Source: a candidate division Zixibacteria bacterium RBG_16_53_22 (GTDB taxonomy: Bacteria; Zixibacteria; MSB-5A5; UBA10806). From it: 48,827 nucleotides of DNA. The notes beneath the pieces are model-generated. The model did not search any database, was not told the origin of the DNA, and was given only the letters and a program-made list of their open reading frames with translations. Below, piece after piece: positions 1 to 48,827 of the stretch. A program made the position numbers and the translations under genes. The DNA is taken from the NCBI GenBank assembly GCA_001775395.1, contig MEWP01000167.1, positions 1 to 48,827 of the forward strand, written 5' to 3'. Positions within the stretch are counted from its first letter, which is position 1. Each line of letters opens with the position of its first letter.

Positions 1-244
1 GAACGACCATGTGGAGGTTCCCAGCACTATCGTATCGACAATTCGGGGTCTGGACATTCGTCGGGTTGGTCTTTATGAGCGTCGATGTCCACGGCCCATT
101 GTAGGGGTCGCTTGCCCACGCATGGTACATATCGGTCGTGTTTATCTGGTACATGACGTGCCATTTAGCTCCCACGCTATCATAGACGATGCCTCGGAGG
201 TAAGGGCCTCGAACCCCGGTGGCGATATTACCAACTTTCGTCAT
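1..244 (-). CDS. Partial propeller-like protein (3' end outside the window)
   Basis: The reading frame is open from an ATG at 244 to the window edge, giving 81 residues. Its start overlaps the stop of the upstream gene in an ATGA junction, the usual coupling in this genome. The visible part alternates short strands and turns, with a segment YHAWASDPYNGPWT that resembles one blade of sialidase or BNR-type beta-propellers found in virus attachment proteins. It is the last visible gene of the putative virion operon, so a receptor-binding or spike role is plausible. That is inference from composition and position; only one possible blade is visible. Confidence 0.7.
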   Translation of the reverse strand, partial: MTKVGNIATGVRGPYLRGIVYDSVGAKWHVMYQINTTDMYHAWASDPYNGPWTSTLIKTNPTNVQTPNCRYDSAGNLHMVV

Positions 245-792
245 GTAACCTCGACGTTCATGTAGAGCCACCCTGTCTTACATAGGGTCTCAATCGTGTT
301 TATGAGCATATAGAAGTTCGTCATCTGCTGAGGAGTGATGGCATCCAGCCTCGGGTCTGGAAGCATGGCGGTCAATTCGTCGGTCCACTGGAAAGCATGG
401 TCCTTCATGTTCTCCAAGAGGTTATATCGGGTCGGAGAAACATCGTCCATCTTGACCTCGACGACGCCGGTGTTTAGCAACTTCTCGAAGAAGTATGCGA
501 ACAAGGAGATGTCGAAATGGCCCCACGCAAAGAACGTCGCCATTTCGGGCTCTGGTACATAGTTATCTATGGCGTCCCTGATGGCCTGGTCCATGGTGAC
601 AGAACTGACACTGAACACGTCACCCATGTCCCATGTCCCGGTGAACGTGATGTTACCGGACTTGACGATATCGTCGATGACCTTGACGAGCTTGGTCAAT
701 GCCGGATATCCGCACCTTTCGAGACATTCCAAGAACTCATCCCATCCCGGTCCCTGGACTATCTCGAATGTGGTTGGTCTTATATTCACCAT
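241..792 (-). CDS. Hypothetical protein of the virion operon
   Basis: A 183-aa protein that I do not recognise. It begins MVNIRPTT after a good ribosome binding site (GAGGTGAGGAGG) and lies 10 bases after the 506-aa gene. It is mainly alpha-helical and mildly acidic, without a signal peptide or clear membrane segment. Two aromatic stretches, around FFAWGHFDISLFAYFF and YMLINTIETLCKTGWLYM, could form a helical packing core. Translation is coupled to the next gene by a 4-base overlap. Its place among structural genes suggests a virion or assembly role, but no motif proves it. Confidence 0.75.
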   Translation of the reverse strand: MVNIRPTTFEIVQGPGWDEFLECLERCGYPALTKLVKVIDDIVKSGNITFTGTWDMGDVFSVSSVTMDQAIRDAIDNYVPEPEMATFFAWGHFDISLFAYFFEKLLNTGVVEVKMDDVSPTRYNLLENMKDHAFQWTDELTAMLPDPRLDAITPQQMTNFYMLINTIETLCKTGWLYMNVEVT

Positions 793-802
793 CGGGGCCT
801 CC

Positions 803-2323
803 TCACCTCTGTGGCACGAAACGGCCTTCTACGACCGTTATCGGGGTCGCCACGTTGTTCCTTACAACGATGGCGATGTACTTGGCGAACATGGTCAGTG
901 GGTGGGCGAGGTTCCTCAACGATGTGTCCAGTCCTGCGCTCGGGGGGGCCGCTTGGAAGCCCGTCGGATTGGGATTGCCAGTTATGGCCCCGGCGGTGTC
1001 CGTGAATACGGTCGTCCCTCCGTAGTAGTAGATGACATCATCGTAGCTGTAGTACCAATCGACCGAAGCGTTGATGGATGTCACTCCGACATCAGGCTGG
1101 ATGGACATCTCCAAGTTCAGACCGAGATTCCAGAACGCCTCGACATCGAACCCCATGCTGTTGAGGTCTGCCGACGGGTCACCCGTGAACGGGACCGAAG
1201 CTGGTCCGGGGGCGGCGGGGTTCCCGACCTCGGGCGTCCCTTGGACAACGGGGCGAAGCATGAACACCTGTTTAGTGGTCGCCTGTATCCTGTTCGCCAT
1301 CGAGTTGACATCGAGAGCTTCGGCACCTACGGGAGATGTGGGGAGGGCTGTGCTTGATATAGGTTTTCCGTCCCCGGAGTAGGTCATCGCCTTTGTTTCT
1401 TTGACCTTCGTGAGTTGGACCCCGTATATCACCGCGTCGGCATCTGGGCACGTCACCTCGATTGACTTGACTGCCGCGAGCGTGAACTCCATATGGGCTT
1501 CCTGTCTGTCCCCTGTGACGAGACCTATGTCGGTGATGGTTTCGAGGACGTTACCCATTTGGTCGAATAGTATGACCGTTATGGGGTTCAGCGCAACGCC
1601 GGGAGCCCACACAACAAGAAGCTCGGAGCATTTTATAGGTGTCTTGAGTGTCAATGCCCCTGGCCCTGTTATCGTGACGCCTACGGTGTCGTCAAAGTCG
1701 AACAACCGTGGTATGTTCGCTGGGGTAAATATTCCAGACCCGCTCGTCAAATCGACCTCATCGACCACGACGATGCTCTTGTCCTGAACGAACAGGGGAT
1801 AGTCCGGGTCGTTCGTCACTGGGATGTCCTGTTCCTCGACATCTATGGCCTTCAGGATGGCGGTCTCTGTTATGGTCCCTGCGAGCCCGGTGTTATTGAG
1901 GGTGACTGACTTGGCGAGGATGGGGGCCGCAAATAGGCCACTGTCGTATCCCGTAGTAGCGACCTTAGCTGTGTCGATGGTTGTGACCGTCCCATCGACC
2001 CCAGTGACGGTGACGGTAAGTGTCGGGATGGAGCATATTGACCCGATGTGATTGATGAGTATGGGGTACTTGAAGTTGGTTATGAACGGACCCGTCCCTG
2101 AAATCGACCCCGTTGTCGCGTCCTTGTCGAGCGTCTTCGTTGGGTCTCCGACCCATGCTCCCATGACGAATGTGACCTCGGAATTAACAACTTGTTGGAG
2201 GAGCGTCGTGAACACAGGGGACGATGCCGATGCAACAATGGTCGCTGATATTCCAGAGGCCACGAGCTGTTCGAGTAGGGCCTCAGCGTATGTCTTCTGT
2301 CCTTGAAGAGGGGCTACTGACAT
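803..2323 (-). CDS. Large beta-rich putative virion surface protein
   Basis: A 506-aa protein rich in Thr, Val, Gly, Asp and Pro and predicted to be almost all beta, as in viral spikes and fibres. The first 60 residues are helical and resemble an assembly or attachment segment. Residues about 90-330 contain repeated Thr/Val strands such as PTLTVTVTGVDGTVTT. The C-terminal part has aromatic strands (WYYSYDDVIYYYGGT). It lacks a signal peptide and any membrane anchor. The start follows GGAGGCGGTGTGAG and lies directly after the stop of the 291-aa gene. A receptor-binding or spike protein is my best inference; a capsid protein cannot be excluded. Confidence 0.8.
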   Translation of the reverse strand: MSVAPLQGQKTYAEALLEQLVASGISATIVASASSPVFTTLLQQVVNSEVTFVMGAWVGDPTKTLDKDATTGSISGTGPFITNFKYPILINHIGSICSIPTLTVTVTGVDGTVTTIDTAKVATTGYDSGLFAAPILAKSVTLNNTGLAGTITETAILKAIDVEEQDIPVTNDPDYPLFVQDKSIVVVDEVDLTSGSGIFTPANIPRLFDFDDTVGVTITGPGALTLKTPIKCSELLVVWAPGVALNPITVILFDQMGNVLETITDIGLVTGDRQEAHMEFTLAAVKSIEVTCPDADAVIYGVQLTKVKETKAMTYSGDGKPISSTALPTSPVGAEALDVNSMANRIQATTKQVFMLRPVVQGTPEVGNPAAPGPASVPFTGDPSADLNSMGFDVEAFWNLGLNLEMSIQPDVGVTSINASVDWYYSYDDVIYYYGGTTVFTDTAGAITGNPNPTGFQAAPPSAGLDTSLRNLAHPLTMFAKYIAIVVRNNVATPITVVEGRFVPQR

Positions 2324-2324
2324 C

Positions 2325-3200
2325 TCACACCGCCTCCTGCGTTGTTATCTTGACCCGGAGCGTTGCCGCTGGCCCGAGGGCGGGGGGAGGGGCCAATCCC
2401 AATACCCCGAGGAGGACCCACAATCCTCCGCTCTTAAACCCTGCGTTCGTTGGCCTGGACCCCGCTATCAGCGAAGGCTCATCGTCGTGGTTGATGTAGA
2501 CGAGGTTCCGGGCGTTGATGCGGTCGAACACTATCCCTGCGACGGCGGCGGCGAACGGTCCTGCATTGAATAGGAGATTGTTGTAGTCGGTGATGAAACC
2601 CGTGGCACCTGCGAGGCTGTTGAGATATCCCCGCTCTCCTATCCAGATTAACGCGGTGACGCCCGCCATCGCTGCGGTCTGGATGACCTCGATGCGGGTG
2701 ACCTCTCCGACCGGGGGGACAGGGACGAATACGAGCTGATACCACCGGAGGGTCGCCGCGTCCCAGAACCAAACTGGGAGGAGGCCCACCACTGATGGGG
2801 GTATGTCCACGACCGCCTCTCGGACATCATTGAGGTTCAAGGACCCCTTGGAGGATTCTGCGATGGGTATCTGTATCTGCCGGAACCCGGCGATGATTTC
2901 CTGATGAATCTCGAAGTCCTCATCGTCTGTGCCGATGAACTTGGTGAGGTCGGTGAACCGGGCGACGAGGGCACGTCGCCCCGTCAGGGCCTCGGCGTCC
3001 TCTCTGGACTTGGCGATGATGAACGGAGCGAATGCCCCGTTAACCCGTTCGCCTCGTTCCCTCCTGCGAGATAGGACGTTATCGACCCGCTTCTGTTGGT
3101 TGTCCAAAAACCGGGTCTTCTCTTCCTGAAGCTCAGCGTAGTCCCGGCGGTTCTGTTCGGCTTGGTCGATGTCCTTTTCTAGCGGTGCCTTGTCTGGCAT
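2325..3200 (-). CDS. Hypothetical virion-operon protein with coiled-coil N-terminus
   Basis: A 291-aa protein. Residues about 5-50 are highly charged and heptad-like (EKDIDQAEQNRRDYAELQEEK), predicting a coiled coil. The remainder is a mixed, fairly hydrophobic domain with Ala/Gly-rich helices near residues 175-225 (VIQTAAMAGVTALIWIG, FAAAVAGIVF) and a hydrophobic stretch near the end (GGLWVLLGVLGLAP). It starts at ATG 3200 behind GGAGGGAAAGGG. It follows a 97-base gap containing a hairpin and precedes the large beta-rich protein. I do not recognise the family; a membrane-associated virion protein would fit. Confidence 0.75.
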   Translation of the reverse strand: MPDKAPLEKDIDQAEQNRRDYAELQEEKTRFLDNQQKRVDNVLSRRRERGERVNGAFAPFIIAKSREDAEALTGRRALVARFTDLTKFIGTDDEDFEIHQEIIAGFRQIQIPIAESSKGSLNLNDVREAVVDIPPSVVGLLPVWFWDAATLRWYQLVFVPVPPVGEVTRIEVIQTAAMAGVTALIWIGERGYLNSLAGATGFITDYNNLLFNAGPFAAAVAGIVFDRINARNLVYINHDDEPSLIAGSRPTNAGFKSGGLWVLLGVLGLAPPPALGPAATLRVKITTQEAV

Positions 3201-3243
3201 GTCCCTTTCCCTCCAACCGTGGTAGGTTTTACGGGGGTGCGGG

Positions 3244-3275
3244 ATAGAAGGGCGCAGTCATGCGGGTCCTTCTAT
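3244..3275 (-). terminator. Intergenic hairpin between virion genes
   Basis: ATAGAAGG at 3244-3251 pairs perfectly with CCTTCTAT at 3268-3275 around a 16-base loop. It lies in the gap between the 171-aa tail-anchored gene and the 291-aa gene. It could be a transcript processing or attenuation element. No U-tract follows, so a true terminator is not certain. Confidence 0.45.
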
Positions 3276-3297
3276 GCGATGTCCCCAATGATGAGCG

Positions 3298-3813
3298 TTA
3301 TTTCCGGGTCCCGGCGTAGATGCCGACACCAGATATGACAGCGATACCGATACCGACCCACACCCCGTTCGGGATAGGCTTGATAGATTGGTCGGTCATG
3401 AAGGTCTTGAACTTGTCCCATGCCGTAGGCTCGGTAACTACCTCGACGGACGGCTCGGTCGGAGTAGGAGGCGGGGGTGAAGGGGGAGCGATTGCATTAT
3501 CGGATTCTATCCACACGAGGAGGTCGGTTTCTTTGGTGAATGGTATTCTGGATGACGTTGCTCCCGGTGGTATCGTTATGCGCTTGGGCGACCCATTCGG
3601 CTTCATCGAGGGTCTTTCGAGCTCCTGTTCGACGATGATTAGGCCCTTCGCGGAAGGTTTGAAATTCACCCTGTTATAAACCTTTCCTGTCATCAATGGC
3701 CGGTCGGAAAGTTTGACCTTTCCGTCTTCTGTTAGCATGTGTGTCGTAGATTTTTCGTCGATGTAGTCAGTGGTGAGACTACCGAGTATCGAAAACCCCT
3801 TTGTCAGTGGCAT
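3298..3813 (-). CDS. C-terminally membrane-anchored virion protein (1 of 4)
   Basis: A 171-aa protein with a beta-rich N-terminal domain, a Pro-rich linker around residues 108-122 (APPSPPPPTPTEP), a short helix, and one C-terminal transmembrane segment (VWVGIGIAVISGVGIYAG) ending in the basic tail TRK. There is no signal peptide, so it is a tail-anchored type. It begins 6 bases after the stop of the next tail-anchored gene in the same operon. Such anchors fit a membrane-containing virion whose external domains project from the lipid layer. Family not recognised; the anchor is directly visible in the sequence. Confidence 0.75.
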   Translation of the reverse strand: MPLTKGFSILGSLTTDYIDEKSTTHMLTEDGKVKLSDRPLMTGKVYNRVNFKPSAKGLIIVEQELERPSMKPNGSPKRITIPPGATSSRIPFTKETDLLVWIESDNAIAPPSPPPPTPTEPSVEVVTEPTAWDKFKTFMTDQSIKPIPNGVWVGIGIAVISGVGIYAGTRK

Positions 3814-3819
3814 GTTCTA

Positions 3820-4452
3820 TCACTTCTTCTTCATGGCGACGGCGGCCCCGATACCGATAGCCGCGATTATACCTACGACGATGCCAATCGTCGGTAGGTT
3901 CATCCCAAATTCGAATTTCTTTGGAGTTGGAGCTATATATTCCTCGACTGGGAGGGGCGGGAGGGGCGGAGTTGGGGGAGGAACGACCTCTGGAGTATAG
4001 AACGTATCGAGCAAGAATACGGTGAAATGCCGTTCGAAACCGGCCTCGACTTCCGACGGTGGCATACCGGGGCTGATTGACCGTGTTTTACCAGCCTCGG
4101 TCTTCAGGTCTAGGTGGTCATCCTCGACGACTTTCCTGTTGGGGTCGAACTTTGTTTTGCGGACGCGGATTAACGAGCCTCTTGGACCGCCCAGTACTTT
4201 CAGTGATGCACTGGGGACCGTCTTGCTGCTCATGACACTGGCCGAACCGCCTTTGCCATCGACACCGCCCTTCGGGTCGAAACCGTACGAGCCCTTGATG
4301 TAGTCCTTTACGGTTTCTCCGGGGGCGATACCGCCGATGCTATCGAAACCGCCGAAGCCGACGGCGAGCTGGTCGAGAACGTCGTCGTCGAACGCTGCCG
4401 ACCCACCGTGGGCTCCCTCAATCCCGTTGATGAGCCTTCCTCCGAATGGCAT
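3820..4452 (-). CDS. C-terminally membrane-anchored virion protein (2 of 4)
   Basis: A 210-aa protein with a Gly/Asp-rich N-terminal half (about residues 1-90), a beta-rich centre, a Pro-rich linker near residues 155-170 (PPPTPPLPPLP), and a C-terminal membrane segment (IGIVVGIIAAIGIGAAVA) followed by MKKK. It shares the layout domain, Pro linker, anchor, basic tail with both neighbours, and its anchor closely resembles that of the 290-aa protein. It is probably a virion surface or vertex component held in an internal or outer membrane. The function is inferred from architecture and position only. Confidence 0.75.
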   Translation of the reverse strand: MPFGGRLINGIEGAHGGSAAFDDDVLDQLAVGFGGFDSIGGIAPGETVKDYIKGSYGFDPKGGVDGKGGSASVMSSKTVPSASLKVLGGPRGSLIRVRKTKFDPNRKVVEDDHLDLKTEAGKTRSISPGMPPSEVEAGFERHFTVFLLDTFYTPEVVPPPTPPLPPLPVEEYIAPTPKKFEFGMNLPTIGIVVGIIAAIGIGAAVAMKKK

Positions 4453-4480
4453 GATTTTACCCTCGATGATTGATGAGCGT

Positions 4481-5353
4481 TCACTTTTTCTTGGACAGGG
4501 CGATAGCCGCCCCGATGCCGACGATGGCGACGATGCCGACGACGATGCCCCCGATGACCATCGGGTTCTTGAAGTCGATGGCCGGGGGAGCTACGCCCTT
4601 CGTGGTCTCGACGAGCTTGATGTCGATGTCCTTCACGAGGTCGGCCTTCTGTGCGTCGGTCAGGGTCGTGTCCTTCAGTATCTTCTCCTTCTCCTTCCTG
4701 AGCCGGTCTTCCTCCGCGACCCTTGCGGCCTCCGCCTTCGCATCGGCTTCCCGCTTTGCGACCTCGGCCTCGTTGAGGGGCATGTCCTTGAGTGTGAAGA
4801 TGATGTCCACGTCTGAAGTATCACTTTCCTTCAACGTGACGAGCTTGGTCTCTCCCGGCTTGAGTATGAAGTCGGTGTGCTTCGTGGTCTTCCAGCTACC
4901 CCACTTGGAGTACGGCCCAGCAACGCGGTTCCGTGAATCTTCCTTCCAGTTGATAACGACGTTGTAGATGGAATCCTTCGGGTTCATGAACTCCACCTTG
5001 TCGCCGTTATGGAGAAGCGACACAGAGGTTGTGGTCATCCTGTCCAACCCCTTGCTGTTCGCCGTGTTGATGAATTGAGCTATGTTGGCGTCCTTAGCCA
5101 CCTCCCCCAAATCCGTGTCGAAGTCCCCATTGATGAGGCCCCCGACGTAACCTCGCCTGCGACCGCTCCAGTTGGTCCCAACGTGGCCGAACTGGGCGTT
5201 CATCTCTTTGGATACGCCGACCATCCTCCGGGCGGTCTGCTTGATGGACTGGATGCCGGGGAGCATCGTGTCTACGTATGGGGCGACCTCTGATAGATTC
5301 ATAAGCTCGCCCGCGTCCCTGATGGCCTTTCGTAGCTCATGGTCTCCGTACAT
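4481..5353 (-). CDS. C-terminally membrane-anchored virion protein (3 of 4)
   Basis: A 290-aa protein. The N-terminal 60 residues are helical, then comes a Gly/Asn-rich segment, and residues about 95-190 form a beta domain. A Lys/Glu/Ala-rich helical stalk follows (about residues 195-250; EAEVAKREADAKAEAARVAEE), which probably forms a coiled coil. The C-terminus is a membrane anchor (IGGIVVGIVAIVGIGAAIA) ending LSKKK. The ATG at 5353 follows GGTGAGGTA. The stalk between head and anchor suggests a spike-like or stalked surface protein. The family is not recognised. Confidence 0.78.
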   Translation of the reverse strand: MYGDHELRKAIRDAGELMNLSEVAPYVDTMLPGIQSIKQTARRMVGVSKEMNAQFGHVGTNWSGRRRGYVGGLINGDFDTDLGEVAKDANIAQFINTANSKGLDRMTTTSVSLLHNGDKVEFMNPKDSIYNVVINWKEDSRNRVAGPYSKWGSWKTTKHTDFILKPGETKLVTLKESDTSDVDIIFTLKDMPLNEAEVAKREADAKAEAARVAEEDRLRKEKEKILKDTTLTDAQKADLVKDIDIKLVETTKGVAPPAIDFKNPMVIGGIVVGIVAIVGIGAAIALSKKK

Positions 5354-5357
5354 TACC

Positions 5358-5543
5358 TCACCTTTTGACTGCGATGTAGGTTCCTATGACCCCGAGGACG
5401 GCACCTACGACCATCCCCAGACCGACGTGCATCACGTGTTCCTTTGCGATGATGGGGACATTCATCGGTTCGGATGTGGTATCCTCACCGATGGCTTCGA
5501 GGCCCCCGAGGAATATGATATCTGGATTGTTGACGGATGGCAA
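5358..5543 (-). CDS. Small tail-anchored protein with TTG start (4 of 4)
   Basis: A 61-aa protein whose last 25 residues form a membrane segment (LGMVVGAVLGVIGTYIA) ending VKR. The start is TTG at 5543, supported by the sequence AAGGTGAGGTAAG immediately upstream. This block also contains the TAA stop of the preceding gene, and the same block precedes the next gene. Its small size and single anchor resemble minor membrane proteins of virions with a lipid layer. No family is recognised. Confidence 0.65.
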   Translation of the reverse strand: MPSVNNPDIIFLGGLEAIGEDTTSEPMNVPIIAKEHVMHVGLGMVVGAVLGVIGTYIAVKR

Positions 5544-5544
5544 C

Positions 5545-6216
5545 TTACCTCACCTTGCCGAGTGTTGCTGCCCGGATAGCCAGACGGGATATCTTGGCTC
5601 CAGGAGGGGCCGATATCCGGGTCCACCGGACAACCCCTGCGCCTGCTGGACCAATGGCGACCGTATCGCAGAACGCCTTGAACTGGATGACATCTCCGTT
5701 CTTGGCCTTGACGGGAAACTCGCCGTTGTACTGGGTCCCGTGGCCTCGTGCCCTGTATGCGGAGCCATTGTTGATTTCATCGACCGTGGCCGAGAATGCT
5801 TTTCCGATGGTCTTCCTCTTGAACGGGTCCATGACCGTTATTTCGACCGGGAAGAACAATACCGGGGTGATGCCACCAGCACCGTCATCGGTCTGGAGGA
5901 AACCAACCATGTAGTACTCGCCCTTCATCGGGGGGAGAAGTATCATGGCACCTTCCGGGACGGTGTACTCGAATATGGGGGACATCTTCCCCGCCACCCC
6001 GTCTGTGAGGACCACGCCGGGAGTGGTATCGCTTATGGTGATGGGGAACATCCTGAATTGTTCTCCAGTCACCGGGTCAGTGTAATAAGAATCCTGTCTC
6101 TGGGCACCAACTATCTGTTTCCGTTCTTCCGACGCCCTCTTCAAAACTTCCAGTATATCATCTGCGTCTCGCTTTTGGGCCAGCGTTTGTGCCCTCACGT
6201 CCGGCATGTCCGGCAT
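5545..6216 (-). CDS. Paralogous beta-rich virion protein A (candidate capsid protein)
   Basis: A 223-aa protein, paralogous to the next upstream gene (6353-6970). Both share a helical N-terminal 45 residues, then YTDPVTGEQFRMFPITI / WTDPITQEVYRRYPVTI, a strand FEYTVPEG / FQYAVREG, GEYYMVGF / EQYIIGAI, and YNGEFPVKAKNGDVIQF / YNGEKEIRASGGDLVQL. After the helix the chain is beta-rich, consistent with a jelly-roll-like fold. Two related capsid proteins of about this size are typical of viruses with paired single-jelly-roll capsids and an internal membrane, such as sphaerolipoviruses; that link is inference. ATG 6216 is preferred over GTG 6225 because GGTGA precedes it at suitable distance. Confidence 0.8.
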   Translation of the reverse strand: MPDMPDVRAQTLAQKRDADDILEVLKRASEERKQIVGAQRQDSYYTDPVTGEQFRMFPITISDTTPGVVLTDGVAGKMSPIFEYTVPEGAMILLPPMKGEYYMVGFLQTDDGAGGITPVLFFPVEITVMDPFKRKTIGKAFSATVDEINNGSAYRARGHGTQYNGEFPVKAKNGDVIQFKAFCDTVAIGPAGAGVVRWTRISAPPGAKISRLAIRAATLGKVR

Positions 6217-6242
6217 GTGCGTCACCGGGATGGAGGAAGGGT

Positions 6243-6295
6243 CCCCCTATTGCGGGGGAAAGTACAACCGCCGCCCCCCTTCCGAGAGGCGGCGG
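6243..6295 (-). terminator. Two strong hairpins between the paralogous virion genes
   Basis: CCCCC at 6243-6247 pairs with GGGGG at 6254-6258, and CCGCCGCC at 6268-6275 pairs with GGCGGCGG at 6288-6295. Both lie in the 127-base gap between the two paralogous genes. They may act as a partial terminator or RNA-processing site that sets the ratio of the two proteins. This role is inferred. Confidence 0.5.
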
Positions 6296-6352
6296 AGGCG
6301 TTCGAATGCTCGCGCTAGGCAACCGAAGACGATTCGGCGCGTCCTTGTGGGC

Positions 6353-6970
6353 TTATCCCTGTCTCTGTCGGGTCAACTGGAAGACCCTGAAAGAGAACTG
6401 GGAGTTGGCTACCACGAGGATTGTGCCACCTGCCGGGGTCGTTATCCTGAGCTGCACGAGGTCGCCACCGGAAGCCCGTATCTCCTTCTCCCCGTTGTAG
6501 AGGAGAGGGTGACCGTTCTGCCGGTATGTGTTGCTGTCGTTGATGTCCCTCGTCGTCCCGACCCAGATGGTGCCACGGTAGTCGCGCTCGAATGTGTCCC
6601 AGCACTCCATGACGGCCTCGTAGTCCTGTATCGGTAGCGGTACGACATCGTAGATTGCCCCGATGATGTACTGCTCCGGGTATCCGGGTAGGAACTGAAG
6701 CTCCACCCCCTCCCGAACCGCGTACTGGAATACCACGGTCTTCTGGCCCGCGACGTTTATCACTAACGTCGAGCCGGTCGTGTACTTCGTTATGGTGACC
6801 GGGTATCGCCGATAGACCTCCTGAGTGATGGGGTCCGTCCAGAGCTGGTCGGATATCTGCTGAGCGACCACCGCCTTCTTGGCGAGTGCGCCGTTCCCCA
6901 AGGCGGATTCCAACTTCTGATTGGCTGCCTTGTAGGTCTCCAACTGTGCCCTTATTGTCTGCTGCGGCAT
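6353..6970 (-). CDS. Paralogous beta-rich virion protein B (candidate capsid protein)
   Basis: A 205-aa protein paralogous to the 223-aa protein next to it. The N-terminal 45 residues are a Gln/Ala-rich helix (QLETYKAANQKLESALG); the rest is strand-rich with conserved DPIT, FQYAVREG and YNGEKEI motifs shared with its partner. It begins with ATG after GGAGGGAGAAAATAAA, one of the best ribosome binding sites in the window, suggesting high expression. With its paralogue and the tail-anchored proteins it forms the core of the putative virion operon. A capsid role is inferred, not shown. Confidence 0.8.
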   Translation of the reverse strand: MPQQTIRAQLETYKAANQKLESALGNGALAKKAVVAQQISDQLWTDPITQEVYRRYPVTITKYTTGSTLVINVAGQKTVVFQYAVREGVELQFLPGYPEQYIIGAIYDVVPLPIQDYEAVMECWDTFERDYRGTIWVGTTRDINDSNTYRQNGHPLLYNGEKEIRASGGDLVQLRITTPAGGTILVVANSQFSFRVFQLTRQRQG

Positions 6971-6991
6971 TTTATTTTCTCCCTCCTTGAG

Positions 6992-7009
6992 GCGGGGACT
7001 GGACCCCGC
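6992..7009 (-). terminator. Intergenic hairpin upstream of virion protein B
   Basis: GCGGGG at 6992-6997 pairs with CCCCGC at 7004-7009 across a 6-base loop. It lies in the 113-base gap between the 271-aa gene and the 205-aa gene. It is probably an RNA stability or processing element in the virion operon; no U-tract is present. Confidence 0.45.
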
Positions 7010-7083
7010 TAGATTATGTCTCCCTTCTTATGAAGGTGGACTGTGATTCAGGGGATGCCCTGTTCCTATGGTCCTCCGGGTCC

Positions 7084-7899
7084 CTATTTCATCAGGGACC
7101 CAGAGAACCCGATGTCGGATGGCTGCGACACGAGCTTCGAGAGCTCGCCGTATCTGGCCTTCTCACGGGCGAGCTCCTGTTCGAGCATTGTGTCCGTGAT
7201 GCCGTCCGTGCCTTCCATCCCGTCTATGCCGAGGTCGGCAAGCTCGGGGGTCGCGCCAGTCTCCCTGGTCGGCATGGTCTCCTTGGTCCCCTTGATGAGG
7301 TCAGCGAGCCCAGACAGGCCGATGAGGGCCATACCCGCTTCGGATGCTGCCGGGGCGGGGGCTTCCGCCGGGGCCTCCTTCTTCTGGACGGCCTTGACGC
7401 CCATGATGGCGTACTTGATGGCGGTGATGCCGAGGTCGAGCCCTGTCAACAGGGTCCCACCTATCCAGAATGCCTTTCCAACGTCGGCCATTCCGGTCGC
7501 CTTGTGAGCGACCCACGGATAGACCTTGAGGCCGAAGAACCCTTCCGTCGTGAGCCTCACGATGTCCCTGACCGGGCCGTATGCCGGTTTGGTCGTGTCG
7601 GCCTTGGCCGCCTTTGCGACCTCATCGGTGAGGAGCATGAAACCCGCACCCGTCCCGCCCGTCGCGAAGAACGAGAATATGCCGGATGACAGGCTCCAGA
7701 TGGTGAGCTTCGGCATCGACTCGTACTGGGCCGTCGATGGCATCTTGGGAAGCTTCGGGTTTGTGACGAGCTTCCTCATGGCGGTCACCTTCTTGGCGAC
7801 CCACACCTTCTTCGTTCCTTTCTTCGTGCGGAAGAGGGGTCGGTGCGTCTTGGGGTTCGGCTCTGCAAGAACAATATCGCGCTCGCTGATTTCTGGCAT
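7084..7899 (-). CDS. Hydrophobic putative virion protein, first gene of the operon
   Basis: A 271-aa protein. The N-terminal 50 residues are Lys/Arg/Pro-rich. The middle has hydrophobic or amphipathic segments near residues 68-90 (IWSLSSGIFSFFATGGTGAGFML), 140-165 (AFWIGGTLLTGLDLGITAIKYAIMG) and 187-200. A Glu/Ala/Pro linker (EAPAEAPAPAA) and an acidic helical C-terminus follow. It is the promoter-proximal gene of the minus-strand structural operon. A membrane-associated virion protein is likely. I do not recognise the family. Confidence 0.75.
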   Translation of the reverse strand: MPEISERDIVLAEPNPKTHRPLFRTKKGTKKVWVAKKVTAMRKLVTNPKLPKMPSTAQYESMPKLTIWSLSSGIFSFFATGGTGAGFMLLTDEVAKAAKADTTKPAYGPVRDIVRLTTEGFFGLKVYPWVAHKATGMADVGKAFWIGGTLLTGLDLGITAIKYAIMGVKAVQKKEAPAEAPAPAASEAGMALIGLSGLADLIKGTKETMPTRETGATPELADLGIDGMEGTDGITDTMLEQELAREKARYGELSKLVSQPSDIGFSGSLMK

Positions 7900-7943
7900 G
7901 ATGGCATCCCTCGATAATTTAGAGGCAATACTTCAAGGGACAA

Positions 7944-7957
7944 TTATATATATATAC
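7944..7957. promoter_or_regulatory. Divergent TATA region between the virion operon and the AT-hook gene
   Basis: A run of alternating TA, TTATATATATATAC, sits between start codons at 7899 (minus) and 8008 (plus). Its near-symmetry could supply TATA boxes in both directions, with transcription starting about 25 bases to either side. Confidence 0.6.
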
Positions 7958-8007
7958 CACAAACACCATACATACCATGATACCCACCATAGAGGCGATG
8001 ACAACCC

Positions 8008-8193
8008 ATGAGGGGCCGGGACATATCGATTGCGGGTTATCTTTACGAACATCTTGATAAGCAACGTATCGTCGATGAAGACACAAAAGAGAAGGAAAGT
8101 TGGACGATGTTTTTTTGTCGAACATATAACGTGAAGTACCGTCCTCATGGGATAAAAAAGAAACCTGGGCGACCAAGGGGGAGTAGCGCATGA
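8008..8193 (+). CDS. Small AT-hook-like basic protein
   Basis: A 61-aa protein ending KKKPGRPRGSSA, whose GRPRG core with flanking basic residues and prolines matches the AT-hook minor-groove binding motif. The N-terminal 45 residues are mixed charged and aromatic without a known domain. An in-frame stop at 7999 rules out an upstream start. It overlaps the next gene by ATGA, supporting translation. It may be an early DNA-binding or regulatory protein acting near the AT-rich promoter just upstream; that is inference. Confidence 0.6.
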   Translation: MRGRDISIAGYLYEHLDKQRIVDEDTKEKESWTMFFCRTYNVKYRPHGIKKKPGRPRGSSA

Positions 8194-8879
8194 CCGACAA
8201 GGCCAAGAACGACATGACGAAGTTCAAGAACATAATCAGGAACAAGGCAGACCACGACCGGAGCTTCTATGCTATTGTCCAGATTTTGAAGAAAATAAAG
8301 TTCAAGCACAAGGGGACGCCCACCGTCGATAAACCCGTATTCACAGTCCTATTCAACGTCGTCGAAAGCAACCTTCCGATACCCGCGAACGCGTACAATC
8401 CGGTATTCATGTTCAAGAGGGCCAACCCGGAGCTAGTGCTAACGATAGGTGGCCCCGGCCCCGACAAGTGGACCCCGCAGGAATCGGGGGACGATTATAT
8501 CGGGACGCCGAGCCCCGAGCAGTACCTTACCCTGCCCGACTATGACAACAACATCAACTCCGATGCCGTCGTGGAGAGGGGAGGGAAGAAGGTCATTGGC
8601 GATTATTACCTCGCGCCAATGTTCATCAAGACGTTCGATAGCCACGAGGTCGCCGACGCATTCGTCGGTCAGGTCATGGATGACCTCAAAGGATTCCTCG
8701 CTGCTATGACCAACTACATGAAGGAAAAGCACGAGATATTCGATTGGGAGTGGTTCGACCTCGGCGGGGCAACGAAGGACGGTTCTGAAACGAAGCACAT
8801 GCACAAGGTCGTCGCGTCGTTCACCGAGAAGGGCGGGTCCGATATTCAACCCGATATGGACCGAGTTCGAGAAGGTTAA
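8190..8879 (+). CDS. Hypothetical protein
   Basis: A 229-aa protein translated from an ATGA overlap with the AT-hook gene. The N-terminal 45 residues are Lys-rich and helical (KFKNIIRNKADHDRSFYAIV). The middle is an alpha/beta domain with many Pro and Asp residues, and the C-terminal third has an Asp/Glu-rich helix and His residues (SETKHMHKVVASF). There is no signal peptide or membrane segment. It lies directly upstream of a membrane-anchored peptidase and may act with it. No family is recognised. Confidence 0.75.
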   Translation: MTDKAKNDMTKFKNIIRNKADHDRSFYAIVQILKKIKFKHKGTPTVDKPVFTVLFNVVESNLPIPANAYNPVFMFKRANPELVLTIGGPGPDKWTPQESGDDYIGTPSPEQYLTLPDYDNNINSDAVVERGGKKVIGDYYLAPMFIKTFDSHEVADAFVGQVMDDLKGFLAAMTNYMKEKHEIFDWEWFDLGGATKDGSETKHMHKVVASFTEKGGSDIQPDMDRVREG

Positions 8880-8906
8880 TATACAACCTTGACACAATAT
8901 AGGTCC

Positions 8907-9659
8907 ATGGACAAGGCCACGCAGGACCTGATTGTGGCGTCCGTTGTCGGCCTCGGCGTCGGTGTAGCCGTCGGTATTATCGCAAAAACAATACGCGATG
9001 TCCAGCCTCTAGGTTTCATTCCTAAGGGTGCGGTCATTCACAAGAAGCTTCCCCCGTGGACCACGGGGCGCATGGCCGAGGAAATAATGGCCGATGACCT
9101 GAAGGCGGCGGTCTATCGTGGAAAGAACGACCCGAGGGTTCGGGAGCTCGCCATCAGCATCATCAAGGCCGAGGGGCTTGACGGTCGCCAGCACAAGGAG
9201 ATAGCATCGGCGTTTCAACGATATATGCAGAACGACGAAAACGTTCTGTATGTCAACGACCCCGTGAGGACCGAGATTTTCCAAGAGGCATACAAAACCC
9301 TCCTCGAAATCAAGGCAGGCGATTGCGATGACCAAGCCGTCGCCATGGCAGCGTTGTTAATGTCGGTCGGCATCCCGGTCAAGCTCATCCTTCTGTCGCA
9401 AGAACAACCGTTCAACCCTAAGACATCCCGGTTCAAGCATATCTTCGTGGCGGCGGTCATCGACGGAAAGGACTACTGGGTCGAAACCATCCTTCGCCCC
9501 CCGGTCGAGTTCGACTACCGGCATCCGCACACAGGGCTCATGCTGATAGATATGTCCACGCCGAGGGCATCAAAGAAGGTCGTTGTGGCTGCCGACGAAC
9601 TGGATGGCCTATCCGACCTTGGATACGGCGAGCACGATGCGGCTTTTCTCATCATATAG
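8907..9659 (+). CDS. Membrane-anchored transglutaminase-like cysteine peptidase
   Basis: A 250-aa protein with an N-terminal membrane helix (about residues 8-25) and a transglutaminase-like domain. The catalytic pattern is visible: Cys140 in GDCDDQAVAMAALL, His178 in RFKHIFVAAV and an acidic residue just after (DYWVET). This fold is used by archaeal and viral proteases and by enzymes that cut or cross-link proteins. ATG 8907 is preferred to the upstream TTG at 8889 because AGGT precedes it. The gene converges on the collagen-like gene and overlaps its 3' end by 51 bases. It may process virion or cell-envelope proteins; the substrate is unknown. Confidence 0.78.
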   Translation: MDKATQDLIVASVVGLGVGVAVGIIAKTIRDVQPLGFIPKGAVIHKKLPPWTTGRMAEEIMADDLKAAVYRGKNDPRVRELAISIIKAEGLDGRQHKEIASAFQRYMQNDENVLYVNDPVRTEIFQEAYKTLLEIKAGDCDDQAVAMAALLMSVGIPVKLILLSQEQPFNPKTSRFKHIFVAAVIDGKDYWVETILRPPVEFDYRHPHTGLMLIDMSTPRASKKVVVAADELDGLSDLGYGEHDAAFLII

Positions 9660-12530
9660 GACCATACCCCGTTTCATCTTGTATAGGGGCGTCCTTCCGC
9701 CACATACATGACACCGCCATCCCTTCCTCGGGATGTATCTCAGGGACCCACCATCCTTTTTCACGCAAGGCACGTCCACGCCGATTAGCGTCGCCAGATA
9801 TCCCCACACTGGTACGGCCCGGACCTCGGACATCTTGACGGGCTTGGGGCGGGTCCCGATTGGGAGGTCATCGATACCCTCCTTTTTGACTACGGCCCGA
9901 CCGACGGCAACAATCCATTTTCCGTCCTCCGTGATGCACACCGCCCGGTCGTGCCGGTCCTCCCATGGGTGATAGTATAACTTGACGTGGCCCATCGGGT
10001 TGTCGAGGCGTTTGTTGCTCTCGTATATCAGGGTCTTGAACGATGTGATGCGTCTGACACGTTTATCCAAAGCGGGTATCGATACGTGCTTGACCCTTTT
10101 AGCGGGCATCCATGTGAACTTCTCCACGACCTTCTTGGCGTCGTTCTCTCGTTCGCTGGGGTTCATGACCGTGGTCCCGGTCATGGGTTCTACCATCATG
10201 GGCCATACCCACATTCGGCCTTCCTTGACCACGAAACCATCGGCCTTCAGGTCCCTCCACGCCCTCTCGACGTTTCCCTTTCCATAGTAATTCGGCCACA
10301 CTTTCAGGACCCGATTGATGTCCATGTCCGGGACCCGGCCCGCATAAGTTGGATGTTTGAACATATCCCTGAATGCGTTGGAGGCCGCGTCCAGCTTGTC
10401 TGGGCGGCCATCACGAGGGTTTTTGACAGGTATCCCTCTCTTGATGATGGTATAGAACGGACCATCGCCAGTGTGGAATGTGAAGTGACCCGACCGATAT
10501 GCCTTCAAAGAACTCGGTTGGGCAGACGCATACGCTTTTTCTGCATCATCTTCAGTATTCCTCCAAATGCCCCACACCGAAGTTGAATCACCAACACTGT
10601 TCAGCGAACCGACGTGATGGACGACCGCGTATTTCCCGCTTTCGTTATCAAAAACAAGGTCGCCGGGTATTATGACGTTGTATCTCTGGGTTCCCATAGG
10701 ACGTTTTTCTTCGCGCCTTTCCGTCCCATGAAGACCGAACGCGCCTCCAGTTGGTTCTCCTCCTACCCCTTCGCCTTCCTCCCCTCCTTCGCCAGAAGGA
10801 CGCATCATTTCGGGTCCTTCGCTAGGTTCACCCTCACCGGGCTCGACATCTTCGGGTGTTATGTCACTGGGTTCACCCTTGCCAGGAGCTGTGGGGCCAT
10901 CCTTTCCGGGATTCCCGTCCTTCCCGCCCGAACCACCCTTACCTCCCTTGCCACCCTTGGCTCCGGGGGCCGTCGCATCCCCGCCATCGCCTCCGTCGCC
11001 TCCGGGTCCACCGTCGCCACCATCTCCGCCATCTCCACCTTCGGGACCGCCCTTGCCACCCTTGCCTCCTTTCGCGCCTTGACCTTGGCCGTCGCCACCG
11101 GCACCACCAGGGTTCGCTCCTTTTCCATCGCCACCGTCACCACCAGCTCCGCATTCCTCCCCCCCATCTCCTCCGTCTCCTCCCCGTCCACCAACATCGC
11201 CACCATCTCCGCCGTCGCCGCCTTTTTGTGAACCTGACCCTTTGCCACCGTCTCCACCACGGCCACCACCTGTCCCCCCATCGCCTCCATCTCCGCCTTT
11301 GCCCTCGCCCGAACCGTCGCCACCAGACCCGCCATCACCGCCATCTAACCCGCCGTCCCCACCGGAGCCTCCGTCGCCTCCGCCGGGTCCACCTTCACCA
11401 GCGTCTCCCCCTCTGCCACCGTCGCCACCGGCCTTTCCACCGTCGCCACCGTCCCCTCCATCTCGACCGGGACTACCGTCGCCACCGTCTCCCCCGGCCC
11501 CGCCGTCTTCTCCCCCGTCACCACCATCTCCTCCAGACTGACCGGGTTGGCCGTGGTCTCCGTCCCCCCCGTCTTGTTCGCCCTCTCCATCTCTCCCTTT
11601 TTCAGCCTTGGGGGGCTTTTCCTCGGCTTCCTCCTCGGGCTTTTCCTCCGGGGTCGGCTCGTCCCATATGAACATATCACGGTGTTCGCTAATCCATGTA
11701 TTTATCTGGGTATCCCATGGTTTCTTGATGGCGAAGTCCATCGAGAATATGAACATAAGGACATTCGGGTCCTCAGGACGCCAGTACGCCATGATGGGGT
11801 AATTGGGGATGAGCATCAACCATGTTTCATGGATTGTTGGGATGTCTAAGTTGAGTTTTATATGGACCAGTTTACTTGAAATCTCCGGTTTTACGTGCTC
11901 CATTCGGACCCCGACACCAAGTATGACCCAATCCCACATCGGGTCCACTTGTTTAATGTCGATTTTTTTTATGTTGAACTTGGCCGTGGCTTTTACTACA
12001 TCTTTCCCATTTCCTTGAATATAGAACCCGATTATCCAAGGTTCTTTTGTCATATCCTTGTCTTCCTTCCATCCCGTCCCTAATACTTCGACCCCGCCGA
12101 CTTTTTCAATTTCCTTTCGGAGGACCGATACGAACTCCGAAATAGGAACCTTGAGCCTCATGTGCTTATCGGTCTCCTCTGGTGATGGACCACGGAACAC
12201 CGTTATTGGGGCAGGACGTTTTATTCCTCGTTGAAGTATCATATATTGACGGGACGGGCCGGACCATCTTCCGAGTTTTCCACCATCGGTCCTCGGGATG
12301 AAATCCGAAATTTTGTTTTCGAGGTATATCTTCACGGCGGCGTCCTTGAACCTAGACCAGAACGCCCACACCGAATTAATATTCTTATCACTTCCTAATG
12401 GACCGACGTGAAATACGACCCCGAATGGGACCTTGGACGACCTACTCTTGTTTTCAATTAGGTCTCCTTTTTCAAGCTCTCTATACGAGACCACTTCTCC
12501 AACTTCGGGGTTACGTGACTTTGACGCCAT
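9609..12530 (-). CDS. Collagen-like glycine-rich protein with duplicated flanking domains
   Basis: A 973-aa protein. Residues about 20-105 and 618-705 are copies of one domain: GDLIENKS / GDLVFDNE, VVFHVGPLGS / VVHHVGSLNS, SVWAFW / SVWGIW, and ILQRGIKRP / IIKRGIPVK. Between them lie an acidic Lys/Glu/Pro hinge (about 290-320) and a tract of some 230 residues of GGD/GGX repeats like collagen or polyglycine-II. The C-terminus carries a CHVCGG zinc-type motif. It is the last gene of the MoxR operon and starts inside the 3' end of the VWA-like gene (20-base overlap). An extended surface or fibre protein is likely. Confidence 0.85.
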   Translation of the reverse strand: MASKSRNPEVGEVVSYRELEKGDLIENKSRSSKVPFGVVFHVGPLGSDKNINSVWAFWSRFKDAAVKIYLENKISDFIPRTDGGKLGRWSGPSRQYMILQRGIKRPAPITVFRGPSPEETDKHMRLKVPISEFVSVLRKEIEKVGGVEVLGTGWKEDKDMTKEPWIIGFYIQGNGKDVVKATAKFNIKKIDIKQVDPMWDWVILGVGVRMEHVKPEISSKLVHIKLNLDIPTIHETWLMLIPNYPIMAYWRPEDPNVLMFIFSMDFAIKKPWDTQINTWISEHRDMFIWDEPTPEEKPEEEAEEKPPKAEKGRDGEGEQDGGDGDHGQPGQSGGDGGDGGEDGGAGGDGGDGSPGRDGGDGGDGGKAGGDGGRGGDAGEGGPGGGDGGSGGDGGLDGGDGGSGGDGSGEGKGGDGGDGGTGGGRGGDGGKGSGSQKGGDGGDGGDVGGRGGDGGDGGEECGAGGDGGDGKGANPGGAGGDGQGQGAKGGKGGKGGPEGGDGGDGGDGGPGGDGGDGGDATAPGAKGGKGGKGGSGGKDGNPGKDGPTAPGKGEPSDITPEDVEPGEGEPSEGPEMMRPSGEGGEEGEGVGGEPTGGAFGLHGTERREEKRPMGTQRYNVIIPGDLVFDNESGKYAVVHHVGSLNSVGDSTSVWGIWRNTEDDAEKAYASAQPSSLKAYRSGHFTFHTGDGPFYTIIKRGIPVKNPRDGRPDKLDAASNAFRDMFKHPTYAGRVPDMDINRVLKVWPNYYGKGNVERAWRDLKADGFVVKEGRMWVWPMMVEPMTGTTVMNPSERENDAKKVVEKFTWMPAKRVKHVSIPALDKRVRRITSFKTLIYESNKRLDNPMGHVKLYYHPWEDRHDRAVCITEDGKWIVAVGRAVVKKEGIDDLPIGTRPKPVKMSEVRAVPVWGYLATLIGVDVPCVKKDGGSLRYIPRKGWRCHVCGGRTPLYKMKRGMVLYDEKSRIVLAVSKVG
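10880..11575 (-). repeat. GGD/GGX-coding low-complexity repeat
   Basis: Triplet-periodic repeats of GGC/GGT plus Asp, Lys, Pro and Ser codons encode the glycine-rich tract of the 973-aa protein. The repeats are imperfect at DNA level and the glycine register shifts several times, so the tract has expanded and drifted. It also generates long spurious open frames on the plus strand. Confidence 0.9.
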
Positions 12531-14007
12531 CTATGGTCCCTCCGATAGTCTTCATTATCTTATAGGTCATGTTCGGAACATCATATCCTGTGAGCGTCAC
12601 TACACCATCCGGGACACGGATGGTCTCGTTTCTGTCGTTGGCTTGTCTCATCTGATAGTTGGCCGATGTCAATCGTTCGACCATCAATGTTGGAAATGCC
12701 TTCTTGACCGCCCGTTCGATGTGACCTGCCGTTGGGAAAGTCGTGAACGGAAATTCCCTCGTGATGTTATTGAGTGTTATTACCAACGCCCGTGGTTTAT
12801 CGACGGACACTCGGAGCTCACTGAACCCAATCAGGGCTCCCGGATTAAGGCCGAACGAGAATAAAGTATTGATGTTCACGTACTTGAATAGTGGCCTTCC
12901 CGCCAAGTCCCTAAAGTATGGGTCCCTCTTGAACACCAATGACCAGTCCCTATCTCCGACATCAAATACGAACATATCTAGGGTCTTGTATATCTCCCTG
13001 TAATAATGGAATGACCCCATGAACCAGCATATCCATCCGAGCGACGTTAGCAATATGAACGTCCCTCGCCTATCCCGTCTACCCCTTAATAACGAGTGGA
13101 TGGCCGGGATACTATCCATGTCGGTCGTTCTATATCCATGCCCACTTTTCGGCCAATAGAATTTCAGAAGCTCGTCCTTTATCTCATCATAATTAAAACT
13201 GTTCATCCAGAAATAATATTTTGATAGTTCTGGACTACCGGAGCTTGGTCTCGGAGGGCCAACTCTTCTAAGAGCTTCTATTACCCAATCCGCCGGGAGT
13301 ACTCCATCCGGCGGTGGTGATGGGTTTGATTCCCCACTCCTCCCTATCCACGTTTCGAACAGGTCCTCATTAAATTCGTGGGCTCCGTCGTGAGACCTCC
13401 ATCTTATTCTGATATGGGGGGCACGACGCTTTGCTGGTTTTGCATGACCCGGAATAAACCTGTCCACTTCTCCGGGTTGAACAAGAAGGGATATCGCATC
13501 CCCGCGATGTTCGGCCTCTTCGACGAGCGCATATGCGGCGGTCAGGGCATTGTAAAAGAACTGGTGGCCTAGTCCTCTACAATATGGATGCCCGCCATAT
13601 GTCATCTCCTCGCCCGCACTCAGCATTATGACAAAATCACCACGGAGGCTGAATTTTCGTCCTTTTTTCGGTTTGAACTCCCTGTGGAATCCCTGCGATG
13701 ACCCAAAGAACAGGTCGCCATATGTAGACAGGCTCCTGAAGTAGTCGGGTCTCCGGTCGTCCGGGTCGAGACCGCTTTTTCTGGCCCACACACCCGCCTT
13801 CCTTTCCGACCTTCTTTTCGTTACCTCTTCGGGTGGGACGATGTTCATGAGGACATCGGCCTTGACCTTGGAAAATATATATGAGTTATATTCGTATGTG
13901 TACGCGGGCCATTGTTGGAGCATATTGAGTATCCAGCAATCGTACTGCTCGTCGGTAACGCCCCATTTTGGTGCGGGGCGAAATTTATGGCCGAGTGGGA
14001 CTGGCAT
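12511..14007 (-). CDS. Probable degenerate VWA-domain partner of MoxR ATPase
   Basis: A 498-aa protein. Residues about 120-180 resemble a von Willebrand A core: strand RGDFVIMLSAGEEM, a helix with HQFFYNALTAAYALVEEAEHRGD, then strand AISLLVQPGE. The metal-binding DxSxS is replaced by LSAGEEM, so metal-dependent binding may be lost. The remainder is unassigned, with aromatic stretches such as GWICWFMGSFHYYREIY. The call rests largely on context, since it lies directly after a DUF2201-like metallopeptidase and a MoxR ATPase. In other genomes the DUF2201 peptidase and a VWA-like domain are one polypeptide next to MoxR. The coding region itself is clear; the domain call is tentative. Confidence 0.6.
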   Translation of the reverse strand: MPVPLGHKFRPAPKWGVTDEQYDCWILNMLQQWPAYTYEYNSYIFSKVKADVLMNIVPPEEVTKRRSERKAGVWARKSGLDPDDRRPDYFRSLSTYGDLFFGSSQGFHREFKPKKGRKFSLRGDFVIMLSAGEEMTYGGHPYCRGLGHQFFYNALTAAYALVEEAEHRGDAISLLVQPGEVDRFIPGHAKPAKRRAPHIRIRWRSHDGAHEFNEDLFETWIGRSGESNPSPPPDGVLPADWVIEALRRVGPPRPSSGSPELSKYYFWMNSFNYDEIKDELLKFYWPKSGHGYRTTDMDSIPAIHSLLRGRRDRRGTFILLTSLGWICWFMGSFHYYREIYKTLDMFVFDVGDRDWSLVFKRDPYFRDLAGRPLFKYVNINTLFSFGLNPGALIGFSELRVSVDKPRALVITLNNITREFPFTTFPTAGHIERAVKKAFPTLMVERLTSANYQMRQANDRNETIRVPDGVVTLTGYDVPNMTYKIMKTIGGTIDGVKVT

Positions 14008-14008
14008 G

Positions 14009-14785
14009 TTACCTCACTTGGACGAACCCTAATTTATCGAGTTCGTAGAGATTGTCAAATAACTCAACTGTGACATCGTAATATCGCTGAAGGTTCTTGA
14101 CCGCCATGTCCATTTCATTGACGAGTAAATTGATTATTTCAACTGCTTTCGTCAACGCTGGTGTCGTCGGTGGATTTTTCAATATCGTCATCACCCGACT
14201 GAACTCGGCGGGCTCGTATATTTCGAGATATCCGAGGGCCATGCCTGCCGCCAAGAACCCCCGTTTAAATGTCTGTTCGGGGTTGTTTTTCAATTCTCGT
14301 GAAAATTTTATGGATTCATATAAAGCCATGAACCCCTGTCTTACTTCATCATTCCCGAGACCGTCGCGTATTCTTGGGGTTTTCCATATCACCCGGTTCA
14401 ATACTATATCAGAATAGATATTTTGTCCACCTATCATGTGCTGGAGCTGGCCTTCGGTTATACTAGTATGGCGTCTTATATAATCGAACTTCCACAAATT
14501 AAATAGAACGACGGCGGCAATTATATTTCCAGGGTCGTATAGTTGATGCCCGACTTCGTGGGCGATGATGACGAGACCGGCGTCGCGGTCTGTGATTTGG
14601 TTTCTTACAACATATAATACACCCGCCGAGAAGAACGCCGGGGGCATTTGACCTTGAGGAGCGAACGAACCGAGGTCGGCTCTAACTTCGTCTTCATCGG
14701 CGTATGATTTCATAAGTATCTGGGTTGGCATGACAGACATGACCTTCCTGAAAATATCCCGAGCAGTAGCCTCGTCTATCGTCAA
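14009..14785 (-). CDS. DUF2201-like HEXXH zinc metallopeptidase
   Basis: A 258-aa protein with HEVGH at residues 76-80 inside the helix LVIIAHEVGHQLY. About 45 residues later comes NIYSDIVLNRVI, which matches the N-x3-D-x2-(I/L)N pattern of the DUF2201 metallopeptidase family, whose Asp gives the third zinc ligand. Families of this type are encoded beside MoxR AAA+ ATPases and normally carry a C-terminal VWA-like domain. Here that part appears to be a separate downstream gene. The C-terminal 100 residues are helical. The gene lies 13 bases after the MoxR gene and 1 base before the VWA-like gene, so the three are probably co-translated. Confidence 0.8.
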   Translation of the reverse strand: MTIDEATARDIFRKVMSVMPTQILMKSYADEDEVRADLGSFAPQGQMPPAFFSAGVLYVVRNQITDRDAGLVIIAHEVGHQLYDPGNIIAAVVLFNLWKFDYIRRHTSITEGQLQHMIGGQNIYSDIVLNRVIWKTPRIRDGLGNDEVRQGFMALYESIKFSRELKNNPEQTFKRGFLAAGMALGYLEIYEPAEFSRVMTILKNPPTTPALTKAVEIINLLVNEMDMAVKNLQRYYDVTVELFDNLYELDKLGFVQVR

Positions 14786-14798
14786 AGGCGGGCCTCCG

Positions 14799-17306
14799 TC
14801 ACTCGACTGTTGTCCCGGCGAGGATGTATAGCTGTGTCATGAACGGGTCGTTTTGGATGTGCTCTGCAAAGTATGTGTCCTGTCTACCCGTCTCCCCCAT
14901 GGCGGCCATGAACTTCTGCAACCACTCAGTCCGTAGTTCATCGTCCTCCTTCTTTGTCCCGTCGGCCTTTACGAGTTTCATATCGTTCATGACATCCATA
15001 GCGGTTAACCATTCTTCATGCCTCCGCTCATTCCAGAACACCTGAGGTATGAAAAAGTACTTGATGAAGTGGGCGAAGTTTAGGAAGTTCTGCTGGATGT
15101 CGGTCTCGACGCCGATGTTGACCCTGTGGTCGAGGACATACGGCAAATGGTTGATTATCATTTCGATTTTCTTGTATCGGTTCTTTTTCCTTTTGTCGTC
15201 AGGCAACGTCTTGTCGTTAACAATGAACGTTAGAGGAGCCCTTCGGTTTCGAACATGGGTCACGAACACAACGGACCTGAGGAGATTTCTCAACGAAAGT
15301 TCAGACCGGCTACCCAACGGGCGGTTCATGGCGTCAAGGGCGGAGAACTCGTCTATGGCTTCCCCGACTGTCGCTGGAGTTTGGATTGTCATCTGGGATT
15401 TTGACCCCTTATATGATATAACCGTCGGGTCGATAAACTGGTCACTCTTGGACCTGATTGTTGGACGTGCGCTAGGTGTCGATGGTTTTTCAACTGACCA
15501 ATATGCACCTTGCTTGAACGTTCTTACCGTCGTGTTCGGGAGGTTCGTGAAGAACGCTATCCATCGCAGGGCCTCTTGGTCCATCGGAATTTTGTCCGTG
15601 ATGGTCCACGTATAGAGTATATCTTCAGGGGTGAGGGGAATGATAGTCGTTTCTGGGTTTCTAAGGTCATAGAAGAACGCCCTTGGGATTTTTGCAGGGC
15701 GGTCCTTTCGTTGTGTCCCTCTCAATATCCGATACCTCGTATTAAGGCCACCCGCCGATAGATATATCCCGACATCTATCCTGTCGAGGAGTGCTCTTTC
15801 CATCTCCATTCCTTCGACATCGAGGTGGGGGTTATAGTCGAAGAAATTAAGATGACCATCCCATTCTGGATGTTTTTCCCTGTCTGGGCTCGTGAAAAAG
15901 TCACCCTTGTATTCGACCCGCTTTTCAGCGAGTAGCCCGAGTAGGGCGTCAGCGACATTGGGGCCAAGGCGATTGGATTCGTTATGGAGCTTGACGAATG
16001 AACTGACGATAGGCCTCGGTGTCGGCTTGAATATATATTTTGATATTTCCTTATCGACCGGCTTGTCATCGACGATTTCCTTCATTTCCCGCTTGTCGAT
16101 GGATATGTCCGTATAGAAAAACACATCCTCGGGTTCCTTATCGGCGTTGTACTGGGCCATGGCAAATATGTCATGTTTCTTCATCCAGTCGAGGAGTGTG
16201 TCTTCGGTAGCGTTCACAGACATAACAGTCGGGTCGGTCTTCCATTGTTGTCCTGACATCGCCATTGCGGCTAGCTGGAGGAGCGTGGTCTTTCCAGTAC
16301 CGGGGGCTCCCTTAAGGAGGCACGACCCGTCGCGCATGAACCACGTAGAGAAAAATACTCCAGCGTCAATAGGGTCCTCGAATGTGAACCTGTGGACTAT
16401 TTCCGAAATGAGTATGTTTATTTTATCGAGTATGTCTTCCCTAGGCTTCGGGATGAATATCTCTTCCGGTGGTGCGGTGACAACTTCATCAGGCGGTGTC
16501 GGCTCGGGTTCCGGTGGCGTCGGAGCCTCGGGAGGCGTCGGGACTTCAGTGGGGGGGGGCGTCGGCGGTGTCGCAAAGCACTTAAGAACTTCTATCGGGA
16601 CGACGGCTGTATCGTCATGTTCGTTCTTAATGGTTGCGATAACCGATTCGGATTGGATTTCGATATTCAATATTCTGACTTTTTGGCCGTCTTCCCATTT
16701 GTGACCCACCACTCTGTTCAAGTCACTAAGTATGATTGGCAGTCCTATTATACTGGTTTCATCCCCCTCCGTACAATATCCTCGGCTAGTGGACGGCGCG
16801 GGGGCGGGGGCCGGGGCCGGGACCGCTCCGAGCTTGATGACCTTCGATGAAGTTTGGATTGTGTGCGCGACACCTTCCCATCTAGGGTTGGTCGGTTTCG
16901 TGAAAAATCTATTGAACCACATTGCTCCTATCTTGGGGATGGTTTCGAGGAGGGGCTTGAAATATCCATCGATGTTAAGGAAATTATCTTCGCCCATGGC
17001 ATCAGCGACTGCTATTATTTTCTCAACGTCCCGCTTGAGGCTCGCCTTATATCCAGGCCCCCATTTACCACCTGTTGATGCCCGGACAATCCTCCCGTCA
17101 CGGGTCTTGTTGTCGAGGAGCATGATTATCATAAATCGGTCTTTAGTCAATCCTGCTGCACCGGGGGCGATGGCCGATACTTTAGACAGGAAAATTTGCC
17201 ATGCATCTCCTGATACACCGAGTGCGATGGCGGAGCTTTTCAACAATGTTACTGAATTGGGGTCGATTTTGACGCCCTTGGAGGGGTTATCGTCCATTAA
17301 AGCCAC
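14799..17306 (-). CDS. MoxR-type AAA+ ATPase with long N-terminal extension
   Basis: An 835-aa protein. Residues 1-160 form an unknown helical domain. An Ala/Pro linker (about 163-172), a small beta domain (about 180-240) and a Pro/Glu linker (about 247-285) follow. The AAA+ core starts near residue 290, with Walker A GAPGTGKTT at 333-341. The MoxR signature is NRLGPNVADALLGLLAEKRV (about 445-464), and ALLDRIDVGIYL marks the sensor region. The Walker B acidic pair reads NE rather than DE. MoxR ATPases remodel or activate partner proteins together with VWA proteins; Acidianus two-tailed virus encodes such a pair. The gene overlaps the upstream zinc-finger gene by 10 bases. Confidence 0.88.
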   Translation of the reverse strand: MALMDDNPSKGVKIDPNSVTLLKSSAIALGVSGDAWQIFLSKVSAIAPGAAGLTKDRFMIIMLLDNKTRDGRIVRASTGGKWGPGYKASLKRDVEKIIAVADAMGEDNFLNIDGYFKPLLETIPKIGAMWFNRFFTKPTNPRWEGVAHTIQTSSKVIKLGAVPAPAPAPAPSTSRGYCTEGDETSIIGLPIILSDLNRVVGHKWEDGQKVRILNIEIQSESVIATIKNEHDDTAVVPIEVLKCFATPPTPPPTEVPTPPEAPTPPEPEPTPPDEVVTAPPEEIFIPKPREDILDKINILISEIVHRFTFEDPIDAGVFFSTWFMRDGSCLLKGAPGTGKTTLLQLAAMAMSGQQWKTDPTVMSVNATEDTLLDWMKKHDIFAMAQYNADKEPEDVFFYTDISIDKREMKEIVDDKPVDKEISKYIFKPTPRPIVSSFVKLHNESNRLGPNVADALLGLLAEKRVEYKGDFFTSPDREKHPEWDGHLNFFDYNPHLDVEGMEMERALLDRIDVGIYLSAGGLNTRYRILRGTQRKDRPAKIPRAFFYDLRNPETTIIPLTPEDILYTWTITDKIPMDQEALRWIAFFTNLPNTTVRTFKQGAYWSVEKPSTPSARPTIRSKSDQFIDPTVISYKGSKSQMTIQTPATVGEAIDEFSALDAMNRPLGSRSELSLRNLLRSVVFVTHVRNRRAPLTFIVNDKTLPDDKRKKNRYKKIEMIINHLPYVLDHRVNIGVETDIQQNFLNFAHFIKYFFIPQVFWNERRHEEWLTAMDVMNDMKLVKADGTKKEDDELRTEWLQKFMAAMGETGRQDTYFAEHIQNDPFMTQLYILAGTTVE

Positions 17307-19159
17307 TCTCCCTTGAACTGCTTCATGTCTCCCGGAAATGATGTCGGTATGTTCCTAGATGGTTTTGGCGCGGGGTTTTGCTCGGTCCCGTACTCGCGGT
17401 CGAACCTTTCCAAGTTCTTATCGACCCGATGGAATAGTGCATGGGTCCAACCTTTGCGTGGTGTCCTTATAAGCTCGGCTACGTCGGGATATTTTCTGGT
17501 GAACATCCGTCTTTCGTCGTTGCGGAGAGTGATGAGTTTGGTGTTCGCTGATGCGTGGAAGCCCCTGACAGATGGCACGTCTTCCGTCCAACTGTGATGT
17601 TTTACTATTTCTTGAACGTCCATCATTATCTCAAATTCCTTATCTTTGTATGATGGTGGGTTCTTGCCGAGGCCGTGATAGTACTTCTTCATGGTCGGAG
17701 CGTCGATGGGAGGAGCCCTGCGGTCGGCCCTCGACGGGTCGGCTTCCCATTCTTTCTCCTTGCGATGCCCGGACCTCTTGCCTACGTCCGTCATGAATGC
17801 GTGGAATGCCCCCTGCTTCGGTGTCGGGAGGTGGGTCACCCTGCGGGCGGCCAACCATTCCTTGAACTCTGGGGAGCTGGTGATGGCCCTGCGTTCCTTG
17901 GAAGTGTAATGGCGGTTGGCGTCGGGGTTCATGTACATCAGGTCGCCCTCGACCTCATAGCCGATGCTCTCCTGACCCCACAACTTTGCCCTCAGGCTTA
18001 ACCATTCCTGAAGGATGAATCGATTGGCATCGTAGTTCTCTTTGGTTGTGAATGATGTGACCTTGACGACGGGCTCCTCGACGAGGCCCTTGGTCGGAGA
18101 ATGATATCCTCCAATCGCCTCGGTCGTTGTATAACCACCAAAAAGATTGGACAGATGTTCCTTGGTTTCGTGGACACGAGAATCGAGCTCGGTCTTGGAT
18201 ATCGGGCGATTGCCTTCATCGGTAGATGGGACATATATGGCCTGCTCGACGGGGAGGGACATCTGGACGGGGTTGTGACGTTTCAGTCCTTCCCGAAGGT
18301 CCTTCATGGCGGCCTCGCGGGTTTCTCGGACCCCGGTGAAAAAGTTACCACCATCGGCATATCCGACGTAACCCCCTTTGACCTTTTCGACCCACATATC
18401 CTTCGGGTTGTGACCAGCGGCGATGTGGTCTTGGACTATTCGCATGATATCCTCGTCGGATAACGTCGGATGTTCGAGCTTTTCCTTCTTGAACATCCGA
18501 TAAATGTCGGGGTTCTCATTTTCCGTTTTTCCGTCCGAAAATAATTTGCTTATCTTCGGATTTGGACCGATGTGCTTTCGAGCCCACAACGTCATCGCGT
18601 CGAACGGACTTCCGAATTTCCTGACGTTGGCTTTTGTGACGGTGTATATCACGGACGGATTTTCAAGAGCCATTTCCGACTTCGTTGGACGGAGACCGGC
18701 ATCCTTGGGTGTGAGGATAGATTGAATCGCCCATGCCCGATATTTGACCCGAACGCCCCTCTCCGCGTACTTGGCAGCGCATGGCTTCTTGATTCGACCG
18801 ACGACCGCCAATGCACCCTTGACGTTGTATGGAGCGTTCCTCGGATATGATGTGTGACGGATGGGGACCGTTCTAAAGGTCCGTGTGAAAAAACATTCCG
18901 GGGGAGCTTGTCGGTGCCGGTCGAACCTCGCCTTCGACCATGGTTTCACGGGGTTGCCTTTGATAGTCGCTATCCCGGCCCCGAGTGCATGGAAGTTCTT
19001 TATCGCAACGTTGAGCTCCAGCTTTCCCCCCGCCTTACGGATGGCGGTGACCAAGCGGTCCTTACATTTCTTGCAGAACGTCTCGGGGTGGAATCCTCCT
19101 TTTGGGTTTCTAATTTTATAACTGGCCCCACCGTTCCCACAAGCGTTGCAGTTCGGCAT
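17297..19159 (-). CDS. Large zinc-finger protein heading the MoxR operon
   Basis: A 620-aa protein starting MPNCNACGNGG. Two CxxC pairs within the first 35 residues (CNACG and CKKCK) form a zinc ribbon. The rest is Lys/Arg/His-rich and mostly unrecognised, with a motif region around DEDIMRIVQDHIAAGHNPKDMW. I place the start at ATG 19159, which has GAGG at a good distance, rather than at TTG 19231, which lies in the AT-rich promoter. As first gene of the operon with MoxR, metallopeptidase, VWA-like and glycine-rich proteins, it may be a substrate or adaptor of that machinery. This is inference. Confidence 0.75.
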   Translation of the reverse strand: MPNCNACGNGGASYKIRNPKGGFHPETFCKKCKDRLVTAIRKAGGKLELNVAIKNFHALGAGIATIKGNPVKPWSKARFDRHRQAPPECFFTRTFRTVPIRHTSYPRNAPYNVKGALAVVGRIKKPCAAKYAERGVRVKYRAWAIQSILTPKDAGLRPTKSEMALENPSVIYTVTKANVRKFGSPFDAMTLWARKHIGPNPKISKLFSDGKTENENPDIYRMFKKEKLEHPTLSDEDIMRIVQDHIAAGHNPKDMWVEKVKGGYVGYADGGNFFTGVRETREAAMKDLREGLKRHNPVQMSLPVEQAIYVPSTDEGNRPISKTELDSRVHETKEHLSNLFGGYTTTEAIGGYHSPTKGLVEEPVVKVTSFTTKENYDANRFILQEWLSLRAKLWGQESIGYEVEGDLMYMNPDANRHYTSKERRAITSSPEFKEWLAARRVTHLPTPKQGAFHAFMTDVGKRSGHRKEKEWEADPSRADRRAPPIDAPTMKKYYHGLGKNPPSYKDKEFEIMMDVQEIVKHHSWTEDVPSVRGFHASANTKLITLRNDERRMFTRKYPDVAELIRTPRKGWTHALFHRVDKNLERFDREYGTEQNPAPKPSRNIPTSFPGDMKQFKGEWL

Positions 19160-19234
19160 GGTCGCATCCTCTTGCGATGTATAAGAGCCGATGTCCGAAA
19201 TAAACCTTTCGGGGAGCTCGAAAAAAAACAATCA

Positions 19235-19300
19235 CCTATTAATTAATATAGAGAAAAATATTTAAACCATTATGTTATAATGGTATTATAATTATTATTG
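19235..19300. promoter_or_regulatory. Divergent AT-rich promoter region
   Basis: AT-rich sequence with TATA-like boxes facing both ways: AATATTTAAA near 19256-19266, and TATTATAATTATTATT near 19284-19299. It lies between the start codons of the MoxR operon (19159, minus) and the DUF2080-like gene (19313, plus). A TTTAAACC element here resembles the TTTAAAC sites upstream of other AbrB-like genes. Confidence 0.55.
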
Positions 19301-19312
19301 GGGACCGCATCC

Positions 19313-19465
19313 ATGACGAGGGCTGTTGTCGATTTCAAAGAAATGAAAGAAAAAATACCCTCGATACCAGGAGAGAAATCGACAAGCGCGATTATCTACG
19401 TCCCTCTCTCATGGGCAGGAAAAAAAGTGGTTGTGTTCCTCATAAATGAAAGGGGGATAAGATGA
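19313..19465 (+). CDS. DUF2080/AbrB-like small regulator
   Basis: A 50-aa protein. Residues 21-45, with EKSTSAIIYVPLSWAGKKVV and a hydrophobic end VVFLIN, match the pattern of DUF2080 and AbrB-like swapped-hairpin DNA-binding proteins, which read roughly G-x-S-x-x-(I/V)-x-(L/V)-P-x-x-W-x-G-K-x-V. Its stop overlaps the start of the 611-aa gene (ATGATG), so the two are co-translated. DUF2080 proteins often accompany transposase genes, but none is present here. It probably regulates its own divergent promoter region; that is inference. Confidence 0.65.
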   Translation: MTRAVVDFKEMKEKIPSIPGEKSTSAIIYVPLSWAGKKVVVFLINERGIR

Positions 19466-21297
19466 TGCCGAGGAAGAAAAAGGACCCGGATGTGAAAATA
19501 CTTCCAGACGATGTGGACGATGAGGATGCCCTACTCGGGGAGGACGTGGAGGACGAACCTGAGCCCGAACCTGAGCCCGACGTGGGGCCGAAGGAGGACG
19601 CCGGTATGTGGAAGCAAAAGTACTACGATGCCGAGCGGTCCAAGTCCGAGGTCGCGTCCGAATATCGTCAGAAAATTAATCAACTTCAGGAGGAGCTTCG
19701 GAAGTCCAGGTTGGAAAAGATGGACAAAGATGGAGGTGACCTCGATGGTGATGAACGGGCGACCGCGCCCGTCAGTAGGGCGTCCGATACCGACGAACGA
19801 CCGCCATACCGCATCGTCAAATGGGTCCAAGAACGGGCCATGAACGGGCAGGCCGTCATGGTCCCCCGTGAGATACCCGGCCTATCATACGAGGACCATC
19901 CGAGGGCTGAAGACCTCCCGCTCCAAATCATCCTCAACTGGGGTCCCGGCGAATACAAGGTCCGTGACGGGCGGGGCAAGATTGTCGGCGGGTTCAACAT
20001 CACCCCGGCAGGGGCCGAGGGTGCCCCCGGCATGGGCATGGGTGCTCCCCCAGCCATCAATCCAGCGAACGCCAACATCGGCCAGTTCATGATGGACCCG
20101 ATGCAACGTGCCCTCAACCTCTTCGACGAGGGCAAGAAGAGAGGGGATGATAAACTGATGGCGCGGGCCGGGCAACTCATGGACAGGGCCATGGAAGGCG
20201 GGGGCGGTGGCATGGGCGAACTCGAAAAAACCCTCGGGCTCCTCAAGGCACTCAACGATTACTCCGCACAAGCACGGGCTCTCGTCATGCCTCCGGGTGG
20301 CTTCCCCGGCTCGGGTGGCGTCGAGGACAAGGAGGTCGCCCTCAAACGCCTCGAAATGGAGGTCGCTGATAAAAAGTGGGCGGGCGTCGAACGCATTATA
20401 TCCGGGGTCACCGAAAAAGCCGAAGGCATCGTTGAACGGGTCGTAAAAGAACTCAAGGCACCGGAAGCCAACAAGGAGCAAGTCAAGAACGCCGCACAGC
20501 GTCTCGGAGGGGCTAGTGCCGGGGCTCGGTTCATTCCCGCAAATCAGCCTCCATCCCCCCCCGCTTCGCCCCCGCCTCCGCAGGCACCTCCACGACCTAA
20601 GACCGTAGCACCCCCAGGAACCGTCGTTAAATGCGGTGGGTGTAGCAACGACTTCACCATCAATGATTTCCTATCCCATGTCCACAGCTGCCCCGGTGGC
20701 GGGCAGCCCGCCGCCCCGCAGGGGACGCCGATGGCGGCCCCACAAACCCCCGGAGGAAGAGGAATGCCTGAACTCCATCCAGAACTGAAAACATATCTTG
20801 GCCTAATGAGGAGCTTGACGAACTACATCGTCGCGTTCAACGACGGTGACAACGACGCTTCCCCCGAGGCAGTTGGTAAGACCGTATGGTTGGGTGTATC
20901 TGTCCCCGGAAAGGATGACGATAAGGCAAAGCTCCTGTCCATCGTAGATACAGGATATGACCGCATTTCTAACAGGGAGGACCTTAACAACATCGTCAAG
21001 GGGCTCGACGCGTTCCCTAACTTTACGCCCGAGCAGACGGCCATGTTCATCGAGGCGGCAGTCGTCAGCGGCATCATGAGAAACGAAGAGGTCGAACATC
21101 TCGAAGATGTTGGTGACCTCGGTCCAGCATTGGACGAGTTCAAGAACCACATCGCCATCCAACAGTCACCAAAAGGAAGAGAATGGATATGCCGCCTCCT
21201 GAACGCCGTCGCAATAAAGGCTGGACGACCGGCCCCCCACGCCGATTTCCTTCCGGGAGCTCAGGGGGCACGGAGGGGAGGGGCGGATAACCTATGA
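19462..21297 (+). CDS. Coiled-coil and zinc-finger protein of unknown function
   Basis: A 611-aa protein. The N-terminal 45 residues are very acidic (EDEPEPEPEPD). A coiled coil follows near residues 50-90 (QKINQLQEELRKSRLEK), then a compact domain (about 115-170) with YRIVKWVQERAM. The centre is Gly/Met/Pro-rich. A C2HC-type finger CGGCSNDFTINDFLSHVHSC lies near residue 395 after a Pro-rich linker, and a helical C-terminal domain ends the chain. A second ATG at 19465 is an equally good start. Modular low-complexity linkers suggest a scaffold or hub. No enzyme motif is visible. Confidence 0.8.
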   Translation: MMPRKKKDPDVKILPDDVDDEDALLGEDVEDEPEPEPEPDVGPKEDAGMWKQKYYDAERSKSEVASEYRQKINQLQEELRKSRLEKMDKDGGDLDGDERATAPVSRASDTDERPPYRIVKWVQERAMNGQAVMVPREIPGLSYEDHPRAEDLPLQIILNWGPGEYKVRDGRGKIVGGFNITPAGAEGAPGMGMGAPPAINPANANIGQFMMDPMQRALNLFDEGKKRGDDKLMARAGQLMDRAMEGGGGGMGELEKTLGLLKALNDYSAQARALVMPPGGFPGSGGVEDKEVALKRLEMEVADKKWAGVERIISGVTEKAEGIVERVVKELKAPEANKEQVKNAAQRLGGASAGARFIPANQPPSPPASPPPPQAPPRPKTVAPPGTVVKCGGCSNDFTINDFLSHVHSCPGGGQPAAPQGTPMAAPQTPGGRGMPELHPELKTYLGLMRSLTNYIVAFNDGDNDASPEAVGKTVWLGVSVPGKDDDKAKLLSIVDTGYDRISNREDLNNIVKGLDAFPNFTPEQTAMFIEAAVVSGIMRNEEVEHLEDVGDLGPALDEFKNHIAIQQSPKGREWICRLLNAVAIKAGRPAPHADFLPGAQGARRGGADNL

Positions 21298-21551
21298 GCG
21301 TTCAACATGGGTCGAATCCCAAGGACACCCCAGAGCTCAAGCACGTTATCGACGGACACATCAAGAACGATGACGAGATGTGGTATATCCAACTTATCTT
21401 CGCTCTCGAAGGTGATGACCCGGCCAAGATGTCGGATTGGGTCGCGCATCTGACCATATCGAACACCACCCAGATAATCCCGATGCCGGTGTTCTTGGAG
21501 CTATGCAAGGTTCTGGGGGACGTTCATGCCTCGGCGAAAATCGGACATTGA
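21294..21551 (+). CDS. Small hypothetical protein
   Basis: An 85-aa protein, helical and slightly acidic, with no recognised motif. It starts in an ATGA overlap with the 611-aa gene, and its 3' end overlaps the next gene by 26 bases. The strict coupling suggests it works with the 611-aa protein. Confidence 0.7.
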   Translation: MSVQHGSNPKDTPELKHVIDGHIKNDDEMWYIQLIFALEGDDPAKMSDWVAHLTISNTTQIIPMPVFLELCKVLGDVHASAKIGH

Positions 21552-22053
21552 TAAATTCCTCGAAGCTGAGGCAGGGATGAACAGGGTCAGACGGTTAATC
21601 GTACTCATGACGTTCTTCGTGACTGTCCCTGCGACGGTGACCGCTGTCCTAGTCGGATACCTCGGGGTCCGACTACCAGATTGGTTGATGGCCGCCCTTT
21701 TGGTCGAGGTCCTGTGCGTCGAGGGTATGATTTTCTTCTTCACCGCCAAGCTCACCATCATGTCGGAGGTGGCATCATCATTATACGAAGACATTATCAA
21801 AAGCCTAAAAACTATTCGTAGGCCACTGGAGGGCATCGGAAGAATCCTGTATAACATGAAAGATGTCCTCCCAGAAATCGAGATGTTCTTGAAGAAGGTC
21901 GATAAAGAACAGGTTCGGGAGTTCATACGAACATCGTCGAGACAGATGGAAATCAATCGCAGTAAACTATCACAGGACGAAATTAAAAACGTGGCACTCC
22001 GTCTAACAGGGAGGACAGACGATGGGCATAAAGTGGGCGGTCCTAGTAAGTGA
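21526..22053 (+). CDS. Two-span membrane protein with helical cytoplasmic tail
   Basis: A 175-aa protein with two membrane helices, about residues 24-46 (LIVLMTFFVTVPATVTAVLV) and 52-75 (LMAALLVEVLCVEGMIFFFTA), joined by a short loop. A charged helical tail of about 90 residues follows, likely cytoplasmic (EIEMFLKKVDKEQVREFI). The N-terminus is basic (MPRRKSD), consistent with both ends on the inside. It could be a virion membrane or host-membrane protein. The family is unknown. Confidence 0.75.
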   Translation: MPRRKSDIDKFLEAEAGMNRVRRLIVLMTFFVTVPATVTAVLVGYLGVRLPDWLMAALLVEVLCVEGMIFFFTAKLTIMSEVASSLYEDIIKSLKTIRRPLEGIGRILYNMKDVLPEIEMFLKKVDKEQVREFIRTSSRQMEINRSKLSQDEIKNVALRLTGRTDDGHKVGGPSK

Positions 22054-22240
22054 CCCCGACAACCAAGAATCCATGAAACTCCTCCTTCAGGAAGTCGGAG
22101 AACGCCCCGACACGTTCACTCAGGACGGGGTTTTATATTTCATACATTCGAAGCATACGTGCATCCTCGACGCCACGACGGAGGCGGTTGCGATGAAACG
22201 ACTGGGTTGGAAAAAGGTCGATATCCATCCAATTCCATAA
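22022..22240 (+). CDS. Small hypothetical protein
   Basis: A 72-aa alpha/beta protein (MGIKWAVLVSDPDNQ start). It overlaps the end of the membrane-protein gene by 32 bases. The pattern strand, helix with LLLQEVGERP, strand VLYFIHS, then helix suggests a tiny ferredoxin-like fold, but no family is recognised. Confidence 0.65.
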   Translation: MGIKWAVLVSDPDNQESMKLLLQEVGERPDTFTQDGVLYFIHSKHTCILDATTEAVAMKRLGWKKVDIHPIP

Positions 22241-22316
22241 CCGTTTGTCTACTACACAACACTTTTCGAAAGTCATATATCATCCACGGGGCCATATTTA
22301 TATCGAGGTGGGATAT

Positions 22317-22484
22317 ATGGACGAAGAAACATTCAAAATGGTGTTCGAGAACCGACTGAGGACCGTCGTGGCGATTGCCGATAAAATCGCATTACAGATA
22401 TATGGTAAGGCACGGACAGACCTCCCAGAACCACAACGTCGGAAGGTGTGGTTCATGGCCCTCAAACATGCGAGGTCGAGTTGA
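22317..22484 (+). CDS. Small helical protein with its own promoter
   Basis: A 55-aa helical, basic protein starting MDEETFKMV. I place the start at 22317 because GAGGTGGGATAT immediately precedes it and a TATA-like CATATTTATATC lies just before that. The longer in-frame version would begin upstream of this promoter. It is the last plus-strand gene before convergent minus-strand genes. Function unknown. Confidence 0.6.
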   Translation: MDEETFKMVFENRLRTVVAIADKIALQIYGKARTDLPEPQRRKVWFMALKHARSS

Positions 22485-22490
22485 CGTTTA

Positions 22491-22847
22491 TCATTTGAAC
22501 GATGGGTCATCGGATATAGCATACTTCCGAAGTTGGGCCACAAGCTTTTCGATTTCTTTATGGTGGCGTTCTATTTGGGCTTGTTTAGCTCGGATGGCCG
22601 ACACTAAAAATTCGGTTTTATTGACGATGACTACACAATCTGAGGACTTTTCCCATCGGTCATCCTTCGGCCTCTGTATATGGACGGCGGTCCAAGACCC
22701 TTTATCTTTACGGACCTCCACGAGGTCATATTCTTCGAGTAGGACCACCGGAAAGCTGTCCCTTTTCTCGAATATATGCACGACTTTTTTCTTCGTGCCT
22801 ATATTCTTTATCAATACCCCATATTCTCGAAGGTCGGGCGTAGGCAC
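22491..22847 (-). CDS. Hypothetical protein with C-terminal coiled coil
   Basis: About 118 aa. The most likely start is GTG at 22847, 4 bases after the stop of the preceding gene; longer forms would overlap that gene. Residues 10-75 form a small beta domain with a basic centre, and the C-terminal 40 residues are a coiled coil (AIRAKQAQIERHHKEIEKLV). No family is recognised. The start assignment is uncertain. Confidence 0.6.
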   Translation of the reverse strand: MPTPDLREYGVLIKNIGTKKKVVHIFEKRDSFPVVLLEEYDLVEVRKDKGSWTAVHIQRPKDDRWEKSSDCVVIVNKTEFLVSAIRAKQAQIERHHKEIEKLVAQLRKYAISDDPSFK

Positions 22848-22851
22848 ATCC

Positions 22852-23094
22852 TCACTTCCACAATTTCCCGATGGCCTGCCCGACGGCATATCCCGATGTT
22901 GCGACGTGCTTGGCAACTATACCATCTGTCGGAAAAAGATTTTCCTTATTCGATGCAAAATAGGCGAGGTCCGTCGGTATGTCGGCGGGCTTGATGTCGG
23001 TCTTGGACTTTCCGACGGCGATGCCTATGGCCCCTCCGATGATGGCAGCTACGACCAACCAACCTGGGTTCACGGGCTCCATGATATTATACAT
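22852..23094 (-). CDS. Small single-pass membrane protein
   Basis: About 80 aa with a membrane helix near residues 10-28 (GWLVVAAIIGGAIGIAVG) followed by a polar tail. ATG 23094 lies just after a GGGGGG stretch. A second ATG at 23082 is also possible, and the frame is open upstream to 23238. I prefer the shorter form because a separate small gene with its own promoter appears to occupy the upstream sequence. Confidence 0.55.
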   Translation of the reverse strand: MYNIMEPVNPGWLVVAAIIGGAIGIAVGKSKTDIKPADIPTDLAYFASNKENLFPTDGIVAKHVATSGYAVGQAIGKLWK

Positions 23095-23132
23095 GACCCC
23101 CCTTCTTATTAAATTTTTCCTTATCGTCCGAG

Positions 23133-23294
23133 TTATTTCATCATACACGTCGGACATTGACCAGTGACGCATCCTCTCAACCAATCGCAATGAAAAATAA
23201 TCTGGATGACCCTGAAATTCAAAACGCACCGACGGCATCTACTCCGGTCGCAGATATATTGGGCCAGCCACCGGAGCAATTCCGGGATTCTCAT
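23133..23294 (-). CDS. Small cysteine-rich zinc-binding protein
   Basis: A 53-aa protein starting MRIPELLRWL with cysteines at residues 15, 20, 23, 36, 42, 47 and 50, ending CPTCMMK. The CRRC and CPTC pairs could bind zinc. Support comes from GGGAGGACCA right before ATG 23294 and a TATA box (TTTATAAGG) about 35 bases upstream. It overlaps the upstream extension of the next gene in another frame, so one of the two readings must be wrong there. Confidence 0.5.
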   Translation of the reverse strand: MRIPELLRWLAQYICDRSRCRRCVLNFRVIQIIFHCDWLRGCVTGQCPTCMMK

Positions 23295-23324
23295 TGGTCC
23301 TCCCATTCCCCCTATCGGAAATTT

Positions 23325-23334
23325 CCTTATAAAC
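23325..23334 (-). promoter_or_regulatory. TATA box for the small minus-strand operon
   Basis: On the minus strand the sequence reads GGTTTATAAGG, about 35 bases before ATG 23294 with a Shine-Dalgarno sequence in between. It fits an archaeal promoter serving the three small genes down to 22491. Confidence 0.55.
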
Positions 23335-23389
23335 CTATGCTTCACAATCAAAATCTTTGATGAACGCTAATCCTCGGCCCCGTTTCTTT

Positions 23390-23450
23390 TTAACGACCGC
23401 TAATCGATTTGGTTGTCCAATATCTTCCGAGTTGTGCGTCAATTCGGAAG
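23390..23450 (+). promoter_or_regulatory. Composite element, copy 1: CGCTAAT, 19-base spacer, 27-bp inverted repeat
   Basis: CGCTAAT at 23398-23404 is followed after 19 bases by CTTCCGAGTT (23424-23433), a 7-base spacer, and AATTCGGAAG (23441-23450). The same order with the same 19- and 7-base spacings occurs at 48756-48808. The inverted repeat looks like a dimeric protein binding site. It could be an operator or part of a replication origin. Confidence 0.75.
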
Positions 23451-23476
23451 GTGTTCGGTATCCGTTCCGTCGTGGG

Positions 23477-23503
23477 CTTCCGTTTTGTCAATGAACTCGG
23501 AAG
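23477..23503 (+). repeat. 27-bp inverted repeat, copy 2
   Basis: CTTCCGTTTT (23477-23486), a 7-base spacer and AACTCGGAAG (23494-23503) repeat the architecture of the site 53 bases upstream. The left arm is imperfect. A further single arm, CTTCCGAGTT, occurs at 23604-23613 followed by ACCCGCTAAT. No gene is evident between 23340 and 23612. Confidence 0.7.
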
Positions 23504-23612
23504 TGGGTCAGTCTGTTATACTAAGATAGTTGCTACCATATGGAAATTGGGTGGAATTGCTTTTATTACTGTACTATATAAAAAGCAATTTAACCCACAT
23601 CGACTTCCGAGT

Positions 23613-23936
23613 TCACAACCCGCTAATAACGTTCGTCAACTTCTCTCGGGCGAACCTATCGGAGAGTTCTGGTATTGGGAAAGCCGCCCACCCACCCTTT
23701 TCGTTGTAACCGAGAACATATACACAAAGGCACGAGGAGCACACCCCGATACGACTGTGACTTTCGTCGAGCAGAACGAGCTTATCGTCCCATTCGAGGT
23801 ATTTGAACATTCCTGCGAGGCCGTAGAATGTTTGACGGTCCTTCTTCGTCGAAGATATGAACATCGTTTCATTTCCACACCCACAAAGTGATGCGGTCAG
23901 CGGCCATCCCATAGCAAATTTCAATGCATTATCCAT
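23613..23936 (-). CDS. Small zinc-binding protein downstream of primase-helicase
   Basis: A 107-aa protein with two cysteine clusters, CGCGNETMF (residues about 18-26) and CSSCLC (about 67-72), suggesting a zinc ribbon interrupted by an insertion. It starts within the last bases of the primase-helicase gene (8-base overlap), so it is translated with it and may be a replication accessory protein. Its stop lies next to a single CTTCCGAGTT arm. The family is not recognised. Confidence 0.7.
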   Translation of the reverse strand: MDNALKFAMGWPLTASLCGCGNETMFISSTKKDRQTFYGLAGMFKYLEWDDKLVLLDESHSRIGVCSSCLCVYVLGYNEKGGWAAFPIPELSDRFAREKLTNVISGL

Positions 23937-26900
23937 CGAACTTCACATCCTTCAATTTATATCTCAACTTGTCTATATCTTCGTTTCGGAGATGATATGT
24001 ATTGTGTATCTCCCGGTTGTTTTTCCCGGAGATGATAGCTCCGAGGGCCGATATCTCGGCGGGGGATTCGGGAATATAACCGTGGTTCATCCACAAAGCC
24101 CCCAGAACGTTTTGAACTTTGACGCCCCCCTTCCACTGGTGATGTGGGACCTTCAATATGTTCGGTTTGACAACGGCGTTTAAATAATTTCTCTCAACGA
24201 CCCACGACGGCTGCCCAAATGCATATACGACCGACCGGGACATCCCTGTGGGGTCCACATATCGGGCTTCTCCTTGCATGGTCTCCTTGGCCTGCTGGTG
24301 AAACCAGAGTTGATTGTGGGTGATATCCTTCAGGTATTCGGAGAACGGTGAATACTTGAGCCAATGCATTGATGTTCTTGGAGAGAATGGGGCGCACACA
24401 GATATGGCGACCCGTCGGTCACAATGAACTCCCATGGTCTTCGTGCCCCGGTGATGGCGACTATCGAGGTTGGGGTACTTGGGACGAAGAATGCCCATTA
24501 TTACATTTTCCGTTTCAATGGTCGGGAATAGTATAGATACATTTTCTTGTCCGTGGACCCTAATCACCATCTCAATGAAATCTAACAAATATTGACGGTA
24601 TTTGGGCTTCAGAACATCGGACGCCCGTATATGGATGCTATCAGGGATGATGACGAATTGGGTGTATATATTCGCCCGGTCCCCGATGTTATGATGGGTC
24701 CACGCCCCGCCGAACAGTTTATCGAGAGGGATGATTGGGGGGATGATATCGAGGGCGATAATCTTGGCCCCGACGGTCGCACTATTGAGGTATCCGACCG
24801 TCTTGGGGGCAATCTTGACGGTCACCCGTGCTTCGTATGATATCGACGGGTCATTGCAGAATATCCATTCGAGTTCGGTCCCCAACTCGATGAGCTCGTA
24901 GATACGGAGAAGGGCCTGATTATCGTGGATAGCCTTAAGGTATGCTGTCTTTTCAACGAGCTTGAACGCCTTTTTTATCTGTTCAAGCTCGTCGATAGTC
25001 ATGGTTCTCTCGAACCGGAATACGTTGCGTTGGGGGTCATCAATAACTATCTTGTAGTTCTGTTCGATTTCGCCCCGGACCTGCTTGTAGACCTCATCGA
25101 TGGTTGATATCTTTGCGGCCAGTCGGTCCCTTGGGGATTTACCGCCTCCGTCAATCCACTTCATTCGGCCAAGGCGTTCGAGTATGTACTGTTGGATGAA
25201 CCCGGCCTCCTTTTTCATATCATCTATCCAACTGAAATTCAACGACGGGTCGGTTTTATGTTTCGACCATATCGGGACCTCGGTCTCGGGGGTCTCGAAG
25301 TACGAGGACACCTCATCGAGGACGAATATTTTTCTAGATGTTACCATCTGGAATATAGGTGTGAACATCCAGTCGTCAGCGTTCGCAGATATTCTATTCC
25401 ATTTCTTATTCGTTAGAATTATGATATTCCAAAACCTTTCATTCCTTTTGATGGTTTGATATCCACATATTCCGAAGTCCTCGTCGGCGGCCCCGTAAAG
25501 GACATTGGGTTCTATGTCAGCAACAAATTGGTCCTTGTATGGGCAATCCGAGCAACTGGGCTTATTGACGTATGGTATGATTTCCATCGCAGATAGGTCG
25601 CCTTCTTCGACCCCGTGGATGTCTCGGTTGGCCTTAATGAGCTTGCGGAGCTTTAGGCACGATTCTCGAATGTCGGGGATATAACATGCGTATGCTTCGT
25701 ATCCCTTATGTTTAGACAATTTCAATATACTATTCCATGTATCCTTGATGATAGATATACGGGGGACGAGGACGACAGCCTGTTCTTTGGCCCTGATAAT
25801 CGCCATCCCAATCCCCGTGGTCTTCCCACTTCGGGCCGCTCCGAGGACGGACTTACTTCCGTCCGTCGATATGAGCTGGTCGAAGAATGCCTCGGCCTCC
25901 TCCGGTGTCTTGAATTTGGTGACCTCTGGGACCTCCAATTTGAGAGGGGGTTCGACATCGGATGGACGCTTCCGACCACATGGACCGGGGCAACAGTAGT
26001 AGTTCGACGACGAGTTCTGGAAGACCCGGCACATGCAGTTTTTCTTAAGGGGGAAATGGTATGCGAGTTGGCGTTGGAGTTCACCAACATTGGCGAGGTC
26101 CTCGGCATCGCAGACATGACGGGCGAAGAATGCGGCAGCATCCTCGACTTTGTATCCCATGGCGTTGATGGCAACCGCAAGAACGGCACGAGGCCAATAT
26201 GTATGGCGACAAGCATCAATGGCCCTTTTCAGACAAGGCCGGTCCATGATGCGTTCATATATTTCCTTGGTGACTTCAGATGGTTGTGGTATATCAAAAT
26301 CAGGTTTAATGCCGGTGGATGGCTTAGATTTTATAGATGGGACGGGAGGCGTCCCATCAACCCATACCTCATCTCCTACTTCAAGGGCGATGGCCTCGGC
26401 GTCGTTTTGGGTTATGCCTCCGAACACAGATATTGCCATTTTCCAATCATCTTCAGTCGGCGGTCTCGTATGAATGTAATCGACCATATCATCCGTAACT
26501 GGGAGCTCGAAGTAACCCGGACGGTTCGCCTTGTCTTGATGTCGAGAGAACGGGACTTTGACCACGATGCCATTGCCCGATATAATCAAGGTCTCGCATT
26601 CGACCCCATCTTTCGTGTATGTGTCGATGTCCTGACGGACCCATCCATGATTCGAGAGTACTTTGTCCTGCCAAGATGCCACGACGGTAGCGGGTAATGG
26701 GTCCTTGAGATAAACGGTAAGACGAAATCCTTTTTTTCCGGTATATGAAATGAGAACAGAAAATCCTCGGGACATCAAAAATTTACGAATATCTAATGCG
26801 GCTTTCCCTGCCGCATCGACCCTCCCAGAGCAGTCGAAATCGAATGTTGCGAACGCCTGTTGATGGATATATGCCCCATCACGGTATTCGTACATCGAAA

Positions 26901-27126
26901 CGGCAGTCGGTTCGCCACGCATCAATCGTTCAGCGAACCGGGACATGGAAAGGTTTTCATGCACACGGGACCAATGCCATTTTCCATTTTTTTCAAGGGG
27001 AATGGCATACGCTCTCGACGGTATATCCATATAGGAGGCAAGTGCCTCGGCCACTCCGAGAGGGATAAAATCGCCCAATGTCCCACTCCACAACCCATTT
27101 TTTCGGGGGATTGTCATTATAATCAA
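23929..27126 (-). CDS. Primase-helicase fusion: AEP primase, PriL-CTD-like, Fe-S superfamily 2 helicase
   Basis: A 1065-aa protein with three parts. Residues about 90-210 resemble the archaeo-eukaryotic primase catalytic domain: FDFD (95-98), a SYTGKKGFRLTVYL strand pair where PriS has SxH, and VKVPFSRHQDKAN (189-201). Residues about 295-385 resemble the Fe-S PriL C-terminal domain (RPCLKRAIDACRHTYWPRAV, cysteines at 298, 364/366, 378/379, 383). From about 425 comes an XPD/Rad3-like helicase: Walker A GAARSGKTT (429-437), cysteines at 481, 490, 525 and 528 as a likely second Fe-S site, VLDEVSS (602-608) and a motif-VI-like QGEARYVDP. It probably primes and unwinds DNA at the element's origin. 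Confidence 0.85.
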   Translation of the reverse strand: MIIMTIPRKNGLWSGTLGDFIPLGVAEALASYMDIPSRAYAIPLEKNGKWHWSRVHENLSMSRFAERLMRGEPTAVSMYEYRDGAYIHQQAFATFDFDCSGRVDAAGKAALDIRKFLMSRGFSVLISYTGKKGFRLTVYLKDPLPATVVASWQDKVLSNHGWVRQDIDTYTKDGVECETLIISGNGIVVKVPFSRHQDKANRPGYFELPVTDDMVDYIHTRPPTEDDWKMAISVFGGITQNDAEAIALEVGDEVWVDGTPPVPSIKSKPSTGIKPDFDIPQPSEVTKEIYERIMDRPCLKRAIDACRHTYWPRAVLAVAINAMGYKVEDAAAFFARHVCDAEDLANVGELQRQLAYHFPLKKNCMCRVFQNSSSNYYCCPGPCGRKRPSDVEPPLKLEVPEVTKFKTPEEAEAFFDQLISTDGSKSVLGAARSGKTTGIGMAIIRAKEQAVVLVPRISIIKDTWNSILKLSKHKGYEAYACYIPDIRESCLKLRKLIKANRDIHGVEEGDLSAMEIIPYVNKPSCSDCPYKDQFVADIEPNVLYGAADEDFGICGYQTIKRNERFWNIIILTNKKWNRISANADDWMFTPIFQMVTSRKIFVLDEVSSYFETPETEVPIWSKHKTDPSLNFSWIDDMKKEAGFIQQYILERLGRMKWIDGGGKSPRDRLAAKISTIDEVYKQVRGEIEQNYKIVIDDPQRNVFRFERTMTIDELEQIKKAFKLVEKTAYLKAIHDNQALLRIYELIELGTELEWIFCNDPSISYEARVTVKIAPKTVGYLNSATVGAKIIALDIIPPIIPLDKLFGGAWTHHNIGDRANIYTQFVIIPDSIHIRASDVLKPKYRQYLLDFIEMVIRVHGQENVSILFPTIETENVIMGILRPKYPNLDSRHHRGTKTMGVHCDRRVAISVCAPFSPRTSMHWLKYSPFSEYLKDITHNQLWFHQQAKETMQGEARYVDPTGMSRSVVYAFGQPSWVVERNYLNAVVKPNILKVPHHQWKGGVKVQNVLGALWMNHGYIPESPAEISALGAIISGKNNREIHNTYHLRNEDIDKLRYKLKDVKFDG

Positions 27127-27232
27127 CGTTATATATTAATCTTTGGCTAAAATGTTTAAACAAATGTTTAACCGGGTCGAAAAAAAAATACATGGAAACA
27201 TTGAAATACCACGGGAGGTATATGGTTGACCA
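27127..27232. promoter_or_regulatory. Divergent regulatory region with TGTTTAAAC direct repeats
   Basis: Between the primase-helicase (minus) and the AbrB gene (plus) lie TGTTTAAAC at 27153-27161 and TGTTTAAC at 27165-27172, spaced 12 bases start to start. TATA-like TTATATATTAA lies at 27129-27139. The same TTTAAAC motif covers the start of another AbrB gene at 46.2 kb, so these may be AbrB operator sites. Confidence 0.55.
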
Positions 27233-27427
27233 ATGAAATCCAAGAAGCCCAAGAAAATAATGACGGATGTGTGTCGAGCACGAAGCAATGGACCGACATC
27301 ACTGGTCATAACGATAAAAAAATCTATCGTCAATGAAATGAATATCGAACCAGACGACCATCTCATCATCACGTTCAAAAAAATCTCAATGGACAAGATA
27401 CTGGCAAAGGCATTGAAATCAAGGTGA
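27233..27427 (+). CDS. AbrB-like transcription factor
   Basis: A 64-aa protein. A Lys-rich N-terminus is followed by a swapped-hairpin AbrB pattern: SNGPTSLVITIKKSIVNEMN, then IEPDDHLIITFKKI. It carries the typical strand, helix, D-D/H-x-hydrophobic turn and final strand. Proteins of this type act as dimeric regulators or as the antitoxin half of toxin-antitoxin pairs; no toxin gene is adjacent. It lies between the replication promoter region and the OB-fold gene, so it probably controls both directions. Confidence 0.75.
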   Translation: MKSKKPKKIMTDVCRARSNGPTSLVITIKKSIVNEMNIEPDDHLIITFKKISMDKILAKALKSR

Positions 27428-27478
27428 CATAAATATCGTGGCGCAACATCTCACCACGAAAAAGGTGACGGAGTAGGC

Positions 27479-27544
27479 ATGATGGTCATAGCCCCGTCGG
27501 GGCTTGATATGAACAGGTGTCAGAACAGGCGTATAAACAGGTGA
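27479..27544 (+). CDS. Possible leader peptide containing three 12-bp repeats
   Basis: A 21-codon open frame (MMVIAPSGLD start) ends TGA 4 bases before the OB-fold gene start. It contains the hairpin GCCCC-GTC-GGGGC (27491-27503) and three direct repeats, AACAGGTG, AACAGGCG and AACAGGTG, at 27512, 27524 and 27536. It could be a leader peptide, or the repeats could be protein-binding iterons with no translation. The repeats are clear; the peptide is speculative. Confidence 0.35.
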   Translation: MMVIAPSGLDMNRCQNRRINR

Positions 27545-27548
27545 TGAT

Positions 27549-28853
27549 ATGGGAGAAGACTACGGTAAGGACTATGATGCATTCAAAACTGCGTGTGTAG
27601 GAGTAGGATTGACTGACGTGACGGAGGAGGAATGGAAGGCCCATTCCCCGTCTCCGTCGAACGCCCGCCACTGGGGTCTAATGACGGCGGCCCGACGCAT
27701 CAAGAACGCTCGAAGGGGCGTCGGCATCCCGAAGAATTTGAAGGTCGCCGTGGGATATCCGCTTGGGGGAAGGGAATATGTCCCCGGCGACGGTAACCTC
27801 GACAGTAGCTGGAAGCAGTTTATTCCAGTTCTGACCAAGGACGGCCTTATCGAGGTGGACACCGAGGGCGAGTACAAGGGACAGCATGGGGCCAAGTCGG
27901 AAATACGGTTCGAGGAAAGCACGACGCCCCGGAAGGATGGAGATGGTTTCTACACCAACAGGACCATACAGGAGGTCATTGTTGGGAAGGAATCAATCCC
28001 ACTTTCGACCCTACGGGCTCGTGTGCTCGGCATCGACGACCTGACAAGGGATATGCTCAAGACCCCAGTCATCGTATCCGGCATCATCGGGGACAGGTTC
28101 TACCCTGAGAAGATATTCGAGGACCGCAAGCCGGTTGACGAGTGGCCGTGCTGGCTCAACGAGAACCCGTGCTTCCAGTTCGATATGGCTGGGTCTCAGA
28201 GCATCCTCAAGGTCCGGTTTACCCCGAGGAAGATATCCAGAGCCGTAATCGAGGTCAAGGACTTCAACGATGTTGCGAGGGGAGGCAACATGGCGAATGT
28301 GGCCCAGTCGTTCGCAGGGACCCCGGTCATGGTAGTCGGCGTCTTGTCGAGATGGGAGGATGCTAGGTCTGCCCACGGCAAGAACTTCCTCCAGTTGATA
28401 GCGACCGCCATGTTCGAGATACCGACGGCCCCGGAGCATGTCAAACTGGGTGGTGACCCAGCCGAGGAAGACAAGGTGTTCGCCCAGAAGTTCGAGGGCG
28501 ACGATGATGTCAAGCCCGTCCCGGCCCCAACGCCCATACAGGCCCCGCCCGTGGCTCCCGCACCGTCTCCGGTTGCCCCGACGCCTCCGACCACGATGCC
28601 ATCGACCCCGCCTCCGCAGGCCCCCGTAGAACCAAAGCCAATAGCCCCAGCAAAGGCCCCATCTTCCGTTCAGGCACGAACGGCGTCAATCAGGGAGGGC
28701 GTGAGGAAGGCAGCCGAGGTCCTTGGAGGCATCGACAAGGTGACCGTCCAGAACGCCATCGAGGTCAACAAGGCCGTATGGGTATGGGGTCCCTCGGCCC
28801 AGACCATACAGGTCGCCATCGACCGTGAGAAGGAAAAATCGGCCAAGAAGTAG
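27549..28853 (+). CDS. OB-fold protein, possible RPA/SSB-like single-strand DNA binder
   Basis: A 434-aa protein. Residues about 80-310 are beta-rich, and one stretch (PVMVVGVLSRWEDARSAHG followed by FLQLIATAMFEI) has the strand-turn-strand pattern of an OB fold. A Pro/Ala linker of about 50 residues follows, then a helical C-terminal domain (about 375-434). The length and arrangement (nucleic-acid domain, flexible linker, small interaction domain) resemble replication protein A or SSB. Its neighbours (possible annealing protein, UvsW-like helicase, nuclease) support a replication or repair role. The family match is tentative. Confidence 0.6.
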   Translation: MGEDYGKDYDAFKTACVGVGLTDVTEEEWKAHSPSPSNARHWGLMTAARRIKNARRGVGIPKNLKVAVGYPLGGREYVPGDGNLDSSWKQFIPVLTKDGLIEVDTEGEYKGQHGAKSEIRFEESTTPRKDGDGFYTNRTIQEVIVGKESIPLSTLRARVLGIDDLTRDMLKTPVIVSGIIGDRFYPEKIFEDRKPVDEWPCWLNENPCFQFDMAGSQSILKVRFTPRKISRAVIEVKDFNDVARGGNMANVAQSFAGTPVMVVGVLSRWEDARSAHGKNFLQLIATAMFEIPTAPEHVKLGGDPAEEDKVFAQKFEGDDDVKPVPAPTPIQAPPVAPAPSPVAPTPPTTMPSTPPPQAPVEPKPIAPAKAPSSVQARTASIREGVRKAAEVLGGIDKVTVQNAIEVNKAVWVWGPSAQTIQVAIDREKEKSAKK

Positions 28854-28865
28854 GAGGTGATACCA

Positions 28866-29450
28866 ATGAACGAAGACGAAGAAATCCAGAAGGCCCTCCG
28901 TGAAGATGAACTACCACCACCTCCCCCGAACCCCGGCATCAACAAGTCCAAGATGCCGGACCCGGCGACCGTTGGGTCTGTCCCACAGGACGCTTCCGCA
29001 TACGAGCTCATGGACCGAAGGGACGAGGAACAGATACTTGCCGAGCTTGGAGAACTACCCGCCGATGTCCTGAACACGATGGTCTATTCGTTCAAGATGG
29101 ATGGCCGTGATGTGACGGGGCTGTCGTGGATTGGCGTCAAGACACTCGTGGTCGAGCTCGGTCAGTATTCAATCGAGGACCTGAAGGTCGAGGAGACCCC
29201 AGAGACATACCGATGCATCGCCAAGGCCATCGACAAAAAGGCCCAGGTGACGATGTACGGGACCGCCGAACAGGATAAGATGATGCGATTTAAGGATAAC
29301 GAACGGAAGGACCCGTTCGCCCTCCAAAAAGCGTCGTCCAAAGCCCAACGCAATGCATTCATGGCGGTCCTCCCCAAGGGCATCGTCGAGGAGTTCAAGA
29401 AGAAATGCCTCGCCGTTAATCCGAGGGGTCCGAGGGTCGCATACCGATGA
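28866..29450 (+). CDS. Possible single-strand annealing/recombination protein
   Basis: A 194-aa protein starting at ATG 28866 after AGGAGGTGATACCA. Residues about 55-170 form one domain ending in ALQKASSKAQRNAFMAVLPK. This helix resembles the K-x-x-S-K-A-x-R-N-A signature seen in several phage and archaeal proteins assigned to Rad52-like annealing families. It sits between an OB-fold protein and a UvsW-like helicase, as annealing proteins often do. The N-terminus is disordered and Pro-rich. I give the function as probable only. Confidence 0.5.
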   Translation: MNEDEEIQKALREDELPPPPPNPGINKSKMPDPATVGSVPQDASAYELMDRRDEEQILAELGELPADVLNTMVYSFKMDGRDVTGLSWIGVKTLVVELGQYSIEDLKVEETPETYRCIAKAIDKKAQVTMYGTAEQDKMMRFKDNERKDPFALQKASSKAQRNAFMAVLPKGIVEEFKKKCLAVNPRGPRVAYR

Positions 29451-29459
29451 GGGGGTTTC

Positions 29460-30821
29460 GTGATAAGGCTCATCGCCAATGGTAACTCCGTATTCATTTA
29501 CGGAGACCCTATTCGGGTAAAAAAAGTCCGGTCCAGCGTCGAGCCTATCATGAAATTCCGACCCAAGGGGTTCGAGTACAGCGAGAAGTACAAATCGGGG
29601 GAATGGGATGGCACGATATCTCTCTACAAGAAATTTACAAATTCATTCCCCCGTGGTTTTTTGAATGAGGTTTTTACTATCCTCGAATTATCTGAGATTG
29701 AGTACGAATTTATTGACGGGACCCAACTCGGAAAATTCCTTCCTGTTGAAGTGGGTCCCCTTCCAATGACCCTTCGACCCTATCAATCATATGCCGTTGA
29801 ACAAGCGATAAACATGAAGCGTGGGGTCATATGCCTCCCGACGGGAACGGGTAAGACCCTATGCGCCGCCGAGATTATCCGCCGTCTCGGTTTAACGACC
29901 GTTGTATATGTTCACAAGCTCGAATTGTTGCATCAATGGACGGACACCCTCGCCGGACTGTTCAACATGCCCAAGACCGAAATCGGGATGGTCGGGAATG
30001 GCGTGGTCATCCTGAAACCGATAACAATCGCCATGGTCCAGACGGTAGGACGCCTCCCATCGGCCCTGTTTACGGACTTCGGTGTGACAATATTCGACGA
30101 GACGCACCATGTCGCCGCAGATAGTGTTTATGAAATTTCATCCGAATCCAAGAGCCCGTATCTGTTCGGCCTATCGGCAACCCCATACCGGGCCGACGGG
30201 AAGGACAAGATGATTGCCGGGGGTGTGGGTGATTTCATCGTCAACTACGGCCTCACCGAGATGATTGATAAAGGATACCTCGCCAAGCCGTCGGTGACAA
30301 TATATAAAACCGTCCCTCAGAGCTATCCCCGATGGATGAAGTTCGCTGATGTCTATCGGGATTATATCGTTGATAATGCTCATCGAAACAACCTCGTATC
30401 TGGCATCGTGAAGTACTATGCCGACCGGGGCATGACCGTATATGTCCACGTCAAACAAGTCCGTCACGGAGAGGTCCTGCACCGTCTTATCCCCGACGCC
30501 ATGTGGATACACGGGAAGCACAATACCATCACGAGGCAGACCGCAATCCATAAATTTTCCAAGGAAGGTGGCGTTCTGATATCGACGTTACTTGGGGAGG
30601 GCGTCGATGTGCCGGGGATGGATGTCCTAGTCCTCGCATGTGGTGGCTTATCTGAGGTCTTCGTTCGGCAGCTCATCGGTCGGGTCCTGCGGATAACGGT
30701 CGATAAAAAGAAGGTTGTCATCGTGGACTTCGACGACATGGCCCGCCATCTGGCCGACCATGCCCAGGAGAGAGAACGGATTTACAGGAGCGAAAAGGCA
30801 TTCGAGGTGAGGATAATATGA
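29460..30821 (+). CDS. UvsW/XPB-like superfamily 2 DNA helicase
   Basis: A 453-aa helicase with a GTG start behind GAGGGGG. Residues 1-100 form an N-terminal domain with KYKSGEWDGTISLYKK, like UvsW and related branch-migration helicases. Motifs are clear: LRPYQSYAVEQA (Q-like), PTGTGKT at 127-133, DETHH at 213-217, SATPYRADGK near 237, and the motif VI sequence RQLIGRVLR near 405. It probably unwinds or remodels recombination and stalled-fork intermediates of the viral genome. It belongs to the 27.5-33.9 kb replication operon. Confidence 0.9.
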   Translation: MIRLIANGNSVFIYGDPIRVKKVRSSVEPIMKFRPKGFEYSEKYKSGEWDGTISLYKKFTNSFPRGFLNEVFTILELSEIEYEFIDGTQLGKFLPVEVGPLPMTLRPYQSYAVEQAINMKRGVICLPTGTGKTLCAAEIIRRLGLTTVVYVHKLELLHQWTDTLAGLFNMPKTEIGMVGNGVVILKPITIAMVQTVGRLPSALFTDFGVTIFDETHHVAADSVYEISSESKSPYLFGLSATPYRADGKDKMIAGGVGDFIVNYGLTEMIDKGYLAKPSVTIYKTVPQSYPRWMKFADVYRDYIVDNAHRNNLVSGIVKYYADRGMTVYVHVKQVRHGEVLHRLIPDAMWIHGKHNTITRQTAIHKFSKEGGVLISTLLGEGVDVPGMDVLVLACGGLSEVFVRQLIGRVLRITVDKKKVVIVDFDDMARHLADHAQERERIYRSEKAFEVRII

Positions 30822-30988
30822 CCAAGAAAAGGTCGGCGAAGATAAAAAGATGTGACCATTGCTCATTTTTCAATGAATGTCCTTGCGAATGCGGTTGGGG
30901 ATATTGCTATTCGTTGGGACAGTTTGTTGAAACTGAAACAAATCCCGACAAATTTGACAATGGGCCATGTGAAGACTACGACCCCTGA
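30818..30988 (+). CDS. Tiny cysteine-rich zinc protein
   Basis: A 56-aa protein with cysteines at residues 12, 15, 21, 23, 25, 30 and 51 (CDHC, then CPCECGWGYC). It starts in an ATGA overlap with the helicase gene. It is probably a zinc-binding protein. Function unknown. Confidence 0.65.
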   Translation: MTKKRSAKIKRCDHCSFFNECPCECGWGYCYSLGQFVETETNPDKFDNGPCEDYDP

Positions 30989-30999
30989 AGGTGAAAATA

Positions 31000-31140
31000 A
31001 TGAGAGACGACCGACCACTCAAGGCGCTGAAAGCATATTTAGACCTCAAGGAAATTGATATAGAACTATTTGGAAAAAACGAACTACCGATTATATGGAG
31101 AATCAAATTGTTTATTCATATTATATGGAGGGCATGGTAA
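31000..31140 (+). CDS. Small hydrophobic-tailed protein
   Basis: A 46-aa protein starting MRDDRPLKAL after GGTGAAAATA. The last 20 residues (LPIIWRIKLFIHIIWRAW) form a hydrophobic but Arg/Lys-containing helix, likely amphipathic and membrane-associated. Its existence rests on the ribosome binding site and tight spacing. Confidence 0.5.
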   Translation: MRDDRPLKALKAYLDLKEIDIELFGKNELPIIWRIKLFIHIIWRAW

Positions 31141-31159
31141 TCGAAATGGAGAATGTCAA

Positions 31160-31426
31160 ATGACGATAAAATGCGACGCTGATTGTGAGTTCAATAAGAA
31201 TGGTGAGTGTCAGTCCTTTTCTATCACCATCGAGGTCGAGGAAGAGTACGGACATCCGGTATGTCAAACATTGAAACGCCCCCCGAAGAAACCGATGACC
31301 GAAGAGGAGATTGCTCACACCTTGGAAAGGATAAAGGATATGATTGAGAATCCTCCGAATGCTGACCGGCTCTATGTAAACCCAGAAACGGGAGATGTAA
31401 CAGATGGAAAGAAAATCCGACGATAA
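31160..31426 (+). CDS. Small cysteine-containing protein
   Basis: An 88-aa protein starting MTIKCDADCEFNKNGEC after GGAGAATG. Cysteines at 5, 9, 17 and 35 may bind a metal. The C-terminal half is a charged helix (TEEEIAHTLERIKDMIEN). It overlaps the start of the nuclease gene by 23 bases. Function unknown. Confidence 0.65.
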   Translation: MTIKCDADCEFNKNGECQSFSITIEVEEEYGHPVCQTLKRPPKKPMTEEEIAHTLERIKDMIENPPNADRLYVNPETGDVTDGKKIRR

Positions 31427-32090
31427 AGGAATCCGGTGGTACACCATCGCCGGTGGGGCTCAACTCCCGTCAGTGACCAGTATCCTCCATAATTTCCTCC
31501 CCGAACCACCCGCTTTGGCTGCGTGGAAGGCCCGACCAACGGCTACCGCCGACCTGAAGTTCGCCGCTACCCTCGGGACTATCGCCCACTATCGGATAGC
31601 GACCATATTCGCTGAGGCGTTTCACCTCCCGATGGTGGACCTCGAACTCGACAAGGACGCCCCCCCTTTAGACTATGACCTCATCAACGGGGTCAAGATG
31701 GCTATGGTGGCGTTCGCCAAGATGATGCAGAAGCACGAGCTCATCCCGCATATCATCGAGCATTCGACGTGGCATCAAGAAATGATGTATGCCGGGACCG
31801 TCGATTTCCTCGGGGACCTTGATGGCGTCCCGTCGCTAATCGATTTCAAGACCTCGCCGCAGGTCCGAGATAGTCACCGGGCGCAGGTGGTCGCCTACAA
31901 GAGGGCGGTTCTGAGCCATCCCGACGCAAGGTTTAAACCCCAACAAGCCGTCGTCATTGTCGTGTCGCCCGTGAATGGATTCAAGGTCGAGGTCGTGAAG
32001 GACGAAGATGCCGCATGGGACCTTTTCTGGACGGCGTTCGACAACTTCCAGAAGGCCCATCGACCGAAGGACCGATGGTGCAACCGATGA
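31404..32090 (+). CDS. PD-(D/E)XK nuclease, Cas4/RecB-like
   Basis: A 228-aa protein. Motif GTVDFLGDLDG (Asp134) followed by SLIDFKTS (Asp147, Lys149) is the D...(D/E)xK active site, with a conserved Glu/His region before it (HIIEHSTWHQEMMY). The final helix with SHRAQVVAYKRAV matches motif IV (Q-x3-Y) of Cas4/RecB-type exonucleases. There is no Cys cluster, so an Fe-S version is unlikely. Its place after the UvsW-like helicase and possible annealing protein suggests end resection in recombination. No cas gene is nearby. Confidence 0.85.
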   Translation: MERKSDDKGIRWYTIAGGAQLPSVTSILHNFLPEPPALAAWKARPTATADLKFAATLGTIAHYRIATIFAEAFHLPMVDLELDKDAPPLDYDLINGVKMAMVAFAKMMQKHELIPHIIEHSTWHQEMMYAGTVDFLGDLDGVPSLIDFKTSPQVRDSHRAQVVAYKRAVLSHPDARFKPQQAVVIVVSPVNGFKVEVVKDEDAAWDLFWTAFDNFQKAHRPKDRWCNR

Positions 32091-32221
32091 ACGACACAAA
32101 TTGGAATATCTATCGATGTCACGATTGTCATGCTATGTGGAAGACGCCACCACACGTCGAGGTCTTCGCCTGCCCATCGTGTATATCAAAAAATTTCGAG
32201 GATATAACACCGGGGAAATAA
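32087..32221 (+). CDS. Zinc ribbon mini-protein
   Basis: A 44-aa protein made almost entirely of a zinc ribbon: CHDC and CPSC about 20 residues apart. It starts at ATG 32087 in an ATGA overlap with the nuclease stop. Function unknown. Confidence 0.7.
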   Translation: MNDTNWNIYRCHDCHAMWKTPPHVEVFACPSCISKNFEDITPGK

Positions 32222-32222
32222 T

Positions 32223-32441
32223 ATGAAGAAGGTTGAGGAGCCCAAAGTTGAACGCCCCAAGGAAGTCCCGTTCCTATGCTGGCCTCCGGGCACGGAACCC
32301 ACTGATAAGAAGGAATGGCGAAAGTTCGCCCCGGTCGTTGTGTGGGCCATCGATGCAAGATTGGCCCGGAAGCGTCTCAAGGATTCCATCACGGATGCCG
32401 ATGACTGGGAAATCGAGATGTGCCCGAAGGTGATACCATGA
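32223..32441 (+). CDS. Small hypothetical protein
   Basis: A 72-aa protein, Lys/Pro-rich at the N-terminus, then helical (FAPVVVWAIDARLARKRLKD). Two isolated cysteines. It begins 1 base after the previous stop and overlaps the next gene by ATGA. No family is recognised. Confidence 0.6.
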   Translation: MKKVEEPKVERPKEVPFLCWPPGTEPTDKKEWRKFAPVVVWAIDARLARKRLKDSITDADDWEIEMCPKVIP

Positions 32442-32647
32442 ATAAGAAGGGGACAAAGCCGTGCATGAACTGTGGTCGCGCCATTGGATATACCATCAAT
32501 TTTGACCAATCCAATCACGAGGCCCCCGTCCTGTTCTGTTCTCTAAAATGCTTCAAGGAATTTGCGAGAACGCCAAAGAGAGGAGGCATACGAATAGTCA
32601 AAGGGACCATCGATGCCGTCGAAGAGCAACTGAAGAAGGAGGGATGA
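32438..32647 (+). CDS. Zinc-binding protein (MYM/ribbon-like)
   Basis: A 69-aa protein with CMNCGRAIGY and VLFCSLKCFKEF, a C-x2-C...C-x3-C arrangement like MYM-type or TRASH-type fingers. The start at 32438 overlaps the preceding stop. A helical tail follows the finger. Possible protein-protein or nucleic-acid contact; function unknown. Confidence 0.7.
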   Translation: MNKKGTKPCMNCGRAIGYTINFDQSNHEAPVLFCSLKCFKEFARTPKRGGIRIVKGTIDAVEEQLKKEG

Positions 32648-32650
32648 CCG

Positions 32651-32827
32651 ATGTGGTTCCTGACGATAATTGGAGGTCTGGGTATAATCCTGTTCGTCGC
32701 TCTGGCGGTCTATATCGTGATTGCCCTTCTCACGGACGAACATCCAGTTTCGATGTTCTTGACCTTGGTGGTCGCTATCATAATGTTTGGCATTATGTTC
32801 ATCGGGGTCGGGTTCTACGGATGGTGA
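32651..32827 (+). CDS. Two-span small membrane protein
   Basis: A 58-aa protein with two membrane helices, residues 2-24 (FLTIIGGLGIILFVALAVY) and 33-55, separated by the short polar loop LTDEHPV. Sequence just upstream contains GGAGGGATGACCG. It may be a holin-like or envelope protein, but only topology supports this. Confidence 0.6.
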   Translation: MWFLTIIGGLGIILFVALAVYIVIALLTDEHPVSMFLTLVVAIIMFGIMFIGVGFYGW

Positions 32828-32831
32828 TGTG

Positions 32832-33617
32832 ATGGCGGCAACAGGAACGAACGAATGGGCCAAGGGAAAGTTCAACATCCAGAGAGGATGCGAACACGGA
32901 TGCCGGTACTGCTATGCCTTGGAGGAATCCCTCCGGTTCGGTCGGGTCAAGGATTACGAGGACTGGAAATGCCCGGTCATCAATTTCAAGAAGGTCAGTC
33001 AAAACTTCCGCAAGAGACCCTACCGGATAATGTTCCCCACGACGCACGACATCACCCCGAAGAACATCAACGAATGTGAGCTCGTCCTTCGGTCAATGCT
33101 GAAGTCTGGCAACGAGGTTCTCATCGTCTCCAAGCCCCACATGAGATGTATCCAGCGCCTCTGCGACTACCTCATTGATTATCAGAACCAGATAACATTC
33201 CGGTTCACCATCGGGTCGGTGCTGGATGTCTTCCTCAAGTTCTGGGAACCGGGAGCGCCCTGCTTTGCGGAACGGTTCGAGGCCCTTGAACATGCCTACA
33301 ACTGCGGCTTCGAGACTTCGGTGTCTTGTGAGCCCTATCTCGACGCATCCATCACGGAACTTGTCCGTCAGGTCACCCCGTTCGTGACGGACGCTATCTG
33401 GATAGGCAAGATGAACAAGGTCGAACGCCGGGTGGATACGACGGGATGGACGGACGCCGACAGAGAATTTATCACGACGGTAAAATGTGCCCAGTCCGAT
33501 TCGGCGGTCGCCAGATTGGCCGCCGCCCTGAAGGACAACCCGAAGGTCAAATGGAAAGAATCAATAAAGAAGGTCCTCGGCATCCCATTAGCGACGGAGG
33601 CCGGGAAAGACGAGTAG
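32832..33617 (+). CDS. Radical SAM protein (phage Gp37/DUF5131-like)
   Basis: A 261-aa protein. The radical SAM cluster motif CEHGCRYCY (Cys20, Cys24, Cys27) stands near the N-terminus, and the start NEWAKGKFNIQRG matches the DUF5131/Gp37 family and spore photoproduct lyase relatives. A later block FETSVSCEPYLD is typical of that family. Members are common in phages and are thought to act on nucleic acid; the reaction is not settled. I place the start at ATG 32832 because GGTGATGT precedes it. Confidence 0.8.
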   Translation: MAATGTNEWAKGKFNIQRGCEHGCRYCYALEESLRFGRVKDYEDWKCPVINFKKVSQNFRKRPYRIMFPTTHDITPKNINECELVLRSMLKSGNEVLIVSKPHMRCIQRLCDYLIDYQNQITFRFTIGSVLDVFLKFWEPGAPCFAERFEALEHAYNCGFETSVSCEPYLDASITELVRQVTPFVTDAIWIGKMNKVERRVDTTGWTDADREFITTVKCAQSDSAVARLAAALKDNPKVKWKESIKKVLGIPLATEAGKDE

Positions 33618-33627
33618 GAGGAATGGC

Positions 33628-33924
33628 ATGAAATCGGCAAGAATAATGACGTTGATGAAAGCGTCGAACAAGTTGGCAGACCAGATACAACGGAAGTTGG
33701 ACCGGAAGAAGAAGATTGACGACCGCATAAAGACCATTCAGGGTCGGTGTAACCACAATCCGATGCCCCCCGGCAAGGACGGGATTGTGTCATGCGGAAT
33801 TTGTGGGGCCGACATCACCCCCGCGAAAACAATAGATTTGACCGTAAACGCCCCAGAAACGTCAATCGCCCCGCCTGCCCCCATCCGGCTAGGTCCCCCG
33901 TCAGATGCCCCAGAAACGCATTAA
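33628..33924 (+). CDS. Helical zinc-binding protein
   Basis: A 98-aa protein with a strong GGAGGA ribosome binding site. The N-terminal 45 residues are a basic coiled coil (ADQIQRKLDRKKKIDDRI). A zinc site of Cys/His residues follows (RCNHNP...CGICG). The C-terminus is Pro-rich. It is the last gene of this operon, followed by a hairpin. Function unknown. Confidence 0.65.
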   Translation: MKSARIMTLMKASNKLADQIQRKLDRKKKIDDRIKTIQGRCNHNPMPPGKDGIVSCGICGADITPAKTIDLTVNAPETSIAPPAPIRLGPPSDAPETH

Positions 33925-33934
33925 AAACGATATT

Positions 33935-33974
33935 GGGAGGGGTCGATGAAAGGTGGCTAACCCCGCCCCCTCCC
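33935..33974. terminator. Hairpin between convergent operons
   Basis: GGGAGGGG (33935-33942) pairs with CCCCTCCC (33967-33974) across a 24-base loop, in the short gap between convergent gene ends at 33924 and 33977. It is a reasonable bidirectional terminator or RNA end-protection element. Confidence 0.5.
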
Positions 33975-33976
33975 GT

Positions 33977-34570
33977 TCAGAACGAATCGGGATGGTCCCC
34001 CATATCTTGTTCTGATTCGCATTGAGGTCCGTATTGGTCCAACGCCTTCTGATAGGTGGCGATATCGGACTTTTTTTCTTCGAGGTCATCGGCCAGCTCT
34101 TCCAGCCGTTTATTGACACTCGCCAACTCCTCGGTCAACCTATCGGCCTCCTCGTCAAGCTTGGCCTGCTCTTCCTCCAATGCCTCAATCGGTGGCCCCA
34201 ACGCATCCATCTTGGCTTTGATAGCGTCTACGAATACTCGCGCTAGGACCGGAGGCATCGGAGGCATGGCATCCTTATCGACCTTGATACCGGATATTTT
34301 TCGCAACGGGGTCGCCTTCATGTATGTCGGATAGTCCTCGATTATCTGGCATTCCCAAGTCTCCCCCGGTCGAACCGTGCTATGATACTCGTATGGGAAC
34401 AGAACGACCTTGCCTCCCAAGAACCGGGCAACTGGGGTCACCCGTCCGTCATCGTCCTTGCCCGGAAGGATATATAATGCCTCGCGCCAATCCTTCTGGG
34501 CTAGATACTGTCCCAGTTGCTCGGGTCCCAAGAACCTCGCTTCGGGCTTTACGGGGTCGCCCGTAATCAT
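33977..34570 (-). CDS. Hypothetical protein with C-terminal coiled coil
   Basis: A 197-aa protein starting MITGDPVKPEARF at ATG 34570, which shares one base with the previous stop (TGATG) behind GCGAGGTG. Residues 1-110 form a beta-rich domain (ALYILPGKDDD, KVVLFPYEYH). Residues about 120-185 form a long acidic coiled coil (LDEEADRLTEELASVNKRLE). The family is not recognised; a scaffolding role is possible. Confidence 0.75.
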   Translation of the reverse strand: MITGDPVKPEARFLGPEQLGQYLAQKDWREALYILPGKDDDGRVTPVARFLGGKVVLFPYEYHSTVRPGETWECQIIEDYPTYMKATPLRKISGIKVDKDAMPPMPPVLARVFVDAIKAKMDALGPPIEALEEEQAKLDEEADRLTEELASVNKRLEELADDLEEKKSDIATYQKALDQYGPQCESEQDMGDHPDSF

Positions 34571-34986
34571 CACCTCGCGTTCATTAACATGGCGCTCCGG
34601 CATCCACGGTGCGTTAGATTGACGTGGATATCTCCGTCGTGGTCGGCCATTCCGATGAACTCCTTGTTACCCTCGACCGGCATCCTCCATCCGATTGAAA
34701 CATATTTGGTGATTTGCACTTCGTGGTAGATGTTCAAACCGCCACTGGTCTTGTTGACCTGAACATGAACATTGTTAACCTCGGCGTGGAAGCCACGGTG
34801 CTCATCGTGGTCCGATGCGTACATTCCGTCGCAATCCGGGCCACCGTTCAAGCAACTGGCCGTTTCAGCGTCCACCTCGAAGTCGCGGTCTTCTTCCTCG
34901 TAGACGATGCACATTGGACAGTTCGGACAGAACTTCTGGTCGCATTCTCCATCGATTGCACACGAAATATCCCCCGGTATTGGCAT
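34570..34986 (-). CDS. Cysteine-rich hypothetical protein
   Basis: A 138-aa protein. The N-terminal 50 residues contain eight cysteines (CAIDGEC, CPNCPMC, CLNGGPDC), probably a double metal site. The C-terminal part is beta-rich with His residues. A strong GGAGGTTGAAAG precedes the start. No family is recognised. Confidence 0.7.
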   Translation of the reverse strand: MPIPGDISCAIDGECDQKFCPNCPMCIVYEEEDRDFEVDAETASCLNGGPDCDGMYASDHDEHRGFHAEVNNVHVQVNKTSGGLNIYHEVQITKYVSIGWRMPVEGNKEFIGMADHDGDIHVNLTHRGCRSAMLMNAR

Positions 34987-35002
34987 CTTTCAACCTCCAT
35001 GT

Positions 35003-35326
35003 CTAGGCGAACGAATTGTACGGGCCGTCGTCACATCGCCTGCATACCGGGGCACGGATACCGCTCATGTCCGTCGCCATCTTGACGCCGGGGCCGGAGT
35101 ACCCGCACTCCACACAGGCCATCATCTCATGACCGTGGCCGTCTCGCGCATTGGGCACGATAGAGTAGATAGCTATCTGCCCGTCACCCCACACTCGCAT
35201 CTGGATGGTCGCGCACGATGTCGTTCCGTCCTTGCGGGTCACGCTCACCGTTTTCCCCTCGGCCAGCCCGTCCTCGCATCTCACACCCCAGCTTCCGTCC
35301 CTCAACTTCGTCCATGTTGCCGTCAT
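35003..35326 (-). CDS. Small zinc-binding beta protein
   Basis: A 107-aa protein with a beta-rich N-terminal 65 residues and a C-terminal zinc ribbon (CVECGYSG...CRRCDDG). A clear GGAGGCGAGATAG precedes the ATG. Function unknown. Confidence 0.7.
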   Translation of the reverse strand: MTATWTKLRDGSWGVRCEDGLAEGKTVSVTRKDGTTSCATIQMRVWGDGQIAIYSIVPNARDGHGHEMMACVECGYSGPGVKMATDMSGIRAPVCRRCDDGPYNSFA

Positions 35327-35343
35327 CTATCTCGCCTCCTTTT

Positions 35344-35478
35344 CTATATCTGTCCACATGATTTCGGGCACTTGTCATGTACACATGGGTACTTGTGACA
35401 TCCCTCGCACCCGACGGACTTACATGCGTCCTTGTCGAGGCACGTCTGACATTCCGGCCTATTTTCCCTGTATCCCAT
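35344..35478 (-). CDS. Tiny eight-cysteine protein
   Basis: A 44-aa protein starting MGYRENRPEC with cysteines at residues 10, 13, 19, 24, 27, 32, 37 and 41, enough for two zinc sites or an Fe-S site. GGTGATG precedes the start, and a TATA-like AAATATATATACG lies about 40 bases upstream on the minus strand. It is the first gene of this minus-strand cluster. Confidence 0.65.
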   Translation of the reverse strand: MGYRENRPECQTCLDKDACKSVGCEGCHKYPCVHDKCPKSCGQI

Positions 35479-35687
35479 GTTTCATCACCGATGATGTATA
35501 TAGGCATGGGTCGTATATATATTTTGTTATACAGATTTTGAATAATATCATCAAAACGTTATACCCTTTATATACTATATATACTCATAATAATTATATG
35601 ATAAATAATAATATGATAAGTTTAGGGGGCCGTCGTGTCGAAAGTTATATATACCAACGTAGCGTATATGGTGATTGGGGAAAAATA
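35479..35687. promoter_or_regulatory. AT-rich divergent promoter region
   Basis: About 210 bases of AT-rich sequence with many TATA-like stretches. They include TATATATATT near 35514 (minus operon), TATATACTATATATACT near 35571, and GTTATATATACC at 35644-35655 about 35 bases before the tandem-AbrB start. No convincing gene is visible. It is probably the control region for both flanking operons. Confidence 0.6.
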
Positions 35688-36065
35688 ATGGTGACCTCGA
35701 AAATCACGGTGCAACGACAGGGAAAATATGACAGGTTCATCCTCCATATCCCGTCGGCAATCGTATCTGGTTATTCCCTTCAGGGGAAATATTTCGAGTG
35801 GGCCGTCGGGGATAACGACCACCTGACGGTGTTCATCCATTCGAGACCGGGGGCGGGCTCGACGGCGATATGCGTCAACAAGAACCCATCTGGGGACCAC
35901 CACCGAGTATCGGTCCCAAAGGCGTTGGCTGAGACAATGGACCTGCGGGGGGCATCGGTCGAGTGGAGGGCATCGACCCCTACGGTATTCATCCTCACGG
36001 TCATCCGTTCGAACATAGTGACGGTGACAAAGAAAAAGGAGGCGAAAACATGGCAGAAGCAATAG
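35688..36065 (+). CDS. Tandem AbrB-like regulator
   Basis: A 125-aa protein with two AbrB-like halves. The first has KITVQRQGKYDRFILHIPSA and GDNDHLTVFI; the second has VNKNPSGDHHRVSVPKALAE and a strand TVFILTV. Fusing two swapped-hairpin units lets one chain make the fold normally formed by a dimer. ATG 35688 is chosen because a TATA box lies 33-44 bases upstream; the frame is open further but would cross the promoter. It probably regulates the long downstream accessory operon. Confidence 0.7.
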   Translation: MVTSKITVQRQGKYDRFILHIPSAIVSGYSLQGKYFEWAVGDNDHLTVFIHSRPGAGSTAICVNKNPSGDHHRVSVPKALAETMDLRGASVEWRASTPTVFILTVIRSNIVTVTKKKEAKTWQKQ

Positions 36066-36904
36066 ATGGTGTAGCAGTAAGGGCCACGGATGAGGCCATC
36101 GGTCGCATCTCGTGGTTCAGTGTGCGCTCGTTTGAGCTGGACCGAGAAACTCTCCTGAGGATATGGGCCGAGTGCGGGCTCACCGACGAGGAATTTCTCC
36201 CGGAGACCCGTGCCCCGGACGCATTCAAGGCGGCCTGCAAGGTCTTGGAGAACCGAGTGTTGACCGACAAGGAACGGGGTATCATCACCCGATATCTCGT
36301 GAGGCATGAGGACGGGGCTCCCCACATCCGTCACGCGGTCGTCGAGTACTATCAGAAGGGTCAGGAGAAGCCGTTTGCGTTCATCGACCTCGGGAGGTTC
36401 ACATACGGGACCGACGAGAAGACCATCAAGGCGGTCCCATACGACGAGGGCATATCCAAAATCGGTGAGGCCGAGTGGAACGAGGTCGTTCGCATCGTCA
36501 AGGACGCATTCGCTCACGCCATGAAATACCACAACGATGTCGATGTCCGGCAGGCGGTCCAGAGGAAGCTCCGTCACTGGCACTCCCTCCTCCTGAGGCC
36601 GACAGGCGGGGTGTATTTTATCCCGGCCCTCCACGGCGAGGTCGCTGACAAGTACGCAAAATTCCTCAGGGCCATCGGGTCCGAGATGTGGTCCATCGTG
36701 GTCGCCAAGGACCCCGAGACAATCGGGCTGGTCAGGGACAAGCTGGCCGACGGGAAGGCCGAAGCCGAGATGAAATGGGCCGAGAAGCGCGAGGCCGTCA
36801 AGGACAAGCCTGATGAGGCCAAGGCCAAGGTCGAGGCCGACGCGAAGAAAGAACAGGACTACTGGTACGACATGGACAAGGAATACGAGGCCTTGTTCAA
36901 GTAG
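36050..36904 (+). CDS. Hypothetical phage-type protein
   Basis: A 284-aa protein starting MAEAIDGVAV after GGAGGCGAAAAC. Mixed alpha/beta, with a beta-rich middle (HAVVEYYQKG, AFIDLGRF, GVYFIPALHG) and a long charged helical tail (EAEMKWAEKREAVKDKPDEA). It resembles a widespread group of phage proteins of unknown role (possibly DUF6744), based on the pattern TGGVYFIP followed by a helical tail. The match is from memory and tentative. Confidence 0.75.
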   Translation: MAEAIDGVAVRATDEAIGRISWFSVRSFELDRETLLRIWAECGLTDEEFLPETRAPDAFKAACKVLENRVLTDKERGIITRYLVRHEDGAPHIRHAVVEYYQKGQEKPFAFIDLGRFTYGTDEKTIKAVPYDEGISKIGEAEWNEVVRIVKDAFAHAMKYHNDVDVRQAVQRKLRHWHSLLLRPTGGVYFIPALHGEVADKYAKFLRAIGSEMWSIVVAKDPETIGLVRDKLADGKAEAEMKWAEKREAVKDKPDEAKAKVEADAKKEQDYWYDMDKEYEALFK

Positions 36905-36937
36905 GTTGGTCCAGTCCGACGGTAATCAGGCCGACAT

Positions 36938-36961
36938 GGGGGTTCGAGCCCCCCACGGGCT
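36938..36961 (+). other. tRNA T-arm and acceptor remnant
   Basis: GGGGG-TTCGAGC-CCCCC (36938-36954) is a perfect tRNA T-arm matching the TTCRANY loop, followed by ACGGGCT like a 3' acceptor strand. The matching 5' acceptor AGCCCGT and an anticodon arm are absent, so it is not a functional tRNA. Viral att sites often carry such a tRNA 3' end, but no integrase gene is seen here. Confidence 0.45.
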
Positions 36962-36984
36962 TTAGAGATAGAGTAATCTCTAAA
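36961..36984 (+). other. Hairpin directly before a ribosome binding site
   Basis: TTTAGAGAT (36961-36969) pairs perfectly with ATCTCTAAA (36976-36984) across a 6-base loop. The AAGGAGGCG ribosome binding site of the 154-aa gene follows almost at once, so the hairpin may influence its translation or mark an RNA processing site. Confidence 0.5.
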
Positions 36985-36998
36985 AAGGAGGCGAAGGC

Positions 36999-37463
36999 AT
37001 GAGTGATGTCGTCGAATATCTGAAGGCGGTCTGTCTGATGCGGGAGCGCATGGGCAAGCCGGACGGCTGGGTCTACGGGTGTCCCGAGGAGTTCGTCCTA
37101 AAGAACGGTCGTCAATGGACCCCGGCCCCCCTCCCTCCCGACATCCCACGGATGACCGTTAAAGAATGCTTCAGGAACGCCGCCATGTTGGCCCTTGAAC
37201 ACCCGGAACTGACCTATGTCGAGGGTTATGCCTTGAGCATCATCTCCACCCATCATGCGTGGTGCGTGGACAAGGAAGGCCGCGTCGTGGACCCGACATG
37301 GCCCGAGGTCGGCACCGAATACTACGGGGTCCCGTTCGACAAGGCGTGGCTCTTCCGAGAGCTTCATAAGATGGAATACTACGGGCTCATCGACGATTAC
37401 CGGAGGAATTTCCCGCTACTGCGGAAGAACAACAAGGGTTTTCTGTCGAAGGTGAAGGCATGA
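36999..37463 (+). CDS. Putative cysteine peptidase-like phage protein
   Basis: A 154-aa protein. ECFRNAAMLALEHPE supplies a candidate catalytic Cys at the start of a helix, and HHAWCVDKEGRVVDPTW supplies the His strand and Asp. This order fits a transglutaminase/papain-like fold and resembles a common phage hypothetical protein. A strong AAGGAGGCGAAGGC precedes the ATG. The substrate is unknown, and the enzymatic call is tentative. Confidence 0.65.
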   Translation: MSDVVEYLKAVCLMRERMGKPDGWVYGCPEEFVLKNGRQWTPAPLPPDIPRMTVKECFRNAAMLALEHPELTYVEGYALSIISTHHAWCVDKEGRVVDPTWPEVGTEYYGVPFDKAWLFRELHKMEYYGLIDDYRRNFPLLRKNNKGFLSKVKA

Positions 37464-37594
37464 AAGGGTTACGAAGATGCAGGAAGTGTGGAGAAACGCT
37501 CGCGTCGTGTCTCAAGAAACGCGAACTGTCCCACGGCAGACGTTCATGCTGTTCCGGGTGTTACCATCCCAAGCCCAAGGAGAACCAATCATGA
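37460..37594 (+). CDS. Tiny basic zinc-binding protein
   Basis: A 44-aa basic protein with CRKCGE near the start and CCSGCY near residue 30, a short zinc ribbon. Both ends overlap neighbouring genes by ATGA, which supports translation. Function unknown. Confidence 0.6.
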   Translation: MKGLRRCRKCGETLASCLKKRELSHGRRSCCSGCYHPKPKENQS

Positions 37595-38322
37595 AATCAA
37601 CGACCATCAAAAGGCCAATGGTGCTATCCATCCATCCCCAGTTCGCCGACGCCATCATGGAGGGAACGAAGCGGGTCGAACTTCGGAAGACCCCCTTCCC
37701 AAGGAACGCCGAGGCCGTCCTCATGTATGCGACTTCACCTGCCAGATATATCGTCGGAGGGTTCGTAATCGAGACCGTTGCCGTCGATACTCCCAAAAAT
37801 ATATATCTCATGACTGCGGGGAGGACCGGCATAACCACAGATGACTTCATGGCGTACTACGAAGGAAAGAAATACGCATCGGCCCTCATCATCCGTCGGT
37901 CATTCATGTTCACCAATAAAATCGAACCAGATAAATACATCAAGAACTGGACGCCCCCCCAGAACTATCGGTATATCACATGGAAAGAACACGACGAGAT
38001 AATGGACGCGGGTTTGAAACCTGCGGGGGGCTCGATGCCCTCTACCAGGGGGGCCGGGACGGGCAGGGGTTCGGATTCGCCTCCTCCCCCGCCCGCCCCG
38101 CTATGTGGACGCCCGACCGATGGGCCACCGTGCCGATATTGCTCTCGTCCCGTTTGTCATGTATATGATGATTATTACGGTTGTGACTGCCAGGGGTCAC
38201 ACGGCAAGCCGAACTCTTTTTGGATATATCTCGATAAATGGTATGATATCACCGATGGACATGACAGCCTTCCTCCCAAGTGGAGGAATGTTATCTATGG
38301 GGAGGATGACGATGACGCTTGA
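37591..38322 (+). CDS. ASCH/PUA-like domain protein with cysteine-rich C-terminus
   Basis: A 243-aa protein. Residues about 10-140 resemble an ASCH domain: VLSIHPQFADAIMEGTKRVE, then ELRKTPF and a strand ARYIVGGFVIETV, a fold related to PUA that binds RNA or modified nucleobases. A Gly/Pro-rich linker (about 150-172) leads to a Cys-rich end (CRYCSRPVCHVYDDYYGCDC). It overlaps its neighbours at both ends. It may read RNA or modified DNA; the substrate is unknown. Confidence 0.75.
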   Translation: MKSTTIKRPMVLSIHPQFADAIMEGTKRVELRKTPFPRNAEAVLMYATSPARYIVGGFVIETVAVDTPKNIYLMTAGRTGITTDDFMAYYEGKKYASALIIRRSFMFTNKIEPDKYIKNWTPPQNYRYITWKEHDEIMDAGLKPAGGSMPSTRGAGTGRGSDSPPPPPAPLCGRPTDGPPCRYCSRPVCHVYDDYYGCDCQGSHGKPNSFWIYLDKWYDITDGHDSLPPKWRNVIYGEDDDDA

Positions 38323-38797
38323 CAACAATGCAATCATGGAGATGGCCGATAAAATAGTCAAGGTAACGAAAAACCTCTATGCCAAAATGAAGAAGCATCC
38401 CCACACATTCCATATGTGGTACAAGGACGGCAAGGTCGAGGTGTTCCTCCTCCAAGATATGTTCAAGAATGATGATACCAAGGACATCGCCGGGTTCTTC
38501 ATGCGAAATGCCACGACCCAAAAACGGGACCAACTGGCGTTCGTCATGTTCACGAGCGAGGCTTGGATTGTCAAGTCCCCGACGGATGACATTGGAATCC
38601 GGCCATCGCATCATCCCGACAGAAAAGAGGTCATACAATTCATCCTCGAAACAGCCGTCGGGATATGGGCGAAGACGGTCTACGTCAAGGATGGGCAGCT
38701 CACCGGCGAAGAGGCCGATTGGACCGAAGTATCGGACACTCGTGGCCGTCTTGTGTCCTACGGCCTCGTCGATAAGACAGGGGGAATGTATAGATGA
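38312..38797 (+). CDS. Hypothetical protein
   Basis: A 161-aa alpha/beta protein. ATG 38312 is chosen because GGGGAGG stands 6 bases upstream. It has a helical N-terminus (EMADKIVKVTKNLYAKMKK) and a beta core with VEVFLLQDMF and LAFVMFTSEAWIV. It overlaps the ASCH gene by 11 bases and the TOPRIM gene by ATGA. No family is recognised. Confidence 0.7.
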   Translation: MTLDNNAIMEMADKIVKVTKNLYAKMKKHPHTFHMWYKDGKVEVFLLQDMFKNDDTKDIAGFFMRNATTQKRDQLAFVMFTSEAWIVKSPTDDIGIRPSHHPDRKEVIQFILETAVGIWAKTVYVKDGQLTGEEADWTEVSDTRGRLVSYGLVDKTGGMYR

Positions 38798-39681
38798 AAG
38801 AATCGTTCAGGGAATGGGAGCCAAAGTCCGTCACGGCGGTCTATGTGTCGAAAATAATCACGATAATCGATGCCTACGCGAAGCAGGGATATCGCTTGAC
38901 ATTGAGGCAGTTATACTATCAGCTCGTTGCCGGGGGCATCATTCCCAACAAGCCGTCGGAGTACGCCAAGCTGTCCGACATCCTGACGAGGGCCAGGATG
39001 GCGGGGCTCGTCGATTGGCAGGCCATTGAGGACAGGGTGCGGGTCCCCAAGATGCACTCCGAATGGGTCAACATCGCCGACCTTGTTGATTCGGCGTGTA
39101 CTAGCTATCGCCTTCCCCGGTGGCAGGACCAAGACCACTACATCGAACTCTGGACCGAGAAGGATGCCATCGCTGGCATCTTGAAACCTATCACGGATAA
39201 GTATCACATTACCCTCGTCGTGAACAGGGGATACTCATCAGCGACCGCTATGTATGACGCCGCCAAGAGGTTTATATCGGCATCATTCGACGGAGGAAAG
39301 GATTGCGTCATCCTCTATCTCGGCGACCACGACCCCTCCGGGCTCGACATGGACCGGGACATTCAGGACCGCCTCGGTGAGTTCGGTGCGACGTTTACCT
39401 ATCTCCGCATCGGCCTCACATGGGACCAGATACAGCAGTACAATCCACCGCCCAATCCGGCCAAGATTTCGGACCCCCGTGCCGACGAATACATCAAGAA
39501 ATATGGCGAGAGCTCGTGGGAGGTTGATTCCCTCCCGCCCAACGTCCTGAATCAGTTGGTCAAGGCCGCCATCCTCGGATATCTCGACGAGGAGAAGTAC
39601 GAGGCATGGATAGAAATGGAGGACGAGGACAAAGAGGAGCTGCGGAAGGCCGCCGAGGACATCGTGAAGGAGGACGAATAG
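38794..39681 (+). CDS. TOPRIM-domain protein related to Spo11/Topo VI-A fold
   Basis: A 295-aa protein. Residues about 20-90 form a winged-helix-like region (LTLRQLYYQLVAGGIIPNKP). The TOPRIM part has Glu in ELWTEKDAIAGILKP, a strand ITLVVNRGYSS, and LYLGDHDPSGLDMDRDI with the DxD pair. This layout is like Spo11/Topo VI-A and some phage proteins of unknown role. The catalytic Tyr of Topo VI-A is not evident in the wing, so it may be a nuclease or primase-like enzyme rather than a topoisomerase. Confidence 0.8.
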   Translation: MKESFREWEPKSVTAVYVSKIITIIDAYAKQGYRLTLRQLYYQLVAGGIIPNKPSEYAKLSDILTRARMAGLVDWQAIEDRVRVPKMHSEWVNIADLVDSACTSYRLPRWQDQDHYIELWTEKDAIAGILKPITDKYHITLVVNRGYSSATAMYDAAKRFISASFDGGKDCVILYLGDHDPSGLDMDRDIQDRLGEFGATFTYLRIGLTWDQIQQYNPPPNPAKISDPRADEYIKKYGESSWEVDSLPPNVLNQLVKAAILGYLDEEKYEAWIEMEDEDKEELRKAAEDIVKEDE

Positions 39682-39682
39682 G

Positions 39683-39982
39683 ATGACCAAGATAATTGCC
39701 GTAGACCTCGATGGCGTCCTGTGCGAGGATACGCTGGGATACGACCATCTGGCTATTTATCACAAGAAGCCGATAAAAAAGAACATCGACATAATCAACG
39801 GTCTTTTTTCAAGGCAGATTTTCATCATCATATACACATGCCGCCGGGAGGACGCCCGGATATCGACGGAGGCATGGCTCAAAACCAATGGCGTTCACTA
39901 TCACGTCCTCGTCATGGAGAAGGTGTACTTCGATGTCTACATCGACGAGAAAAGAAAGTTTCAAGCGATAGAGGGGATGTGA
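39683..39982 (+). CDS. Small HAD-superfamily phosphatase-like protein
   Basis: A 99-aa protein beginning MTKIIAVDLDGVLCEDT, the DxDGT-type HAD motif I with nucleophile Asp8. A later strand with FIIIYTCRREDARI fits motif II (Thr). A FDVYIDEKR segment is a plausible acidic motif. It lacks a cap domain and is shorter than most family members, as in phage HAD proteins. Probable phosphatase acting on a nucleotide or DNA end; unproven. Confidence 0.75.
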   Translation: MTKIIAVDLDGVLCEDTLGYDHLAIYHKKPIKKNIDIINGLFSRQIFIIIYTCRREDARISTEAWLKTNGVHYHVLVMEKVYFDVYIDEKRKFQAIEGM

Positions 39983-39990
39983 CCACAACC

Positions 39991-40179
39991 ATGCTAAAAC
40001 CAAAGTGGTTAAAGAAGGACAAAAAGGACAAGCCATGGAAATATCCAAAGACGATATATCCAGACGGCAAGCCTATTGAAATAGAGGTATATAATTTCAC
40101 GATTTCGATGTTCGGTGAGCAGGAAGCGAGCGACATCAAAGATGCAATAAAGTGGATTAATGAACAGGGGGACAAGTGA
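39991..40179 (+). CDS. Small hypothetical protein
   Basis: A 62-aa protein with a Lys-rich N-terminus (MLKPKWLKKDKKDK). An alternative GTG start at 39979 overlaps the previous stop and would add four residues. Ribosome binding signals do not decide between them. No family recognised. Confidence 0.55.
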   Translation: MLKPKWLKKDKKDKPWKYPKTIYPDGKPIEIEVYNFTISMFGEQEASDIKDAIKWINEQGDK

Positions 40180-40361
40180 TGACCGAAAAGAATAGACCAA
40201 AGATGTTGGAATGCGTCAAGTGCGGTATGACCATCAAGACCACCGTCGATGTAGACAACATCAAGGTCTGCGAGGGATGTGGGGCGCATTGGTCATATCG
40301 TTTAAAGACGGTGTGCGACCCCCTTAGCCCGCCCGACCCACTCAATCAAAAGGAGTGGTGA
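40179..40361 (+). CDS. Zinc ribbon mini-protein
   Basis: A 60-aa protein with CVKCG and CEGCG about 21 residues apart, a classical zinc ribbon. The start shares one base with the previous stop (TGATG), after CAGGGGGA. Function unknown. Confidence 0.7.
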   Translation: MTEKNRPKMLECVKCGMTIKTTVDVDNIKVCEGCGAHWSYRLKTVCDPLSPPDPLNQKEW

Positions 40362-40362
40362 T

Positions 40363-40629
40363 ATGTCCATAAATCTATCCAAAGGAGCCCCGTGCCCGAC
40401 GTGTGGACATAAGCTTGACAGGGCGACCCCGGTCGGCTTCCCAGCCCCGTCCGTCAATCCTGGGGACATCACGGTATGCGCCTATTGCGCCGATGTTCTG
40501 GTCGTCCTCGATACCGATGGGAATTTGAGGAAGATGACAGAACAGGAAGAGATTGCCCTCGAAGACGATACGAGGGAACGTCTGTCTTACATACAGCTAG
40601 TGATAAAGAACCACGGGAGGAGAGCGTGA
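40363..40629 (+). CDS. Zinc ribbon protein with helical tail
   Basis: An 88-aa protein with CPTCGHKL and CAYCADVL forming a zinc ribbon, then an acidic helical tail. AAAAGGAGTGGTGAT precedes the ATG. Function unknown. Confidence 0.7.
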   Translation: MSINLSKGAPCPTCGHKLDRATPVGFPAPSVNPGDITVCAYCADVLVVLDTDGNLRKMTEQEEIALEDDTRERLSYIQLVIKNHGRRA

Positions 40630-40799
40630 TGGATTGGTTCGAGAAGATGATTCTTATCATGGCGGCCCTTTTCTGGGCGGGGCTCGTCACCCTCCTGTTA
40701 TCCCCAATCGCCGGAGGACTGATGCTCATAGCTCACTCGATAATTCTCACGTCGGCATCTATCTATTATGCACGGAGGCGATATTATGACGAAATCTAA
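40629..40799 (+). CDS. Two-span small membrane protein
   Basis: A 56-aa protein, one-base stop/start overlap with the preceding gene. Residues 7-48 contain two membrane helices (LIMAALFWAGLVTLLLSPIA and LMLIAHSIILTSASIYY), and the C-terminus is basic (ARRRYYDEI). Function unknown. Confidence 0.65.
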   Translation: MDWFEKMILIMAALFWAGLVTLLLSPIAGGLMLIAHSIILTSASIYYARRRYYDEI

Positions 40800-41004
40800 G
40801 GCCCATTGCCGTCATCACATCAGCGACTGCGCCTGCAAGGTGAGCCCCAATCTCGTCCCGGACGAGGACTGCGAACATTGCCCCATACCCAAGCTGGAAA
40901 ACGCATGGAAAAAACTGAAGTCCGAAGCCGCCTCCAACGGGGACGTCCCGTTCTGCCGTGGATGGCTCCAAATGAAAATCAAGGCCATCGAAGAAGGAGA
41001 ATGA
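40786..41004 (+). CDS. Small Cys/His-rich protein
   Basis: A 72-aa protein starting MTKSKAHCRHH after GGAGGCGATATT. Cys and His residues cluster in the first 35 positions (CRHHISDCACK, CEHCP), likely binding zinc. It overlaps the previous gene by 14 bases. Function unknown. Confidence 0.65.
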   Translation: MTKSKAHCRHHISDCACKVSPNLVPDEDCEHCPIPKLENAWKKLKSEAASNGDVPFCRGWLQMKIKAIEEGE

Positions 41005-41132
41005 ACATGCCGGTCGTCGATGCGGTAAAGTGCCGGTGCGAGGTCCCGCAACCGACCGGGCCATTCGTGTGCGGCATGAGAAAATGTAAGAAATGCGGGA
41101 AGGTCGCCAACTGGCGAAAGTTCGAAAACTGA
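41001..41132 (+). CDS. Tiny zinc ribbon protein
   Basis: A 43-aa protein with CRCE and CKKCGK plus an extra Cys between them. It starts in an ATGA overlap. The pattern is a compact zinc site; function unknown. Confidence 0.6.
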   Translation: MNMPVVDAVKCRCEVPQPTGPFVCGMRKCKKCGKVANWRKFEN

Positions 41133-41141
41133 AGGTGATGG

Positions 41142-41300
41142 ATGATGGCAGTGTACTCGATATCAACCAACGACCCACAACAAAAGGATATGCTGGAAAT
41201 AGAAGGTCATGCCAACATGGTCAAGTGGATAAGTATTTATTTGGCTCATGGTCTGATAGTGACCGTTCGGAAAATCAGTGGTAAGCACAGGAGGAATTAA
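41142..41300 (+). CDS. Small hypothetical protein
   Basis: A 52-aa protein from ATG 41142 (or 41145) after GAAGGTG. It contains a helix near NMVKWISIYLAHG and a basic end (GKHRRN). Its 3' end carries the GGAGGAATTAAA ribosome binding site of the next gene. Function unknown. Confidence 0.5.
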   Translation: MMAVYSISTNDPQQKDMLEIEGHANMVKWISIYLAHGLIVTVRKISGKHRRN

Positions 41301-41301
41301 A

Positions 41302-41931
41302 ATGGACAGGATGACGGATGAACTAAAGGCGGAGATAGAGAAGATACGTAAAGATTGGGGTCCGTATGATGCTACACGTCATTCATTTTGTGGGGGTAGT
41401 GTGGAAATACTACTCAAAGAAATCGACGCCCTCACCCAGAAGGTCAGGTCCGCCGAGGAACAACTCCAAAAAATGACAACAGCGCATGGATTACTGAATA
41501 CACAAGGACTTGCACAATGGGATGAACTCCAAGCCGAGATAAAGAAGGTCGCCACCCTCGAAGCCGAGCTACAGAAGAAGGACGCCAAGATAGAGATTAT
41601 GTGGAAATATCTGAATGATTATGTGTCGCACAAAGTTCTATGGCAAATGGCCGATGAAATACAGAAGGACGCCCCCGACCCAGCACCCAAGAAGCCCCAC
41701 GTTCTTAATCAAGATTCGGATAGCCCAATTTACGATGACGGTGAACTTGTTATTGAGAAGCCCGACGACAAGTCCATCTTCGATGTTATTGACAATCCAG
41801 ACACCGAATATATAATCAAAACCGCCAAGTGCTCTGAATGTGCGGGTCTGGGATTACCTCCCGTGTTCCCCGGCTCGGAGCGACGGCGGTGTAACACTTG
41901 CGGGAGCACTGGAAAGAAGCCCGATGAGTAA
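41302..41931 (+). CDS. Coiled-coil protein with DnaJ-type zinc motif
   Basis: A 209-aa protein. Residues about 1-115 are mainly coiled coil (VRSAEEQLQKMTTA, LEAELQKKDAKIE). The C-terminus carries CSECAGLG and CNTCGSTG, the repeat seen in DnaJ zinc fingers, separated by about 16 residues. A very good ribosome binding site (GGAGGAATTAAA) precedes it. A chaperone-like or adaptor role is possible; it has no J domain. Confidence 0.7.
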   Translation: MDRMTDELKAEIEKIRKDWGPYDATRHSFCGGSVEILLKEIDALTQKVRSAEEQLQKMTTAHGLLNTQGLAQWDELQAEIKKVATLEAELQKKDAKIEIMWKYLNDYVSHKVLWQMADEIQKDAPDPAPKKPHVLNQDSDSPIYDDGELVIEKPDDKSIFDVIDNPDTEYIIKTAKCSECAGLGLPPVFPGSERRRCNTCGSTGKKPDE

Positions 41932-41960
41932 ACGTCACGGACGACATGGAGGGATGAACG

Positions 41961-42152
41961 ATGGACGAGGATTACGCAACAATCGAGGTCATAATCAAGG
42001 ATAGTGGGGCGGTTTACCTAAAAGCGATGGGCCGAACCCTTGAGCATTGTGACAGCATCGACGACGCTCTGAAGGCTTTAGAACGACGCTTGATGTGGAT
42101 TCGTAATGATATGCACTTCGAGAGCGAACACGACTCGATGGAAGGACCTTAA
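41961..42152 (+). CDS. Small acidic protein
   Basis: A 63-aa protein with a beta-beta-alpha pattern (ATIEVIIKDSGAVYLKAMG then a helix). GGAGGGATGAACG precedes the start. It resembles small phage proteins of unknown role. Confidence 0.6.
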   Translation: MDEDYATIEVIIKDSGAVYLKAMGRTLEHCDSIDDALKALERRLMWIRNDMHFESEHDSMEGP

Positions 42153-42188
42153 TCTAATGAAATAAGACATTTGATGGGAGGAATAACA

Positions 42189-42566
42189 ATGGCGACAGAA
42201 CATGGCATGGTGAAAAATCTATCGGAGCAAGAGATGTACGAGATGGGCTTAGTCGCCCTGAAAGAACACATCGAAGAAACCTTGGTCCGAGTGATGAAAA
42301 GCCGGAAGGAACACAACGGCAACTTCAAGTACATCGAGGGAGAGGATTTCATGAGGGAACGCCGAATCGCTAACACCCTTCAAATCATCCTGTCACATAT
42401 GGACTTGAAATTACGGAAAAGACAGTTGGTGGTAGGGGAGTGCGGAGCGATATGTGTTGCTTGCACCGCCCGTCGATTTAACATGAACTCCAAGAAGGCT
42501 CCCGACCATTGGGCCAATGAGGAGAAAGAAGGCTGGATGTGTCAAGTCGAATGCGAATGCAAATGA
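42189..42566 (+). CDS. Helical protein with C-terminal cysteines
   Basis: A 125-aa protein starting MATEHGMVKN behind GGGAGGAATAACA. Mostly helical, with cysteines near the end (CGAICVACTARR and CQVECECK) that may bind zinc. No family recognised. Confidence 0.65.
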   Translation: MATEHGMVKNLSEQEMYEMGLVALKEHIEETLVRVMKSRKEHNGNFKYIEGEDFMRERRIANTLQIILSHMDLKLRKRQLVVGECGAICVACTARRFNMNSKKAPDHWANEEKEGWMCQVECECK

Positions 42567-42588
42567 CCTAAAGAATGGAGAGATGGAC

Positions 42589-42801
42589 ATGAACAAGAAG
42601 GACGAAGGCCCGATGGAGTTCACGGTCAATCTGTCGTGGGTCCTGAACAACATGGCCGATAAGAACGACAACTCATTACGAGAGGCTTTGGGCCAGGAAC
42701 GGTTCGAGGAGGTCTACAAAGATGTAGCCTCTGGAAAAATCCCCATCATGGTCCAAGAATGGCTTGCCATGAAATTCGTAACGATAATGGTCAAGAAGTA
42801 A
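42589..42801 (+). CDS. Small hypothetical protein
   Basis: A 70-aa helical protein starting MNKKDEGPMEF; GGAGAG lies 6 bases before ATG 42589. No recognised motif. Confidence 0.6.
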   Translation: MNKKDEGPMEFTVNLSWVLNNMADKNDNSLREALGQERFEEVYKDVASGKIPIMVQEWLAMKFVTIMVKK

Positions 42802-42829
42802 ACGTCTTAAAGACATTGGAGATGGAAAT

Positions 42830-43018
42830 ATGACTGAACCTTCGTTTGCTATGCACGGTCGCAAAGCTCGTATCGAATACCTCGAAAAAAGAAATCACGA
42901 ACTCGAATGTGCAATGACCGAGATAATGATAATATGCGAACGGATGATAAAACTAAAACAGAAAAAGGTGCATCGAGGATACGCCGATGGCAAAAATATC
43001 TTCGAGAAGAATAAATGA
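42830..43018 (+). CDS. Small coiled-coil protein
   Basis: A 62-aa basic protein with a central coiled coil (KARIEYLEKRNHELECAM). GGAGATGGAAAT precedes the ATG. Function unknown. Confidence 0.6.
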   Translation: MTEPSFAMHGRKARIEYLEKRNHELECAMTEIMIICERMIKLKQKKVHRGYADGKNIFEKNK

Positions 43019-43040
43019 CCGTTAAGGAGGGTGACCGGAT

Positions 43041-43142
43041 ATGAATGAAGTGAATAGGAACCTCTGCTTTGCCATATTTGGATTTCTTATAGGGTTCATC
43101 TGTGGGATGCCTTGGGGAATAATAATAGGGATTGGGAGATGA
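43041..43142 (+). CDS. Tiny single-pass membrane protein
   Basis: A 33-aa peptide starting MNEVNRN with a Gly-rich membrane helix (FAIFGFLIGFICGMPWGIII). AAGGAGGGTGACCGGAT gives a strong ribosome binding site. Function unknown. Confidence 0.5.
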   Translation: MNEVNRNLCFAIFGFLIGFICGMPWGIIIGIGR

Positions 43143-43185
43143 ATGTCTGCGTTGAGGAGTTCGATAGATGAGGGGAGATAGTAAT

Positions 43186-43926
43186 ATGATGGATAATACA
43201 AGCATGTTATATTGGTATCCGAAGATAAAGAAGTTGACCATACCCCAGCCGTGGACCGGGGTGGTGAAGTGCAAGACCAACATAACTGAAACCCTATCAA
43301 ACACCAATGCTGATTTCTTATCCGAGAAGGCCATCGGGGAAAACATCGACATCGCTGCCGTTGAAAAACTATGCGAGCGGCTGGGATATCCGGTGTTCAT
43401 GAGGTCCGATTACACGAGTCATAAACATAATTGGAAGAAGTCCTGCTTTGTCACCAAGAAAAAGGACATCATCCCCCACCTTCAAGATATCGCGCACTTC
43501 TCCGTCTGTGCCGACATATTCACGGGCATCCCCTTCACCGCCGTTATGATACGGCAATATATCAAAATGGCATCGTTATTCACAGCGTTTCATGGAGCCA
43601 TGCCCGTCAATCCCGAGTGGAGATTTTTCATTCATGATGGCAAAATCGTCTGCTCTCATTGGTACTGGATAGAGGACGCAATCCGAAATCCATCGAAGGA
43701 AAACTGGAAGGCACTCATGAATACGGCCCGGTCATTAACGATGGTTGATGGCGGGTTCACAACGCTGACAGGATATGCTAAGATGGTCGCAAAGGTTCTA
43801 AAGGGGTCGTGGTCGATAGACTTCTGCCTCGGAGCCAACGATGTGTGGTATCTGATAGACATGGCCGAGAGTTTCAAGTCTTGGCATCCTGAAGATTGTC
43901 CCAATCACAAAATAATTAAGAGATGA
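43186..43926 (+). CDS. ATP-grasp-like protein (R2K/phage type)
   Basis: A 246-aa protein; ATG 43186 lies 8 bases after GGGGAG. Features fit the ATP-grasp proteins found in phages: a Lys-containing middle (KKSCFVTKKKDI), PEWRFFIHDGKIVCSHWYW, and a final metal-binding strand WSIDFCLGANDVWYLIDMAE. Such enzymes ligate amino acids or peptides using ATP. The closest relatives are probably those of unknown substrate in phages. It overlaps the methyltransferase gene by ATGA. Confidence 0.7.
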   Translation: MMDNTSMLYWYPKIKKLTIPQPWTGVVKCKTNITETLSNTNADFLSEKAIGENIDIAAVEKLCERLGYPVFMRSDYTSHKHNWKKSCFVTKKKDIIPHLQDIAHFSVCADIFTGIPFTAVMIRQYIKMASLFTAFHGAMPVNPEWRFFIHDGKIVCSHWYWIEDAIRNPSKENWKALMNTARSLTMVDGGFTTLTGYAKMVAKVLKGSWSIDFCLGANDVWYLIDMAESFKSWHPEDCPNHKIIKR

Positions 43927-44594
43927 CATTCATGGAATTACCGTCGTGGTGGCCGTCAAAAAAACCCTATCAAATCAGGGATTGCATAGAAGGCATGAGT
44001 GAAATCCCTGACAAGTCCGTGGACCTTATTGCGACTGACCCGCCATACGGGGTCGGACTGGAATACGGTGATACCTACGAGGACAACGAGGAGAACTGGT
44101 ATAACCTTATGGATATGTTCATCCCCGAGGCCCGTCGAGTATCGAATATGGTTGTCTTCCCGGCATGTCAGTTCAATCGATGGAAATATTACTTTGACAA
44201 CTTCCCTCCTAACTGGATGATATGCTGGTATAAGGGGTCTCCGGGGACACGGAGCTTCATCGGGTTCAACGATTGGGAGGCCATAGTGGTCTACGGGAAG
44301 AACGAAGGGGTCCAGATGCACGATTATTTCTATTGTCAACCCCAAGCGTTCGATAACGGTCATCCGTGCCCCAAGCCCGTCGGTTGGTACGAATGGCTCA
44401 TCTCACGAATGACAAAGCCCGGTGGCATCGTTCTAGACCCGTTCTTGGGGTCGGGGACGAACATACTCGCATGTCGGAGGACTGGACGGATAGGGCTGGG
44501 CTTCGAAATAAATCCCGAGTACGAACCCATAATCAAGAAACGCTACATGGAGAACATACCGAGCTTAGACATATTCGAAAAAAAAGAGGTGTGA
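43923..44594 (+). CDS. DNA methyltransferase (beta-class N6-adenine/N4-cytosine)
   Basis: A 223-aa protein. The catalytic motif IV TDPPYG (residues 38-43) precedes the SAM-binding motif I DPFLGSGT (172-179), the beta-class order. HPCPKPVGWYEWLI before motif I is typical. The family modifies adenine N6 or cytosine N4. It lacks a partner restriction enzyme nearby, so it is an orphan methyltransferase likely used against host restriction. Its target is not given by the sequence; GATC is unlikely because none exists here. Confidence 0.88.
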   Translation: MTFMELPSWWPSKKPYQIRDCIEGMSEIPDKSVDLIATDPPYGVGLEYGDTYEDNEENWYNLMDMFIPEARRVSNMVVFPACQFNRWKYYFDNFPPNWMICWYKGSPGTRSFIGFNDWEAIVVYGKNEGVQMHDYFYCQPQAFDNGHPCPKPVGWYEWLISRMTKPGGIVLDPFLGSGTNILACRRTGRIGLGFEINPEYEPIIKKRYMENIPSLDIFEKKEV

Positions 44595-44672
44595 ATGGTG
44601 AAGTTGCCGGAATGGTGGAGCTCGGACAAACCCTATATCATACCAGACATCGATAGCTACGGTGTCAAGTAA
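44595..44672 (+). pseudogene. Remnant of a second methyltransferase N-terminus
   Basis: A 25-codon frame reading MVKLPEWWSSDKPYIIPDID resembles the N-terminus of the gene just upstream (MELPSWWPSKKPYQIRDCIE): LPxWWxSxKPYxI is shared. It ends at TAA and overlaps the HerA 3' end by 8 bases. It is probably what is left of a tandem or replaced methyltransferase, cut at a recombination junction. It could also be a real short peptide. Confidence 0.5.
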
Positions 44673-46047
44673 TCTTCTGGCCCCCGCCGTGCTTGCTCTC
44701 CCTCGGTCTTATCTCGATGGTCACCGGATGGGGGAGGCCAATCGTCGATACGACGGCCACACCTATCGGCAGGCGTTGGATGTCCTCGGCCATTGATGCC
44801 GTGAACCCTTCGAGGGATTCAATGACCGCCTGTATGTCCTCGGAGTTCGTGAGCTTGTGGATAAAATGGGTCCCACACTGGGCGAGGACGGACTTGGACA
44901 CGCGGGCGGTCCTCTGGGACACCACGCATAGCCCGACGCCGAACTTCCTCCCCTCGGACGCTATTGCATAGATGGGCTTCGAGGCGATGGTCTTCGAGTT
45001 CTCAGGGATGAAGTTGTGCGCCTCCTCGATGATGAAAAAGCATGGAGGGACCCGACCGACCTTGGCCTCCTCGAACACCCGCTTCGCAATCTTGGCGACA
45101 CAAAAATGCTGGACCTCCTCTGGAGCCCCCTTCAGGTTGATGATTGTCATCCCCGGCCCAACGATGTGCCGAAGCTTCGTCGGTATATCCTGAAAGATGT
45201 CGAGGGTTCTAATGCGTTGGACCTCACGGATGAGACGATATTTAGCGGGCGACCGTTCCTTCCCTATATAATCGCAAATGCGGTCGATTGTCGGCTCCCG
45301 GTGCATCCTCGTGACCATATACATAGCCCGTTCGAGGATGTTTTTCTGGGCCTCGCTATCCCCGATGGTGGTTAATGATATGATGTCCTCTACGTCGAGG
45401 TTTCGTTCATCGAAGCGGAGAGGAGTTGCCGACGGATTGACCGCCGTGTCCGGGGAGAACTCTCGGATGTAATCAACATAGCCCCGAGGCAGGACCCCGA
45501 ACTTCCTCATGCGGGCGATGTCGTTGGGATTGTCGTTCTGATAAACGGTCTGGATGTATTCTCCGTGGGGGTCTATGACGATGATGGGCATCCCCCTCTT
45601 GATAATCTCTTCGCACATGACCCCGACGGTATAGGACTTTCCTCCGCCCGTTTTTGCAATGACGGCCACATGCTGAGTTAATAATGGACGATAATCAATC
45701 CATACCTTCAGGTGGTGCTTGTATAGAAGCCCCATGTAGAGCCCGGTCTTGGACCGGGCCGCAACCCCGAGGACATCACGGATGAGGGTAATAGAAGCAT
45801 ATGCTATCTCAGCGTCGATATCGGGCGGGGTTTCGACCCGGAAAGACCCGCCCCTCCTATCGGAATGACCGAGAAGGGCGGCATCTGCCGTTTCACTGTC
45901 TGCGGTCCTCGATAGGTGTGTTATCTGGGCAAGGACCGGCCCGTGAGGATGTTTCAGTTCGATATACGCCCCTTGTCGGACACTCGTATCGAAGATTTTG
46001 ATTTTTGCCGTTCGGGTCGTTGCTGAGCTGACTTGGCCGAGTGACAT
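44665..46047 (-). CDS. herA: HerA-family hexameric DNA ATPase
   Basis: A 460-aa protein. The N-terminal 90 residues fit the HAS barrel of HerA. Walker A AKTGGGKSYT (131-140), IVIDPHGEY, Walker B CFFIIEEAHNF (336-346) and VSQRTARVSKSVLAQC with an Arg finger are all present. HerA translocates DNA and usually pairs with the nuclease NurA, which is absent here. In viruses with jelly-roll capsids, HerA/FtsK-type ATPases package DNA, so this is the best packaging candidate; cellular-type end resection is the alternative. GAGGTTGAAAA precedes ATG 46047. Confidence 0.88.
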   Translation of the reverse strand: MSLGQVSSATTRTAKIKIFDTSVRQGAYIELKHPHGPVLAQITHLSRTADSETADAALLGHSDRRGGSFRVETPPDIDAEIAYASITLIRDVLGVAARSKTGLYMGLLYKHHLKVWIDYRPLLTQHVAVIAKTGGGKSYTVGVMCEEIIKRGMPIIVIDPHGEYIQTVYQNDNPNDIARMRKFGVLPRGYVDYIREFSPDTAVNPSATPLRFDERNLDVEDIISLTTIGDSEAQKNILERAMYMVTRMHREPTIDRICDYIGKERSPAKYRLIREVQRIRTLDIFQDIPTKLRHIVGPGMTIINLKGAPEEVQHFCVAKIAKRVFEEAKVGRVPPCFFIIEEAHNFIPENSKTIASKPIYAIASEGRKFGVGLCVVSQRTARVSKSVLAQCGTHFIHKLTNSEDIQAVIESLEGFTASMAEDIQRLPIGVAVVSTIGLPHPVTIEIRPRESKHGGGQKIT

Positions 46048-46214
46048 TTTTCAACCTCAAATTTTCTGACAGGTGTGCGCTCGATTATTACCTTATTACC
46101 GTCCATAGATATTTGGACATTGTGGTCCTCATCCCATCCGAGAATTTCTGCGATTTGCGACGGTATGGACACATACAATGTGTGATGGACCTTCACGATG
46201 CGCCGAATAATCAT
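45954..46214 (-). CDS. SpoVT/AbrB-type regulator upstream of HerA
   Basis: An 86-aa protein whose first 45 residues are a clear SpoVT/AbrB domain: IVKVHHTLYVSIPSQIAEIL, a GWDEDHNVQISMD turn and VIIERT. The C-terminal basic tail runs 94 bases into the HerA gene in another frame, an unusually long overlap here. A palindrome TTTAAACA-CC-TGTTTAAA covers its start and TATA area, so autoregulation is likely. It is co-transcribed with HerA. Confidence 0.78.
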   Translation of the reverse strand: MIIRRIVKVHHTLYVSIPSQIAEILGWDEDHNVQISMDGNKVIIERTPVRKFEVEKCHSAKSAQQRPERQKSKSSIRVSDKGRISN

Positions 46215-46248
46215 TTAAACACCTGTTTAAACATAGGTATAAATACCC
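46214..46248. promoter_or_regulatory. Palindromic operator and divergent TATA box
   Basis: TTTAAACA (46214-46221), CC, TGTTTAAA (46224-46231) form a perfect palindrome directly at the AbrB start codon. Next to it, GGTATAAATACC (near 46236-46247) is itself symmetrical and could serve as TATA for both the AbrB/HerA operon and the plus-strand zinc gene. TTTAAAC sites also stand before the AbrB gene at 27.2 kb. Confidence 0.65.
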
Positions 46249-46282
46249 AACATGATATACCTTTCGATGGGAAGTGATTACG

Positions 46283-46531
46283 ATGGGAAAGGACAAGAAC
46301 GATGACGATGAGGACACCCTGAGATGTACGAACTGCGGCGATGTTTTCGAGAACACGGCCAACCTCCGACGCCTGAAGAACAAGACCGGGAAGTTCATAT
46401 GCCCAGACTGCCTCGCTGAGGCCCACGGCAAGGCAGACGAAGACGAGGGGGAAGAGGAAGAGGAAGAGGAGGAGGAGGAAGAGGCCGAGGAGCCGGAGCC
46501 CGAAGACGAGAAGCCCAAGAAGAAGAAGTAG
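46283..46531 (+). CDS. Zinc ribbon protein with poly-acidic tail
   Basis: An 82-aa protein starting MGKDKNDDDED (ATG 46283 after GGGAAGTGATT). CTNCG and CPDCL form a zinc ribbon. From about residue 52 comes an almost pure Glu run of about 20 residues, then a Lys end (KPKKKK). Acidic tails of this type can mimic DNA or bind basic proteins. It is the first gene of the right-hand operon. Confidence 0.75.
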   Translation: MGKDKNDDDEDTLRCTNCGDVFENTANLRRLKNKTGKFICPDCLAEAHGKADEDEGEEEEEEEEEEEAEEPEPEDEKPKKKK

Positions 46532-46593
46532 ACCATTGGCAGGGAGCGAATGAAAATCATTCTCCCCGCCCGTATCCATTTGGAGGTCGTAGT

Positions 46594-47430
46594 ATGTGTG
46601 AGGACCATTCGCACTGGTGTTCTAACTGTGGCGGGACCGTCGATGAGAAAGAAGCCGTATTCCTCGATTTCTGGATTGACCCGAAGACCGGGGACGCCCA
46701 CAACCAACGCTCGATAATCTGCGCCCGTTGCCTCTCCGACCCCCGACTGAAGGAAGTTATCACGACCATCGAGGAGATATCCAAGGCCGAGGCCCCGATG
46801 GTCAAGAAGGAGAAACGGGGGAAGAACGAAGCGGGTTGTTCCCGCTGTGGCAAGAAGCTTACTGACGAGACGCCGACGGTGGCCCTGACGATGGCGTGGG
46901 ATGTGGCTGCCAAGAGGTTCGACGAAGGCAAATTCGTCATGTGCAAGGACTGTTACAACACCGACCCAAAGACGAGGATGGCATGGCAACTCCTCGCCAA
47001 GCTCGGGAAGAACCCGACGTTCTCCCTGAAGATGGCGTGTGGTTCGTCGAAGAAATGCGCGACCTTCAAGAAGAGCAAGAACCCCGCGTTCAACTGCGCC
47101 AACATTAGTGCTGTTGCCCACATATCGCTGAAGGGCCAGAAGATATTGATGGTCTGCAACCGGGCTCATCCGAAGAGATGGACCGTCCAGCAGGCCGACC
47201 CGCATCTCCACCCGCCGAAGATATCAGCGAAGGTCATGTCCAACGCCTCCGTAACGAAGTCGATGGCGAACCCGTCCGAAATCGGGAAGCTCGCCAAGAA
47301 GCTGAAAGCCGCCGTAAAGACGATGGAAAAGGCGGCCAATAGGTCGAAGGACCCCATTCAGAAGCAGTACCTGTTGGGTCAGGTGACGCTCCTGAAGGCG
47401 ATGATAGGACCGATAGTGGCGCACTCGTGA
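46594..47430 (+). CDS. Multi-zinc-finger protein
   Basis: A 278-aa protein with successive cysteine pairs: CSNCG, CARCL, CSRCG, CKDCY, then single cysteines (residues about 9-170), suggesting two or three zinc ribbons. The C-terminal 90 residues are a basic helical region (KLAKKLKAAVKTMEKAANR). TTTGGAGGTCGTAGT precedes the start. It may bind nucleic acid or act as a scaffold; no family is recognised. Confidence 0.75.
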   Translation: MCEDHSHWCSNCGGTVDEKEAVFLDFWIDPKTGDAHNQRSIICARCLSDPRLKEVITTIEEISKAEAPMVKKEKRGKNEAGCSRCGKKLTDETPTVALTMAWDVAAKRFDEGKFVMCKDCYNTDPKTRMAWQLLAKLGKNPTFSLKMACGSSKKCATFKKSKNPAFNCANISAVAHISLKGQKILMVCNRAHPKRWTVQQADPHLHPPKISAKVMSNASVTKSMANPSEIGKLAKKLKAAVKTMEKAANRSKDPIQKQYLLGQVTLLKAMIGPIVAHS

Positions 47431-47439
47431 GGGTCCGTC

Positions 47440-47883
47440 ATGACGATAAGGATGGGGCGCAGGGCCAAGAAGATTTATCTGTTGGTCAAGGATGGGAGGC
47501 CGCTCATCTTCGAGAGATATCCCGATGTGATAATGCCGTTGGCGTTCTTCACGAAGAAACAGGCCATCGACGCATTGAAAGAAATCGATGACGAAAAGGT
47601 GGGGGTTCTTGAATTTGACATACCTATTCTGTCAAAACAAAAAGCGAAAGAAATTCATAAAAAACTGGAAATGGTTCGATGGGCCAATAAAAGATTGGAA
47701 GATGCATTAAAAAATGCACCAAAAGAAAAGGGTCACATCGTCGCTCACGTCGAGAAATGCCTGATATGCATGGCGTTCTTATGGACCTGTCCGAGATGCG
47801 GGGTGAATCAATGCGATTGTACCGACCCTACTGGCATTCATCGCAAGGCGGCTAAGGCAAAATGGAGGGGGTGTAATAAATGA
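47440..47883 (+). CDS. Hypothetical protein with C-terminal zinc site
   Basis: A 147-aa protein with a basic N-terminus, a helical middle (KAKEIHKKLEMVRWANKRLED) and a Cys-rich end (CLICMAFLWTCPRCGVNQCDC) that likely binds zinc. It overlaps the following gene by 4 bases. Codon use in its middle third (AAA, GAA) is more AT-rich than that of its neighbours. Confidence 0.7.
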   Translation: MTIRMGRRAKKIYLLVKDGRPLIFERYPDVIMPLAFFTKKQAIDALKEIDDEKVGVLEFDIPILSKQKAKEIHKKLEMVRWANKRLEDALKNAPKEKGHIVAHVEKCLICMAFLWTCPRCGVNQCDCTDPTGIHRKAAKAKWRGCNK

Positions 47884-48203
47884 AAAAGGAAGTCACGGAC
47901 GAAGATAGGGCCAACACCGTAAAGGCTGTCGAGAAGTGCGAAACCCTACTTGAGCTCGGGGTCATGGGGTTACCCGGTATGGACCTCGTGAGCGACGTTA
48001 AGAAGGCCAAAGAGCTTATGAGGAACGCCATGTCATGCTTATTTCAAGCCCGTTTTTCCCTCCAAATCCTTCAGGTCGCCCGTGGAGATGACAAGGACAA
48101 ACACATCATGGCCCTCATGTTGGCCGAGGAGTTCTTCACGGAGAAGTACAAGACCGTCTTCGGCGAGTTCGAGGCCGTCATGATGGTCCCGGAGAAGGGA
48201 TGA
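47880..48203 (+). CDS. Helical hypothetical protein
   Basis: A 107-aa almost all-helical protein (TVKAVEKCETLLELGVMG, MALMLAEEFFTEKY), ATGA-coupled on both sides. No motif recognised. Confidence 0.65.
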   Translation: MKKEVTDEDRANTVKAVEKCETLLELGVMGLPGMDLVSDVKKAKELMRNAMSCLFQARFSLQILQVARGDDKDKHIMALMLAEEFFTEKYKTVFGEFEAVMMVPEKG

Positions 48204-48406
48204 ACATGGCCTGGGTCCTCATCGAAACGGACACCGCGATGCAACAACTCCCGTCCATCAAGGAGAAGATAGAACGGATACTCCGAGATAACGGTATGCC
48301 CGTCCGGGTCCTAATCATGGCCCAGAACAACGAACTCCATGTGGTCAGCAAGACAGACAAACAACCAATTCCTATACCGAAGGAGGGATGTGATGAGACG
48401 GATTGA
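48200..48406 (+). CDS. Small hypothetical protein
   Basis: A 68-aa alpha/beta protein (MNMAWVLIETDTAMQQ start, strand VRVLIMAQ). ATGA overlap upstream, and a 14-base overlap with the next gene. Function unknown. Confidence 0.6.
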   Translation: MNMAWVLIETDTAMQQLPSIKEKIERILRDNGMPVRVLIMAQNNELHVVSKTDKQPIPIPKEGCDETD

Positions 48407-48620
48407 GAAGGTCGCTCAACGGCTTGAAGCCAACGGGTATCAAACCCAGATACTCGACGATAATCGCCTTGGCGTGGTCGTCCCTCACGGGGGGGACCGC
48501 GATGTCCGAAATTCAATACCGATGTGGATGTGGTTGTTTTACTGGATTAAAACCACGACCGTCCACGAACATGCCCGAGGGGATAGAGGCAACGATATCA
48601 TCGAGGTAATGATGTGGTGA
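48393..48620 (+). CDS. Small hypothetical protein with doubtful C-terminus
   Basis: A 75-aa frame from ATG 48393 behind AGGAGGGATGTG. The first 35 residues (RRIEKVAQRLEANGYQTQIL) look natural. After a run of seven G at 48489-48495 the frame becomes odd (PMWMWLFYWIK), while a neighbouring frame reads RCGCGCFTGLKP. A shift in the G-run or an overlapping gene is possible. Confidence 0.5.
   Translation: MRRIEKVAQRLEANGYQTQILDDNRLGVVVPHGGDRDVRNSIPMWMWLFYWIKTTTVHEHARGDRGNDIIEVMMW
48502..48609 (+). CDS. Possible overlapping small zinc peptide
   Basis: A 35-aa frame starting MSEIQYRCGCGCFTG at ATG 48502, with GGGGGGG a few bases upstream as a weak ribosome binding site. Its composition looks more protein-like than the overlapping end of the 75-aa frame. 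It may be the true continuation of that gene after a one-base shift. Confidence 0.35.
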   Translation: MSEIQYRCGCGCFTGLKPRPSTNMPEGIEATISSR

Positions 48621-48622
48621 GC

Positions 48623-48724
48623 ATGTCCAGATACCGCACCAGAACGCAGAAAAAGGGCATCTGGCAAAGCATTAGGGCACGTGTCGGGTCATGGTGGGGC
48701 CATTTTCGGGGCCGTTTCGATTAG
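48623..48724 (+). CDS. Tiny basic protein
   Basis: A 33-aa Arg/Lys/Trp-rich peptide (MSRYRTRTQKKGIWQSI start). It begins 2 bases after the preceding stop and ends just before the composite regulatory element. It may bind nucleic acid; existence uncertain. Confidence 0.4.
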   Translation: MSRYRTRTQKKGIWQSIRARVGSWWGHFRGRFD

Positions 48725-48808
48725 CACTCACTAACAGATTGGACCTATTAACACCCGCTAACGGAAAAAAGGACTTTAAATCTTCCGAATTGAACGACAA
48801 CTCGGAAG
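48725..48808 (+). promoter_or_regulatory. Composite element, copy 2, before a gene starting at the window end
   Basis: ACCCGCTAAC (CGCTAAC at 48756-48762), a 19-base spacer holding TTTAAAT (48777-48783), then CTTCCGAATT (48782-48791), 7 bases, and AACTCGGAAG (48799-48808). An ATG at 48820 follows 11 bases later and may begin the next gene. The TATA-like box touching the inverted repeat suggests an operator over the transcription start. Confidence 0.7.
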
Positions 48809-48827
48809 GCCGTAGAAACATGCCCCG

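Follow-up and report, generated by a model that had tools for sequence, protein, structure and literature searches.

General features of the element

The window analyzed here is 48,827 bp long and corresponds to the entire contig (C167) of a bacterial genome bin consisting of 169 contigs and 3.86 Mb. The contig represents a DNA element of an unclassified, virus-like type, and its genes are listed together with the other features in Table 1. Families of terminases, portals or capsids were not detected among the element proteins, with the only exception of a partial terminase-type match of the HerA-like ATPase.

Table 1 Genes, repeats and structured sites of the element
Feature	Position	Strand	Remarks
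Proteins with a terminal transmembrane helix followed by lysines	3298, 3820, 4481
Gly-rich repeat protein, 973 aa	9609-12530		Collagen-like Gly-rich repeat at 10932-11543, - strand
Small membrane protein gene	22852-23094	-	Far side of the non-coding gap
Extra half-site CGTCCGAGTT	23125-23134	+	9/10 matches; 5' of the small membrane protein gene start
Second CGCTAATC repeat	23356-23372	+	82% identical to the block at 23389-23405, which follows 33 bp downstream
TTAACGACCGCTAAT block	23390-23404	+	19 nt left of palindrome 1
Palindrome 1, CTTCCGAGTTG-TGCGT-CAATTCGGAAG (11-5-11)	23424-23450	.	Exact match; inverted repeat I3
Degenerate palindrome 3	23477-23503	.	Right arm 23494-23503 perfect, part of the stem-loop outer stem
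124-nt stem-loop	23492-23615	.	Perfect 13-bp outer stem TGAACTCGGAAGT/ACTTCCGAGTTCA around 98 nt; candidate replication-origin core
Inner AT-rich hairpin	23548-23597	.	17-nt arms, 88% complementary; 16-nt loop; inverted repeat I2
Small gene, 107 aa	23613-23936	-	Overlaps the 3' end of the primase-helicase gene
Primase-helicase, 1062 aa	23929-27117	-	Putative prim-pol-like N-terminal domain; motifs consistent with an SF2-type helicase
UvsW-like helicase gene	29460
Cas4-like or RecB-like exonuclease gene	31404
Radical SAM protein gene	32787		Distantly related to one of ATV
Topoisomerase-like protein gene	38794		49% to Flavobacterium phages
N6/N4 DNA methylase gene	43923
HerA-type ATPase gene	44665
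AbrB-type DNA-binding protein, candidate regulator	45954-46214	-	TIGR01439 E 5.5e-6, 26.0 bits vs cut-off 28.3; PF04014 E 7.8e-5
TTAACACCCGCTAAC block	48748-48762	+	19 nt left of palindrome 2
Palindrome 2, CTTCCGAATTG-AACGA-CAACTCGGAAG	48782-48808	.	Exact match; contig end 19 nt away

The N-terminal 200 aa of the primase-helicase gave a weak match to LigD_Prim-Pol (E 0.0031, below the curated cut-off), and an FDFD motif and a cysteine-rich stretch can be read from its sequence. The Walker A motif GAARSGKTTG and the motif DEVS are consistent with an SF2-type helicase, as is a weak DEAD match (E 0.016), while no SF3 helicase or winged-helix family was found in the protein. The single-sequence structure model of the primase part had a mean pLDDT of 36.5, i.e. 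low confidence, and the model of the putative AbrB protein was of low confidence as well.

Besides the AbrB-type protein listed in Table 1, there are further small AbrB/MazE-like proteins at 35688-36062 (+), which is weakly supported, and at 27233-27427 (+) and 19313-19465 (+), both recognized by eye only. All exact matches of TGTTTAAAC in the window are located at 27153-27173 and 46213-46233, where they form closely spaced pairs 11-12 nt apart, one upstream of the primase-helicase gene and the other where the AbrB-type gene preceding HerA begins; these pairs are a candidate second operator family. Strong hairpins were also noticed in and around the small gap 7019-7117 (CTCCGGGTCCCTATTTCATCAGGGACCCAGAG at 7074) between two - strand genes, which may be a possible terminator. 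A tRNA-like 3' half (GGGGGTTCGAGCCCCCCACGGGC) is present in the gap 36870-36965 and might be an attachment-site relic; neither ARAGORN nor Rfam called a tRNA in this gap, and there was no Rfam support for the tRNA-like end at 36930-36960.

All 12 copies of the TATA-like sequence TATATATA are located in intergenic gaps, and the small membrane protein gene has an ATG at 23082 that would be compatible with leaderless transcription. Such gap-confined boxes, the AbrB-type proteins and the possibly leaderless starts suggest an archaeal host, and due to these archaeal-looking promoters and regulators the contig may be an archaeal virus misbinned in a bacterial genome bin. TFIIB was absent from the bin, and a search for archaeal SSU gave no match. 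The tetranucleotide agreement of the contig with the sampled host contig L008 was 0.63, with seven other host contigs giving values from 0.55 to 0.93 against L008; the tetranucleotide usage of the contig is unlike that of most sampled contigs of the bin. A simple circular contig is unlikely, as the joined ends would stop the left-cut protein after about 25 residues, and no neighboring contig was found by the end sequence. In the search of the phylum for CRISPR-spacer-like matches to positions 1-20000 and 28900-48827, the match in the element's own bin was coding and the rest were weak or of low complexity.

Palindromes and the associated sequence block

The inverted repeats which had been proposed by a sequence-only reading of the DNA were confirmed by a motif scan of the whole window, in which CTTCCGARTTG-N5-CAAYTCGGAAG has exactly two exact copies, palindromes 1 and 2, and the third copy is degenerate, with two mismatches to CTTCCGARTT-N7-AAYTCGGAAG. 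The number of such sites expected from 100 dinucleotide shuffles was 0.00, none being present in any shuffle. One extra G-C pair lengthens the arms of both main palindromes, resulting in an 11-5-11 structure. The arms are conserved and the central five nucleotides differ (TGCGT in the left copy, AACGA in the right one); compared to palindrome 1 in inverted orientation, palindrome 2 is identical at 24 of the 27 positions. The centers of palindromes 1 and 3 are 53 bp apart, which is about five helical turns.

Both regions are non-coding, with the left palindrome located in a 518-nt gap (23095-23612) and the right one in the gap 48725-48827. Seven of the 12 arms with at least 9/10 matches fall within 649 nt, or 1.3% of the window, and two lone half-sites, at 12268 and 18609, are within coding sequence.

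The block TTAACnnCCGCTAAY ends exactly 19 nt before both main palindromes, with the probability of this occurring by chance being about 1 in 1000. The spacing of CGCTAAY (23398-23404 and 48756-48762) noted by the sequence-only reading is exact in both copies, and TTAAC precedes it at 23390 and 48748. The best same-register match between the flanks had a score of 10 in 120 nt, which was equalled by 23 of 19,752 random position pairs of the window and by seven of 20,000 shuffled flank pairs. GCTAAY is rare, and five of its 14 copies in the window are inside the two regions. The TATA-like box attributed earlier to the spacer of the right copy is indeed present there (CTTTAAAT, 48774-48781) and only there, the left copy having CCAATATC at this place. 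The description of the locus as a composite element common to the right end proved right in the sense of a repeated module. Conserved arms around a variable center, the equal CCGCTAAY spacing and the confinement of the motif to the element support the suggestion that selection has acted on a multi-part, sequence-specific site.

Stem-loop structure 3' of the primase-helicase operon

What had been described as a “single arm” at 23604 is in fact paired with the right arm of palindrome 3: TGAACTCGGAAGT at 23492-23504 and ACTTCCGAGTTCA at 23603-23615 match perfectly over 13 bp in inverted orientation. No other perfect 13-nt inverted pair with arms at most 200 nt apart exists in the window, the average in simulated sequences being 0.16. 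When folded as DNA in a 132-nt stretch, the stem-loop has an energy of -23.5 kcal/mol with a z value of -5.87, none of the 200 shuffles being as strong, and it ranks first among 8117 sampled windows after GC correction. Inside it there is a hairpin with the arms at 23548-23564 and 23581-23597 and an AT-rich 16-nt loop between them.

The stem-loop starts 41 nt after the left palindrome. It lies immediately 3' of the operon encoding the primase-helicase, whose stop codon is about 314 nt away; the small overlapping gene is in between, and its own stop codon sits in the right foot of the outer stem. The arm word CTTCCGARTT recurs both in the tight palindromes and at the feet of the long stem. No GC-skew switch was detected at the stem-loop site. 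A stable G-U-paired hairpin forms on the + strand for palindrome 1 and on the - strand for palindrome 2, and no Rfam match was found; an RNA role is unlikely since the stable strand differs between the palindromes and no RNA family is matched.

Distribution of the motif and search for relatives

The motif is confined to this contig: neither the remainder of its genome bin nor 128 other genomes of the phylum contain it, and its strict form is missing from IMG/VR. With up to three mismatches allowed, there are three copies in the contig and four isolated three-mismatch matches in the 128 other genomes. A looser motif gave eight matches in IMG/VR, which have no common context and were treated as chance. 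In GTDB contigs a looser pattern gave 71 loci, mostly from Anaerolineae.

The Anaerolineae loci share the same 10-base arms with the element but contain longer perfect palindromes, AGA-CTTCCGARTTCT...AGAAYTCGGAAG-TCT, which have AGA/TCT outside and CT/AG inside, are often followed by a T-run and are not accompanied by CCGCTAAY. The inward and outward extensions are present in 46 and 56 of the 71 loci, respectively, whereas the element palindromes have no such extension. Due to the extended stem, the T-runs and the missing CCGCTAAY these loci were rejected as relatives and considered terminator-like look-alikes. The palindrome AGACTTCCGARTTCT-AGAAYTCGGAAGTCT is widespread in Anaerolineae genomes (GTDB loci L026-L096), often with a T-run next to it, and looks like a conserved terminator family.

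No syntenic relative was found in IMG/VR using the helicase, HerA, topoisomerase-like, AAA, primase-helicase and another protein, nor in GTDB contigs using the primase-helicase. The search of the phylum did not reveal one either, and there was no match in the plasmid collection.

Possible function of the locus

The left cluster (about 23356-23615) may, in our tentative reading, be a replication or maintenance origin of the virus-like element, which is the preferred explanation given the palindromes far above chance level, the arm word recurring in both contexts, the top rank of the stem-loop and its position behind the primase-helicase operon, matching that of the stem-loop in plasmid pRN1. 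In the mechanism proposed, a dimeric protein would recognize the 10-11 bp half-site CTTCCGARTT(G) in inverted pairs, which are represented by the tight palindrome 1 and by the two feet of the 124-nt stem-loop, capable of cruciform formation. That one word is used for the tight palindromes as well as for the stem feet suggests recognition by a protein, as pairing alone would not need it. Protein binding, assisted by negative supercoiling, would render the AT-rich inner hairpin single-stranded and thereby give the primase-helicase, whose gene is immediately upstream, a template on which to begin synthesis. TTAACnnCCGCTAAY, located 19 bp off, would serve this module as another protein-binding site.

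The right copy (CCGCTAAY-19-palindrome) may be a second module, the stem-loop of which would be located past the contig end, about 40 nt beyond 48808 and with ACTTCCGAGTT-type feet. Such a stem-loop would be out of sight, since the contig ends 19 nt after the right palindrome and the left stem-loop starts 41 nt after its own. Against an origin are the right copy itself, showing no stem-loop in the 19 nt left before the contig end, the missing GC-skew switch, the weak primase assignment by sequence and its low-confidence model, the SF2-like helicase and the small gene between the primase and the stem-loop.

The main and real rival of an origin, although a less likely one, is a set of operators bound by a dimeric, perhaps AbrB-type, transcription regulator encoded by the element, with CCGCTAAY serving as an upstream activator site. 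The TATA-like CTTTAAAT beside the right palindrome is accompanied by an ATG at 48820, and this spacing would suit an archaeal promoter overlapped by an operator, the gene downstream being off the contig. In addition, the small membrane protein gene is preceded by a 9/10 half-site, the element codes for one or more AbrB-type proteins, the best of them scoring just below the cut-off, and the archaeal virus regulators SvtR and AvtR provide a precedent, as they use imperfect inverted repeats (PMC5569661). SvtR, AvtR and the AbrB-like C68 resemble the putative case here in that imperfect inverted repeats or repeated words are bound by small element-encoded regulators (PMC5569661), but their operators are located at promoters, unlike the left copies, and the long stem-loop has no counterpart there. 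For the left palindromes, the closest gene start that they could control is 330-400 nt away and a good TATA box is missing, and the 13-bp long-range pair and the inner hairpin would be superfluous for an operator. The repressor or activator regulon suggested by the sequence-only reading is only partly supported: candidate AbrB-type regulators are encoded, but a known gene with a clear promoter is seen at neither main copy, the 49 kb contain only two to three sites, and the arrangement of the left cluster around a 124-nt stem-loop behind the primase-helicase operon is more origin-like.

Other explanations appear considerably less probable. The 11-bp inverted arms around a 5-7 nt core resemble core sites of tyrosine recombinases, and CCGCTAAY repeats, which would be arm-type sites, flank the left cluster on both sides; a site-specific recombination or resolution site is nevertheless improbable, as the copies have different cores (TGCGT and AACGA), which by the usual rule precludes recombination between them, and no integrase or recombinase is among the families shown for the proteins of the window, the contig being incomplete. 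Clustered inverted repeats in a non-coding gap beside replication genes, as seen here, are also typical of partition sites. A centromere-like partition site of the element is, if anything, slightly more improbable still, given that no ParA or ParB family was detected among the scanned proteins. It is very unlikely that the sites are RNA elements or transcription terminators at operon ends: both palindromes do lie past the last gene of an operon, form hairpins and share the arm word with the terminator-like palindromes of Anaerolineae, but on the operon sense strand both hairpins contain an A-C mismatch and are not followed by a U-run, with no outer Watson-Crick extension, no second inner pair and no T-run directly after the stem. 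It is hardly credible that the 124-bp structure is a MITE-like transposable remnant bounded by terminal inverted repeats of 13 bp and perhaps by a duplication of 3 bp, since despite the perfect terminal repeats and the CAA on both sides it is present in a single copy, the 3-bp match is likely to occur by chance, and the two tight palindromes with the same arms and the common CCGCTAAY spacing would be left unexplained.

Comparison with known systems

In plasmid pRN1, a stem-loop of 100 nt begins 54 bp 3' of orf904, the primase-helicase gene; this stem-loop is essential for replication, works when moved and has been proposed as the origin (PMC4234260, PMC3869888). The locus described here is similar to that of the pRN family from Sulfolobus in that non-coding DNA 3' of a primase-helicase gene forms a paired stem enclosing a large loop, the whole structure measuring about 100 nt. 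There is no sequence relation between them, and the stem-loop here is 124 nt long and combines an outer stem of 13 bp with an inner hairpin. The feet of the stem also represent a half-site recurring elsewhere as palindromes, a small gene is located between the primase-helicase gene and the stem-loop, and a second module is found 25 kb away, while the helicase is SF2-like rather than SF3 as in pRN1. Our claim is only that the site would work like the pRN1 origin; membership in the family is not claimed, as the helicase type differs.

A similar stem-loop was described 3' of the replication genes near the middle of the genome of Bordetella phage BIP-1 (PMC4234260). As in the element, the replication gene of BIP-1 is on the complementary strand near mid-genome with the stem-loop at its 3' end, although the BIP-1 primase is combined with an SF3 helicase and the arms in the element form a repeated half-site.

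A more far-reaching and quite doubtful possibility is that a probably archaeal, non-tailed unclassified virus carries two origin modules in the same orientation about 25 kb apart, each consisting of a CCGCTAAY block, a palindrome and a cruciform with half-site feet. In this design a primase-helicase from an undescribed family would fire the modules, and one protein word would both mark the origin and close the cruciform.

In unclassified viruses, an origin can rarely be recognized. If the origin reading is true, the stem-loop-behind-primase layout of pRN plasmids and phage BIP-1 would extend to an unrelated element whose helicase is of another type. The search rule for orphan viral contigs would then be a stem-loop that lies 3' of a primase-helicase gene and has feet carrying a repeated half-site.
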